Positions 1 through 64,000 of a stretch of DNA of 64,000 nt are shown here, piece by piece. This DNA is from Turnera subulata (taxonomy: Eukaryota > Streptophyta > Magnoliopsida > Malpighiales > Passifloraceae): contig JAKUCV010000253.1 in NCBI GenBank assembly GCA_028386065.3, forward strand, positions 194,656 to 258,655. Direction: 5' to 3'. The position numbers and the translations under genes were made by a program. Every line of letters begins with the position of its first letter. Within the stretch, counting starts at the first letter, position 1. The notes under the pieces were generated by a model. It worked only from the letters and a program-made list of their open reading frames with translations, did not search any database and was not told where the DNA came from.

Positions 1-735
1 TAATGTTTTCTTCAAATCATCAACTTGATACTTAAGAGATTCATTCTCTTTGCCCATTTCAACACAAGCACATACATTAGAGGATATCTTCTCGTTAAGT
101 TCATTGCAAGACATATTAAGAGCATGCTTTTCTTTTTCAAGCCTATCAATTTTACTTGACAACTCATCCTTATCATTTGATAATAATTCTACATTATTTT
201 CTAAGGTCTTATTCTGTTTCTTTAAGTTCTTATTAACAGTTGAGACAGAAATGAATTTACTATACAGTTCACTAAATGCATTTTGCAGTTCTTCAAATGT
301 ATAATCATCATTCGAATAGGAAGTACTTACCTCTTTCGGAGATTCTTCCTTTGCCATGAAACAGAGGTTGACAGTCTCATCTTGCTTGCTGTCGGTTTCC
401 TCATAGATGATTCCCAACATTTCCCACATCTCCTTGGCTGTTGCGCAGCACGAGATTATTTGATAGTCATTCGGATTGACCGCACATTGGAGCATGTGTA
501 TCGTCTTGGAGTGGTTTTCGATTCTCTGGATGTCATCTTCGTTGTACCCCACTTCCGTCCTTGTTGGAACTTGAACACCATTCTTTATCACCAACCAAGC
601 TGCGAAATTGTTGGCTTGGATGAAAATTCTCATCCTATCCTTCCAATATGCATAATTTGTCCCGTCAAAGAACGGTGCACGGGTAGTGGATTGTCCTTCA
701 GCGATTCCTGCATACAAATAACTTGAAGAAGCCAT
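1..735 (-). CDS. gag: gag polyprotein, short form, partial at left edge (element A)
   Basis: Open for 245 codons with no stop from the ATG at 735 to the window edge. It is a capsid-type gag that packages element RNA in cytoplasmic virus-like particles. The N-terminus (MASSSYLYAGIAEG, then FDGTNYAYWKDRMR) is the DUF4219/UBN2-type gag start of copia elements. After about residue 125 the protein jumps from IYEETDS to KQDETVNLCFMAK. It therefore lacks the region that in element B holds the rest of the capsid helices and the first CCHC zinc knuckle; element D has the same junction. A long coiled coil rich in K, E, L and N follows. The start lies about 40 bases downstream of the PBS, as in the sister copies. 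The open frame suggests a young copy or retained function of the short form. Confidence 0.85.
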   Translation of the reverse strand, partial: MASSSYLYAGIAEGQSTTRAPFFDGTNYAYWKDRMRIFIQANNFAAWLVIKNGVQVPTRTEVGYNEDDIQRIENHSKTIHMLQCAVNPNDYQIISCCATAKEMWEMLGIIYEETDSKQDETVNLCFMAKEESPKEVSTSYSNDDYTFEELQNAFSELYSKFISVSTVNKNLKKQNKTLENNVELLSNDKDELSSKIDRLEKEKHALNMSCNELNEKISSNVCACVEMGKENESLKYQVDDLKKTL

Positions 736-774
736 AGAAAGTTTCTCTCAAACGGTTAAGTCTTCAGAGAGTTA

Positions 775-787
775 GGCCCCGCTACCA
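775..787 (-). other. Primer binding site of element A
   Basis: On the minus strand the LTR end is followed by AT and TGGTAGCGGGGCC. The position and the TGG start fit a tRNA 3'-CCA primer site. It differs from the canonical initiator-Met site TGGTATCAGAGCC, as do those of the sister elements. Confidence 0.7.
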
Positions 788-789
788 AT

Positions 790-2460
790 TGTTAGAACAA
801 TAGCCCTTCGCTAGAGGGGGGTGAATAGCGATAATCTAATTAAAACGAAATAGGCAGGAATCAAATGCGGAATTGAAAGATTGAAGAACACAACCAATTT
901 ATCCTGGTTCACACACACTCTACTAGTGTGGCTAATCCAGCCCTTCAAGTCTCACTTGAAAATTTCACTATCTAGTGTTAAGCTTACGGGTGCTTAACAA
1001 ACCGTTACAACCTAGGAATTCTAGTCACAAGAATCCTAAACCTGAGAGTTCAAGTCACATAAACCTCAACACACTTGCTTGAAGATACCTCACTTCAAAA
1101 CTTCTCACATAAGAAGATATACCCTCTTCCTATGAATCTCAACAAGGGAACTAACCTCCCTTAAGGTGTATGAATATACAATTCAATCACTCAAACAAAG
1201 AACTCTCTCAATGAGCAAATATGAGTATACAAGTAAAGCTCTAAAAGGCAACTCTCAAATCCTCAATAGGATATTGGCTCAATAATAATTTTGATGAATG
1301 TATGGAATGAATGCTTGAATGTTGAGAGTTGATTTATCTCCAAAACAGAGCTAAAAATGCTCAATTTATAGCTCTGAAAAGTTATAGAGCCGTTTTAAAT
1401 CCACCCAAAAACAATCTTAAACAAAACATAGTGGGTGCTAAAAAGTTGTCAGCTCAACGGCTAAAACATCGATGTTTAAAGGTAGAACATCGATGTTTTG
1501 CCCATTAAATTTGAATTTTGGGCTAACGGTAACTAAAACATCGATGTTCTCCATCCCAACATCGATGTTATTTTGATTCTGTGAAAATGAGATGAAAACT
1601 GATCTATGAAGAACATCGATGTTTTCATTCCAACATCGATGTTATTTTGCTTCTGTGAAAAATGATTGAAGCTAAGCATTTGAAGAACATCGATGTTATG
1701 GAATAGAACATCGATGTTTTGCTTATGCAAAAGTGTTTTCAAATGCAACGGTCATGAGAACATCGATGTTTGGGATGCCAACATCGATGTTCTTAGCCTT
1801 CTGCCAACATTTGGAAAAATGGTTGAAACCAAGAACATCGATGTTTGGAATGCCAACATCGATGTTATTTGCCTACTGCCGTTTTTGAAAAATTCTTTGA
1901 AGGCAGGAACATCGATGTTTAGAAAACACCATCGATGTTATTTTGGCTCGGCAAAAACAAATTAAAACTGACCATTATGGAACATCGATGTTACAAATGG
2001 GAACATCGATGTTGTGACTAGTTTTAAAAGCAACGGTCACTAGAACATCGATGTTTGGGATGCCAACATCGATGTTCTGAGCCTTCTGCCTGTTTTGAAG
2101 AATTGTGCAAAGGCAGGAACATCGATGTTTAAATCCACAACATCGATGTTCATGGCTCGAAAAACATTTTTATGCTTGGAAGTATGTTATGTTATGCATG
2201 AGCAAAATTCATCTTATTTTGAGCCAATGTCCTAGAAGAGTTGAGTGTTATACCTTGTACAATTTATGGATCTAACTCTTCTTTCTTGGCTCTTCAATTC
2301 TTGTGCTCATTCATTTTGATCCTTTGCTCTTGAATGGTTTCTTGTGCTTGAGGATTGGTTTGACTTCATTTCTTTTTGCTTCTTCTTTGTCATGATCTTG
2401 AATTGGTTTGTCAATTATCAAAACCTGTCATGAATGAACCATGAAGACATAGGTTCTAAC
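790..2460 (-). repeat. 5' LTR of element A
   Basis: Its inner end (790 on the plus strand, TGTTAGAACAATAGCCC) is the complement of the family 3' terminus TATTGTTCTAACA. Its outer end at 2460 matches the family 5' terminus with the first base changed. Length is about 1.67 kb. Most of the promoter-proximal half is an array of AACATCGATGTT palindromes (1465-2150). Confidence 0.85.
1465..2150. repeat. Array of AACATCGATGTT palindromes (element A LTR)
   Basis: About twenty copies of the 12-bp palindrome, mostly in close pairs with 9-10 bases between partners. The sequence between pairs has diverged but often contains CAACGGTCA or its complement. The many short apparent ORFs here (runs of NIDV, TSMF, HRCS) are only this motif read in three frames. 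Confidence 0.95.
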
Positions 2461-2461
2461 T

Positions 2462-2674
2462 ACAGTGTTTGTGAGTTATTAAAGTCTTCCGCTGTGCATT
2501 ATTTTTACTATTATTGGGCCATTGGGCCAGTTGAGTTATTGTTGTTGTTTTTATTCTGGGCTGTTGAGCCCGGATATATATTGTATACACTGTATGCTGG
2601 GCTTTGTTGGGTTGGTTTGTCACAGTTCCGGCACGTGTTTACTGTGTACGGTAAATACGGGTCGGGGCGTTTCA
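2462..2674 (+). repeat. Remnant 3' end of the 5' LTR of element F
   Basis: GGGCC-rich sequence ending CGGGGCGTTTCA, an imperfect inverted copy of the start TGTAACAGCCCGG at 5030. TT and TGGTAGCGGAGCG follow, as expected for an LTR end and PBS. The rest was displaced by insertion of element A. Confidence 0.5.
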
Positions 2675-2971
2675 TTTTGGTAGCGGAGCGGGCGTTAGGT
2701 CTTGTTGGGCAGTCTATGTGTGTTTGATGTCCTTATTTGCATAGTTCGCTCCATTTGTTTATTATTTTATATCATTTTAGTTAGTGCATTATGGATCCAG
2801 TCAAGGGACGCCAGCTGTCAAAGAGCGTACACATATGAGGTAAATGATGTCATAAATAAGCAGAAATATAAATATTATTGATGATACTGATATTTTCATT
2901 ACAAACATAAATATTATTAATATTGCTAAAAACAGAAATATTACATTGATATTTTAAAAATAAAAATACAT
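2675..2971. other. Leader and spacer of element F, no gene seen
   Basis: Starts with the PBS-like motif at 2678-2690. An ATG at about 2790 opens only about 15 codons. The rest is AT-rich with no recognisable coding sequence. Confidence 0.4.
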
Positions 2972-3655
2972 TTATCTTCTCTGAACGACGTTGACCCTAA
3001 AGCTATTGGGGTCGTTGTTGATGTTGACTTGGATGCTGTCGCTCCACGAGAACCACATGCCGCCCCTGTTGTCCTGGCCTGGAAGCTCGAACCGGTTTGC
3101 TTGAGGGAACCGGAGTGGGATGAGACCGTGATCGTCTTAAGGTTGCCACTGGGTCTCCGTGAGAAGAACCATGTTTGGTTTGTATTGGTTCTTCAGGTCC
3201 CTCAGAGTACGCGAGAACTCCTGGGAACGCCTAGCGACTCCTCTGCAGTTCCATACCAGTAGTCGGGCCTTGGGCCAAGTTACGGGCAGACGAGTGACTC
3301 TGGGCATGCTCTGGGCCGTCATCGAGAGCTGGTAGTAGGTGCCTTGCTCCAGGAAATGGCAAGTGGACTCCAGGTTGAACTCCTGAAGTCTTTTGGAGAT
3401 GAAGAACATGATGGAGTTTGCCGATCCGTAGTAGGAGGTCCTCAGAGTGCCATGGTGCTCCAGGAAGAACGTCTCTTTCATGGGAGTGACGAAGAATCGT
3501 GATGAGTAGAGTTCGTCGACGAAGACTAGACGCGGCATCCTGCTGAGCTCGTTCGGTAGTTCTTCAGCATGCTCGTTGACCATGCTGTAGGCCGGACGGT
3601 TTCTTCTGCCTAGATTGGCACCTTCGACGAAGAAGACTGATGAGGGAGCAGGCAT
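2972..3655 (-). pseudogene. Antisense ORF1 with truncated EEP (LINE endonuclease-like) domain, copy in F
   Basis: A frame of exactly 684 bp (228 codons with the stop) broken by one TAA at about codon 173. Residues 1-125 are a conserved unrecognised domain (MPAPSSVFFVEGA, RRNR, ELPNEL, RMPRLVFVDELYSSRFFV, SIMFFISKRLQEF). From about residue 140 it resembles the start of the endonuclease/exonuclease/phosphatase fold of plant LINEs: VWNCRG, RTLRDLKNQYKPNMVLLTET, later GGMWFSW. It stops before the catalytic Asp and His motifs, so nuclease activity is unlikely. Three further copies (15533-16216, 37664-38347, 59487-60170) have the same length. It runs opposite to the host element and has a TATA box 111-117 bp upstream. 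Function unknown; conserved length and sequence suggest past selection as a protein. Confidence 0.75.
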
Positions 3656-3765
3656 GTTGTGTTAAGACGTGTGGGTGTTTTGTTTTTCAGAGTTTTGTGG
3701 TTTTGGTTGCCTGAATGTTTTGCTGCTTTTAGATGTTTTGATGATTTACACCTCACCGCTTCGTC

Positions 3766-3772
3766 TTTTATA
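3766..3772 (-). promoter_or_regulatory. TATA box for antisense ORF1 (element F)
   Basis: TATAAAAG on the minus strand 111-117 bases upstream of the ORF1 start. The other three ORF1 copies have a TATAAA motif at nearly the same distance. Confidence 0.55.
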
Positions 3773-4475
3773 CTCTTATGGGGAGCGTGGTTATTGTTTT
3801 CGATTTTCAAGACTTGCTTTTTGAAAATTTGCCGTTGCTTTCATTTATTGCCTTGTTACTTTACACGTTTTTCCGGCTACAATGCCAGAGTTTTTCAGCC
3901 TTTTACCATTTTATGATTTTCTTTCGCTCTGGCTACTTTGTCCTTTCTTTTCATGGTTTTCTATATTTTGCTGCATCTTTTATCACATGCATTCGTGACC
4001 GTTGATGCTAGAATGATGGGACCACACCTCGAGTAGAGTGCATGTGCGACAAGTTTACAGCTGTTTGGACACCGTGGAGAGATACAAGACTTGACAGACG
4101 TTTTTGGCTCATGCGAAAATTGTGAACAAGTGGGTACGTTTCTTTCGAGGGACACAGGACGCTCTCGTGATCGTCACCGTTAGTTGTGCGTATCACGTTT
4201 CTTGGGTTCGAGGGTGTTCACGTCCGATATGAGCACCGACCATGAAAACGTGTTTTGTTTTAACTTCTTTATATTTTAGTTTTGGTTAAACGAGATTTAA
4301 TTTTTAATTTATTTATATTTGATTTTATATTCTTATTGTTGATTTTTGTTTTGCTTTGAGATGTTTTTAACTTTCTGTTAGCATGAGTTTACATAATTTA
4401 ATAAGAGATTTTGATCTAAATAGAAAGCTTATTTTATTTATTTTATAATAGTTTTACAACAAGAGAAGAAGTACT
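3773..4475. other. Spacer between the two antisense ORFs of F, no gene seen
   Basis: AT-rich intergenic sequence. Short frames on both strands have no recognisable product. It corresponds in position to the spacer 16314-16889 of element C. Confidence 0.4.
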
Positions 4476-4870
4476 CTATGGAGCTACTTGCTTCTCAAGA
4501 TCTTTTACAAGTTTTTGTACGTTCTTCATGTGAGGGAAGAGCTCCGCCCACGCCAGTTCGATTTGCAACACCGCGAGCTGATCTTCTTCAGTGAGACGTT
4601 CAGCTGCGTCAGTGTCTGCTGCGGAGTGCTGCTCTCAGCTATCGCCTTGCCCTTCTTATCCTCAACTTTCTTGATGACACGTTTCTTTCGTCGTTTTGGG
4701 GAGACCACCATGTGCTCCTTCAAGCCGATGATGTTGGTTTTGAACCGCTTCTTGGGAGGTTCTTCATCGGAGCTTGTCGGGAAGGCAGTGCCGCCGATGT
4801 AGCTGTTGTTCTCGGAGTCTGAGGTTGTTCGAGATCGGATTGGAGATGACTGTGTGAGTTTGCCAGTCAT
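4476..4870 (-). pseudogene. Antisense ORF2, basic coiled-coil protein, frameshifted copy in F
   Basis: Homologous to the ORF at 16890-17273 in element C: shared SPIRxRTTSD start, Pro/Glu-rich linker, basic cluster (SPKRRKKRVIKK), then KGKxIAxSSTPxQTL and KKISS. A one-base deletion near 4565 shifts the frame, so the literal ORF ends early at 4526. In the other frame the C-terminal coiled coil continues (VQKLVKDLEKQVAP) to a TAG at 4476. About 130 residues if intact. The basic cluster could be a nuclear localisation or nucleic-acid binding signal and the C-terminus could dimerise. No known family recognised. Confidence 0.65.
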
Positions 4871-5016
4871 GAGGTTTGGTTCTTATAGAGGACGAGATGT
4901 CGCTTAAGGGTATAAGCGGTATCTCGGGTTGAGGTTGGACACCTGGCAGAGTGTGCCAGAAGCTTATCATGGCAGGACCCACGGATAAGACGGAATTTCA
5001 GGGACGAAATTTTTTT

Positions 5017-5029
5017 AAGGGGGGTAGAA
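5017..5029 (+). other. Polypurine tract of element F
   Basis: AAGGGGGGTAGAA immediately before the LTR start TGTAACAG. It would prime plus-strand DNA synthesis and sets the orientation of F as plus. Confidence 0.7.
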
Positions 5030-6055
5030 TGTAACAGCCCGGGTAAAAATTTGGATTTTTACCGGGTCTGTAAAAGTCTTTTTACCGTGATTTACCTAGA
5101 ATTAATCTTGGGTAATTAATTCAAGGTAAATCGAGCGTCGTTTTTTGAAACCGAAAGTTTTCCCGCGCTCGTGATTTTTCCGTGGATTTTTAGGGCCTAA
5201 GTCGGTATTTTTCGGGTCCCGAAATTTTCAAAAAAAACACTCCCGAAAATAACTAAGGGGGTATCCGTTATTTTCTGGTCCGGACCGGACTCGCTCCATA
5301 ATGCAGACAAGCTGCATTATTGAACGTTCACAGGTTGAACAGTTCATCCACAGCTTTTAAAAAGAAATTAGGCAGAAGAAGGGGGAAGGAAGAGGAGAGG
5401 AAGAAAAAAAAAAAAGAAGAAAGAAAAAAAAATGAGAAAGAGAAGGAGAGAAAAAAAAAGAAAGAAGAAAAAAATGGAGAGAAAAGGAAAAAAAAAAAGA
5501 AAACGGGAAGGAAAAAGAAAAGAAGAAGGAAGAAATGAAAAACCGGAAAGAAAAAAAAAGAAAAGGGGAAGGCGCCGCCACCACCATCTTCGTCTCCACC
5601 AACCACCGCCGGACCACCACCACTCACCACTGCCGCTGCACGCACCAACTGCAGCCGCACCTGACACCTCCGCCCGACTTCACCTCCTCGTCGCAGCCAC
5701 GCCTCCTTCCCTCCCTCGCTGCAACCACCGGACCACGAGTCCTCACCGCCCGGATCCGCCCGAGTCCACCTCTTCCTCACCCAACGCCGCCGACCCAAGT
5801 CGCAGCAGACCTTCCCTCGTGCACACCGCCGTCGCCCTTCCACGCCTGCAGACTGTCGCGCACGCCTCGCCACCGTCGCCTTCTCGCCATCCCGTGTCGC
5901 TGCCGCCTCTGCAAGTGAAGGTGAGCCGTGAAGAAGACGACCCGGACATGGTTCGCGGGTCGCCGGGTTGACCCGGATTTCAGGGTTGTGTTGGGCTAGT
6001 TTGGGCTGGGATGCTGGGCTTGGGTGAAGCTGAGGATTGGGCTGGCGCGGGTCTG
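5030..6055 (+). repeat. 3' LTR of element F, truncated by insertion of B
   Basis: Begins TGTAACAGCCCGGG after the polypurine tract. It contains a purine-rich tract (5357-5575), then a GC-rich, pyrimidine-biased stretch to about 5900. It ends abruptly at GTCTG where a SIRE-type LTR begins. The poly-Lys and Pro-rich ORFs in this segment are composition artefacts. Confidence 0.65.
5357..5575 (+). repeat. Long near-homopurine tract
   Basis: About 220 bases almost entirely A and G, with only a few scattered pyrimidines, followed directly by CCGCCACCACC-type sequence on the same strand. Such strand asymmetry can form triplex or slipped structures. Confidence 0.85.
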
Positions 6056-6505
6056 TGTTAGAACTCATGCCTCCTTGTTTCATTTCAGGGTTTTGATAAT
6101 GACAAACCTTGGCTCAATTGATGACAACTTTGAAGCAAAAAGAAATCAAGCAAATATCAAGTACTCAACCCAAGTGATCAAGAATTCAAGTGAAGTTGGT
6201 CAAAGAGTTGAAGTGCAATGAGAGCAAAAGAAGTTAGGAATCTATTTTGTACAAGGTTTTGATATTGACAAACACATTCTATCAAGCAAAAAGAAATCAA
6301 GCAAACAAGTGCTCAACCAAAGTGATCAAGAACTCAAGTGAAGATATGATCAAGAGTTAAAGTGCAAAAAGAGCAAGAGAAGTTAGGACTCCTTTGTACA
6401 AGGTAAAACACTCAACTTCTCCTAGGCATTGGCTCAAAATAAAACAAGTTTTACTCATGCATTTCATAGCATCATTTCAATCACAAAATGTGCTTTCAAA
6501 TAATG

Positions 6506-7633
6506 AACATCGATGTAGTAAGTTTAGACATCGATGTTGCTGCCTTAAAACTTCTTTCAAAACGGGCAGTAAGGTCTGAACATCGATGTTGGCATCCCAA
6601 ACATCGATGTTCTCATGACCGTTGCACTTAAAAATGGTCTGCCCGATCAAAACATCGATGTTGCGATTTGAGACATCGATGTTCTTCATATTGATTTTTA
6701 ATCTTCTTGGCAGTAGCTCCAAAACATCGATGTTGGATTATAAAACATCGATGTTCNGATGAGTTAGGAACTCAAAATGTACAAGGGCAATGTCAAGCAA
6801 AAAGAAGTGAAGTCAAGAACAACTTGCTCAAGAATTGAAGTCAAGAGTTAAAGTGCAAAAAGAGCAAGAGAAGTTAGGACCCCTTTGTACAAGGTAAAAC
6901 ACTCAACTTCTCTTAGGCATTGGCTCAAAATAAAACAAGTTTTACTCATGCATTTCTTAGCATCATTTCAATCACAAAATGTGTTTTCAAATAATGAACA
7001 TCGATGTAGTAAGTTTAGACATCGATGTTGCTGCCTTAAAAGTTCTTCCAAAACGGGCAGTAAGGTCTGAACATCGATGTTGGCATCCCAAACATCGATG
7101 TTCGCATGACCGTTGCACTTAAAAATGGTCTGCCCGATCAAAACATCGATGTTGTGATTTTAAACATCGATGTTCTGTTTTTCCAAGGTTTTACAAAAGT
7201 TGGTAGAAGCGGAAAAACATCGATGTTCCAATGGCAACATCGATGTTCTGATATTTGGTTTCAAAATGAATTTTGCAGTAGCTCTAAAACATTGATGTTG
7301 GACTATAAAACATCGATGTTCTTGTGACCGTTGCTCAAAACATCGATGTTGGGAATTTAAACATCGATGTTGTGATAATTGTCTTCAAGTTGAATTTTGG
7401 CAGTAGCCATAAAACATCGATGTTTGAAACTGAAACATCGATGTTCTTGCATAACTCCTTTTATCATATTTTTGCGAAGCAAGAGAACATCGATGTTGGT
7501 TTAGAGAACATCGATGTTGAAAATGAAAACATCGATGTTCCCCAGACAAACATCGATGTTCTACTAGCTGTTGGAACAATAATTTAAAATTGTTGGCTAA
7601 AACATCGATGTTTGTAGGCAAAACATCGATGTT
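6506..7633. repeat. Array of AACATCGATGTT palindromes (B 5' LTR)
   Basis: More than thirty copies, mostly doublets. The first block appears twice because of the duplication around the N. A cluster at about 7485-7560 runs at close to 21-bp steps, like the quartet at 11690-11764 in the partner LTR. Confidence 0.95.
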
Positions 7634-7729
7634 CTGCCGTTGTAGCAGACAACTTTTTTTAGCACCCACTATGTTTTGTTTAAGGATGTTTTTGGGTGGA
7701 TTTAAAACGGCTCTATAACTTCTCAGAGC

Positions 7730-7737
7730 TATAAATT
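7730..7737 (+). promoter_or_regulatory. LTR TATA box (element B)
   Basis: TATAAATT preceded by AACGGCTCTATAA and followed by a CT-rich stretch (ACTCTCT). The same order of palindromes, AACGGCTCTAT, then TATA is seen before the internal sense ORFs of C and E. Confidence 0.6.
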
Positions 7738-8370
7738 GAGCATTTTTAGCTATGCTTCAAAATTAATCAACTCTCTACTTACATGCATTCATCTCATACA
7801 TTCAAATCAATCTTTGTTGAGCCAATATCCTATTGAGGATTTGAGAGTTGCCTTTTAGAGCTTCACTTGTACACTCATACCTGCTCTTTGAGAGAGTCTT
7901 TTGTTCTGAGTGATTGTGTATTCATACACCTTAAGGGAGGTTAGTTCCCTTGTTTAGATTCACAAGAAGAGGGTATATCTTCTTGTGTGAGAAGTCTTAA
8001 GGTGTGGTATCCTTAAGCAAGTCTAGGATTCTTGAGATTAGAATTCCTAGGAAAGTCTTGAAGTGAGATATCTTCAAGCAAGAGAGCTGAAGTTCATGTG
8101 ACTTGAACTTTCAAGGTTTAGGATTCTTGTGACTAGAATTCCTAGGTTGTAACGGTTTGTTAAGCACCCGTGAGCTTAACGTAGATCGTGAAATCTTCAA
8201 GTGAGACTTGAAGGGCTGGATTAGCCACACTAGTAGAGTATGTGTGAACCAGGATAAATTTCTTGTGTCCTTCATTCTTTCAATTCCGCATTTCATTCCT
8301 GCCTATTTCGTTTTAATTCGATTATCGCTATTCACCCCCCCCTCTAGCGAAGGGCTATTGTTCTAACAAT

Positions 8371-8383
8371 TGGTAGCGGAGCC
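8371..8383 (+). other. Primer binding site of element B
   Basis: TGGTAGCGGAGCC two bases after the LTR end CTAACA. It resembles the initiator-Met site TGGTATCAGAGCC but differs at two positions, shared by C and E. Confidence 0.75.
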
Positions 8384-8423
8384 TAACTCTCTGAAAAACT
8401 TAACAGTTTGAGAGAAATTTTCT

Positions 8424-10211
8424 ATGGCTTCTTCAAGTAATCATGCAGGAATCTTCGAAGGACATTCAACCGTTCGTCCACCGTACTTTGATGGCACCAA
8501 CTACAGCTACTGGAAGGAGAGGATGAGAATTTTCCTTCAATCCAACAACTATGCTCTTTGGTGGATCATGAAAGTTGGAGAGCAAATTCCAGTGAAGAAA
8601 GTTGGTGAAGTTCAAATGCCAAAGACGGAGGAGGAGTACAACGCTGCTGACATTGTATTGGTGGAAAACAATGCCAAATCAATCAACATGCTCTATTGTG
8701 CTGTCAACCCCGATGATTACCGGAAAATCTCTTGCTGCACTACTGCGAAAGGAATGTGGGATAAGCTGGAGGTCACCTACGAAGGATCCGATCAAGTTCG
8801 AGAGGCCAAAATCGACTCCCTCACTGCAGATTACGAACTCTTTCGTATGAAGGAGAATGAAGGAATTGAGGAGATGTTCGACCGCTTCTCGGAAATCATA
8901 AATGAGCTTCATGCTCTCAAGAAGGTCGACTCCGACAAGGACTTGGTCAGAAAAGTTCTTCGAAGTCTCACTCCTGAATGGCGATCAAAGGCGGATGCCA
9001 TCTACGAAAACATCGGCATCAACAACACAACGATTGATGGACTAAGAGGTAATCTTCTAACTTACGAAACCACTATTCTTAAACCTTCTTCACCCTCTTT
9101 GCAGGAACCTAAGAAGAAGAACATAGCTTTCAAAGCCTATACCTACAAGACGCAAGAGTTCACCGAATCGGATTCTAGCGATGACGATCAAGAACTCGAA
9201 TTTGTCATCGGCAAATTCCGCAAATTCATGAAGAAAGAATTTGAGAAGAAAGGAAAGAAGACATCCGGTCTACCCAAGTGTTATGAATGTGGAGAGGTCG
9301 GGCATATCAAGCCAAAGTGCCCAAAGACAAAGGAAAGGAAGGAGAAGAAGCCCTACAAGAAGCAAAGGGCATACATCTCTTGGGGAGGAGATTCCGGTGA
9401 TGAATCAAGTGATAGTGATGAAGAGGAGATCGCAAACCTCTGCCTCATGGCAAAGGAAGAAGCAGCGGAAGAGGTAAGTGATTCTGAACCTTCCAATCAT
9501 GATGAATTGCAAGATGCTTTTAATGAATTGTATGCTGAATTTGTTAAAGTCTCTAAGATTCATTTAAAGCAAAAGAAACAAATTGCTTCATTAGAAAAGA
9601 ATCTAGAAGAGCTTACTTGTGAAAATGAGAAATTGAAGGAAGAAAATAGGGATCTAGGCATACCCAAAGAATGTTCATCATGCAACTCCTTAAAAGGAGA
9701 ATGTGAGAAATTGTCTAATGAAAATGTTAAGCTTAGAGAAGAAAATAAGTTTTATGGAAAAAGAAGTGCTAACAAACCGGATAACTTAGAATGCACGTCA
9801 TGCAAATCCTTAAAGAAGCAAGTTGAAAATCTTGAGGCGACATTAAAGAAATTTAATACTCCTCAAAAGAACTTGAATTCCCTCTTAGGTAATTTGCAAT
9901 CAACTAAAAATGGAATAGGTTTCATAAATGAACCTAGGAAGAAGAAAGTTGAAACAAATTCAAGGAAACCTAAGATACAACCTAAGGTTCACAAGGTTAG
10001 CAATGTGCATAAACATAGACAGCATAATGATTATTATCAACCTAGATGGATGCACAACCCAAATGTTATATGCCATTATTGTAGTAGAGTAGGACACATT
10101 GCTCCTGCTTGTTTTACTAGGCATAGGGATTGGGCACAAGAAGAAGCTCATTACCACTATGCTCCTAACCACCAAGGACCCAAAAAGATTTGGGTACCAA
10201 AATCCCTTTGA
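8424..10211 (+). CDS. gag: Gag polyprotein, intact (element B)
   Basis: 595 codons without interruption, the only complete gag in the window. The N-terminus MASSSNHAGIFEG then FDGTNYSYWKERMR is the DUF4219-type start; residues of about 60-230 form the UBN2/Retrotran_gag_2 capsid region (AVNPDDYRKISCCTTAKGMWDKL). A CCHC zinc knuckle, CYECGEVGHIKPKC, lies at residues 286-299, followed by an acidic Ser/Asp/Glu stretch. A long coiled coil with CxxC pairs spans about 350-480. A second knuckle, CHYCSRVGHIAPAC, is at 550-563. Two knuckles flanking a coiled coil is the extended SIRE-type gag. With no pol here, its RNA could only be reverse transcribed by another element's enzymes. The start is the first ATG after the PBS and matches all sister copies. 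Confidence 0.92.
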   Translation: MASSSNHAGIFEGHSTVRPPYFDGTNYSYWKERMRIFLQSNNYALWWIMKVGEQIPVKKVGEVQMPKTEEEYNAADIVLVENNAKSINMLYCAVNPDDYRKISCCTTAKGMWDKLEVTYEGSDQVREAKIDSLTADYELFRMKENEGIEEMFDRFSEIINELHALKKVDSDKDLVRKVLRSLTPEWRSKADAIYENIGINNTTIDGLRGNLLTYETTILKPSSPSLQEPKKKNIAFKAYTYKTQEFTESDSSDDDQELEFVIGKFRKFMKKEFEKKGKKTSGLPKCYECGEVGHIKPKCPKTKERKEKKPYKKQRAYISWGGDSGDESSDSDEEEIANLCLMAKEEAAEEVSDSEPSNHDELQDAFNELYAEFVKVSKIHLKQKKQIASLEKNLEELTCENEKLKEENRDLGIPKECSSCNSLKGECEKLSNENVKLREENKFYGKRSANKPDNLECTSCKSLKKQVENLEATLKKFNTPQKNLNSLLGNLQSTKNGIGFINEPRKKKVETNSRKPKIQPKVHKVSNVHKHRQHNDYYQPRWMHNPNVICHYCSRVGHIAPACFTRHRDWAQEEAHYHYAPNHQGPKKIWVPKSL

Positions 10212-10736
10212 TTTGTTTTGCAGGTATGCTTGAAGGCATCAAGTGTACTTTGGTACCTTGATTGCGGATGCCCCAAGCAAATAACCAAAGAAGCATCCAA
10301 GGTCTTAATCAATTCTTGTAGAAATGCAAGGATGAGTGTTGTTTTTGTAGGTACCCCTCATTTAGGCAAAAAGATAGGGGGAACAAAGGGATGATGAAGA
10401 ACTTCAAAATTTGAGCAGAAGTCTCAATACATCGATGTTGAGTATCACAACATCGATGTTCAGCTAAGCTTTCTAACATTCTTTATTTTGGCACATATAG
10501 AAGTGTATAGGTGTAGATAATATGTTGCACTTGTTCAAAGCTCCACCTATTTCTTACATAAGCACTTCTCAACCTCTTCTTATCATTATTTCTTTTTGCT
10601 AATGAAAAAAGGGGGAAGATAAGAAGAAATATATGCACCAAGTTAGGGGGAATCACAATTTGAAATACATAGGGGGAATTATCCTTATGTTAAACTCATA
10701 AAAATTGGCATATACTTCTAGTTGTTTGTCATTATC
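10212..10736 (+). pseudogene. Protease stub and 3' untranslated remnant of element B
   Basis: After gag a short open stretch reads LKASSVLWYLDCGCPKQ, the start of the copia protease, with DCG where DSG is expected. After about 20 more residues it jumps to sequence that in C and D lies next to the accessory region, and ends at a TGA at about 10392. Integrase, RT and RNase H are absent. Two palindromes 21 bp apart (10428 and 10449) and the short run GTAGGTACCCCTCATTTAGG match the start of the accessory region of C. Confidence 0.75.
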
Positions 10737-10750
10737 AAAAAGGGGAAAAT
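10737..10750 (+). other. Polypurine tract of element B
   Basis: AAAAAGGGGAAAAT directly before the 3' LTR start TGTTAGAAC. Confidence 0.8.
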
Positions 10751-12511
10751 TGTTAGAACTCATGCCTCCTTGTTTCATTTCAGGGTTTTGATAATGACAA
10801 ACCTTGGCTCAATTGATGACAACCTTGAAGCAAAAAGAAATCAAGCAAATATCAAGTACTCAACCCAAGTGATCAAGAATTCAAGTGAAGTTGATCAAAG
10901 AGTTGAAGTGCAATGAGAGCAAGAGAAGTTAGGAATCTATTTTGTACAAGGTTTTGATATTGACAAACACATTCTATCAAGCAAAAAGAAATCAAGCAAA
11001 CAAGTGCTCAACCAAAGTGATCAAGAACTCAAGTGAAGATATGATCAAGAGTTAAAGTGCAAAAAGAGCAAGAGAAGTTAGGACCCTTTTATACAAGGTA
11101 AAACACTCAAATTCTCCTAGGCATTGGCTCAAAATAAAACAAGTTTTACTCATGCATTTCATAGCATCATTTCAATCACAAAATGTGTTTTCAAATAATG
11201 AACATCGATGTAGTAAGTTTAGACATCGATGTTGCTGCCTTAAAACTTCTTCCAAAACGGGCAGTAAGGTCTGAACATCGATGTTGGCATCCCAAACATC
11301 GATGTTCTCATGACCGTTGCACTTAAAAATGGTCTGCCCGATCAAAACATCGATGTTGCGATTTGAGACATCGATGTTCTTCATATTGATTTTTAATCTT
11401 TTTGGCAGTAGCTCCAAAACATCGATGTTGGATTATAAAACATCGATGTTCTTGTGACCGTTGGTCAAAACATCGATGTTGTCATTTCAACATCGATGTT
11501 GTGATTTCTTCAAGGTTTTCCAAAATTTGGCAGAAGCGGAAAAACATCGATGTTCTATTGGAAACATCGATGTTCTGATAATTGATTTCAAAATGAATTT
11601 TGCCGAAGCCAAAAAACATCGATGTTTCATTTTCCAACATCGATGTTCATGCATAAACCCTTTTTCATCATATTTTTGCGAAGCTCAAAAACATCGATGT
11701 TGAATTGGAGAACATCGATGTTGAGTATGAAAACATCGATGTTCTCAAATGCAACATCGATGTTCTACTAGCCGTTGGAGCAATAATTTAAAATTGCTGG
11801 CTAAAACATCGATGTTTAAAGTGAAAACATCGATGTTTTGCCGTTGTAGCAGACAACTTTTCAGCACCCACTATGTTTTGTTTAAGGCTGTTTTTGGGTG
11901 GATTTAAAACGGCTCTATAACTTTTCAAAGCTATAAATTGAGCATTTTTAGCTGTGTTTCAAAACTAATCAACTCTCTACTTACATGCATTCATCTCATA
12001 CATTCAAATCAATCTTTGTTGAGCCAATATCCTATTGAGGATTTGAGAGTTGCCTTTTAGAGCTTCATTTGTACACTCACATCTGCTCTTTGAGAGAGAC
12101 CTCTTGTTTGAGTGATTATTGTGTTGTTATACACCTTGAGGGAGGTTAGTTCCCTTGGTTAGATTCATAAGAAGAGGGGTATATCTTCTTGTGTGAGAAG
12201 TCTTGAAGTGAGGTATCTTCAAGCAAGAGAGCTGAAGTTCATGTGACTTGAACTTTCAGGGTTTAGGATTCTTGTGACTAGAATTCCTAGGTTGTAACGG
12301 TTTGTTAAGCACCCGTAAGCTTAACGTAGATAGTGAAATCTTCAAGTGAGACTTGAAGGGCTGGATTAGCCACACTAGTAGAGTGTGTGTGAACCAGGAT
12401 AAATTTCTTGTGTCCTTCATTCTTTCAATTCCGCATTTCATTCCTGCCTATTTCGTTTTAATTCGATTATCGCTATTCACCCCCCTCTAGCGAAGGGCTA
12501 TTGTTCTAACA
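10751..12511 (+). repeat. 3' LTR of element B
   Basis: TGTTAGAACTCATG to TATTGTTCTAACA, 1761 bp. It carries the best-resolved palindrome array (11201-11837). Downstream are AACGGCTCTATAA, a TATA box (CTATAAATTGAG) and the R/U5 part shared by the family. Confidence 0.9.
11201..11837. repeat. Helically phased AACATCGATGTT array (B 3' LTR)
   Basis: Start positions counted by hand: 11201, 11222, 11274, 11295, 11346, 11367, 11418, 11439, 11469, 11489, 11543, 11563, 11615, 11636, 11690, 11711, 11732, 11753, 11805, 11826. Steps within doublets are 20 or 21; steps between doublets are 51-54, with one of 30. Four sites from 11690 are spaced exactly 21 bp. Confidence 0.95.
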
Positions 12512-13220
12512 CTCATAACCGTTGGTCCAATAATTCAAGTTTACTGGCCAAACATCGATGTTCTATGTTTAAACATCGATGTTGTGCCGTTTTGAGCAGA
12601 CACCTCTTTTAGCATTCCATATTATCTTGTCTAACGGTGTTTTGGATTGATTCCACAACGGTCATACATATTTTGGGACATATAAATAGAGGATTTACAT
12701 CTCTGTTTAAAATCAATTAACTCTCTACATTTTAAGCATTCATTGTCATACATACATTGCAATTTTTATGAGCCAATATCCTTGAGGATTGGGAGTTACC
12801 TTTATAGAGCTTATTTGTTACTCATATCCACTCTTTGAGAGAGCTTTTGTTTGAGTGATTTTAAGTGTTGTTATTCACCTTAAGGAAGGATTGTTCTGTT
12901 GTACAACTCATAGGAAGAGTGTCTTCTTTCCTTAAGAGAAGTCTTGAAGTGAGGTATCTTCAAGCAAGTAAGTAGAGTTTCGTGTGACTCGAGCTCTAGG
13001 TTTGTATACGGTTTGTTAAGCACCCGGAAGCTTAACCTAGATAGTGAAATCTTCGAGAGAGTCTTTCGGAGGACTGGATTAGCCACACAAGTTGTGTGTG
13101 TGAGCCAGTATAAATTTTGGTGTGTCCTTATTCTTTCAATTCCGCATTTATTTCCTGCATGTTTTTGAATTTGTCTGAAAAACGCTATTCACCCCCTAGT
13201 GTAGGGCACTTGTTCTAACA
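12512..13220 (+). repeat. 5' LTR of element C, 3' portion
   Basis: Starts at the insertion point of B (CTCATAACCGTTGG) and is collinear with 20659-21372 of the partner LTR. Keeps two palindromes, the TATA region (ATATAAATAGAGG) and the end CTTGTTCTAACA. Confidence 0.88.
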
Positions 13221-13222
13221 AT

Positions 13223-13235
13223 TGGTAGCGGAGCC
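13223..13235 (+). other. Primer binding site of element C
   Basis: TGGTAGCGGAGCC two bases after the LTR end, identical to B and E. Confidence 0.75.
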
Positions 13236-13275
13236 TAACTCTCTGAAAGACTTAACCGTTTGAGAGAAACTTTCC

Positions 13276-15032
13276 ATGGCTTCTTCAAGTAATTATGCAG
13301 GGCTCTTCAAAGGACAATCAACCACTCGTCCACCGCTCTTTGATGGCACCAACTATAGCTACTGGAAAGAGAGGATGAGATTCTTCCTCCAAGCCAACAA
13401 CTATGCTCTTTGGCGAATCATGAAGATCGGAGAGCAAATTCCGACGAAGAAAGTTGGTGAAACCACAGTGACAAAGACGGAGGCGGAGTATGACGCTGCA
13501 GACATTATGATGGTTGAAAACAACGCCAAATCAATCAACATGCTATATTGTGCAGTCAACCCCGATGACTATCGGAAAATCTCTTGCTGCACAACCGCAA
13601 AAGAAATGCGGGATAAGCTGGAGATCACCTACGAAGGAACCGATCAAGTTTGAGAGGCCAAAATCGACTCCCTCATTGCAGATTACGAACTCTTTTGCAT
13701 GAAGGAGAATGAGAGGATGGAGGAGATGTTCGATCGATTCTCCAAAATAGTAAACAACCTTCATGCTCTCAAGAAGGTCTACTCCAGCAAGGATTTGGTC
13801 AGAAAAGTCCTTAGATGCCTCACTCCCGAATGGCGTTCTAAAGCCGACGCAATCTATGAAAACATCTGGACTTCGAACACAACCATTGACGGTCTTAGAG
13901 GTAACCTTCTAACCTATAAATCTACTATTCTTAAACCCTCTTTGCAGGAATCGAAGAAGAAGGACATAACTCTCAAAGCTTCCACCTCCAAGACGCAAGA
14001 GCTCACTGAATTGGACTCTAGCGATGACGATCAAGAACTCGGACTTGTCATCCGTAAATTCCATAAATTCATGAAGAAGGAATTTGAAAGGAAAGGAAGG
14101 AAGATGTCCGGTCCACCCAAATGCTATGGGTGTGGAGAGATTGGGCACATCAAGCCCAAGTGTCACAAGGCAAAGGAGGGAAAAGAAAAGAAGCCCTACA
14201 AGAAGCAAAGGGCATACATTTCTTGGGGAGGCGATTCCGGCGATGAATCATCCGATAGCAATGAAGAAGAAACGGCGAACCTATGTCTCATGGAACGAGG
14301 GGGAGAACCGGAAGAGGTAAGTACTTCTCACTCAAGCGAAGACTTTACTTTTGAAGAATTGCAAGATGCATTTAATGAGCTTTATGGTGAATACATTTTG
14401 GCATCTAGAACTAATAAGGGCTTAAAGAAACAACTTGAAACTATAGAAAATGATATGGAGAAAGTGTCAAGTGAAAATGAGAAGCTTAAAGAGGAGAATA
14501 AGTTTTACGGAAAGAGGAGTGCTAATAAACCGGAAAGTCCAATTAAGGAATGCTCATCATGTAAGTCATTAAAGGAACAAGTTGAAGAACTTGAAACAAA
14601 AACTAGGGAGTGTACATCATGTGAGACGTTAAAGGAACAAGTTAATGAACTTGAAACAACCCTAAAGAAATTTAACACCCCTCAAAAGAACTTAAATTCT
14701 CTCTTAGGTAATTTGCAATCAACCAAACATGGAGTAGGTTTCAAGAATGAACCTAAGAAGAAGAAAGTTGAAACAAAATCTAGGAAACCTATATTTCAAC
14801 TTAAGGAAATCAAGGTAAGCAAAGTGCACAAACATAGGCAACATAGTAATTATTATCAACCTAGAAGGATGCACAACCCAAACGTTATTTGCCATTATTG
14901 CAAAATAGAATAGGACACACTGCTCCTGTTTGCTTTACTAGGCATGGGCATTGGGCGCAAGAAGAAGCTCATTACTGTTATGCTTCTAACCCTCAAGGAC
15001 CCAAAAAGATTTGGGTACCAAAAACCCATTGA
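13276..15032 (+). pseudogene. gag: Gag of element C, one stop and one frameshift
   Basis: Collinear with the intact gag of B from MASSSNYAGLFKG to the C-terminus. Codon 126 is TGA where B has CGA (Arg), a C-to-T change. The frame then continues through the first knuckle CYGCGEIGHIKPKC and the coiled coil with its CxxC pairs. In the second knuckle two extra A bases after CHYC shift the frame and give a stop at 14911; the residual homology runs to the TGA at 15030. Confidence 0.88.
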
Positions 15033-15532
15033 TTTGTTTTGTAGGTATGCTTGAAGGCATCAAGTGTACTTTGGTACCTTGATAGCGGATGCTCCAAGCA
15101 CATGATCAAAGAAGCATCCAAGTTCTTAATTGATTCTTATTGAAATGCAAGGATGAGTGGTATTGTTGAAAATAATCACCCTTTGGTTGAAATCGTTCTA
15201 TTCTTTCTAGTATACTTTTAATAGTGCTCTTAATGCTTACTTAATTAATTAATGCTTATTGATTATTGCATACATATCATTCTTGAGTAATAATAGTCTT
15301 GAGCATCCTATCTTACCTCGGTTGAAAAAGAGCTTAGAAATGAATTAATTCTGCATAAAGTAAAATTTGGGTAGTAGGTTCATATCCAAATGTTACAACT
15401 CGAGAGAACAAGATAGTTTCTTTTTTCGCATCAAGCATAATAGATCAAGTCAAGGAACATTTTCTTATCATTAAACATTCATAAAGAAATAATACACGTG
15501 CTTAAACATAAATATTTTTATTATTATTTGTT
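15033..15532. other. Protease stub of C and 3' flank of antisense ORF1
   Basis: 15046-15160 is the protease start (LKASSVLWYLDSGCSKHMI), joined to GAAATGCAAGGATGAGTG exactly as in B, so pol was lost by the same deletion. 15160-15532 is AT-rich and lies beyond the stop of the antisense ORF. No other gene seen. Confidence 0.6.
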
Positions 15533-16216
15533 TTAACGGTTGGGTACAGCGATGACTCTGAAACTGTTAGGATCATTAGCAATATTGATCCTAATGCTAT
15601 CATTCCAAGAAAACCACATTCCGCCCGAATTGTTTTAGCCATGGAATTCGAACCGGTTTGCTGGAGGAAAACGAAGCGGGATGACACCGTGATTTTCTCC
15701 AGGCTGCCACAAGGTCTCTGTGAGCAGAACCATGTTGGGCTTGTACTGGTTCTTCAGATCTCTCAAGGTTCGTGTGAACTCATGGGAGCGCCTAGTGATT
15801 CCTCTGCAGTTCCAAACCTGAAGGCGAGCTTTTGGCCAAGTGGGTGGTAAGCCTGTTGTCCGCGGAACGCTCTGAGCAGTCATTGAAATTTGGTAATAGC
15901 TGCCCTCGTTCAGAGTCTGGCAAGAAGGCTCCAGCCTGAACTCCTGAAGTCTGTCAGAGATGAAGAACATGATGGAATTTGCCGAGCTGTAGAAGGAAGC
16001 TCGCAGGGTACTTTGATGCTCCAGGAAGGTTGTCTCCTCCAGGGGTGTGACAAAGAACCGGGACGAGTAGAGCTCGTCAACGAAGACCAAAGGAGGCATC
16101 CTCCCGAGCTCGTTTGGCAGTTCCTCTTGTTGCTCATTTATCAGGCTATAGGCTAACCGATTCCTTCTTCCTAAGGAGGCTCCCTCAACAAAGAAGACAG
16201 ACGATGGAGCAGGCAT
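15533..16216 (-). pseudogene. Antisense ORF1 with truncated EEP domain (element C)
   Basis: 684 bp, one in-frame TAA at codon 194, within HGQNNSGG of the sister copies (CAA to TAA). Residues 1-125 carry the conserved novel domain (GRRNRLAYS, MPPLVFVDELYSSRFFV, SIMFFISDRLQEF). Residues of about 140-175 give VWNCRGITRR, RTLRDLKNQYKPNMVLLTET, followed by a Gly-Gly-Met-Trp motif after the stop. It resembles the first third of a LINE endonuclease and lacks the later catalytic residues. A TATA box lies 91-97 bp upstream. Confidence 0.78.
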
Positions 16217-16306
16217 TTTTGTCTTGTTGTGGTTTGTGTATCTCTCTTTCTCTGAATCGTATTTTTCTTAAAATGCTTTTGATTATTTACTAACCATTGC
16301 TTTGCC

Positions 16307-16313
16307 TTTTATA
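16307..16313 (-). promoter_or_regulatory. TATA box for antisense ORF1 (element C)
   Basis: CTATAAAAGGC on the minus strand about 91-97 bases upstream of the start codon. Further upstream is GACCCTACCTATTTTTCG, related to the GACCCCTACC repeats before ORF1 in D and E. Confidence 0.6.
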
Positions 16314-16889
16314 GAAATACGATTACGTATTTTTCAAAGTCTAGACCCTACCTATTTTTCGATAAACAGTAAAGCAAACCTCTCTCTTCACAAAATTACA
16401 AATTGTTTACGCTTCTCAAGGCTTTTCTTTTTGAAAATTTTTACCTCTATCTACATTATTACTCTTGTCACATTGCATGTTTTTGGGCTACAAACACTTG
16501 TGTTTTCTAGCTCACTTCTCACATGCATTACTTTTTCACTCTGGCTTTCTTGGCTCTTCAATAAAGGGATACGAATCCCAAAAGTCGCTTTTGCTCATGT
16601 GGGGTTTATGAACAAGTGGTTGCTGATTTTTGTCATTAATTCTCCGTGCATTATTTTGTCATTTTTTTTGCATACACAAATAATAAACATCATTTCATCA
16701 AGGAATATTTGATTTCTATTGTTACAAGAAATTCGTGATTTCACCATTTATATTCTTTTTGGTTACTAATAACAGGCTTGATTTTATTGGATCTTATATC
16801 ATTCCTACCATTTATGTTTAATAACAAGCTTGATTAAGAAAAAGGAACTACTTATTTATTTATTCATAAAATATTACAATAGAAGCAAT
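16314..16889. other. Spacer between antisense ORFs of C, no gene seen
   Basis: AT-rich. A 136-codon plus-strand frame (16302-16712) has no conserved counterpart in F and is probably chance. Confidence 0.4.
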
Positions 16890-17273
16890 CTATGAAGTCA
16901 CTTGCTTCTCCAGTTCCTTTACATGTTTGCGGACATTCTCAACCTGGGAGGAAAGTTCCATACAGGCCATCTCGATCTGCATCACAACAGAGCTGATCTT
17001 CTTCTGGGCTAAGCTTAGATGCCCAAGTGTCTGTAATGGCGTACTACTATGAGCTATCCCTTTGCCCTTCGGATCATCAGTTTCTTTGATGACCGGATTC
17101 TTTTGACGCTTGCGAGATATGGCCGTGTCTTCCAAATGACTAGGGACATTCCTCCGCTTGCGACGTCTCTTCGGCTTTTCCTCAACATCAGAATCACCAA
17201 AGAGAGGATCACCAAAAGTATACCTTAACTCCTCTAAGTCAGAGGTAGTTCTCGTTCTTATTGGTGAATCCAT
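16890..17273 (-). CDS. Antisense ORF2, basic coiled-coil protein (element C)
   Basis: 127 codons, uninterrupted. Residues 1-12 (MDSPIRTRTTSD) and 70-127 match the copy in F. An acidic segment is followed by a basic cluster KPKRRRKRRNVPS at about 34-46 and SRKRQKNPVIK near 55-65, good nuclear-localisation candidates. The last 40 residues form heptads ending KELEKQV, a likely dimerising coiled coil. It lies in the same direction as antisense ORF1 and 0.67 kb upstream of it, with TATAAATA on the minus strand about 30-37 bases before the ATG. No known family recognised; the layout would suit a small nuclear DNA- or RNA-binding dimer. Confidence 0.65.
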   Translation of the reverse strand: MDSPIRTRTTSDLEELRYTFGDPLFGDSDVEEKPKRRRKRRNVPSHLEDTAISRKRQKNPVIKETDDPKGKGIAHSSTPLQTLGHLSLAQKKISSVVMQIEMACMELSSQVENVRKHVKELEKQVTS

Positions 17274-17608
17274 GGTTTGAGATATGCCTTGCCAAGCATG
17301 AGGTCGGTATTTATAAGCAGGAAGTGATTACAGTAAGGACATATACGAGATTTCGTGTTGAAGAAAGTGGAATACTCGAGAAAGTTGCTGACGTAAGCTG
17401 TGACGAGACTATCAAAATCCATAAAGAAAGAGTCATTCTTCGGAAATTCGAAATGAACTAAGAATCCCTGACTCTACATTGATCTAATTTGTGTATTTTT
17501 ATTGTCTTACCTTTACTGACATGAGCGTCGGAGTATTTTCTAAGTTGTTTTGTAGGTACCCTTCATTTAAGCCAAAAGATAGGGGGAACAAGAGTGCCGA
17601 GACTACAC
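17274..17608. other. Spacer between antisense ORF2 and internal palindrome array
   Basis: Contains the minus-strand TATAAATA at 17303-17310 and the run GTAGGTACCCTTCATTTAAG, also present in B and E before their internal palindromes. Nothing else recognised. Confidence 0.5.
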
Positions 17609-18127
17609 AACATCGATGTTGCTTAACAAAACATCGTTGTTTGGCCAATACACACCTGGACCCGAGGCTGTCAAACATCGATGTTGAGGATCAAACATTG
17701 AGTAGACTTCAGCTCGTACCATTCCCAACCTGCAGCTTCAAACATCGATGTCTAAAAGCCTAACATCAATGTTGTCTCATGTGCACAATCAAGTCATTAA
17801 CCGGCATGTTTAAACATTGATGTTCGGTCCCGAAACATCGATGTTTAGTAAGTATTTTTCTTCCCAGTAGTTTTAAACATCGATGCTTCCAGGTAAGACA
17901 TCGATGTTCTGTCATTACAGATTAAAATTTTTCATCCAGTAGTTTTAAACATAGATGTTCTCATATTACAACATCGATGCTGTTTCGATTGGCAGCATAT
18001 CAGATTCTGTCCAGAGGCTCGACAACATTAATGTTGAACATCTGAACATCGATGTTTAGCCCTTTTTTTTTAAAAAATAGCCGTTGGGGAGTCAAACATT
18101 GATGTCGTCAGACTGAACATCGATGTT
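17609..18127. repeat. Internal AACATCGATGTT array upstream of sense accessory ORF (C)
   Basis: About fifteen intact or decayed copies (ACATTGATGTT, ACATCGTTGTT and others), with less regular spacing than in the LTRs. It ends about 75 bp before the TATA box of the accessory ORF. Confidence 0.88.
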
Positions 18128-18202
18128 TGTCCGTTAACTTAAAAAAAAAATAGCCGTTGGAGCCTGATTTCAGCACTCCAACAGCTCTATTTTGGGCTCC
18201 CC

Positions 18203-18210
18203 TATATAAA
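18203..18210 (+). promoter_or_regulatory. Internal TATA box for the sense accessory ORF (C)
   Basis: CCCTATATAAATG preceded by CTCTATTTTGGGCTCC, 92-99 bp before the ATG. The equivalent in E is at 61112-61119. Confidence 0.65.
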
Positions 18211-18301
18211 TGATGCTTCCTTCTCTCATTTACATACTCACTACTGTTCATTCATTCTATACTTACTCTCCAAATCATTTCCCTACTCATTTTTCTCAAG
18301 T

Positions 18302-19588
18302 ATGTCAGGTGGGAAGAAATCCTCCAAGGGCAAATCTCCTGCTAAGGAGAGACCATTAAAGCAAAGAGGAGGCTCTTCAAGCTCAGCTCCTCAATTTACA
18401 GTGGAAGGCACCTCAATTTGGTTCTCTACCAGAGCCGAAGTCCATAACTTCTTGACTCTCTTCTCCAAGCACTCAATTGCGTCTCCACGGTATCTTCCGG
18501 TGGATTACCCGAAGGAGAAGAATTACACGCAGCTTGAAGCCAATCTTCGAGCATCGGGATTGTGGGAATTCGTGACCAACAGGGGCTGGCAATATAGTGC
18601 TGAATTCGTCCGAGCATTCTACTCAACTCTCCGACGAGATGGTGACACATTGTTCGCTAATGTCAATGGAGTGTACATTACCATGACATTGGAGGATTTC
18701 GGGGCGCTTGCTAGCTTGCCTTTTCAGGGAGATGATATTGCATCCTACGGAGGTGATCAATAGCTCACGGTCCATGAAGCACCTTTTTTGCCTGAGCTTG
18801 GCTTCACCACTATTGTCCTTCACAAATCTGGGAGGCCAACCATTCATTCCATTAAACCGGAGTACCGAGTCCTGTTCTACCTTCTCACCCGGGTCATCAA
18901 GCCGAGAGACAAAAATCACACCGTCTTATCCGTTGAAGATGTGAAAGTACTTCATGCCATCCTCCACCATGCACCAATCAATTGGGCACGATTTGTGCTC
19001 ATGCACATGTCGAAATATGCATCCGCATACACTGACCATCCATTGCCCTATCCATTCTTGGTCTTGGATATTTTATTGAATGCAGGTATTGATGCTCGGA
19101 AAGGCGCACAGGTTCCTCACACCAACATATGGGCGATAAGTGATGCTACTTTCCGCTCCGAAAAATCTGTGGAAGAACAAAGGACCGACCAAACTTCCGA
19201 GCAAGCTCCAGGGACTGCCCAAGCAGAAAGTTCCCGTACAGCCCCTTCTCGACGCCGAACCTCCAGAGTCACCCTTGAGTCCATTACTGACTCCCTCCAT
19301 GGCCTTCAATTAAGCATGACAAGAATGGGACAAGCAATAGAGAGGATTGACACGAAAGTTCAATGACAAGGCCACTCTCTTCAGTCTTACTTTGCCTGTG
19401 TGAATTACAATCCTCCACCATATCACACCATACTTCATGGATACAATTTTGAAGATGAAGGTGATAATGATGATGAGGACTTCACTCCAATGGATGTTGA
19501 GGATGGTGAAGAAGGAGCAGATGAAGATGAAGAGGAAGAAGACCTTCCAGCCGAAACCGATGATGATGATGACAATGATGGGAACTAA
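18302..19588 (+). pseudogene. Sense accessory ORF in the env position, two stops (C)
   Basis: 428 codons, broken by TAG at 18761 (Trp in E) and TGA at 19364 (Arg in E). Residues 1-25 are Lys/Ser/Gly-rich (GGKKSSKGKSPAKER). Residues of about 35-265 are globular, with FVRAFYSTLRRDGD and LPFQGDDI, resembling the 'putative plant transposon protein' family (PF20167) found near plant retroelements. Residues 300-350 are Ser/Arg-rich, then helical (LHGLQLSMTRMGQAIERID). The last 50 are almost entirely Asp/Glu. No signal peptide or membrane segment is visible, so an envelope role is not supported despite the position between pol and the 3' LTR. The basic head and acidic tail resemble chromatin-associated proteins. 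Confidence 0.7.
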
Positions 19589-19921
19589 GACCCAACTTTC
19601 TAAACTCTTATCTCTTGTTATGTTTATATCTTTTTAATTTAATAAAATATTTACTATTGCTATTTCTTTTTGCTAATGCCAAAAGGGGAAAGATAAGAAG
19701 AAGAAGTATATACACCAAGTTAGGAGGCATCATAGTTTGAAAAACATAGGGGGAATTAACATCACTTATGAATTCATAAAACTTAAGTATATGCACCAAG
19801 TTAGGGGGCATCATAGTTTAAAAAACATAAGGGGAATTAACCTCACTTATGAATTCATAAAACTTGGCATATACTAATTCCTCATAAAATTGGCATATAC
19901 TCCTATTTGTTTGTCATTATC
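19589..19921. other. 3' untranslated region of element C
   Basis: A short direct repeat: the phrase ATGCACCAAGTTAGG with its neighbours occurs twice at about 70-bp spacing (19712-19840). No gene seen. Confidence 0.5.
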
Positions 19922-19935
19922 AAAAAGGGGGAAAT
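19922..19935 (+). other. Polypurine tract of element C
   Basis: AAAAAGGGGGAAAT immediately before TGTTAGAAC. Confidence 0.85.
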
Positions 19936-21372
19936 TGTTAGAACTCATGCCTCCTTGTCTTATTTCAGGGTTTTGAAATTGACAAACCAAGCATGACTCA
20001 ATTGATGACAACCTTGAAGCAAAAAGAAATCAATCAAAGAGCAAAGGTCTAAAGAGAAAACAACACAAGAATTGAAGTAACAAGCAAGAAGATTTAGGAA
20101 CACAAAATGTACAAGGGTAAAACACTCAATTCCTCTAAGACATTGGCTCAAAACAAAATCAATTTTACACACGCATCAAATAGCATTCTTTCAAACACAA
20201 AAATGATTTTTGAGTATTGAACATCGATGTTCAAGTTTCCAACATCGATGTTCCTGCCTTCAAACAATTTTCAAAAACAGGCAGTAGCTCAGAACATTGA
20301 TGTTGGCATCCCAAACATCGATGTTCTTGTGACCGTTGTACTTAGAATCTTTTGCAGCATCAAAACATCGATGTTCCACTTTAAGACATCGATGTTCCTT
20401 CAATTGGTTTTCTTTTGAATTTTGGCAGAGCCTCAGAACATCGATGTTCAAATTGCAAACATCGATGTTCCATCATCAAACATCGATGTTCCACCTTCGG
20501 ACATCGATGTTCTCATGAAGATCATTTTTTACAAGTTTTGGCAGTGTTTCAAAACATCGATGCTCCCATGGCAAACATCGATGTTCTAGTGACCGTTGGA
20601 CTTAATAATTCCTATTTACTGGCAAAACATCAATGTTCCCTTGGTAAACATTGATGTTCTCATAACCGTTGGTCCAATAATTCAAGTTTACTGGCCAAAC
20701 ATCGATGTTCTAAGTTTAAACATCGATGTTGTGCCGTTTTGAGCAGACACCTCTTTTAGCATTCCATGTTATCTTGTCTAAAGGTGTTTTGGATTGATTC
20801 CACAACGGTCATACATGTTTTGGGACATATAAATAGAGGATTTACATCTCTGTTTAAAATCAATTAACTCTCTACATTTTAAGCATTCATTGTCATACAT
20901 ACATTGCAATTTTTATGCGCCAATATCCTTGAGGATTGAGAGTTATCTTTATAAAGATTATTTGTTACTCATATCCACTCTTTGAGAGAGCTTTTGTTTG
21001 AGTGATTTTAAGTGTTGTTATTCACCTTAAGGGAGGATTGTTCTGTTGTACAACTCATAGGAAGAGTGTCTTCTTTCCTTAAGAGAAGTCTTGAAGTGAG
21101 GTATCTTCAAGCAAGTAAGTAGAGTTTCGTGTGACTCGAGCTCTAGGTTTGTATACGGCTTGTTAAGCACCCAGAAGCTTAACCTAGAAAGTGAAATCTT
21201 CGAGAGAGTCTTTCGGAGGACTGGATTAGCCACACAAGCTGTGTGTGTGAACCAGTATAAATTTTTGGTGTGTCCTTATTCTTTCAATTCCACATTTATT
21301 TCCTGCAAGTTTTTGAATTTGTCCGAAAAATGCTATTCACCCCCCCTCTAGCGTGGGGCACTTGTTCTAACA
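19936..21372 (+). repeat. 3' LTR of element C
   Basis: TGTTAGAACTCATG to CTTGTTCTAACA, 1437 bp. Palindromes fill 20220-20730. A TATA box (ACATATAAATAGAGG) lies near 20825-20840. This LTR preserves the empty site where B was inserted in the partner LTR. Confidence 0.9.
20220..20730. repeat. Array of AACATCGATGTT palindromes (C 3' LTR)
   Basis: About eighteen copies in doublets, a few decayed by CG-to-CA or TG changes (ACATTGATGTT, ACATCAATGTT), as expected from methyl-cytosine deamination at the central CpG. Confidence 0.93.
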
Positions 21373-21659
21373 CCCCGGATACCTAAGAATCCACCAATCT
21401 GATCTCCTCCTACCTCATTCTCGTTGTTACATTTATCTTGCTGTTTCATTTATATTTTAGTTATTATTTACCAAATTTCCATCCCGATTTCATTGTTTAT
21501 TTTCTAGCCTAATTTGTCTAAACTGAAGGGTAATAGATTCAGCCCAGTCCCTGTGGATACGACCTTGATAAAGTACTACAACAACCCTGTGCACTTGCAG
21601 GAACTAGTTCCGACAGCACGCATCAAGTTGCCAAGCCAATTGATCTTGAAGCAGACAAT

Positions 21660-24148
21660 CCAATTATGCCACCCAAGATTCCTAATGAACCCGACGAGGA
21701 TCCACTCTTGAAGCAATTGAAGAAGACACAAGCGAACATCACTATATGGGTATTGCTCATGAACTCACATAGGAGAAAATGCTACAACTTTTGGGAAACA
21801 CACGAGTACCCATTGGCACAACACCCACTGAATTGGGTGAAATCGTGGCCATCACTAGTAATGGAAGCGCTACCACCTTCTCCGTGAAGGACCTAGTATC
21901 AAGCAAGGACCCGCACATGGATGCACTCTACATCACGGTGCATATTAAAGGAAATAAAGTCCCTATGGTCCTAGTCGACAATGGATCGGTCCTGAATGCG
22001 TGTCCTTTGAAAGTTCCAAGCCTCCTCAGGTTAGGATTGGAACATTTCGCTCCATCAAGACAAACCGTCCGCGCTTATGACAACACAAAGAGAGAAGTCC
22101 TCGGCACCATCACTTTTGAAGTGAATTTCGGCCCGTTAGCCTTCCCCATTGAATTCCAAGTCCTTGAGATTGCATTGAGCCTCAATCTACTACTCGAAAG
22201 ACCGTGGCTACATCAAGCGAAAGCCGTACCATCTACTTTGCATCAAATGCTCAAATTCCCACACATTGGTGGTATAGTAACTATTCGAGGAGGGGCATTG
22301 GACCTACCTTCCAAGCAAGTGCATGAGCTAGATGAGGACAAGGAAATCTCCCTTTCTAGCTTTGTATTCGAAGAGGTCAACACCTTAACTTGGGGATTGG
22401 AGCATCGAGAGAACTTCCCTCTATACTATGACGTGTCTAGCAACACAAGGATTATGGGCCTTATGAAGAAGATGGAATTTCTACCTTTTATGGGACTTGG
22501 GCGCAACCAACAAGGAATTACCGAGCCTCTACCAATTCCAACCATCATTCTAGCCTTTGGATTAGGCTACAAACAAACATCGGAGGATACAAAGAGAATG
22601 GAAGCTAGAAATAGGGAACGAGCCCGTGCTAAGAAGGAGAATCGAACTATGGACTTCGAGATGGCCCCCTACTTCAAAACTCTGAATGGAAAATTTGTGA
22701 AGGAAGGTGATAATTTCCATTATTGTGGCCTTTCTGAACCTTGGTACTCACCCACCATTAGGTCTCTGCAACCCAGTTTCGAGATATTCTTTGATTGTAG
22801 GATTGACGAGGTCACACATACTCGGGATGACGAATGCGAAGATTTTGGCCTCGAAGGTTTATTTGGAGACATGTGCTTGGAGCATGAAGTCAAGCATGAA
22901 AGGAGCATGATCATCCCTATCCTAGGACCATTGAAGCAATGGGAATGGAGCAAGACATCTAGTGGTGTAAATGATTTCGAGTCCGAATCTGAGTCTGAGT
23001 TCGAGTCTACACTTTCTTTTGATAATAAAGAGGAGCAACCATGTCGCCCTCCTGATTTTCAATTTGAGTCATGCAATACTTTAGAGGATAATGATGTTTT
23101 CTGTTTTTCAAAGAATAATATGAAGCATACATTCCCTTACATTAGTGCTTGTGATGATAATGTTATTTGCATGGATGATGTGCATGATAATAATGAACTA
23201 CATAAATTCCAGGAAATGCCCACTCTATCTCAATCTAATAAGGGAGAATCAATTGAAATCAACTTGGGAACTGAAACCAAACCTAAAATAAGCAAAATAA
23301 GCGCTACACTAACCGATAGTATTCAAGAAGAACTCCCCGCCCTGATCCGAGAGTACGTGGATTTATTTGCATGGTCCTACAAAGATATGCCCGGGATTGA
23401 TCCAGAAATTGCCCAACACCGTATCCCGACCTTTCCAAATGCCAAACCCGTCAAGCAAAAGGCACGCCGTCTCCAACTACAATGGGCACTCAAAAGGTAA
23501 TGGAAGAAGTGGAAAAGCAACTCCAAGCTGAATTCCTAGAAGTAATAGACTACCCTGAATGGTTAGCCAACATCGTCCCTGTACCCAAGAAGGACGAGAA
23601 GGTTCGGATGTGTGTCGACTATCGAGATTTTTGAACAAAGCATGTCTTAAGGACGAGTTTCCATTGCCACATATTGATCTGCTAGTAGACGCAACTGCGA
23701 GTCACGCACTATTATCATTCATGGACGGATTCTCTGGTTATAACCAAGTACTAATGGCACCTGAGGATAAACATAAGACGGCATTTCACACCGAATGGGG
23801 TACTTTCTGTTACAAGGTAATGCCCTTTGGACTCGTCAACGCAGGTGCCACCTACCATCAAGTGGCCACTACTCTTACTCACGATATGATACACGACATA
23901 GTGGAAGTATACGTCGATGATATGATCGTCAAGACACAAAACAATGAGTCACATGTGCCTAATCTATTGCAATTCTTTGAGAGCTGCAGGAATTTCGGCA
24001 TGAGAATCAACCCACAAAAATGTGTCTTGGGTGTAAAGGTCGGTAAGCTACTCGGTTTCATGGTCAGTGGAAGAGGAATCGAGGTTGACCCTAGTAAAAT
24101 CAAGGCAATTCAAGAGATGCCAATCCCGAAAATCAAGAAGGAGATTAG
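21660..24148 (+). pseudogene. pol: Protease and reverse transcriptase of Tat-type element G
   Basis: Starts at a gag-pro linker (PDEDPLLKQLKKTQANI), shifts frame near 21775, then runs open 21779-23500. The protease active site reads VLVDNGSVLNACPL, the DNGS form seen in Tat/Ogre. A G-patch-like stretch FMGLGRNQQGI and AFGLGYKQ follows. RT begins at LPALIREYVDLFAWSY, shifts frame twice near 23500-23640, and has the polymerase motif YVDDMIV (about 23910-23930) and LLGFMVSGRGIEVDP. The frame meets plastid DNA at about 24148, inside EIRGFL. Broken by at least three frameshifts, the insert and later stops. Confidence 0.85.
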
Positions 24149-24675
24149 AGGTTTTTTACTCCGACAGCATCCAGGGTTCCTCGAACAATGCGATATTTCA
24201 CACCGGGTAAATCCTTAACCCTTCCCCCTCTTACTATTAGCTTCAGATTAGAAGGAATTTTGCGGGATTTCTAAGCAGAAGAAATTCTTTATTCAATTTG
24301 AATTTAAGAAATTCAAGTCAAATTCAAAAATGAAAGATTCCATCTTATTTGGATGGATGAAAACGTGGATGACCTCCTTAACCTCTTCGGGGAGGCCTTC
24401 CCATCGATTAAGCTTCACTTGAAGCTTCATTTCCATTCCTATATACCAGGATCATTTAGATAATTTCATTATTATTTCGAATTTTTGGTAGAATCAGGAA
24501 AGACTAAGCACAAATAAAATAGGCAGCGCCGCCTTTGGAAATCTCAAAGGTCTCTTTCTTCCACATGCTTCTTACTTAATAATGTAATGTAAGAAGGATA
24601 ATTCTCTTTTTTCAATTGGGAGAGATGGCTGAGTGGACTAAAGCGTCGGATTGCTAATCCGTTGTACGAGTTTTT
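24149..24675 (+). other. Plastid-derived insert (NUPT) within the RT of G
   Basis: RT homology stops at EIRGFL (about 24148) and resumes at LGRVQYISWFIAQL (24676 onward). The intervening 0.53 kb ends in a plastid trnS-GCU fragment, so the upstream part is probably the flanking plastid spacer. A run of T at both edges suggests microhomology-mediated joining. The plastid origin of the first half is inferred from its neighbour, not recognised. Confidence 0.7.
24619..24675 (+). pseudogene. trnS-GCU: Truncated plastid trnS-GCU
   Basis: Matches the plastid tRNA-Ser(GCU) from the acceptor 5' strand (GGAGAGATGG) through the D arm and anticodon arm (GGATTGCTAATCC, anticodon GCT) into the variable arm. 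The T arm and acceptor 3' strand are missing. Not functional. Confidence 0.88.
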
Positions 24676-24825
24676 CCTAGGACGTGTACAATACATAAGT
24701 TGGTTCATCGCACAATTATTCAGTATTTGCACTCCCATCCACTGACTCTTGAAGAAAAGGACATCCACTAAATAGAATGACGACTGCTAACATGCCTTTG
24801 ACCAAATCAAGGAATACCTGCCAAC
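24676..24825 (+). pseudogene. pol: RT connection / RNase H start of G, after the plastid insert
   Basis: Reads LGRVQYISWFIAQL, then LLKK and NDDC..HAFDQIKEYL, the Tat/Ogre RT thumb and connection. Stops at TGA, TAG and TAA sit where Trp or Gln are expected. Homology ends at about 24825, where a deletion joins it to the tail of the antisense ORF. Confidence 0.8.
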
Positions 24826-24835
24826 ATGATGCCGG

Positions 24836-25546
24836 TCATTCAATGATCTTGAGATGCTCGCATAGCCACATCTGTAGTAGCAACAGAGAAGTGCCAATCG
24901 ATCCATTCAAGTCGTCTGCAAGAGCGTCTAGCGCATTGAGGGTCTCGCCCACCACCAGAGAGACTATGCTATTTCCCCTGTATAATTGTTCAAAATACTC
25001 TTCGAGAATGACGTGACCCATACCTGGACGCGTCCTCAGCAAGAATTCATTCATCATAACAAAGGATAGGACCCGTTTCCTCCTATCTCTCCAGCTACTT
25101 CTGAGTGTTTCATCTCCGTCTGCATGATACAAAGAGATTAAGGGCCCCAAGTTGATGTAATCCTAGTCAATAAAAAATGCATCCCACCAATCTTTGGATA
25201 TTGATAAATAGGCACATATGCTCTTTGCATATGGAGCATTATACGACGTAGCCACAATCTTCCTTTTCCTTATCTCCACAGTGAGCTGATCTTCGGTATC
25301 GCTTGTAGTCACTCCGAGGAGAGCATTAAAATCCTCCACCGTTGGGCAAAGCTCTATCATATCACTTCCAAATCAGAGAACATGGTTCTCTTTGTCCCAA
25401 AACGTCGCTGCGGCCCTTAACAACTCCAGTTGGACTTGCACGAACCTCATATTGAATAGCCTCTTCAAGTCCAAGAAATCATATTGGATGTACTTTGGGA
25501 TGCTCTTCATCCAATCTGGCACCCTAACATAAAAATTGTCACCCAT
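24836..25546 (-). pseudogene. Antisense ORF of Tat element, plant-mobile-domain-like (G)
   Basis: Starts MGDN at 25546. Carries WMKSIPKYIQYDFLDLKRLF, FGSDMIELCPTVEDFNALLG, then SKDWWDAFF and LGPLISLYHADGDE, VGETLNALDALADDLNG and LCEHLKI. The CPTVEDFNALLG pattern is typical of plant DUF7745 / plant-mobile-domain-like proteins, known as accessory ORFs of Tat elements. It has in-frame stops near 25378 and 25160, and ends at a TGA where G2 has CGA. The deletion that removed RNase H and integrase also removed its C-terminus. Confidence 0.7.
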
Positions 25547-25826
25547 GGTGTCCTAGCCCTCAATTCTTTGCTCTCAGAAGTTTATGCACATCCCCAAGGG
25601 TCTCTGGTCTCTTATGTAGAGGTTCGAAGTCAGTTAAACCCTTCTCCCGTCAAGAATTGGACTCCAAAGCTGAGCAGGAGTCGGACCAGTGATCCCTGGC
25701 CGCCACCAGCCGGCGGACATGTCCCCATAACCGCCACCAACTGTCGGACATGTCGCCATGACCGCTGCCAGCTGGCGGCCAAGCCTCCATGACAGCCGGG
25801 CAGTAGCACATGATCGCCGGCACCGT
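25547..25826. repeat. Upstream region of the Tat antisense ORF with GC-rich dyad repeats (G)
   Basis: 25690-25820 holds three or four imperfect copies of a motif reading CCATGACCGCC, about ten bases, then GGCGGACATGT. The same motif occurs in the Tat LTRs (45085-45170, 48670-48775) and before the antisense ORF of G2. The TATA position reads CTACATAAGAG, a decayed form of G2's CTATAAAAGG. Confidence 0.65.
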
Positions 25827-25973
25827 TGTGAACACCCAAATTTAGCCACATATTTATTTCATTGGATCATAATTGCCTTTTGGAGCCCAAGGTAAATTTT
25901 ATTAATTTTTGGTTTTTAATTTGGCTTAAGAAACCAATAAATAAATTAGTGGACAATTCTTGTAATTAGGCCC
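25827..25973 (+). repeat. 3' LTR of G, first part
   Basis: TGTGAACACCCAAATTTAGCC, collinear with the complete LTR at 48234. Interrupted after GGCCC (25969-25973) by the Athila element and resumed at 44819 with the GGCCC duplication. Confidence 0.88.
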
Positions 25974-27817
25974 TGATGGGCGTTATTTTCACGTGTGACT
26001 TTTCAAATTTATAATTCTTGATCAATTCACAACACAACACACAAAATATCTCACGAGTAAATGCAACGATTGTTAACTGCATGCGTACAATGTACTATGT
26101 AGTGTAGTAGTCTAATCAAGGTCGATCCATGGAACAAGGAATCAAGTACTAACTAGTTAACCAATAATTATTATCAAAGCAAATCAATCTAAAGGTGTAT
26201 GTAGGTGATGTCGACACAAGCAAATAAAAGAAACAAAATTCTAAACTTGTTCTAATGTAGAGTTCTATCATTATCTAAAGCAATCTAGGAAATCGGGGTT
26301 CACACAAATACTTTCTAGGTTTATAATTAATGGTGTCGAGATTATCTAGGTTATGTGTGATTGTGGGCAATTATTTCTAATGTCTTAATCCTTAGCTCTC
26401 GCATGTTGAATCAAATATCTAACAAAGATTACTACCTAGCTCTCACATAGCCTAACATTCATACTAAACTCATTAAGCATTAAAACAATCAAACAAGCCC
26501 TAAGAAACTATCAGCTCTCGCATATTTTAGCATCAATCAATCTATGTTCTTTTAGGTATCATCATATAAATCACGCAGCTCTCGCATCTTGCAATCAATA
26601 AGAATCAATCCAAAGTAGATAGGTAAATCAGCACGCATAGATTGAACAATCACACAAATAATTCAATAAACTCAATCCATCAATTATAAAACCATAGAAG
26701 TAATTGGCTACATCTCTAATCCTAGATTAGAGAATTAGTTCCTCATAATAAAATAGCAATCAATTATTATTCCACAAGAATTCATCAAGAAAACAATAAG
26801 ACAGAAAGAAAAACGAATAAAAGAGAGAGTAGTGAAGTCGGTTAACCGATTCTGTTGATGGTGATGGCGTCGACTTGTGCTCCTCTGATGACGATTTCTG
26901 CTGCTTTTGATCTCGTGATTCTGTGACTCTTTAAGCCTTCAAATCTTGCTGGAAAAACATTTAATTGTTGTGGGGATAACCTTGAAATTGAGATAGGAAT
27001 TCGGCGCCACCTAGAGGATCCGAAAGAGTAGGAAACCCTAACCCTACTAGTGTGTGTAACCTAATAACTAACCGATCCAGCAGAGCTTCGCCCTCTGACT
27101 TCTGCCTCCTGAATATGTTGACCTAGAGGGTCCTTTTATACTGTTTTTATGGCTGAAAGTCGGTTTAGGCTCTCCTTCTTTGAATGGTATTTGAATTCTT
27201 GACTTGCACTCCAAGTTAGACTTTTGCCTGTTTTCTGACCCGAAAATTGCACGGCACGTAACGATAAGAAGACGTCTGAACTGTTTCTTGGGAACTCATG
27301 AAAGTTCTAGATAATTCTCTCAGCTTTCTTTTCAAAGAAAGAATTTCTCAATTGGGCATCTGTAGCTCAAGATGTCGCCAAAATACTAGGCCTGGGTCGG
27401 CACAGAAAAATCTGCTCACTGGGCTGGAATCAACTGAATGCTGCTCCCAGTAAACAACTCCAAAAATTATGAAATTTTATATCAATGGAAAGATATGGAA
27501 GTCTAGTTTCTTCTAAAACTGGTTTCACTTGATTTCGATGTCTAGATCTTCTGCTATCTCCAAACTACTCAGTTGTGCTCACTGCAGAAAAGTTTCCTAA
27601 ATTGGGTCTGGTTTCCAATCTTGGCTAAAAAGCTTCCATTCTTGAATAAAATCGATAAATTCCTGAAAAAAACACTTAATCAGAAAAATTGAAGTACTAA
27701 TTGACACAACACATGAAAACACACAATAATACAAAGATTATACACATAATCGATCAAGAAAACATAGTAAAAGCCATTCAAAACCATCATAAAAACACTA
27801 ACATTTAGATGTTATCA
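25974..27817 (-). repeat. 3' LTR of Athila element J
   Basis: 1844 bp, TGATGGGCGTT to GATGTTATCA. Collinear with 43287-44818. The adjoining inner sequence, read on the minus strand, ends TTTGAGGAGATT, a plausible polypurine tract. Contains clusters of AGCTCTCGCAT at about 40-65 bp spacing (26390-26600). Confidence 0.9.
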
Positions 27818-29506
27818 AATCTCCTCAAACTTAAACTTTGCTTGTCCTCAAGCAAATAAAACAAATAAAACAATTGAGGGTTTTGAAAATCTCCACCAAA
27901 TCCCAAATCAATAAAACCTCATATCAAGACTTCCAAGATAATCACCAAGAGCTTATAAGAGAAATTCAAAATATATGTCAAGAAAGAAAGAAAATCTCAT
28001 GAAAAAGCATCCATGTAACAGTCAGACTTACTCCATACAAGCATTCACACAAATTACTTAGCAAAAATCAACTTACATATGCATAGATGAACTGAATTGA
28101 CGTCATGAAAAATTTGAAAAAACAAGTTCCGTAGGCAAATTCCAGTCATTAACTCCACTATTATGAATAAACACTCTGAAAAAGATCAAAAGGTCTTTAC
28201 AAAGGGTTGTAATAGGGTCTTGGGTAAAGGTTGATCAAAGAAAAGGTATATAGGTATTCAAAGATTCAAAAATTCAATTACGAGAAGATTGCAATATGCA
28301 TAATCAAGAAGTTGAAAAGATTTCTCAAAGTGCAAGTCTTGAAGTAACATCCATCATGTGATCATCAAAAGAAATTCAACTTGTTTCAAGAATACTTGAT
28401 ATATAGCGCATCATTCTTTTTTTTTTTGATTTTATCGACTTTGTCGATTTTTTTCTATTAATTTGATTGCATTTTTTTTTGAGCGCTTGACATTTCATAA
28501 CAGCATTGAAACAAATGAAAGTACATACATCCTCATTGCATATATCTACTTGGATGTGAAATAGTAAGGTATAATTGTACTTATCATAGAAAAGATCTTG
28601 ATAGAAACATAGAACAAAAATCACTTAAAGAATCTTGAAAAAGGTTATGGATAATGAAAGAAAAGAATGATAGCCATAAGGTCTCAAAGGGTTAAAGGTG
28701 GGTAGGTATGGGTAAAGAAAGAAAAATTGGCTATCATGATTTAGGCTCAAAAGGGTTAAACAAGGGATAATAATAAAAGGGTAGGCTTTTTATTGGCTTG
28801 TTGGCTTAAACAAAGAATGCTTAATTCATCTCTTTCATTGAGCATTTATCAGAAAAATTCACTTTGAAAAGAATCTGAAACTTGTTCTAGGACATATATG
28901 TTGATGTCAAAATTTTGAAAAAAAAATGCACAGGTGTCGAAAAATGCAAAGCAAAGAATACTAGAACTTGCATGAATTCATCATAACTAATCATGAATAC
29001 AAAATCAATCAAAGATCAAAATTCATGCATATAAACCTAAAAGATTTGAAAACTCAAATTAACTCTCTTGGTTATCCATCAACAAAAATTCATCTTGATC
29101 GAAAAAAGGTGGGTTTGAAAATAATTTGAAAAACAAAGAAAAATATTTTTGGATTTTTTGAAAATTTTTACGTTTTTTTTTTAAATTTTTGTCAAAAAAG
29201 TTTTTTTTAAGAAATCGAAATTTAAAAATAATTTGAAAAAATTTTGAAAACGATTTTGAAAACAAATTTGAAAAATAATGGCTTTCTACTAAGTAATCAA
29301 GAATAAAAAAACATGCATACTCAATATATTAAAGTCAAAAGCATGCACTTTATTGACACTAAACAAATAAAAACAACAAACAAATTGTAAAAAAATTTGT
29401 TTCCCCTCCTCAAACTAAGTCGGACAATGTCCTCATAGGCCAAGAAAGAAAAAGAAATAGAAAGAATAGAAAGATAGGCACATAGGAGAGGTACTCTCCT
29501 CAAACT
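27818..29506. other. AT-rich 3' region of Athila element J, no gene seen
   Basis: About 1.7 kb, strongly AT-rich with A and T runs. Short frames are low-complexity. It lies between the env-like remnant and the 3' LTR. Confidence 0.5.
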
Positions 29507-29754
29507 TAGATAGAAACATGTATAGCATAATCAAAAAGATAATCCAAGTAAGAGAGAAAACAAGATTCAACCACATGAAAATCAATATACCCTGTAGGTA
29601 TAATCGGCCTTGTGATCAACTTGTCGAACCTAACCTTCTCCTCATCAGAAATCCATCCCGGATTGTAGTCGGTAAACTTGATAGTGAAGTTTGGTCGGCA
29701 AGGGTTTGGTGTTGTCCTCCTTGGGATGTTCTTTGGTGGAGTAATCTTAAACTA
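29507..29754 (-). pseudogene. Remnant of an env-position ORF in Athila element J
   Basis: About 82 codons open on the minus strand: TPPKNIPRR, KFTDYNPGWISDEEK, RFDKLITRPIIPTGYIDF, ending at TAA 29509. The segment FDKLITRPIIPTGY resembles the start of the globular part of the SIRE-type accessory ORF (FSKRLIATPCYL), so it may be the N-terminus of the same broad PF20167-like group. The expected ATG reads ATT. TATAAATA on the minus strand lies about 140 bp upstream (29895-29902). Confidence 0.45.
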
Positions 29755-29894
29755 GGGCTAAAGAAAGAGAGGGAGACAAAAAGAAAATTGAAAGAAAACT
29801 AAGGGAGCTAGGGTAGTGAAAATTCGGCACTGGGTATTGAGGTCTCTAGAGCTTGAATGATTTTTGTGTGGAAAAATATGAGGGGTGAGGGTTG

Positions 29895-29902
29895 TATTTA
29901 TA
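29895..29902 (-). promoter_or_regulatory. Possible internal TATA box in Athila element J
   Basis: CCTATAAATACAACCC on the minus strand, about 140 bases before the env-position frame, an arrangement like the internal promoters in C and E. Confidence 0.4.
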
Positions 29903-30940
29903 GGCTCTAGAGGCGGTGGAATTGGCGGTGTTGGTGCCGAATTCTAGTCCTATGGGTACTAGGAATCCTCCTCTAACTAGTATTCAAAGTATGGTTGCAC
30001 TAGGAATCCTATTTCTCCATGGATTAGAAAATCCCTAACCTAAACAAAATAAAAATCTAAATTTTAATCCTAAAAACTAAAGGAATACTAACCTATATAT
30101 TTTTGGTGGGTTTAAAGCACTAAAGTCGGCAGCTAATGGATTGGAATTTTTTTTTTTAAGTCGGCAAAGTGCCTTGCTACCCTCGGGTCGGTAGGTGCTG
30201 TCGGTGTGCCTTGGTCTCTCGTTGGTGCGCGCTGGCGGGTCGGCTGGGGCGCGCTGGCCTGCGCGTTGGTACGCCTTGGCTAGCCCGTTGGTGGTCTACT
30301 TATGCACCAATGGTACGAAAAAACCCAATTTTTTTTTTCTATTTGCGTTTTTTATGTTGTTTTCTAAAATATTTTTCTGATTTTTTTTGATTTTCTATTT
30401 TCTAATTTTTATCTTTTTAATATATTATGAAAAAGTATAAAGTCCTAAGGTACTAGAAAAATAAAGAAACCCTAAAAAATAATCCTAAAGATTCGTCTCC
30501 TCGAACTTAGCCTAAAGTTTATTATGAACGTGCCATAGGAATCTAAGGTTATGTGCTAGTTCTATATGAATGCATCAAAACAAACAAAATCAAACAAATC
30601 ACTCAAGCAAATCATCACACAAATTAAACAGAAAAGTAAGAGTTTGAGTTTAAGAAAAGCTTCTCTGGTTAATTTGATGTCGATTTGACCCTTCTTGTAT
30701 GGTTGATCTCTCCTTGAAAAATTTAGTTCCTTCCTTCTTGCAATCTGCTTAGACTAAAAAACAAAAACAAAAATTAATAAAAATAAAAGACTCATAACAC
30801 TAAATTACCTGAAATTGTGGGTTGCCTCCCACACAGCGCTTCTTTACTGTCGTCTTAGCTGGACTCGCTCATTGGAGGGTTATGGTGGATCATGAAGCTT
30901 TTCGGCGAATTGCCTCCCATGAAAATCGGCTTGATGATTG
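29903..30940. other. Non-coding part of Athila element J
   Basis: Mostly AT-rich, with a short GC-rich island at 30160-30300 (GGTCGG, GCGCGCTGG and TTGGT phrases). No gene seen. The phrase GGGTTGCCTCCCACACAGCGC at about 30820 is probably the conserved end of the pol region. Confidence 0.4.
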
Positions 30941-31740
30941 ACAAGATCGTGATTGCTCTCATCTTTTGTAATGTATCCCATACGTGTAGATAGTCAACCA
31001 ACTCGGCAAACCAAGGAGGCTTCTTTTGTTGAAATCGCATGCACCATGGCGAGGTAATCGTCAGGTAATGCATCATTGATCGGCTGCTCCTCTTCTTGCT
31101 TCTCATCTTTCTCTAATTGCAATCTTGATAAATGATCAACTACTAAATTTTCTGTTCCCTTCTTGTCCTTGATCTCAAGGTCGAATTCTTGCAACATAAG
31201 AATGCATCGAAGAAGTCTCGGTTTCGCTTCTTTCTTCTGGAGCAAATACTTCAATGCGGCATGGTCCCTGTGAACAATCACTTTGGAACCCAAAAGGTAA
31301 CTCTTGAACTTGTCGATTGCGAATACAACAACTAATAATTCCTTCTCCGTAGTTGCATAATTAACTTGAGCATCATCCAATGTCTTGCTTGCATAATAAA
31401 TGGCGTGCATCTTCCCATCTCGGCGTTGTCCAAGAACCGCGCCAACTGCATAGTCGCTTGGATCACACATTATCTCGAACGGAAGTGAATAATCAGGGGG
31501 TTGAATGATGGGTGCCGAAATCAATTGCTTCCTGAGCTTGTCGAATGCTTGCAGACAATCTTCATCAAAGACAAAAGGTACAGCTTTATTCAAGAGATTG
31601 GTAAGGGGTTTGGCTACCTTTGAAAAGTCCTTAATGAATCTTCTGTAGAATCCGGCATGTCCATGGAAACTCTAAATTGCCTTGACTGAATTCGGTGGAG
31701 GTAAGGTCTCTATCACATCTATCTTGGCTCGACCTACTTC
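30941..31740 (-). pseudogene. pol: RNase H region of Athila element J
   Basis: Frame 31593-30994 gives [73 protein letters not shown] and LVVDHLSRL: the RT connection and RNase H of Athila-type Ty3 elements, with the catalytic Asp of CDPSD. Upstream 31594-31740 adds AKIDVIETLPPPNSV and [16 protein letters not shown], with one stop. It ends shortly after [10 protein letters not shown], where integrase should follow but is deleted. Confidence 0.88.
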
Positions 31741-31745
31741 AATCC

Positions 31746-33255
31746 TGTTAGTGTAATGCCCAAAAGCCAATCATTGGATGATTGTATTTAAGTCATGTAT
31801 TTTGATTAAAGTTTTATTCCAATAAAAATGTTTATCTATGATAAATGCTTGCACATATTTATAACCTAAGAATATTTTATATTCTTGAAATGTCCCTAGT
31901 CGATTATTACTATGGATGAGTTGTAATAATAAATAAAGACTTGCGTATGTTGAGAATCATATGAGATATAAGTTCTACATACGGGTACAAGTTAGAGAAC
32001 TTGTGGAATGGACTGACCCGACATAAGAACACTGCATGGACTCATGTTGTCATTAGTGATTCTTATATGTACTATCCTTAGACCTGAGATCATCAAGGTT
32101 CCCAACACGTGAGTCATACACTTTGATATTACACTTGGTCTTTCGTAATTGAGTGGACCTAAGAGTAATCATTGGGTATATGATATAATGTGTAGTGGGT
32201 TTTGTATGATCAAGATGGAATTCGTCCAATCCGTATAACGGGTATATTATCAGTTGGGCCTCTTGATAGAGTTGAACTGTAAATGCATGGCCATGCTCAG
32301 ATTAAGTGATATGGGGATATCATTTGCATCTATATCACACAGTTAACTCGGGGATCAAGGAACTTTAGATCAAACATATACGAGAATGACATATTCCATG
32401 TCTCGTGCTTGATCTTGATATAATGAGACGAAAGAATAATGACATTTTTCCGAGGCATAGTGAATCAATATTGATCTTGTCGTTTGGGTAGCAATGATGT
32501 GTTGCTAGACACCGCTCATTGTTTATAATTGTAAATGAGAGTTTACAATTATTGTCGAACGTCACAAGTGCCTACAGGCTCACACACTTAGAGCTGTTGA
32601 TTCGAGCTAGTGGTTAGACCATGGTTGGACCATGGTTCGACTGGGATATTGAGCTAGTGGTTGGACCATGGTTCAACTGGATTTTTTGGGTTGATTTGGT
32701 TCACTAACTACCAGATTTATTGGACCAGAATTAGTGCCCAAAGTGGATGTGTAATGATATATATGTTTAATGCAAAGTGGAAACATAATGATGTATGTGA
32801 TACATGATTAAAGATAAGGCACTATCATTATGCATGATGATGTTGGCCATTATCTTATTAGCCTATGCATTAGATGTATATGAGTAGTGTGAGCAGATTT
32901 TTCAGATATGGAAAGCTGAGAAAACACACTCTTCATACTTGAGAAAGAAACATATCAAACACTAGGCTCTCTAGCTCTCGGAATTTTGCAGCTAGCACTG
33001 CGGTTCGGGAGTGCTCCGGTTAGTGATTGTGAGACAGTTGCTAGCGGTCATCAACGGTTCGTGTGGATACCGTAGAGGAGTCTGATTTCTATCCGGTTCT
33101 TGCTGGTTCGGATCATTAGTTGAGTGAAAGAACTCGACCAATTCCAGGTATGAAATTCTTGTTATTCGGTTTACCCCGTTTCACATGGATCCTCCATTAG
33201 TTCCGGGTTTTTCTGCTGTGCAATTGTCTCTTGTTTGCATACCCGGTAACTTACA
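31746..33255. mobile_element. Solo LTR inserted in the Athila RT
   Basis: TGTTAGTGTAATGCCC to GGTAACTTACA, 1510 bp, flanked by AATCC at 31741-31745 and 33256-33260. Removing it restores the RT frame context GGI / EVGRAKID. No internal region, PBS or PPT, so it is a recombined solo LTR of an unidentified, probably copia-type, family. Strand not determined. No gene inside. Confidence 0.88.
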
Positions 33256-33260
33256 AATCC

Positions 33261-33768
33261 CTCATTCGGAAACTAAGTGTCAAAGGACAATTCCTTCTTG
33301 TACCATGAAATGGCATTTTTCCCAATTAAGCACTAGATTACTCTCCTCACTTCTTGCAAGTACATTTGATAGGTTAGATAGACAATCCTCAAACGTCTTC
33401 CCATAGACTGAAAAGTCATCCATAAAAACTTCCATAATCTTCTCTATGTAGTCAGAGAAAATCACCATCATGCATCTCTGAAAAGTTGCTGGCACATTGC
33501 ATAGCCCAAAAGGCATCCGTCGATGAGCAAAAGTACCATATGGACAAGTAAATGTAGTCTTCTCCTGATCATTCGGGTGAATTGGAATCTGAAAGAATCC
33601 CGTATATCTGTCCAAATAGCAACCGTAAGAATGCTTAGCTAATCTCTCCAACATCTAATCAATAAATGGCAAGGGAAAATGATCCTTGCGCGTAGCACTA
33701 TTCAGCTTCCTATAATCAATACACATCCTCCATCCAGTGACAGTTCTTGTTGGAATCAATTCGTCATC
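33261..33768 (-). pseudogene. pol: Reverse transcriptase core of Athila element J
   Basis: Minus strand from 33768: DELIPTRTVTGWRMCIDYRK, LNSATRKDHFPLPFID, a TAG at 33655 (Gln expected), then DRYTGFFQIPIHPNDQEKT, PYGTFAHRRMPFGLCN and the polymerase motif VFMDDFSVYG. Two TGA codons at the end replace Gly and Arg. FMDD with GLCNVPATFQRCM is the Athila/Ty3 type. Confidence 0.9.
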
Positions 33769-35454
33769 TGTTGGAACTAATGCCTCCTTGCTTCTTATAG
33801 GTTTTGATATTGACAAACTAAAGGCAAAAAGAAATGAATTGAAATGAAGGCAAATCAATCCTCAAGTCAAAGAAACCAAATCAAGAGCAAAGTATCAAAG
33901 TGAATTAGCACAAGAATTGAAGAGCCAAGAAAGAAGAGTTAGATTCATAAATTGTACAAGGTATAACACTCAACTCTTCTAGGACATTGGCTCAAAATAA
34001 GATGAATTTTGCTCAAGCATCACATAACATATTTCCAAGCATAAAAATATTTTTCGAGGAATGAACATCGATGTTGTGGATTTAAACATCGATGTTCCTG
34101 CCTTTGCACAATTCTTCAAAAATTGGCAGTAGGCAAATAACATCGAAGTTTAATCCATAACATCGATGTTATAATGACCGTTGCTTTTAAAATTAGTCAT
34201 AACATCGATGTTCCCATTTGTAACATCGATGTTCTTTCAAGTTGACTTTAAAATCGTTTTTGCCGAGCCAAAATAACATCGATGTTGGCATCCCAAACAT
34301 CGATGTTCTTGGTTTCAACCATTTTTCCAAAAGTTGGCAGTAGCTCCAAAACATCGATGTTTACATCTAAACATCGATGTTCCTGCCTTCAAAAAATTTT
34401 CCAAAAATTGGCAGAAGGCTCAGAACATCGATGTTGGCTTCCTAAACATCGATGTTCTTATGACCGTTGCATTTCAAAATATTTCTTACATGAGCAAAAC
34501 ATCGATGTTGGATTTAGAACATCGATGTTCTTCAAATTGAGTCTTTTAACTCTTGTTCACAGAAGCAAAATAACATCGATGTTCTGAATTAAAACATCGA
34601 TGTTCTTCAATGATCAGTTTTCATCTCTTTTTCACAGAAGCAAAATAACATCGATGTTGGTTTTCAAACATCGATGTTCTTCATATGAAGCTTTAAAGGA
34701 TTTTACACAGAATCAAAATAACATCGATGTTGGGTTTGATAACATCGATGTTGAGCCTTAAAACATCGATGTTATGGCCGTTATTTCTGACAACTTTTCA
34801 TTACCCACTATGTCTTGTTTAAAGATGTTTTCTTGAGTGGATCCTAAATGGCTATACATGTTTTCAGAGCTATAAATTATTCATTTACAGCTCTGATTAC
34901 TAATCAATCAACTCTTAAGATTCAAGCATTCATTTCACACATCAAAATCAATTTTTATTGAGCCAATATCCTATTGAGGATTTGAGAGTTGCCTTTTAGA
35001 GCTTAAATTCTATATCTCATATCTACTCTTTGAGAGAGTTCTTTGTTTGAGTGATTGAATTGTGTATTCATACACCTTAAGGGAGGTTAGTTCCCTTGTT
35101 GAGATTCATAGGAAGAGGGTATATCTTCTTGTGTGAGAAGTCTTGAAGTGAGGTATCTTCAAGCAAGAGTGTTGAGGTTCATGTGACTTGAACTCTTAGG
35201 TTTAGGATTCTTGTGATTAGAATTCCTAGGTTGTAAACGGTTTGTTAAGCACCCGTAAGCTTAATGTAGATAGTGGAATCTTCAAGAGAGTCTCTTGAAG
35301 GACTGGATTAGCCACACAAGTAGTGTGTGTGTGAACCAGGATAAATTGATTGTGTCCTTCAATCTTTTTAATTCTGCATTTATTTCATGCTTATTTCGTT
35401 TTAATCCGATAAACGCTATTCACCCCCCTCTAGCGTAAGTCTATTGTTCTAACA
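33769..35454 (+). repeat. 5' LTR of element D
   Basis: TGTTGGAACTAATGCC to TATTGTTCTAACA, 1686 bp. TATA box TATAAATT at 34871-34878. Palindromes 34064-34773. It lacks one palindrome-bounded unit of about 50 bp present in the partner LTR at about 40341-40391. Confidence 0.92.
34064..34773. repeat. Helically phased AACATCGATGTT array (D 5' LTR)
   Basis: Start positions counted by hand: 34064, 34085, 34139 (one base changed), 34159, 34201, 34222, 34275, 34296, 34350, 34370, 34424, 34445, 34498, 34518, 34572, 34593, 34647, 34667, 34720, 34741, 34762. Within doublets 20-21 bp; between doublets 53-54 bp, with one of 42. The doublets therefore recur every 73-75 bp. Confidence 0.95.
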
Positions 35455-35456
35455 AT

Positions 35457-35469
35457 TGGTAGCAAAGCC
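35457..35469 (+). other. Primer binding site of element D
   Basis: TGGTAGCAAAGCC two bases after the LTR end; a variant of the family site TGGTAGCGGAGCC with two G-to-A changes. Confidence 0.65.
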
Positions 35470-35509
35470 TAACTCTCTGAAAGACTTAACCGTTTGAGAG
35501 AAATTTTCT

Positions 35510-36873
35510 ATGGCTTCTTCAAGTTATTTGTATGCAGGAATCGCTGAAGGACAATCCACTACCAGTGCACCGTTCTTTGACGGAACAAATTACGCATATT
35601 GGAAGGAAAGGATGAGAATTTTCATCCAAGCCAATAATTTCGCAGCCTGACTGGTGATAAAGAATGGTGTTCAAGTCCCAACAAGGACGGTAGTGGGGTA
35701 CAACGAAGATGACATCCAGAGAATCAAAAACCACTCCAAGGCGATACACATGCTCCAATGTGCGGTCAATCCGAATGACTATCAAATAATCTCGCGCTGT
35801 GCAACAGCCAAGGAGATGTGGGAAATGCTGGGAATCATCTATGAGGAAACTGACAGCAAGCAAGATGAGACTGTCAACCTTTGTTTTATGGCAAAGTAAG
35901 AATCTCCGGAAGAGGTAAGTAGTTCCTATTCGGGTGATGATTATACATTTAAAGAGCTGCAAAATGCATTTACTGAATTGTACAGTAAATTCATTTCTGT
36001 CTCAAATGTTAATAAGAACTTAAAGAAACAGAACAAGACCTTAGAAAATAATGTAGAATTATTATCACATGATAAGGATAAGTTATCAAGTGAAAATGAT
36101 AAGCTTGAAAAGGAAAAGCATGCTCTTAGTATGTCTTGCAATGAACTTAACGAGAAGGTATCCTCTAATGTATGTGCTTGTGTTGAATTGGGAAAAGAGA
36201 ATGAATCTCTTAAGTATCAAGTTGATGATTTGAAGAAAACATTAGAGAAATTTACAAATGGTAGAGATAGTCTTAATCTTCTCCTAGGACAACAAAGAAG
36301 TCCAACACAGAAAGAAGGATTAGGAGCATCTAATGTGTCAAATGATGTCAAACCTACTGTGCTTAATGCTAAGACACATAAACATGGTGTTTCATCTTCT
36401 ACTCATCACACTAGATCACATGTTCATGACACAAGATCATATACTCATCATAGAAGGTCACATGCTCAAAATGCAAGATCAAATGCATGTAGTGGAAAAT
36501 CTCATTATGCTAAAATGTATGCCTACAATGTTAGATCAATTGCTAATGATGCAAGACCACATGTATACAATGCTAAAAATGAAGGCTCTCATCATACTAA
36601 ACCTAGGAAACATTCGGCTCAATTTAGGAAAAACAAGAATATACCTAAGGAAGACAAGCATAATAGATTGCATAAACATAGGCAATATGGTACTTATAAC
36701 CAACCTAGAAGAATGCACAATCCTAACGTTATTTGCCACTATTGAAACAGAATAGGTCACATTGCCCCGGTATGTTTCACTAGGAATAGGCATTGGGCTC
36801 AAGAAGAAGCTCATACTACTATGTTCCTAACCCGCAAGGACCCAAAAAGATTTGGGTACCAAAATCTTGCTAA
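35510..36873 (+). pseudogene. gag: Gag of element D, short form, broken
   Basis: Same short form as element A: MASSSYLYAGIAEG, then IYEETDS joined to KQDETVNLCFMAK, without the first zinc knuckle. Stops: TGA at 35647 (Trp in A), TAA at 35897, TGA in the second knuckle after CHY (36743). A one-base deletion follows near EEAH. The coiled coil (35978-36300) is followed by an unusual His/Arg/Ser-rich repeat region (about 36380-36600: HTRSHVHDTRSYTHHRRSH). Residual homology ends at the TAA at 36871. Confidence 0.85.
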
Positions 36874-37663
36874 ATTGTCTTGCAGGTATGCTTGAAGGCA
36901 TCAAGTGTACTTTGGTACCTTGATTGCGGATGCTCCAAGAAAATGACAAAAGAAGCATCCAAGTTCTAAAATGTGGAACCACCTGTTCGATTTTGGTAGA
37001 AATGCAAGGTTGAGTGATAGTGCAAAACCGGACCAGAAGATGACAACATCGATGTTTAATAAGCAACATCGATGTACCATATTTTTCAGCTCACTTGTGT
37101 TTTTCAACCAGTAGCTGAAAAACATCGATGTTGTATCGCCAACATCGATTTTCCAACGAGAGCACCGAGCCACAAATCGAGCATGCACATCGATTTTTTG
37201 TATCAAACATCGATGTTCGGTGAGAACTTTATTTTCCAGTAGTCGTTAAACATCGATGTTCATTTTCTACACATCGATGTTATTCATTCCAAGCTATTTA
37301 AAATTTCTGTCTAGTAGTCAAAAACATCGATATCACATTCTTGAACATCGATGTTCTGCCTTTGTTGCATTTTCACAACTTAGAAATAAGTTAACTTTCT
37401 CACTTAAGTTAAGAAATTTAGGTAGCATGTTCATGACTAAATGTTTCAGGAATAATATTCAGATTTCTTTCAATTTAAGCTAAGCATGTAGTTAGTGTAC
37501 AATTGATCAAATTAAGAAACACTAGCTTGTTTGATGAACACTCACATGGAAGAATTTTATGTCATACACATGCTGAAAACATAAATACTTTTATTGATTA
37601 TAAAGATTGAGTACAACTGCTGGAACTTAAAACACACTTATTACAATTATCATAATCCAGCTC
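36874..37663. other. Protease stub and internal palindromes of element D
   Basis: 36885-37020 is the protease start with the family deletion (GAAATGCAAGGTTGAGTG). Palindromes occupy 37045-37355, first pair 20 bp apart, some decayed. 37360-37663 is AT-rich; no gene seen. Confidence 0.7.
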
Positions 37664-38347
37664 CTAATGATTTGGTACAGCAGTTACAGAGAAGCTATTG
37701 GGGTCACTGACTATATTAACCCTCACACTATCGTTCCATGCAAACCACATTCCACCCGAGTTATTCTGGCTAGGGATTTCAAACCGGTTCACTGATGGAA
37801 AACGGAGAGGGATGACCCCGTGGTTTTTGCCAGGTTGCTATAATGTCTCGGTGAGCAGAACCATGTTCGGCTTGTACTGGTTCTTCAGGTCTCTCAACAT
37901 TCTTGCAAAGTCTTCAGAGCGCCTCGTGATTCCTCTGCAATTCCACACTAGCAGGCGAACCTTTGGCCACGTCGGTGGTAAGCTAGGGGCCTCTGCAGCA
38001 CTCTGAGCAGTCATTGATAGACGGTAATAACTTCCTTATTCTAAGGTTTGATGGGTAGACTCCAGTTGAAAACTTTCAAGCCTTTTAGATATGAAGAGCA
38101 TGGTGCCATTGGCCATACCATAGAAGGATGTTCTAAGTGGGCTTTGACTCTCAAGAAAAACAGTTTCTTCCATGGGTGAAACAAAAAACCTAGAGGAGTA
38201 GAGCTCATCCACAAATACTAAGCGAGGCATTCTACCTAGTTCAATAGGCAGCTCCTCAGACGGCTTACTTACAATACTATAGGCTAATCGGTTTCTCCTA
38301 CCTACGGCTGCACCCTCAACAAAAAATACAGTGGAAGGGGAAGGCAT
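37664..38347 (-). pseudogene. Antisense ORF1 with truncated EEP domain (element D)
   Basis: Again exactly 684 bp. MPSPSTVFFVEGA, GRRNRLAYSIV, RMPRLVFVDELYSSRFFV, TMLFISKRLESF. It has TAA at 38036 (Gln in the sister copies) and TAG near 37840 (Trp in LWQPG). The C-terminal part has VWNCRGITRRSEDFAR, DLKNQYKPNMVLLTET, NNSGGMWFAWNDSVRVNI. Both stops are C-to-T type changes read on one strand or the other. Confidence 0.78.
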
Positions 38348-38439
38348 TTTTGCTTTTGATTTTTTTTTCTTTTTCTTCTAACTCTCTTTCAGAAATTGGC
38401 TTATAAATTTTCTGTGTTTAATGAGCTACATCGTATGCC

Positions 38440-38447
38440 TATTTATA
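38440..38447 (-). promoter_or_regulatory. TATA box and upstream repeats of antisense ORF1 (D)
   Basis: CTATAAATAGGC on the minus strand, 93-100 bp before the ATG. Upstream, AGGTGACCCCTACC occurs twice (about 38478-38492 and 38528-38542); the same doublet stands before ORF1 in E. Confidence 0.6.
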
Positions 38448-39341
38448 GAAACACAATTGCATTGCTTCTTCTCTCAGAAGGTGACCCCTACCAATTTCTG
38501 AAGTGTCCAGAAGTGTTGAGGAGGTGACCCCTACCTATCTTTGGAGTGTCATGAACAACGTTCAGAAGAAGGCCCCTCCAAACTGCTTTGATTTTCAAGA
38601 AACACTTGCCAATTCATTTATTACTAACCTCCAAATTTTTCAGATAGTCAAGCATTTACTTTGTTGAAAATCCTGGCCTAAATTGCATTATTGATTCATC
38701 ACGAGATTTACTGTCTGATTAGTTGGGCATCAGAGGCAACCATAGTCCAACTGACAAGACATTTTCTCGAGCCCGGTGTACTACGACAAGGAGATACCTC
38801 CTCATCCTGGGAGGATAGAAATCCAAGAAAATATTTCTTGGGGGCAGAGGCTTTCTTACTACCCTTAAAATTGTCACACATGTTTCATCTTACTAAAGCT
38901 CGTGTATTATCTTTGCTAACTCGAGCACCCAAGGCTCGCCTAACTCTGTTTTACAGGTACCTCTCATTAGGACCAAGAGAAAGGAGGAATAAGGCTTGCT
39001 GAAGAAGTAACATAATGAGGAAGAAGCTAATGATGAGGATGAGGAAGATGATGGGAACAAGGACCATTGCTCTTAACTTTTAACTTATGTTTATGTGTTG
39101 ATGTTCAATTTAATTAAATGCTTTGCCTTTGCCATTTCTTTTTGCTAATGACAAAAGGGGGAAAAATCACAGAAAGTATATGGTATATGCACTAAAGGGG
39201 GAATCATAGGTTAAAAGAATAAGTATGTGCATCAAGTTAGGGGGAATTGAAGTTAGGGGGAACTAAACCTCACTTTGATAGTTTTTAAAACTTGGCATAT
39301 ACTAACTCCTTAGCATATACTTTCAAACTGTTTGTCATTAT
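38448..39341. other. 3' region of element D with the tail of the accessory ORF
   Basis: The accessory ORF body is deleted. Only an acidic tail remains (about 39015-39077: EEANDEDEEDDGN and stop), equivalent to the end of the ORF in C and E. The 3' untranslated region follows. No intact gene. Confidence 0.6.
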
Positions 39342-39356
39342 CAAAAAGGGGGAAAT
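39342..39356 (+). other. Polypurine tract of element D
   Basis: AAAAAGGGGGAAAT before the LTR start TGTTGGAAC. Confidence 0.85.
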
Positions 39357-41089
39357 TGTTGGAACTAATGCCTCCTTGCTTCTTATAGGTTTTGATATTG
39401 ACAAACTAAAGGCAAAAAGAAATGAATTGAAATGAAGGCAAATCAATCCTCAAGTCATAGAAACCAAATCAAGAGCAAAGGATCAAAGTGAATTAGCACA
39501 AGAATTGAAGAGCCAAGAAAGAAGAGTTAGATTCATAAATTGTACAAGGTATAACACTCAACTCTTCTAGGACATTGGCTCAAAATAAGATGAATTTTGC
39601 TCATGCATCACATAACATATTTCCAAGCATAAAAATATTTTTCGAGGAATGAACATCGATGTTGTGGATTTAAACATCGATGTTCCTGCCTTTGCACAAT
39701 TCTTCAAAAATTGGCAGTAGGCAAATAACATCGAAGTTTAATCCATAACATCGATGTTATAATGACCGTTGCTTTTAAAATTAGTCATAACATCGATGTT
39801 CCCATTTGTAACATCGATGTTCTTTCAAGTTGACTTTAAAATCGTTTTTGCCGAGCCAAAATAACATCGATGTTGGCATCCCAAACATCGATGTTCTTGG
39901 TTTCAACCATTTTTCCAAAAGTTGGCAGTAGCTCCAAAACATCGATGTTTACATCTAAACATCGATGTTCCTGCCTTCAAAAAATTTTCCAAAAATTGGC
40001 AGAAGGCTCAGAACATCGATGTTGGCTTCCTAAACATCGATGTTCTTATGACCGTTGCATTTCAAAATATTTCTTACATGAGCAAAACATCGATGTTGGA
40101 TTTAGAACATCGATGTTCTTCAAATTGAGTCTTTTAACTCTTGTTCACAGAAGCAAAATAACATCGATGTTGTGAATTAAAACATCGATGTTCTTCAATG
40201 ATCAGTTTTCATCTCTTTTTCACAGAAGCAAAATAACATCGATGTTGGTTTTCAAACATCGATGTTCTTCATATGAAGCTTTAAAGGATTTTACACAGAA
40301 TCAAAATAACATCGATGTTGGGTTTGATAACATCGATGTTTTAGTTACCGTTAGTCCAATAATTCAAATTTACTGGACAAAACATCGATGTTGAGCCTTA
40401 AAACATCGATGTTATGGCCATTATTTCTGACAACTTTTCATTACCCACTATGTCTTGTTTAAAGATGTTTTCTTGAGTGGATCCTAAATGGCTATACATG
40501 TTTTCAGAGCTATAAATTATTCATTTACAGCTCTGATTACTAATCAATCAACTCTTAGCATTCAAGCATTCATTTCACACATCAAAATCAATTTTTATTG
40601 AGCCAATATCCTATTGAGGATTTGAGAGTTTCCTTTTAGAGCTTAAATTCTGTAACTCATATCTACTCTTTGAGAGAGTTCTTTGTTTGAGTGATTGAAT
40701 TGTGTATTCATACACCTTAAGGGAGGTTAGTTCCCTTGTTGAGATTCATAGGAAGAGGGTATATCTTCTTGTGTGAGAAGTCTTGAAGTGAGGTATCTTC
40801 AAGCAAGAGTGTTGAGGTTCATGTGACTTGAACTCTCAGGTTTAGGATTCTTGTGATTAGAATTCCTAGGTTATAAACGGTTTGTTAAGCACCCGTAAGC
40901 TTAACGTAAATAGTGGAATCTTCAAGAGAGTCTCTTGAAGGACTGGATTAGCCACACAAGTAGTGTGTGTGTGAACCAGGATAAATTGATTGTGTCCTTC
41001 AATCTCTTTAATTCCGCATTTATTTCCTGCTTATTTCGTTTTAATCCGATAAACGCTATTCACCCCCCCTCTAGCGTAGGTCTATTGTT
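39357..41089 (+). repeat. 3' LTR of element D, last bases lost
   Basis: TGTTGGAACTAATGCC, near-identical to 33769-35454, ending TCTATTGTT without the final CTAACA. Palindromes 39652-40413 include one extra unit relative to the partner. Confidence 0.92.
39652..40413. repeat. Array of AACATCGATGTT palindromes (D 3' LTR)
   Basis: Same sites and spacing as 34064-34773, plus an inserted unit at about 40341-40391 containing ACCGTTAGTCC and bounded by palindromes. Confidence 0.95.
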
Positions 41090-42052
41090 AATGTCACATT
41101 TCGTCCCTATGTTGCCTCCTCAAATTGAAATTCATCCTTATGTTGAGTTTTGATTGGTTTTGATCCCTCAGTTGGTCAATTTTTTAAGATTTTACTCTTT
41201 TTTACCGATTTTACCCCTAAATTCAGTACTTTACTGTTCAAACCAGTTTACCCACCTGAAATTCGAACCAACTAACCGAACCAACCCGGAACCTTATTCA
41301 AAAATCTCCAATAAAAAAATAACTCTACCTCCCAACATCAAAAATTTTAAAATCATAAAAAATACAAATTATTTTTTAAAATTTTTAAAAAAATTAAAAA
41401 ATTATAAATCTAATTATTTTTTAAAAATTTTAAAAAATTAAAAAATCGTAAATCAAATTATTTTAAAATTTTGAAAATTTTAAAATTTAAACCTTTCTTC
41501 TCCTCAAGTTTTTTTCTTTTTTCTTTTTATTTTTTAATTTAAAAATTCGCAAATTTAAATTTTTTTCTCTACTTTTATTCTTTTATTCTTTTTTCCCTCC
41601 TTTCTTCTCCACACAAGTCCTCTTATAGTAGTAGTCAAAAAGGCATAGTGGACTTAGAGTGGTAAGCTTTTTCTCTACTTGTCTAGAAAAAATTATATTT
41701 TCATAAATTTTTAAACTAAAAGATAATTTACTTTATGATTTTTTATTTTAAAAAATATTTTAAAAATATTTTTGTACTTTTTTTAATGATTTCCAAAATT
41801 TTAATGTTTGGAGGTAGAGTTATATATTTATTGGAGATTTTTAATGGGGTTCCGGGTAGGGTCGGTTAGTTGAGTCGAATTTTGAGTTGGTAAACTGGTT
41901 TGAATAGTAAAGTCATGAATTTAGGGAGTAAAATCGGTAAAAAGGACTAAAACCTTTAAAAATTGACCAACTGAGGGATCAAAACCAATCAAAACTCAAC
42001 ACAAGGACGAATTTCAATTTGAAGGGGCAACACAGGGACGAAATGTGACATT
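41090..42052. mobile_element. Long-TIR foldback / MITE-like element
   Basis: Begins AATGTCACATTTCGTCCCTA and ends with the inverted copy TAGGGACGAAATGTGACATT form (one base differs). Inverted arms extend at least 260 bp each with scattered mismatches, around a very AT-rich core. No transposase. It sits exactly at the junction of the D 3' LTR and the Athila RT, where a few bases of both are missing. Confidence 0.85.
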
Positions 42053-43283
42053 ATTCCAATCTTTTTTCTTAACCACTGTCATTCCTCCTTTCTTCGGTAC
42101 CACATGAACTGGGGCTACCCATTCACTGTCAGAAATAGGATAAATAATCCCTGCATCGAGGAGCTTAAGAATCTCCTTCTTCACAACTTCCTTCATATTC
42201 TCATTGAGTCTCCTTTGCCCTTCAATGATCGGTTTGCTACCATCCTCAAGCAAAATCCGATGCATACAGAATGTAGGACTAATTCCTTTCAAATCCTCAA
42301 CAGAATAACCAATAGCCTTTCTACGTTTTCTAAGCACTTCAAGCAACATCTCCTTTTCAACTTTACTCAACTCGGCATTGATAATAACAGGATATGTAGA
42401 GTCGGGTCCCTAAGAATGCATACCGTAGCTTAGATGGTAAAGGTTTCAGCTCTACCTTTGGCGCGCTCCGAACATCTTCCTTCTTTTCTTTTTCCATCAA
42501 CTCGAATCTTTTGTCTTCGGTCGCTTCCAATGGTGGCGTCAACTGCAAAATCTCTACACTTTTGGCTATCTCCAAATCGTTATCTTCAGTAGTGCCACTC
42601 GTCACTAAGCAATTCAAAAGTGGACCATCACTACTTGCTACTTTTCTTGCTTCCTTCACAGCGTCATCAATAAAATCTACTCGGAAAAAACTATCTTCTT
42701 CAAGCGGTCCTTCCGTAGCACGAAAGACATTGAACTCGATTTTCTCATTACCAATCCGTAGAGTAAGTTTTCCATCACGAACATCAATTTGTGCTCCAAC
42801 AGTAGCCAAGAATGGTCTCCCAAGAATAATCGGCATTTGAAAATCAATCTCCATATCAAGCACCACAAAATCAACAGGCACAAAGAACTTCCCAACTTTG
42901 ATCGGAATATCCTCTAATATCCCCACTGGATATTTAACTGATTGATCTGCTAACTGAAGAGAGATGGTAGTCGGCTTCATATCTCCAATATCTTTCTTCT
43001 CCGCAATCCGCTTCGGAATAAGACTAACACTGGCTCATAAATCACATAAAGATCGTTCAATGCACATAAAACCAATATTGCAAGAAATAGAGAAACTTCC
43101 AGGGTCCTTCAGTTTCGGCGGCAGCTTGTTCTGCAGGATCGCACTGCACTCCCCCGTCAAAGCTACTATCTCGAAATCTTCTAGTCTCCTCTTCCTGGAT
43201 AGAATTTCTTTGAGAAATTCAGCATAAGCAGGCATTTGAGAAATAACTTTAGTAAATGGAACATTAATATGCAATTTCTTCAA
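42053..43283 (-). pseudogene. pol: Protease and RT start of Athila element J
   Basis: Minus strand: MKKLHINVPFTKVISQMPAY, LPPKLKDPGSFSI, then LCDL-stop-ASVSL, the protease active site with its Gly codon changed to TGA (43035-43037). The frame continues MKPTTISLQLADQSVKYPVG, VPVDFVVLDMEID, ILGRPFLATVGAQIDV. After a frameshift near 42370 the RT begins: AIGYSVEDLKGISPTFCMHR and WVAPVHVVPKKGGMTVVK, and it stops at the foldback element. Athila lineage; broken. Confidence 0.88.
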
Positions 43284-43286
43284 GTG

Positions 43287-44818
43287 TTCAAGAAATCAAG
43301 GTCCACACAAATACTTTCTAGAATTATAATTAATGGTGTCGAGATTTTCTAGGTTATGTGTGATTATGGGTAATTATTTCTAATGTCTTAATCCTCAGCT
43401 CTCGCATGTTGAATCCAATATCTAGCAAAGTTTCCTACCTAGCTCTCTCATAGCCTAGCATCCATACTAAACTCATTAAGCATAAAACAATCAAACAAGC
43501 CCTAAGAAACTATCAGCTCTCGCATATTTTAGCATCAATGAATCTATGTTCTTTTAGGTATCATCATATAAATCACACAGCTCTCGCATCTTGCAATCAA
43601 TAAGAATCAATCCAAAGTAGATAGGTAAATCGGCACACATAGATTGAACAATCAACACAAATAATTCAATAAACTCAATCTATCAACTATAAAACCATAG
43701 AAATAATTGGCTACATCCCTAATCCTAGATTAGAGAATTAGTTCCGCATAATAAAATAGCTATCAATTATTATTTCACAAGAATTCATCATGAATAAGAC
43801 TGAAAAAAAAAACGAATAAAAGAGAGAGTAGTGAAGTAGGTTAGCCGGTTTCTGTTGATGATGATGGCGTCGACTTGTGCTCCTCTGATGACGATTTCTG
43901 CTGCTTTTGATCTCGTGATTCTATGACTCTTTAAACCTTCAAATCTTGCCCGAAAAAATTTGAATTGTTGTGGGGAATAACCTTGAAATTGAGATTGGAA
44001 TTCGACACCACCTAGAGGATCCAAAAGAGTAGGAAACCCTAACCCTACTAGTGTGTGTAACCTAATAACTAACCAATCCGGCAGCGCTTCGCCCTCTGAC
44101 TTCTGCCTCCTGAATATGTCTACCTAGAGGGTTCTTTTATACTGGTTTTAAGGCTGTAAGTCGGTTTAGGCTCTCCTTCTTTGAATTGTAATTAAATTCT
44201 TGACTTGCATTCCAAGTTGGACTTTTGCCTGTTTTCTAACCCGAAAGTTACATGGCATGTAACGATAAGAAGACGTCTGAACTGGGTCTTGGACTCTTCA
44301 TAAAAGTTCTAGATAATTTTCTCCGCTTTCTTTTCATAAATAGGACTCCTCAATTGGACTTTGGTAACTCAAGATATCGCCAAACTACTTGTCCTGGGTC
44401 GGCACAGAAAAATCTGCTCACTAGGCTGGAATCGACTGAAGGCTCCTCCCACTAGACAACTCCACAAATTATAAAATTTATATCAATGGAAAGGTACGGA
44501 AGTCTAGTTTCTTCTTCAACTAGTTTCACTTGATTTCGATGTCCAAATCTTCTGCTATATCAAAAATACTCAGCTATGCTCACTGCAGAAAAGTTTCCTA
44601 AATTGGGCCTGGTTTCCAAACTTTGCTAAAAAGCTTCCATTCTTGAATAAAATCGATAAATTGCTGATAAAAGCACTTAATCAGCAAAATTGAAGTACTA
44701 ATTGACACAATGCATGAAAACACACAGTAATATAAAGATTATACACATAATCGATTAAGAAAACATAGTAAAAGCCATTCAAAACCATCATAAAAACAAA
44801 AACATTTAGATGTTATCA
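43287..44818 (-). repeat. 5' LTR of Athila element J, truncated
   Basis: Collinear with 26290-27817, but the first 0.3 kb (the LTR end next to the PBS) together with PBS and gag is deleted, so LTR sequence abuts the protease region. Confidence 0.88.
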
Positions 44819-45207
44819 GGCCCAGGCTTAGCACGAATTTTCTGACTTATTTGTCTCTGATTTTCGTTGAATTAGAGGCCCAAATAAGTTAGTTTATTAT
44901 TTTGGCTATTTTATGGAATAAAAGAGAAATAATTCTTAATCCTTGGAGTGTAGGTTAAGTAATTGAGTTAAGATGGAAAAAATATGGAGTTTTCCTCAAG
45001 AAAAGGGAGTTTCTCTGGAGTCAAAATAAGGAAAATCGGGTCAAAATAGGAAAAGCTGTAAACAATAACCGACAGGCCGGCAGTCATAGGGCCATGACCG
45101 CCACCTTCTGGCGGACATGTGTGCATGACCGCCACCTTCCGGCGGTGATCACGACATGATCGCCCCCAGAAGGCAGTCGTGTGTTCCAGTTTCGACAATT
45201 TTTCACG
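44819..45207 (+). repeat. 3' LTR of Tat element G, continued
   Basis: Starts with the duplicated GGCCC, then CAGGCTTAGCACGAATT, collinear with 48377-48797 of the intact LTR. Contains GC-rich motifs (CATGACCGCCACC, GGCGGACATGT). Homology ends at CGACAATTTTTCA. Confidence 0.85.
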
Positions 45208-45286
45208 TCCCGAGTTCGAATCCCTAGTGCTGCAGCATGGTAAAGGATTTAATCGGGCGAATGGAGTGATGTAACAATACCTGGAT
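45208..45286. other. Unassigned junction sequence with a tRNA B-box-like motif
   Basis: Contains GAGTTCGAATCCC, like the internal promoter box B of tRNA genes or SINEs, but no box A or tRNA fold is visible. Probably a small SINE or filler fragment. Confidence 0.3.
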
Positions 45287-45718
45287 TTGGTGGGTCCCTC
45301 AGGGGGAGGTCCTTCACAATCGTACTCACTTGTATATGGCATGGAGGATGTACTCCCTGTTGAACTCGAGGTTCAATCTTTGAGAGTGACTCGCGAAAGC
45401 ATGATTTCTGAGACACAATGGATACAAGAACGCCTAGATCAACTCACACTACTCGATGAAAAGCGTTTGCAAGCTTTATACCACGTCCAAGGATATCAAA
45501 GGCATATGGCACGTGCATTCAATAGAAGAGTTAAGTCTCGAGGATTAAAAGAAGGCGACCAAGTGCATGATCCTAGGGGCAAATTCAAGACTAATTGGTG
45601 CAAACCTTACATTGTCAAGGAAATCCTTCCTGAAGGGGCAACAAGAATTCGAGATCTATACGGCAACGAGTTCAAGGAACCAGTCATTCTGTATCAACTC
45701 AAGAAATACTATGCGTAG
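45287..45718 (+). pseudogene. pol: Integrase C-terminus of a second Tat element (G2)
   Basis: SYSLVYGMEDVLPVELEV, then WIQERLDQLTLLDEKRLQAL, HMARAFNRRVKSRGLKEGD, DPRGKFKTNWCKPYIVKEI, VILYQLKKYYA and stop. This is the end of Tat/Ogre integrase. The preceding catalytic core is missing: the frame begins at a junction with G's LTR. It shows that G2 lies on the plus strand. Confidence 0.85.
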
Positions 45719-45953
45719 CGCTCAAGACATTATTCAAAGAACTACGTAGACCTGATTCTACGCAAACATCAATCATCAAACATTACGGCAACAAACAGTC
45801 ACAAAGCACAGATACGTAGGAAACCTGCAAAAGGTTCGGTCTCTTCTTATTAATTCAACAAAAAGTTCCCAATTCGACTAAAAACCAGAATTTATTTGGC
45901 CTCATTTTTTTCATGCATGCTCATAAATGAGAAAAAAAAATTGTCATAAGTCT
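45719..45953. other. Spacer between pol and antisense ORF of G2
   Basis: Starts after the pol stop TAG. AT-rich; no gene seen. Confidence 0.45.
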
Positions 45954-47208
45954 CTAATGCCTAGGGTGTTTATGTCTCCAATTCTTGTCATTATCTTCCT
46001 CCTCTGATTCAGTATGTCCCACGGATTCAACTACAGATGGCTCTGGATTACCCATGATCTCCAGTCGCCTTACACATAGCAACTTCTCCAGCGGCTCAGT
46101 TCTGTCTCTTAGCCATTCCCTATACCGCGGGACAGGGGCTGTAATGCACGCGTCCCCACGCTGATCCAAGTCAAGAGTGCCCAACCTCTGCTAATAATTC
46201 CCACGAGTTTACCATCCATAGTCCCTTGGATAGGAGGAGTGATCATACAAGGAACTAGTTGGGCCTGTCTAATCTGTCTCATAAACCGCGCCGGGTTGTA
46301 ATAAGGAGATTGCTTGATACCGGGTAATAGCACCACTTCATTTCCAAATGTGTCTCTCGCCATGTGTATCACCTTCAGCCAGTTGGAATGCCATATTATC
46401 TTATCAGTAGTCAAATGATGCATATAAGAGACCCATTCTCTCGTGGTCGCGAAGTTTTGAAGTCGACCACTTGTTGAGTAGCCAACCGATGTGTACTTCA
46501 ATGATACCGGTCGTTCAACGATCTTGAGATGCTCGCATAGCCACATTCGGAGAACCACCAATTGGTCCATTCAAGTCATCCGCAAGAGCGTCTAGCGCAT
46601 TGAGGGTCTCGCCCACCACCAGAGGGACTATGTTATTTCCCTTGTATAATTGTTCAACATATTCTCCGAGAATGACGTGACCCATGCTCGGACGCATTCT
46701 CATCAAGAATTCATTCGCCATGACAAAGGATAGGACCCGTTTCCTCCTCTCTCTCCAGCTACTTCCGAGTGTCTCATCCCCATCTACATGATACAAAGAG
46801 ATCGAGGGTCCCAAGTTGATGTAATCCTTGTTTATCAAGAGAGCGTCCACCAATCTTTTGATATTGATAAATAAGCACATACGCTCTTCGCATATGGAGA
46901 ATTATATGACGCAGCCACAATCTTCCTTTTCTTTATCTCCACAGTGAGCTAATCTTCGTGTCGCTTGTAGTCACCCCAAGGAAAGCATCAAATTCCTCCA
47001 CCATTGGGCAAAGCTCCATCATATCACTTCCAAAGCAGAAAACATGGTTCTCTATGTCCCGGAATGTAGCTACAGCTCCTATCAACTCCGGTTGAACTTG
47101 TACGAACCTCAGATTGAATAGCCTCTTGAAGTCCAAGAAATCATATTGAATGTACTTTGGGATGCTCTTCATCCATGCTTGCACTCTAGCATGAATATTG
47201 TCACCCAT
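45954..47208 (-). pseudogene. Antisense ORF of Tat element, plant-mobile-domain-like (G2)
   Basis: About 415 codons if frameshifts are ignored. Starts MGDN at 47208; WMKSIPKYIQYDFLDFKRLF, FGSDMMELCPMVEEFDAFLG. Frameshifts near 46935, 46860, 46540 and 46150. It continues INLGPSISLYHVDGDE, VGETLNALDALADDLNG, EHLKIVERPVSLKYTS, NPARFMRQIRQAQLVP, and an acidic tail (ESEEEDNDKN). NPxRFxRQ before a Pro is characteristic of plant-mobile-domain / DUF7745-like proteins. Same protein as 24836-25546. TATAAAA on the minus strand lies 66-72 bp upstream (47274-47280). Confidence 0.72.
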
Positions 47209-47273
47209 GGTGTCCTAGCACTCATTTCTTTGCTCTCACATGTTTATGCACTTCCCCAGGGGTCTCTGATTCC

Positions 47274-47280
47274 TTTTATA
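47274..47280 (-). promoter_or_regulatory. TATA box for Tat antisense ORF (G2)
   Basis: CTATAAAAGG on the minus strand upstream of the ORF start at 47208; decayed to CTACATAAGAG in G. Confidence 0.55.
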
Positions 47281-47349
47281 GAGGTTAGAAGTCGGTTAAA
47301 TCCTTCTCGCATCAAGAATTGAACTCCAAAACCGAGTAGGAGTTAGAAC

Positions 47350-47486
47350 AGCAGCCCACGACTGCCACCAGCCGGCGGACAAGTCCCCATGACCACCACC
47401 AGCCGGTGGTCAAGTCGCCATGACAGGCGCCAGCTGGCGGCCAAGCTCCCATGGCTGCCGGACAGCAGCATATGACCGCCGGCATC
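47350..47486. repeat. GC-rich dyad repeats upstream of the Tat antisense ORF (G2)
   Basis: Imperfect copies of a CATGACCGCCACC ... CCGGCGGACA motif, each with dyad symmetry around GCCGGC. The motif also occurs in the LTRs of G and G2. Confidence 0.7.
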
Positions 47487-48222
47487 GCCTCTTCAGTCAT
47501 TATTTATTATTTTGTCCCATTATTCGATCCACTCAGAAGATGTTTCACTTTTTCAAAACTATGACTCGACCAAGGTCTCAAATTGGTTCTCTTCTCATGC
47601 ATAAGGGTTTGGCACCACCCTCAAACTTTTTTCCAAATATATATTTTCCGGATCCGCGATCAGGAAATAGTCTCAACATCCACAATATTGGCATCCAGTT
47701 TTTCAAGACAAACATTAATCTCAAATTTTTTGTGGATTATTAGCATCAAAATCTTTCCCCATTGGATGCCATAGGCAGTACCCCTTTAGTCTCAATTTTT
47801 TTGTCTCGCGCTTTTATGTCCCGACCTCTAGTCTCAACCATTCACCCCTATAGTCCCAAACTATAATCTCAACCCTATAGTCTCAGCCTATGGTCTCAAC
47901 CCTTTTAGTCTCAAACTATAGTCTCAACCAATAACCTCAGTTTAGTCCCAGCATCCGTCTTAACCTTTTGCCTCAACCTTTAGTCTCAACCTTTTTGTCT
48001 CAATATTTTTTCTCGACCTTTAGTCTCAACCAATAAATCTCAAAAGTAGTTTAATAGTTAGGATCTAAGCATCCTCTCTAAACACTAAAGTCAATCATCC
48101 CCAGTGGAACAACCTCAGGTAAGCACTATCATTGTCATCAGCATATCCACGTGCATTATTTCTCTTTTAAATTTTTATGTTCTCTTGCGTTGTTTCGTGC
48201 CTAAATTCGTAGACCCGCACCA
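47487..48222. repeat. 3' untranslated segment X of G2 with TAGTCTCAACC minisatellite
   Basis: 47800-48040 consists of degenerate 11-13 bp units TTTAGTCTCAACC. The whole segment is repeated after the LTR at 49631-50335. No gene. Confidence 0.8.
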
Positions 48223-48233
48223 ACGAGGGGATC
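48223..48233 (+). other. Possible polypurine tract of G2
   Basis: ACGAGGGGATC directly before the LTR start TGTGAAC; short and imperfect. Confidence 0.5.
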
Positions 48234-49630
48234 TGTGAACACCCAAATTTAGCCACTTATTTATTTCATTGGATCATAATTGTGTTTTACAGCCCAAGGT
48301 TAATTTTATTAATTTTTGGTCGTTAATTTGGCTTAAGAACCCAATAAATAAATTAGTGGACTATTCTTATAATTAGTCCCAGGCTTAGCACGAATTTTTT
48401 GACTTATTTGTCTCTGATTTTCATTGAATTAGAGGCCCAATTAAGTTAGTTTATTATTTTGCCTATTTTATGGAAGAAAAGAGGAATAATTCTTAATCCT
48501 TGGAGTGTATGTTAAGTAATTGAGATAACATGAAAAGAATATGGAGTTTTCCTCAAGAAAAGGAAGTTTCTCTGGTCTAAGAATCCATACTTCGCGCATA
48601 AGAATCAATTTGGAGTCAGGATAAGGAAAACCGGGTCAAAATAGGAAAAGCCGTAAACAGTAACCGACAGGCCAACGGTCATAGGGCCCTGACCGCCACC
48701 TGCCGGTGGACATGTGTGCATGACCGCCACCTACCGGCGGTCATCGCGACATGACCGCCCAGATGGCGGTCGTGTGTTCCAGTTTCGACAATTTTTCAGT
48801 TTTTCCTTTTTTTTGATTTCTACCCTCAGCCATTGGATTTAGGGGTTTAATCTCGACCCTAGGACCAAAACCATGCCCCCTCAGACCCTGAACACTATAA
48901 ATAGAACCCTCATAACACAAATTTGAGGAGGTTGGCCATTAAGCTTTTTGCTTGGGAAAACTTTTCTATTTTTTTTCTCAATTCGATTTCTCTGCTTTCT
49001 TTGCTAGAATTCACGTGGTGTGTTGTTTAGTTTTTCCTTTGCAGTAGTTCTAGAGCCAATCAAGGTGGAACTGAGGAATGGAAAGAGGGTAGAGGCAATC
49101 TACAACCCTCAAACGACAAGAACGATGAAGAACACGCCCTTGGTGGTAACTCGATCTCTTTTCCTCTAATTTCTCTCTGCGGCTACGATTTTTATCTCTG
49201 TTATATGCTAATACTGACATGTTTGCTTGAGAGTCATCTCTAAATCATGAACTACGGTACTTAAGATGTCTCTAGTGGTGGAGACGCAAGCTCAATCCTT
49301 TCTCCCCCTCGTCTTCTCTATTAATTCCAATTTATATATATTGTTATTGTTTGTTTGATTGCTGGAAATCTAGTTTACGTACATGCACATAAGCACCAAA
49401 GCACAAGTATTCGTTTAAATTGCATATTATTTCACCCAAGCATGGTTGGGGTGCCTCATACCTTCCTATCCATGACAAACCCCCGAGTCCGGCATCTCTG
49501 GTTGGCAAATCTGGTCATTTTGTGGGCATAAAGGAGTTATCTATGGTTTTTCCTGAGTTTTTCCATTCTAATAAAACTTGGGTGGCGACTCCATCGATTT
49601 GTCTCGAGGTGAGAAAGTTCCGGGTTCACA
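48234..49630 (+). repeat. LTR of Tat element G2 (complete)
   Basis: TGTGAACACCC to GGGTTCACA, with a 7-bp terminal inversion (TGTGAAC/GTTCACA), 1397 bp. Contains the dyad motifs (48670-48775), a TATA-like CTATAAATAGAACC at about 48896, and a TGGCGACTCC motif close to its end. Confidence 0.8.
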
Positions 49631-50335
49631 CAACCGCCTTTCAGCCACTATTCATTATTTTGTCCCAAAAGATGTTTTTCTTTCTCAAAATTATGAATCG
49701 ACTAAGGTCTCAAAATTGGTTCTCTTTTCATGCATAAGGGTTTGGCACCACCCTTAAGCCATTTTCCCAAATATAAATTTTCCAGATCCACGATTAGGAA
49801 ATAGTCTCAACACCCACATTAGGGGCATCCAATGACTCAAGACGAGCTTTCATATCCCTAATTAGCCTCAAAATCTTTCCCCAAATGGATTATTTAGCCT
49901 CAAAATCTTTCCATATTGGATGCCATAGGCAGTACCCCTATTGTCTCAATCCTTTTAGTCCCAATCTTTAGTCCCACTCTTTTGCCTCAACCCTTTCGTC
50001 TCATTCTTTAATCTCCATCTTTAGTCTCAATCTTTTGCCTCAACCATTTGTCCCAACCTTTAGTTTAAACCTATAGTCTCAACCTTTAGTCTCAACCTTT
50101 AGTCTCAATCTTTTCTCTCAACCTTTTGTCCCAACCTTTAGTCTCAACCTATAGTCTTAACCTTTAGTCTCAATCTTTAGTCTCAACTTATGGTCTCAAC
50201 CCTTTAGTCTCAATCTTTAGTCTCAACTTAAGGTCTCAACCCTTTAGTCTCAATCTTTAGTCTCATCCTTTTAGTCTTAACCTATAGTCTCAACCTTTTT
50301 GTCTCGACCTTAGAGTCTCAACCAATAATCTCTGA
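49631..50335. repeat. Second copy of segment X with TAGTCTCAACC minisatellite
   Basis: Collinear with 47487-48040 (CATTATTTTGTCCC, CATGCATAAGGGTTTGGCAC, CATAGGCAGTACCCC). The minisatellite 49930-50335 is longer than in the first copy. Confidence 0.8.
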
Positions 50336-50481
50336 TGACCTGAACATGAGCTTAATAGGATTATAAATGACTAATCATGTTTAGTGAACAATTATATATT
50401 GATTTTGATGATTAACAAACTTGGTTAGACGCATGTTTTATACAATTGTATTGATGAAACATGAAGCTTGGTTTCTGGTAG
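50336..50481. other. Unassigned sequence between G2 and H
   Basis: AT-rich 146 bp; nothing recognised. It may be flank predating both elements. Confidence 0.3.
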
Positions 50482-51485
50482 TGTCACGCCCCTACTAGCG
50501 CAACCGACCAGGTGCCTAGAGCAACTAGGAGTGCCACCTGGGCACCCTCAGGCCTAACAAGCAAATCGACAGAAGTTCAAGGCTTCAGCCTTGAATTCAA
50601 CTTTAGTAATTCCAACGGCAATGCCTTTGCAAAAGCACGAGTTTTATTCACAACAGTACTACACAAAACTAGCCCATTATAATTTCCCAACAACACATAC
50701 ACCCAGCCAACACTTGTTACAAAACCATGCACCAAGGGCACTAATTCACAAACTTACATCAGTTTGGCATTATTATACACAAATATAGGATCTAGCCAAG
50801 GATTGCTCAATACCCCTCTCTAAGGATCCCTCTTGTCCGGATTCTCCCACACTGGCTTAACTCTCTCACCCTGACCTGAAAATAAAGTTAAGGAAAGGGG
50901 TGAGTTCACAACTAAGTAAGATAGGAAAACATGCATGAAATGCTGGAAATGCATGCTATGCTGGACTTGATCATCATCAAGTAAATTCCATAAGCTCCCT
51001 ATGATTCCAACAAGCCTTCCATAGAGTAACAATGCCCTATGGCGACCATGCAGTCAGGCAGTATTGTTTGTACCGATTCTTAGCCAACAGCCCCCAGTAC
51101 GAGGCATTCCGGGTCATGGGAAGTGCACATGACTTACTGCCCAACCACACAGCCCCTAGTAGCCATTGTCTGTACCTGCTTTTTGAACCATGCGGGAAAT
51201 GCCCTCTGTAAGGCTCCACAACCTGTTAATTGGCGCACAAGGGTGAAACCAGTGCCCAATATTCGAATGGTACGTACAAGCTCCGCTTGCACTACCCACA
51301 CAATCAATTGGCCAATGATTTCCATGATGCATATGTGTGCAAATGCAATGCATAGACCCAATTCATGGGCAGCAGATCAAGCCTACACATTTCTATTAAC
51401 ACACCACAACACACAATCAAGCATCATTGGTGCACAACAAGGAAGCTATGGGCCTTCCGCCCAAACACAGATTGCATAGCCAACA
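50482..51485 (-). repeat. 3' LTR of chromovirus H
   Basis: On the minus strand TGTTGGCTATGC to AGGGGCGTGACA, 1004 bp. Preceded on the minus strand by the purine-rich GTAAGGGAGAGATGATGTAG (51486-51505). The weak short ORFs here are not conserved. Confidence 0.85.
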
Positions 51486-51514
51486 CTACATCATCTCTCC
51501 CTTACAAGAAATTC

Positions 51515-53275
51515 GTCCGCGAATTTACCTTGTTGCTGGAACAAGTGTGGGTACTTGTCTCGCATCTCCCTTTCGGATTCCCAAGTAACCTCCCTTCCTG
51601 TGGGATCTTCCCATACAACCTAACTGAAGTCACCTCCTTATTCTGCATTTTGTGTACTTGGGAGTCAACAATCTCCATGGGCTGAGGTTTGTAAGTCAAT
51701 CCTCTCCCAATTGTACTTCTTGCGGTGCCAAGATATGTGAGGGGTCAGGTACGTACTTGCGCAACATTTACACATGAAATATTGGGTGGATTTGTGACAT
51801 ATTTGGTGGCAAGGCAAGCTGGTATGCCACTGGACCAATCCTCTCCAGTACCTCAAAGGGTCCCAAAATCCGGGGGTTCAGCTTCCCTTTTTTACCAAAT
51901 CGCATTACACCTTTAGTTGGAGATACTTTTAGAAAGACCATACCCCCAACAGAAAATTTCAAGTCCCTTCTCCGATTATCCGCATAGGATTTCTGCCTAC
52001 TTTGACCTGCTGTTAGGTTATCCCGTGCAATCTTTACTTTTTCCGTAGTCAATTCCACAATTTCTCGACCTAACGATTTCCTTACTCCAACTTCTTCCCA
52101 GCAAACAGGAGTACGGAATCTTCGGCCGTATAACGCCTCATACGGTGCCATGCCAATACTAGATTGATAGCTATTATTGTAGGAAAATTCTATAAGTGAC
52201 AAATATTTATTCCAATTGCCTCCATAGTCTTGGACACTAGCACTCAACATGTCTTCCAAAATCTGAATCACCCGTTCACTTTGGCCGTCAAATTGCGGGT
52301 GGAACGCTGTACTTAGGTCAAGTTTTGTACCCATTGCTTCCTGGAAACTCTGCCAAAACCGTGAGGTAAATTGGGGACCTCGATCTGACACAATGGACAC
52401 GGGCACTCCATGTAACCTTGCGATCTCATCAACATACACTTAGGCCATCTTGGTGAAGTTGTAGGTTGTTTTCACAGGCAAGAGTGTGAGAAGACTTGGT
52501 TAGTCTGTCCACAACAACCCAAACAGAGTCAAACCCGCCGCTAGTCCTAGGCAAGCCACCAACAAAATCCATAGTCACTCTCTCCCACTTCCATTCCGGA
52601 ACGGGCAGAGGCTGCAGCAAACCGGGTATTCTTTGGTGCTCTCCTTTAACTTGTTGACACGTTAAACACATAGCAACATACTCATCAATGTCCCTCTTCA
52701 TATTGTTCCACCAATAGTGTTGTTTAAGATCACGGTACATTTTAGTGGAACCTGGGTGTACAGTGTAGTGAGTCTGGTGCGCCTCATCCATAAGCTTATT
52801 GCGGAGATTACCAACTCCATGAAAATACACTCGAGTAACAAATTTCAAAATGCCATTATCCGACACCGCAGAACCTTCCATTTCCCCTTTTCTGGCTTTT
52901 TCCTTCCAAGCCTTTGTTTCATTGTCCTCCTCTTGCACTCTAGCAATTTCACCAATTAAAGTGGGTCGCACCTGGTAGTGTGCCAAAAGTGCACCCATTT
53001 CAGCAACTTCAAATTGTAATCCTTCATCAAGCAACTTGTGCCACTCCCCCACGGAAGACCTTCTGGTCGTACTCAAGTGTGCAAGACTACCCACTGACTT
53101 ACGACTCAACGCATCAGCCACTACATTGGCCTTTCCCGGGTGGTACTTGATCACACAATCGTAATCTTTAAGTAACTCAACCCATCTGCGTTGTCTAAGG
53201 TTCAAGTCTCGCTGTTCAAAAATGTATTTCAAACTTTTATGATCTGTGTAGATTTCACATAGCTCTCCATAAAGG
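51515..53275 (-). pseudogene. pol: RNase H end, integrase and chromodomain of H
   Basis: Minus strand: [30 protein letters not shown] (RNase H end); [20 protein letters not shown] and [12 protein letters not shown] (HHCC zinc finger); MDFVGGLPR (first catalytic Asp); after a frameshift near 52440, VSDRGPQFTSRFW (second Asp) and FHPQFDGQSERVIQ (catalytic Glu); then EALYGRRFRTPVCW, LGPFEVLERIG and HPIFHV. A TAA ends this frame at 51768. Residual chromodomain follows in shifted frames: QPMEIVDSQVHKMQNKEV, then VTWESEREMRDKYPHLF. A Tekay/Del-like chromovirus. Intact catalytic residues but at least three frameshifts or stops. Confidence 0.9.
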
Positions 53276-54623
53276 TGTTAGAAGTCATGTCTCCTTATCT
53301 CATTTTAGGGTTTTGACATTGACAAACAAAGCATGACTCAACTGATGACAAACAACCTTGAAGCAAAAAGAAATCAATCAAAGAACAAAGGTCCCAAGAG
53401 AAAAAAGCACAAGAATTGAAGTAACAAGCAAGATGGGTTAGGAACACAAAATGTACAAGGGTAAAACACTCAATTCTTCTAAAGACATTGGCTCAAAACA
53501 AAATCAATTTTACACATGCATCAAATAGCATTCTATCAAACACAAAAATGATTTTTGAGTATTGAACATCGATGTTCATGTTTTAGAACATCGATGTTCC
53601 TGCCTAACAATGTTCCGGAAAACAGGCAGTAGCATAGAACATCGATGTTGGCTTACCAAACATCGATGTTCTTGTGACCGTTGCACCTAAAACTCTTTGC
53701 AGCACCAGAACATCGATGTTCCAATTCAATACATCGATGTTCCCTCAACTTGTTCTCCTTAGAACTTCGGCAGATGCTCAAAACATCGATGTCCGAATGG
53801 AAAACATCGATGTTCCAACAAAGAACATCGATGTTCATCATTCCGACATCGATGTTCACATGATGCTCATTTTTAATCGGTTTTGGCAGTGTTTAAAAAC
53901 ATCGATGTTCCCATGGCAAACATCGATGTTTTAGTGACCGTTGGCTTCAATAATTCAAATCCAACAGAAAAACATCGATGTTGTGATACCCAACATCGAT
54001 GTTGTGCCGTTAGAATCAAAAATCCTTTTCCACCTTGCATGTTATCTTGTCTAAAGTTGTTCAGAACTTGTTCCCAACGTCTATATAAGTTTTTGAAGCT
54101 ATAAATAGAGGCATTAAACCCCTCTTTCATTGAGATCAACTCTCTACATTTTAAGCATTCATAGTTATACATTCATACACATTTTTATGAGCCAATATTC
54201 TTGAGAATTGAGAGTTGCCTTTATAGAGCTTTACTTGTTACTCATATTCACTCTTTGAGAGAGCTTTTGTTTGAGTGTTTTTTAAAGTGTTGTTCATACA
54301 CCTTAAGGGAGGATTGTTCCCTTGTAGCATCTCATAGGAAGAGTGTTGAAGTGAGGTATCTTCAAGCAAGTAGAGTTTCATGTGAGTCGGGCTCTAGGAT
54401 TGTATACGGTTTGTTAAGCACCCGAAAGCTTAACCTAGATAGTGAAATCTTCGAGAGAGTCTCTCGGAGGACTGGATTAGCCACACAAGTTGTGTGTGTG
54501 AACCATTATAAAATTCGTTGTATCCTTCTTTCTTTGAATTCCGCAATTATATTCTTGCAAATTTTTGATTTTGTCCATAAAACGCTATTCACCCCCCTCT
54601 AGCGTAGGGCACCTATTCTAACA
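53276..54623 (+). repeat. 5' LTR of element E
   Basis: TGTTAGAAGTCATG to CCTATTCTAACA, 1348 bp. Palindromes 53565-54003. Two TATA-like motifs follow (CTATATAAG at 54081, CTATAAATAGAGG at 54099). Confidence 0.92.
53565..54003. repeat. Array of AACATCGATGTT palindromes (E 5' LTR)
   Basis: About fourteen copies in doublets. The last doublet (53971 and 53992) is 21 bp apart; the partner LTR has four such sites here. Confidence 0.95.
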
Positions 54624-54625
54624 AT

Positions 54626-54638
54626 TGGTAGCGGAGCC
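54626..54638 (+). other. Primer binding site of element E
   Basis: TGGTAGCGGAGCC two bases after the LTR end. Confidence 0.75.
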
Positions 54639-54678
54639 TAACTCTCTGAAAGACTTAACCGTTTGAGAGAAACTTTCC

Positions 54679-56414
54679 ATGGCTTCTTCAAGCAATTATG
54701 CAGGACTCTTCGAAGGACAATCAACCACTCGTCCACCGCTCTTTGACGACACCAACTACAGCTACTAGAAGGAGAGGATGAGAATCTTCCTCCAATCCAA
54801 CAATTATGCTCTTTGGCGAATCATGAAGATCGGAGAGCAAATTCCGACGAAGAAAGTTGGTGAAATCACAGTGCCAAAGACGGAGGAGGAGTATAACGCT
54901 GCAGACATTATGATGGTTGAAAACAACGCCAAATCAATCAACATGCTCTATTGTGCAGTCAACCCCGATGATTACCGGAAAATCTCTTGTTGGACAACCG
55001 CAAAAGAAATGTGGGATAAACTGGAGGTCACCTACGAAGGAACCGATCAAGTTCGAGAGGCCAAAATCGACTCCCTCACTGCAGATTACGAACTCTTTCG
55101 AATTAAGGAGAACGAAGGAATAGAGGAGATGTTCGAATGATTTTCTAAAATCGTAAATAACCTTCATGCTCTCAAGAAGGTCTACTCCGACAAGGACTTG
55201 GTCAGAAAAGTCCTTAGATGCCTCACTCCCGAATGGCGTTCTAAAACATCGGGAATTCGAACACAACCATTGACAGTCTTAGAGGTAATCTTTTAAACTA
55301 TGAAACTACTATTCTTAAGCCCTCTTTGCAGGAACCAAAGAAGAAGAACATAGCTCTCAAAGCTTCCACCTCCAAGATACAAGAGCTCTCTGAATTGGAC
55401 TCTAGCGATGACGATCAAGAACTCGGACTTGTCATCCGTAAATTCCACAAATTCATGAAGAAGGAATTTGAAAAGAAAGGAAGAAAGATGTCCGGTCCAC
55501 CCAAGTGCTATGGATGTGGAGAGGTTGGCCACATCAAGCCTAAGTGCCCCAAGGCAAAGGAAGGAAAGGAAAAGAAGCCCTACAAGAAGCAAAGGGCATA
55601 CATCTCTTGGGGAGGCGATTCCGGCGATGAATCATCCGACAGTGATGAAGAAGAGACGGCCAACCTATGTCTCATGGCAAAGGAAGAAGAACTGGAAGTG
55701 GTAAGTACCACTTCTCTAAGTGAAGATTTTACACATGAAGAATTGCAAAATGCATTTGATGAGCTTTATAGTGAATATATTTCTGCCTCTAAAGTTAATA
55801 AGGGCTTAAAAAAACAAATTACAATTTTAGAAAATAATGTGGAAAAATTGTCTAAAGAAAATGTAAAACTTAAAGAAGAAAATGAACTCTACGAAAAGAA
55901 GAGTTCTAACGAACCAGAAAGTCCAATTAAGGAATGTGCATCATGTAAATCACTAAAGGAACAAATTGGAGAACTTGAAACAAAAACTAGGGAGTGTTCA
56001 TCATGTGAGACATTAAAAGAACAAGTTAATGAACTTGAAACAACACTAAAGAAATTTAACACCCCTCAAAAGAACTTGAATTCTCTCTTAGGTAATTTGC
56101 AATCAACTAAACATGGAGTAGGATTCAAAAATGAGCCTAAGAAGAAAAAAATTGAGACTAAGCCTAGGAAACCTAAGGTTGATTCTACGGAAAACAAGGT
56201 GAGTAAAGTGCACAAACATAGGCAACATAATAACTATTATCAACCTAGATGGATGCACAACCCAAACGTTATTTGCCATTATTGCAATAGAATAGGACAC
56301 ATTGCTCCTGTTTGCTTTACTAGACATAGACATTGGGCGCAAGGAGAAGCTCATTACCACTATGCTCCTAACACTCAAGGACCCAAGAGGATTTGGGTAC
56401 CAAAAACTCATTGA
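54679..56414 (+). pseudogene. gag: Gag of element E, broken
   Basis: Collinear with the intact gag of B: MASSSNYAGLFEG, then TAG for Trp (54757) in SYWKERMR, TGA at 55138 in MFDRFSKI, and a deletion of about 20 bases near 55245. From 55326 it is open for 362 codons: zinc knuckle CYGCGEVGHIKPKC, acidic Ser/Asp stretch, coiled coil with several CxxC pairs, second knuckle CHYCNRIGHIAPVC, ending WVPKTH. Confidence 0.9.
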
Positions 56415-56433
56415 TTTGCTTTTGTAGGTATGC

Positions 56434-59264
56434 TTGAAGGCATCAAGTGTACTTTGGTACCTTGATAGCGGATGCTCCAAGCACATGACCGGAGAAGCAT
56501 CCAAGTTCTTGCAAATTATGCCATCAAATGCAGGAAACGTTGTCTTTGGAGACAACAACAAAGGAAAGATCATCGGCATTGGCTCAGTTGGTAAAAATGA
56601 ATGTTCCTTCATTGATAATGTTTTACTTGTTAAAGGTCTTAAACACAATCTCTTGAGCATAAGCCAATTATGTGACAAGGGAAATCGTGTGATTTTCGAT
56701 TCCAAGTCATGCACCGTAGAACGTCTTAGTGATAATAAGATCATTCTATATGGTGATAGAATTGACAACATTTATATGGTTAACTTGGAAGAGTCTTCAT
56801 CAAAGTTTTCAAAATGTCTAATGAGCAAGGAAGATGATATGTGGTTATGGCATCGTAGAATAGCTCACGTTAATATGAAGATGTTAAACAAATTGGTGAC
56901 TCAAGACTTAGTGGTTGGTATTCCAAAGATTAAATTTGAGAAGGATTCTATATGTGATTCATGTCAAAAGGGAAGCAAGTGAGAGCCTCGTTCATTTCCA
57001 AAAACGTTGTCTCAACATCTAGACCGCTTCAACTTTTGCACATGGATCTCTTTGGTCTCTCACAAACTAAAAGTTTTGGAGGCAACTATTATGCCTTTGT
57101 AATTGTTGATGATTATACTAGATACACTTGGACTTTATTTCTTACTCACAAAAGTGAAGCATTTAATGTTTTCAAGAGTTTTCTTAAGAAAGTTGAAAAT
57201 GAAAAAGATTGTTTAATTGCTTGCATTAGGAGTGATCATGGAGGTGAATTCAAAAACAATCAATTTTCAAATTTTTGTGATAAACATGGCATTGAGCATA
57301 ATTTCTCAGCCCTTCGGACACCACAACAAAATGGCGTTGTTGAACGCAAGAATCGGTGTCTTGAGGAAATGGCAAGAACAATGCTCAATGAGGCTAAAAT
57401 TCCTAAGTATTACTGGGCTGATGCAGTAAGTACGGCTTGCTACGTGTTAAACCGAGCAATCATTAGGCCAATACTCATGAAAAAGCCCTATGAATTATAC
57501 AAGGGAAGAAAGCCTAACATTTCTCATTTATGAGTCTTTGGATGCAAATGTTTTGTTCATAATAATGGGAAAGATAATTTGGGAAAATTTGACGCAAAAT
57601 CTGATGAAGGCATCTTTCTCGCTTATTCATTGCGCAGCAAAGCGTATAGAGTCTTCAGTAAACGTACCTTAAGTGTTGAGGAATCCCCTCATGTTGTGTT
57701 TGCAGAAAATGATACTCGCTTGGCGAGAAAGGACTTTTGTGATGATCTTGTAGGTACACTTGAGAAGATATCCTTGGATGACAAAGAAGAAGAAGAGCCA
57801 TGTCACTTACCCAAAGAAGGAAATACCCCTGCTGAATTATCTTCTCATCAAGACAGCGCAAACGCGGAAGAAACAACGGTTGATGTCAATCAAGAACTAC
57901 CTAGAGGGTGGCGAGAATCAAAAGACCATCCTCTTGAAACGGTAATTGGAGATATCAACCGCGGGGTAAGTACTCGTAATTCTCTTAGAAACACTATAGG
58001 TCATATGGCATTCGTTTCACAAATTGAGCCTACAACCATTTCTGAAGCAATTAATGATGAACATTGGACCTTGGCTATGCAAGAAGAGCTAAATCAATTC
58101 AAACGTAATGATGTTTGGACATTGGTTCCAAGGCCCATTGATCATACAATAATTGGCACGAAATGGGTTTTTAGAAATAAACTAGATGAAAATGGCATAA
58201 TACCTAGAAACAAAGCTAGGTTAGTAGCAAAAGGCTACAATCAAGAAGAGGGAATCGATTTTGAAGAAACATTTGCACCTGTTGCACGCTTAGAAGCTAT
58301 TCGCCTATTGCTTGCATTTGCATCATCAATGGATTTTAAGTTGTATCAAATGGATGTCAAAAGTGCATTTCTAAATGGCTTCATTCAAGAAGAAGTGTAT
58401 GTTAATCAACCCCCAGGCTTTGAAGATCATGCATTCCCTGATCATGTTTTCAGACTTAAGAAAGCACTCTACGGTCTTAAGCAAGCTCCCAGAGCTTGGT
58501 AAGAACGCTTGAGCAAATTTTTTTTGGACAATGGGTTCAAAAGGGGGAAGGTTGATACAACACTCTTTATTAAAAGTAAAAACAATGACATCCTTTTAGT
58601 ACAAATTGATGTAGATGATATCATTTTCGGTGCTACTAACATGTCCTTGTGCAAGGAATTCTCTACTATGATGACCAGTGAATTTGAGATGTCCATGATG
58701 GGAGAATTGACCTTCTTTTTGGGCCTACAAGTCAAACAAATGAAGGAAGGTACATTCATCTCACAGTCAAAGTATTGCAAGGAATTGCTTAAGCGCTTTG
58801 AAATGGATGGATCAAAGGAAATGGCCACACCGATGAGCACTTCCGAACATCTAGACAAGGATGAGAAAGGTAAGGAAGTTGAGGTCAAAAAATATCGAGG
58901 TATGATCGGATCCCTTCTCTACTTAACTGCTAGTAGGCCAGACATTATGTTTAGTGTTTGCTTATGTGCTAGGTATCAATCAAGCCAGTGTAGCATTACC
59001 CACCACCGAGGCAGAATACATTGCAGCTGGTAGTTGTTGTGCTCAAATCATTTGGATGAAACAACAACTATAGAATTTTGGTCTTAACATCAATCACATT
59101 CCTCTTAGGTGTGACAATACTAGTGCCATAAGGCTAACTAAGAATCCAATCTTACACTCACGGACTAAACATATTGACATTAGACATCACTTTATTAGAG
59201 ATCATGTTCTCAAGGGAGACATATCTATTGAATTTGTGGACACATACAAAGATCATAAAACCTG
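56434..59264 (+). pseudogene. pol: Pol of element E: protease, integrase, RT, partial RNase H
   Basis: Protease WYLDSGCSKHMTG; GAG-pre-integrase WLWHRRIAHVN ... CDSCQKGSK; frameshift near 56975. The integrase core has Asp in LLHMDLFG, Asp in RSDHGGEF and Glu in NGVVERKN, with the stop at 57531 replacing Trp. RT from [19 protein letters not shown] through [23 protein letters not shown] and [11 protein letters not shown] (TAA at 58501) to the active site QIDVDDIIFGAT. After LYLTASRPDIMFSVCLCARY an internal deletion and frameshift remove most of RNase H. Its end is still readable ([33 protein letters not shown]). This is RVT_2-type copia pol of the SIRE lineage. Three main defects make it inactive as it stands. 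Confidence 0.92.
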
Positions 59265-59486
59265 AACTTGGGATTCTTGACTCTACAATAATCTAAATTC
59301 ATGCATTCTTCCATCATAATTATCACACATACAAAGATCATAAAACCTGAATTCTTTCATTACAATCACACACACACACGCTCACACTATTTCATAATAT
59401 TACAATCGCACACACACTTACAATATTTATATTACATTACAATCACACATATTTTTTTAAGCATACATACCTATCATAATCTAGTC
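59265..59486. other. Spacer after pol of element E
   Basis: CA-rich, partly tandem (CACACATACAAAGATCATAAAACC occurs twice at 59242 and 59325 in near-identical form, as does ATTACAATCACAC). No gene seen. Confidence 0.5.
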
Positions 59487-60170
59487 TTAACGATTTGGTA
59501 CAACAGTTACAGAGAAGCTATTAGGGTCATTGACTATATTAACCCTCACACTATCATTCCATGCAAACCACATTCCACCCGAGTTATTCTGGCCCGAGAT
59601 TTCAAACCGGTTCACTGATGGAAAACGGAGAGGGATGACCCCGTGGTTTTCGCCAGGTTGCCATAATGTCTCTGTGAGCAGAACCATGTTCGGCTTGTAT
59701 TGGTTCTTCAGGTCTCTCAAGGTTCTTGCAAAATCTTCAGAGCGCCTAGTGATTCCCATGCAATTCCACACTAGCAGGCAAACCTTTGGCCAAGTCGGTG
59801 GTAAGACAGGGACCCGTGAAGCACTCTGAGCAGTCATTGAAAGACGGTAATGACTTCCTTGTTCTAAGGTTTGATAGGTAGACTCCATTTGAAAACTTTC
59901 AAGCCTCTTAGATATGAAGAACATTGTGGCATTGGCGGTACCATAGAAGGATGTTCTAAATGGGCTTTGACTCTCAAGAAAAATTAACTCTTCCATGGGT
60001 GTGACAAAAAACCTAGAAGAGTAGTGCTCATCAACAAATACTAAGCGAGGAATTCTACTTAGTTCATTAGGCAGCTCCTCAGATGGCTCACTTACCATAC
60101 TATAGGCTAATCGGTTTCTCCTGCCTAAGGCTGCACCCTCAACAAAAAAGACAGTGGAAGAGGAAGGAAT
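59487..60170 (-). pseudogene. Antisense ORF1 with truncated EEP domain, start codon lost (element E)
   Basis: 684 bp with no internal stop, but the expected ATG at 60168-60170 reads ATT. The first in-frame ATG is at 60098 (codon 25). Residues: PSSSTVFFVEGAALGRRNR, RIPRLVFVDEHYSSRFFV, ATMFFISKRLESF, then VWNCMGITRR (Arg of WNCRG changed to Met), DLKNQYKPNMVLLTETLWQ, NNSGGMWFAWNDSVRVNI, PNSFSVTVVPNR. It is the best-preserved full-length frame of the four. It shows the protein ends soon after the GGMWFAW strand of the EEP fold, without the later catalytic motifs. Confidence 0.78.
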
Positions 60171-60255
60171 TCTTGCTTTTGATTTTTTTTTTTGCTAACT
60201 CTCTTTCTGAAATTGGCTTATAATTTTCTGTGTCTAATGAGTTCTATTGTATGCT

Positions 60256-60263
60256 TATTTATA
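60256..60263 (-). promoter_or_regulatory. TATA box and upstream repeats of antisense ORF1 (E)
   Basis: CTATAAATAAGC on the minus strand about 86-93 bp before the start position. AGGTGACCCCTACC occurs twice upstream (about 60294-60308 and 60340-60354), as in D. Confidence 0.6.
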
Positions 60264-60809
60264 GAAACACAACTGCGTTGCTTCTCCTCTCAGAAGGTGA
60301 CCCCTACCAATTTCTGACGTGTCCAGAGATTAGTCAGGAGGTGACCCCTACCTATCTTTCAAAAATATTCAGGAGAAGACCCCTCCAAACTGCTTCGATT
60401 TTCAAGAATTTTTGAAAAACTTGCCAATTAGTTAATTATTGCTCAATCAATGTCTACAACCTTACAAAGTTTTTCGATTATCAAAAATTTCCTTTTTGAC
60501 ATTCGTGGTTTTAATTGAATTATTGATTCCTAACGAGAATTGTTGTCTGGAACCAAAACGGATACTTTCCGACAGAGATAATCAAAGTCCAATTGATGGG
60601 ACAAATATCTCACCAACCGTGTTTATATGACGAAACTGATCCTATTTGAGAGTACAGGAAATCTCATTCTTTTTTCTCTCTCTTACAATCTTCTCATATC
60701 CTGGAGTTACATATTACTAACTTGAGCGTCGGAGCATTTTCTTAGTTATTTTGCAGGTATTCTTCATTTAAGCCAAAAGATAGGGGGAACAAGAAAGCCA
60801 AGACTGCAA
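60264..60809. other. Upstream region between antisense ORF1 and the internal array (E)
   Basis: Contains the two GACCCCTACC repeats and the run GCAGGTATTCTTCATTTAAG shared with B and C. Antisense ORF2, present at this place in C, is absent. Confidence 0.5.
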
Positions 60810-61025
60810 AACATCGATGTTGCTCAACTGAACATCGATGTTCTAATGTACAAACCTGGACCCGAGGCCGTCGATGTTGCGACCTTGGTTTTCAAAAAAT
60901 ATAGCCGTTAGGGAATCAAACATCAATGTCTTCAACCAGAACATCGATGTTTGACCATTAAAATTTCAAAAATATAGCCATTGGCGAGCCTCAACATCGA
61001 TGTTCCTCTGTCCAGACATCGATGT
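60810..61025. repeat. Internal AACATCGATGTT array upstream of accessory ORF (E)
   Basis: First pair at 60810 and 60831 (21 bp apart), then decayed and intact copies to 61014-61025. Phrases AGCCGTTAG, AGCCGTTAAC and AGCCGTTGG lie between them. Confidence 0.9.
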
Positions 61026-61111
61026 TTACCGGTTGTGATTCAAAAAAATTAGCCGTTAACTAGTCGTTGGAGCCTGTTGCAAGGACTACAACGGCTCTAT
61101 TTTTGCTCCCC

Positions 61112-61119
61112 TATATAAG
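61112..61119 (+). promoter_or_regulatory. Internal TATA box for the sense accessory ORF (E)
   Basis: CCCTATATAAGTG preceded by ACAACGGCTCTATTTTTGC, 94-101 bp before the ATG. AACGGCTCTAT also precedes the LTR TATA boxes in B. Confidence 0.68.
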
Positions 61120-61212
61120 TGATGCCTCCTTCTCTCATTTTACACACTTCCTACTATTCATTCACTCTATATTTACTCTCCACATCATTCTCCTACTCAT
61201 TTCTTCTCAAGT

Positions 61213-62517
61213 ATGACAGGTGGAAAGAAAAGTTCCAAAGGCAAATCTCCCGCTAAGGAGAGAACATCCAAGCCAAGAGGATGCTCCTTCAGCTCAGCCC
61301 CTCGCTATGCCGTGGAAGGCACCTCCATTTGGTTCCCTTCCAGGGCACCCCTTCACAACTTCATGACTCACTTCTCCAAGCGGCTCATTGCAACCCCTTG
61401 TTATCTTCTGACAATTTATCCCGCCATGAAGAATTACACACAGCTGGAGCCCCTTCTTCAAGCATCGGGATTATGGGGGTTCGTGACCCACAGTCAGCTT
61501 CAATTCAGTGGCGACTTTGTACGAGCTTTTTACTCCACCCTCCGCCGAGATGGTGATAACCTGTCTGCTCATGTAAATAGAGTCTCCATCCACATGACGT
61601 TGCAAGAATTTGGCACAGTTGCTACCTTGCCCTTTCTGGGGGACGATATTGTATCATACGGAGGTGATCATTGGGCCACCATCCATGAACCACCCTTCCT
61701 GAATGAGCTTGGCTTCACGACCCTTGTTCGTCACAGTTCCGGGCGGCCAACCATTCAGACAATCAACCCGGAGTACCGACTTCTGTTCTACCATCTCACC
61801 CGGGTCATCAAGCCAAGAGACGACAATCACACAATTATATCCGTTGAAGATATGAAAGTGCTTCATGCCATTCTTTACTACGCCCTAATTAATTGGGCAT
61901 GATTTGTGCTTATGCACATGTCGGACTATCCGTCCACCTTTCCTGACCATCCCTTACCATATGCCTTCCTAGTCGTGAGCATTTTGTTAAATGCAGGTGT
62001 CAATGCTCGCGTCGGTGCACAGGTTCCTCACTCAAAACTTTGGACAATCGGTGATGCCACATTTCACAGCAGAAAATCTGTGGCAGAACCAAGGACCGAA
62101 CAACCTTCCGAGCAAGCTCCAAGCACTGCTCAAGCAAAAAGCTCCCGTGTTGCCGCTTCTCGACGCGGATCCTCCGGAGTCACTCTTGAATCCATTGCTG
62201 ATTCCATCCATGGTCTTCAATTAAGCATGAAAAGCATGAGCCAAGCAATAGAGAGGATTGACACGGAAGTCCAACGACAAGGCCACTCTCTTCGGTCTTA
62301 CTTTGCCCGTGTGAACTACAATCCTCCACCGTATCACACCACACTTCATGGCTACAACTTTGACGATGAAGGTGATGATGATGATGATGAGGACTACACT
62401 GAAACTATGGACGAAGATCCAATGGAAGTGGAGGATGGTCAAGAAGGAGATGATGGTGAAGAAGGAACAGCTGAAGAAGACGAAGATGATGATGGGAGCG
62501 AAAGCCCAACTTTCTAA
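61213..62517 (+). pseudogene. Sense accessory ORF in the env position, one stop (E)
   Basis: 434 codons with a single TGA at 61900 (Arg in C). Same layout as the copy in C: Lys/Ser/Gly-rich head (GGKKSSKGKSPAKER), globular region with FVRAFYSTLRRDGD, LPFLGDDIVSYGGDHW, HLTRVIKPRDDNH and ILLNAGVNAR, a Ser/Arg-rich linker, a helix LHGLQLSMKSMSQAIERID, and a strongly acidic tail. Resembles PF20167 'putative plant transposon protein'. No membrane segment or signal peptide. The first ATG after the internal TATA box is taken as start and agrees in both copies. Function unknown. Confidence 0.72.
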
Positions 62518-62730
62518 ACTCTTATCTCTTGTTATGTTTATGTCTTTTCAATTCAATAAAATGTTTTCTCTTTTCAATTCAATAAAATGCTATTTTTTTT
62601 TGCTAATGCCAAAAGGGGGAAGATAAGAAGAAGTATATGCACCAAGTTGTTAGGGGGAATCATAGTTTGGAAAACGTAGGGGGAATTATATTCATAAAAC
62701 TTGGCATATACTCTTATTTGTTTGTCATTA
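62518..62730. other. 3' untranslated region of element E
   Basis: Contains TTTTTTTGCTAATGCCAAAA shared with C and D near their PPTs. No gene seen. Confidence 0.5.
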
Positions 62731-62746
62731 TAAAAAAGGGGGAAAT
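62731..62746 (+). other. Polypurine tract of element E
   Basis: AAAAAAGGGGGAAAT before the LTR start TGTTAGAAC. Confidence 0.85.
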
Positions 62747-64000
62747 TGTTAGAACTCATGTCTCCTTATCTCATTTCAGGGTTTTGATATTGACAAACAA
62801 AGCATGACTCAATTGATGACAAACAACCTTGATGCAAAAAGAAATCAATCAAAGAACAAAGGTCCCAAGAGAAAAGAGCACAAGAATTGAAGTAACAAGC
62901 AAGATGGGTTAGGAACACAAAATGTACAAGGGTGAAACACTCAATTCTTCTAAAGACATTGGCTCAAAACAAAATTAATTTTACACATGCATCAAATAGC
63001 ATTCTATCAAACACAAAAATGATTTTTGAGTGTTGAACATCGATGTTCCTGCCTAACAATGTTCCAGAAAACAGGCAGTAGCCTAGAACATCGATGTTGG
63101 CTTCCCAAACATCGATGTTCATGTGACTGTTGCACCTAAAACTCTTTGCAGCACCAGAACATCAATGTTCCAATTTAAGACATCGATGTTCCCTCAATTT
63201 GTTCTCTTTTGAACTTCGGCAGATGCTCAAAACATCGATGTCTGAATGGCAAACATCGATGTTCCAACAAAGATCATCGATGTTCATCATTCCGACATCG
63301 ATGTTCACATGATGCTCATTTTTAATCGGTTTTGGCAGTGTTTCAAAACAATGATGTTCCCATGGCAAACATCGATGTTTTAGTGACCGTTGGCTTCAAT
63401 AATTCAAATCCAACAGACAAACATCGATGTTGTGATACCCAACATCGATGTTGTGATACCCAACATCGATGTTGTGATACCCAACATCGATGTTGTGCCG
63501 TTAGAATCAAAAATCCTTTTCCACCTTGCATGTTATCTTGTCTAAAGGTGTTCAGAACTTGTTTCCAACGTCCATATAAGTTTTTGAATCTACAAATAGA
63601 GGCATTAAACCTCTCTTTCTGGGAGATCAACTCTCTACATTTTAGGCATTCATAGTTATACATTCATACACATTTTTATAAGCCAATATTCTTGAGAATT
63701 GAGAGTTGCCTTTATAGAGCTTTACTTGTTACTCATATTCACTCTTTGAGAGAGCTTTTGTTTGAGTGTTTTTTAAAGTGTTGTTCATACACCTTAAGGG
63801 AGGATTGTTCCCTTGTAGCATCTCATAGGAAGAGTGTTGAAGTGAGGTATCTTCAACCAAGTAGAGTTTCGTGTGAGTCAGGCTCTAGGAATGTATATGG
63901 TTTGTTAAGCACCCGAAAGCTTAACCTAGATAGTGAAATCTTCGAGAGAGTCTCTCGGAGGACTGGATTAGCCACACAAGTTGTGTGTGTGAACCAGTAT
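62747..64000 (+). repeat. 3' LTR of element E, cut by the window edge
   Basis: Collinear with 53276-54623. Palindromes 63038-63494. Differs from its partner in palindrome-unit number at two places: one unit fewer near the start, two more near the end (63420-63494). Confidence 0.92.
63038..63494. repeat. Array of AACATCGATGTT palindromes (E 3' LTR)
   Basis: Ends in four identical sites at 63420, 63441, 63462 and 63483, exactly 21 bp apart and joined by the same 9-base spacer GTGATACCC. Confidence 0.95.

Follow-up and report, generated by a model that had tools for sequence, protein, structure and literature searches.

The window, a 64-kb stretch of Turnera subulata DNA, contains five Sirevirus-like elements (E1 to E5), whose LTRs were delimited by self-comparison of the window. 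As an earlier note on this DNA had proposed, all five carry a 12-bp palindrome, AACATCGATGTT, in their LTRs. The window holds 146 exact copies of it, compared to 0.01 expected (100 shuffles, largest 1), and it is the most frequent 12-mer present; the runner-up palindromic 12-mer has 4 copies. The exact copies fall into 13 clusters, with 131 copies within LTRs and 15 in element interiors, and a further 39 sites depart from the palindrome by one mismatch and 6 by two. The LTRs and their arrays, together with one internal remnant, are:

6056-8368 (+), E1 5′ LTR; array 6506..7633, 28 sites (at most one mismatch), with an internal 491-bp duplication
10428..10460 (+), internal remnant doublet of the deleted element E1
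10751-12511 (+), E1 3′ LTR; array 11201..11837, 20 sites (17 exact, 3 with one mismatch)
12512-13220 (+), E2 5′ LTR, truncated; final doublet 12551..12583, 2 sites
19936-21372 (+), E2 3′ LTR; array 20220..20730, 16 sites (at most one mismatch)
33769-35454 (+), E3 5′ LTR; array 34064..34773, 21 sites (20 exact, 1 with one mismatch)
39357-41089 (+), E3 3′ LTR, a few terminal LTR bases absent; array 39652..40413, 22 sites (at most one mismatch)
53276-54623 (+), E4 5′ LTR; array 53565..54003, 14 sites (at most one mismatch)
62747-64000 (+), E4 3′ LTR, cut off beyond its array where the window ends; array 63036..63494, 14 sites (at most one mismatch)
about 790-2464 (-), E5 LTR (790-2460 in computations); array 1465..2150, 20 sites (at most one mismatch)

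Eight of the nine LTRs have an array with an intact start, which holds 14-28 sites and begins 285-451 bp into the LTR; the truncated E2 5′ LTR retains its 2 sites. In the seven LTRs that are neither cut nor truncated the array ends at about 54-68% of LTR length, slightly beyond the middle. The estimate of about 20 sites per LTR in the earlier note suits E1 3′, E3 and E5, but is too high for E2 (16) and E4 (14 and 14). Part of the E1 5′ array is covered by a tandem duplication with an offset of 491 bp (6350-6760 and 6841-7252). The E1 3′ LTR ends exactly where the truncated E2 5′ LTR starts (12511/12512), and no matching 5 bp were seen by eye in the E1 flanks.

The elements encode Copia-type proteins, with gag (PF14223) and zf-CCHC domains in 8412-10211 and RVT_2 in 57534-58502 and 58503-59033, in different elements. 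Pol_BBD and GAG-pre-integrase domains are also present in open pieces of the elements. A search allowing 3 mismatches placed the CA/ATTGG junction at five positions (8367, 13219, 35453 and 54622 on the forward strand and 776 on the reverse), where it is followed by the PBS TAGCGGAGC (three), TAGCGGGGC (one) or TAGCAAAGC (one). The Sirevirus 9-bp PBS, TATCAGAGC, has 0 copies in the window, and the priming tRNA may differ from the Sirevirus one. The Sirevirus PPT octamer, AGGGGGAG, occurs at none of the LTR junctions and at 3 other places in the window. The 3′ LTR junctions of E2, E3 and E4 have AGGGGGAA followed by AT/TG, that of E1 has the variant AGGGGAAA, and 3-5 further AGGGGGA or AGGGGAA copies lie upstream of each E1-E4 PPT. 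The same G to A change in the octamer is reported for Tnd-1 and ToRTL1 in PMC2829016 (Bousios 2010). All 7 of the LTR 3′ ends inspected, those of E1, E2 and E3 and of the E4 5′ LTR, have the C-rich integrase signal, CTATTCACCCCC.., close by. The elements thus appear Sirevirus-like, a label based on their match to the description in Bousios 2010 with two departures, a PPT ending in A and a PBS that is never the Sirevirus 9-mer.

Protein searches returned relatives in Cuscuta. For gag, 116 of the best 120 of 458 matches were from Cuscuta campestris, with 50-72% identity over part of the query, and the only match to an env-like piece was from C. campestris (41% identity). Among the matches listed for a reverse transcriptase piece Cuscuta was not singled out: the top ones were unnamed or came from other plants, and one was from C. 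epithymum (53%).

The sites are arranged in doublets. Across five representative LTRs (E1 3′, E2 3′, E3 3′, E4 5′ and E5) we counted 87 site spacings, of which 49 are 20-22 bp and 35 are 50-54 bp; 42 bp occurs twice and 30 bp once. The doublet pattern described in the earlier note is therefore borne out (84 of 87 spacings), here with 20-22 bp inside doublets, 50-54 bp between them and a period of ~72-75 bp, and Tandem Repeats Finder reports units of 72-75 bp and 20-21 bp. Both spacing classes probably derive from a single ancestral unit. The array of the E4 3′ LTR ends in a perfect 21-bp run of 3.7 copies (63420-63497), which has 2 units more than the matching place in the E4 5′ LTR and so indicates recent growth by single 21-bp units.

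Neighbouring LTR sites lie near whole helical turns, with a mean cosine of 0.88 at 10.5 bp that only 0.08% of random shifts of both spacing classes reach. The mean coherence of whole arrays at 10.5 bp is 0.61, reached by 1.0% of random shifts. The helical register claimed earlier is thus seen between neighbouring sites, but no single period fits the arrays as a whole: the best-fitting period is 10.40 bp in E1 3′, E2 3′ and both E4 LTRs, 10.45 bp in E1 5′ and 10.55-10.60 bp in E5 and E3, and coherence at a fixed 10.5 bp ranges from 0.25 to 0.80 over 8 LTR arrays. Long spacings have a mean cosine of 0.77 (n = 38) in LTRs compared to 0.30 (n = 13) in the arrays inside elements. Long spacers do not clearly keep their length better than the flanking LTR does, since 73% of long-spacer pairs agree within 2 bp compared to 49-94% of flanking windows, the flanks being less diverged. 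We regard the register as a real local property. Inheritance of a ~73-bp tandem unit accounts for it equally well, and a functional role, or selection on spacing, is a candidate only.

The motif is conserved far more strongly than its surroundings, in evidence drawn from the five elements of this one window. In all 10 between-element comparisons of LTR pairs, motif divergence (0.8-8.0%) was about 5 to 26 times lower than that of array spacers (20.8-44.1%), while the LTR outside the array diverged by 12.1-28.0%. As pairwise alignments are drawn toward the motifs, which favours motif conservation, we also compared units inside each LTR. Here motif-motif identity was 0.94-0.99, while identity was 0.51-0.58 for long spacers (0.46-0.50 shuffled) and 0.41-0.49 for short spacers (0.33-0.42 shuffled). 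That the palindromes stay near-identical while the spacers diverge, as first noted from the letters alone, is thus seen both between elements and between units of one LTR. Over 123 sites, the information content of the 12 motif positions ranged from 1.25 to 2.40 bits, while none of the 32 flanking positions scored exceeded 0.67. Where the motif has changed, position 1, position 12 or the central CpG is usually affected. Outside the motif, CpG observed/expected in the LTRs is 0.29-0.43, yet only 6 of the 123 sites have an altered central C and 4 an altered central G; these sites were picked with at most two mismatches, so that decayed ones are missed.

Selection on the site and recurrent conversion had both been offered as causes of this conservation. 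The data favour selection on the individual site and speak against conversion between units of one array, because the spacers of such units are only slightly more alike than shuffled ones. After insertion the motif has not changed significantly more slowly than the rest: between sister LTRs of E2, E3 and E4, 4 of 384 motif positions have changed compared to 79 of 3217 elsewhere (p = 0.10). E1 was excluded from this test. Its LTRs differ at 53 of 430 spacer positions, 36 of 1120 outside the array and 0 of 204 in the motif, but rearrangement of the E1 5′ array makes the comparison inside the array unreliable.

The arrays stand in a near-fixed relation to a TATA box. The final palindrome lies 94-97 bp upstream of TATAAAT in 8 of 9 LTRs, and the ninth LTR has TACAAAT. 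In the E1 3′ LTR the order is:

11769..11779 (-), YCYAACGGYYA match in a spacer
11932..11938 (+), TATAAAT, 94 bp past the last motif

Both E2 LTRs have a second TATAAAT 525 bp past the array. The spacers also hold a second box. In 13 of the 37 long spacers (at least 25 bp, five LTRs) CCGTT follows the palindrome at exactly 7 bp, compared to 0.5 expected and a maximum of 4 in 400 simulations, the 13 spacers not being independent since units share ancestry. The remaining 24 have a GGCAG-like box and none has both, a clean split into two classes that is partly by construction, since the GGCAG-like class was defined by eye after looking; this does not apply to the CCGTT offset. The CCGTT box looks like a MYB-type site. 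YCYAACGGYYA is the MSA-type MYB consensus, and the window has 5 exact matches to it compared to 0.07 expected (30 simulations), 2 of them in LTRs and 3 in or just after the arrays beside env-like ORFs. Besides the match in the E1 3′ LTR, these are at:

20590, 18078, 18151 and 60902, YCYAACGGYYA matches

In Arabidopsis, and probably also in tobacco, MYB3R factors bind MSA-like AACGG/CCGTT boxes that lie close to start sites (PMC10905365). A link of the arrays to the cell cycle is possible; a search for literature tying LTR retrotransposons to MSA elements and MYB3R found none.

Smaller arrays, absent from the earlier note, lie inside elements, and two of them are directly upstream of an env-like ORF:

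17609..18127 (+), E2 env-side array, 15 sites (at most two mismatches), 5 exact
18203..18209 (+), E2 TATATAA, 75 bp past the last env-side motif
18302..19366 (+), E2 env-like ORF region, two pieces with an in-frame stop between them, analysed separately
37045..37355 (+), E3 internal array, 10 sites (at most two mismatches)
60810..61026 (+), E4 env-side array, 6 sites (at most two mismatches), 4 exact
61112..61118 (+), E4 TATATAA, 85 bp past the last env-side motif
61213..62517 (+), E4 env-like ORF region, two pieces with an in-frame stop between them

The env-like ORF starts with an ATG at 18302 in E2, where further ATGs occur at 18210 and 18213, and with an ATG at 61213 in E4 (read from the sequence), where another occurs at 61122. 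An array and TATATAA thus precede the env-like ATG, about 100 bp from the box, in E2 and E4, the only elements where an env-like ORF was found. Just downstream of the E3 internal array no TATA or env-like ORF was seen by eye. The only Pfam match of the env-like pieces (E up to 0.01) is the uncharacterised PF20167, which scored 34.8 bits against the second E2 piece, under its curated cut-off of 45; no DNA-binding domain was found in them. The LTR and env-side putative promoters share their layout. The env-side array with its TATATAA is a candidate for the internal env promoter that was sought inconclusively in 2010: PMC2829016 argues for such a promoter, which its authors could not conclusively identify.

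Arrays of this kind have known relatives. Bousios 2010 described high-copy palindromic "repeated motifs" (RM) in Sirevirus LTRs, upstream of TATA and of the env-like gene (PMC2829016, in part). The arrays here resemble them in being high-copy LTR palindromes before TATA with extra clusters before the env-like gene, and in having a near-identical motif, richer in CpG than its surroundings, amid diverged flanks. Among the features that define an RM, the window shows a palindrome that is present in 8 or more copies and lies for the most part in the upper LTR half, a place shortly before TATA and extra env-side copies. In contrast, 12 of the 13 RMs in Table 3 of that paper have a CGG-CCG core, where the motif here has ATCGAT; Tnd-1, a tobacco Sirevirus, is the same exception. 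Its RM, ACAATCGATTGT, is likewise a 12-bp palindrome centred on ATCGAT, and its PPT octamer also ends in A. Tnd-1 differs in its outer bases (ACA..TGT compared to AAC..GTT here) and in its fewer copies (8), and is listed without env and with no TATA motif reported in the part of PMC2829016 consulted. A text search of the available part of the same paper found no statement on doublets or helical spacing, and ACAATCGATTGT was not found in literature beyond it. The palindromes in the LTRs of maize Opie and Ji (Bousios 2016, via excerpts of PMC5311732 and PMC10760457) also form foldable clusters in the cis-regulatory part of Sirevirus LTRs, but their motif is another one. A search by DNA pattern for relatives of the motif array in viral contigs gave 0 matches. 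The RM-box kind is therefore already known, and the window appears to hold an unusual version of it in this motif, its spacing pattern and the twin array beside a second gene. In a literature mostly without subscription papers, we found neither the doublet unit nor the near-fixed distance to TATA described, and likewise nothing on the offset of CCGTT or on an env-side TATA layout that matches the LTR one.

What would such arrays do? From the pattern of conservation and the promoter layout, we consider it rather probable that the palindromes form a cis-regulatory array to which a homodimeric factor binds, driving the LTR and env promoters. Each array would offer many sites to this factor, which would bind DNA sequence-specifically and would most simply be a transcription factor of the host. 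These sites would act from U3, immediately ahead of the core promoter of the LTR, with the TATA boxes marking putative start sites and with a second copy before the putative internal env-like promoter of two elements. Selection among replicating elements would maintain each site (core ACATCGATGT) while the intervening DNA drifts. The array would have expanded as a doublet unit of ~73 bp was duplicated in tandem, which keeps the spacing near whole helical turns, and this spacing may aid joint action of neighbouring dimers. In part of the units the CCGTT box may serve as a partner site for a MYB-type factor. By title or abstract start, none of the literature matches listed named a plant factor that reads the 12-mer or its core strings.

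Other readings of the arrays can be weighed against the same data. If two ~73-bp units made up one nucleosome core, with the sites on one face of the DNA, the array could be a nucleosome or DNA-shape element, as the neighbour spacings (0.0008 in the null) and the coherence (0.010) might suggest; we think this very unlikely, as the best period varies by lineage, coherence at 10.5 bp falls as low as 0.25, the internal arrays are out of step, and the exact 12-bp sequence is conserved far more than shape would require. That the array is merely a tandem repeat in the LTR, a neutral minisatellite homogenised by slippage and conversion, would agree with the Tandem Repeats Finder units, the perfect 21-bp run in E4 3′ and the E3 LTRs, whose whole arrays are nearly identical (1 of 470 spacer positions different, compared to 17 of 970 outside the array). 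The two E3 LTRs may thus have exchanged array sequence, or the array is otherwise slow to change. A neutral repeat is nevertheless highly improbable, because within an LTR the units have the motif in common but scarcely their spacers, and conversion tracts are not expected to end at 12 bp. The palindromes might instead work as nucleic-acid hairpins, with neighbours pairing into 12-bp stems in the 3′ LTR transcript for small-RNA silencing or RNA dimerisation. Array RNA is indeed far more structured than shuffled sequence (z = -17.0, compared to -0.5 for an adjacent LTR stretch; 20 shuffles each), and in maize the parts of Sirevirus LTRs that are rich in palindromes are hotspots of small RNAs (PMC5311732, PMC10760457). 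Yet such pairing is unavoidable when any palindrome is repeated, and a hairpin would tolerate paired changes, of which there is little sign. Among 84 LTR doublets (sister LTRs included, so not independent; a site in a run of three may enter two doublets), 62 are intact and 22 changed, with 1 compensated and 27 uncompensated changed positions, and 0 of 27 changed LTR sites are still palindromic; as a caveat, RNA with the most frequent variant, A1 to G, would still pair there through a U-G wobble. One altered site in the E2 env-side array, AACATTAATGTT, is still palindromic. This covariation, which also sets the arrays apart from the small-RNA hotspots of Opie and Ji, led us to reject the hairpin as the selected unit while confirming the strong folding itself. 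A hairpin role is unlikely, and site-by-site recognition fits better than pairing.

A factor that reads each site need not come from the host. VANDAL elements are DNA transposons, and in Arabidopsis their VANC proteins offer a model in which an array docks a product of the element itself, countering silencing or auto-activating. Here that product would be the env-like protein or that of an antisense ORF, which lies between pol and env in E2 and E4:

3137-3661 (-), antisense ORF, fragment
15635-16267 (-), antisense ORF in E2
about 37665-38352, antisense ORF, broken copy in E3
59487-60194 (-), antisense ORF in E4

Copies of this ORF share 70-79% amino-acid identity, with third-position changes in excess. 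Their dN is 0.13-0.18 (three pairs) compared to a dS of 1.4 and 1.7 (two pairs, the third not computable), which indicates that the ORF is a conserved gene under purifying selection. The C-terminal half of its product, judged by eye, is similar to the beginning of a LINE-type endonuclease (WNCRG..LTET). Retand Gypsy elements are known to carry antisense ORFs in the stretch from pol to the 3′ LTR (PMC11963269). That the array adjoins the env-like gene besides its LTR position would suit an element-encoded reader, as would the VANC targets, which in the accessible part of PMC5735166 are likewise dense short motifs in tandem repeats of non-coding transposon DNA, with gain and loss of repeats. In contrast, the VANC21 motif is non-palindromic and in one orientation, where AACATCGATGTT is palindromic, and its reader is known. 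Pfam found no domain in the antisense ORF, so that neither product has a recognised DNA-binding domain. A solved-structure search with the antisense ORF gave one match (E = 0.59), taken as chance, and structure models of this ORF and an env-like piece were too poor to read (mean pLDDT 35.8 and 39.1). Decay of CpGs after insertion also bears on this reading, with 2 of 49 in the motif compared to 15 of 67 other CpGs over four LTR pairs (p = 0.007), but the difference weakens to p = 0.010 without E1 and p = 0.29 without E1 and E3, and we do not claim methylation protection of motif CpGs. We hold an element-encoded reader to be unlikely. Its fullest form, in which the arrays are docking platforms for the element's own protein, perhaps the antisense or env-like product, which switches on the LTR and env promoters and keeps motif CpGs unmethylated, seems quite unlikely; it would make the elements a VANC-like self-activation system in a Copia retrotransposon, with Sirevirus RM boxes as address tags.

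A binding array for a homodimeric, probably host, factor would bear on RM boxes more widely. These were described in 2010 without a reader or proven role, and the literature consulted since, in the parts accessible, names no reader. The window is a very clean case, with one fixed 12-mer, a near-fixed TATA distance, a spacer pattern in which a further box keeps a constant offset, and much the same layout on the env side. Two questions become testable with it: the identity of the protein that recognises the boxes, and the presence of a separate promoter for the env-like gene. The case also calls for caution, in that neither helical phasing nor a hairpin function should be read from spacing alone.

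The window contains two other kinds of tandem repeat. Arrays of 13-bp units (CCTATAGTCTCAA / GTCTCAACCTTTA) lie outside E1-E5, at 47842-48035 and 49941-50323, and a 31-bp minisatellite with related CCGCCACC..GGCGGACA units occurs in four places (25700-25797, 45093-45164, 47365-47453 and 48690-48759).
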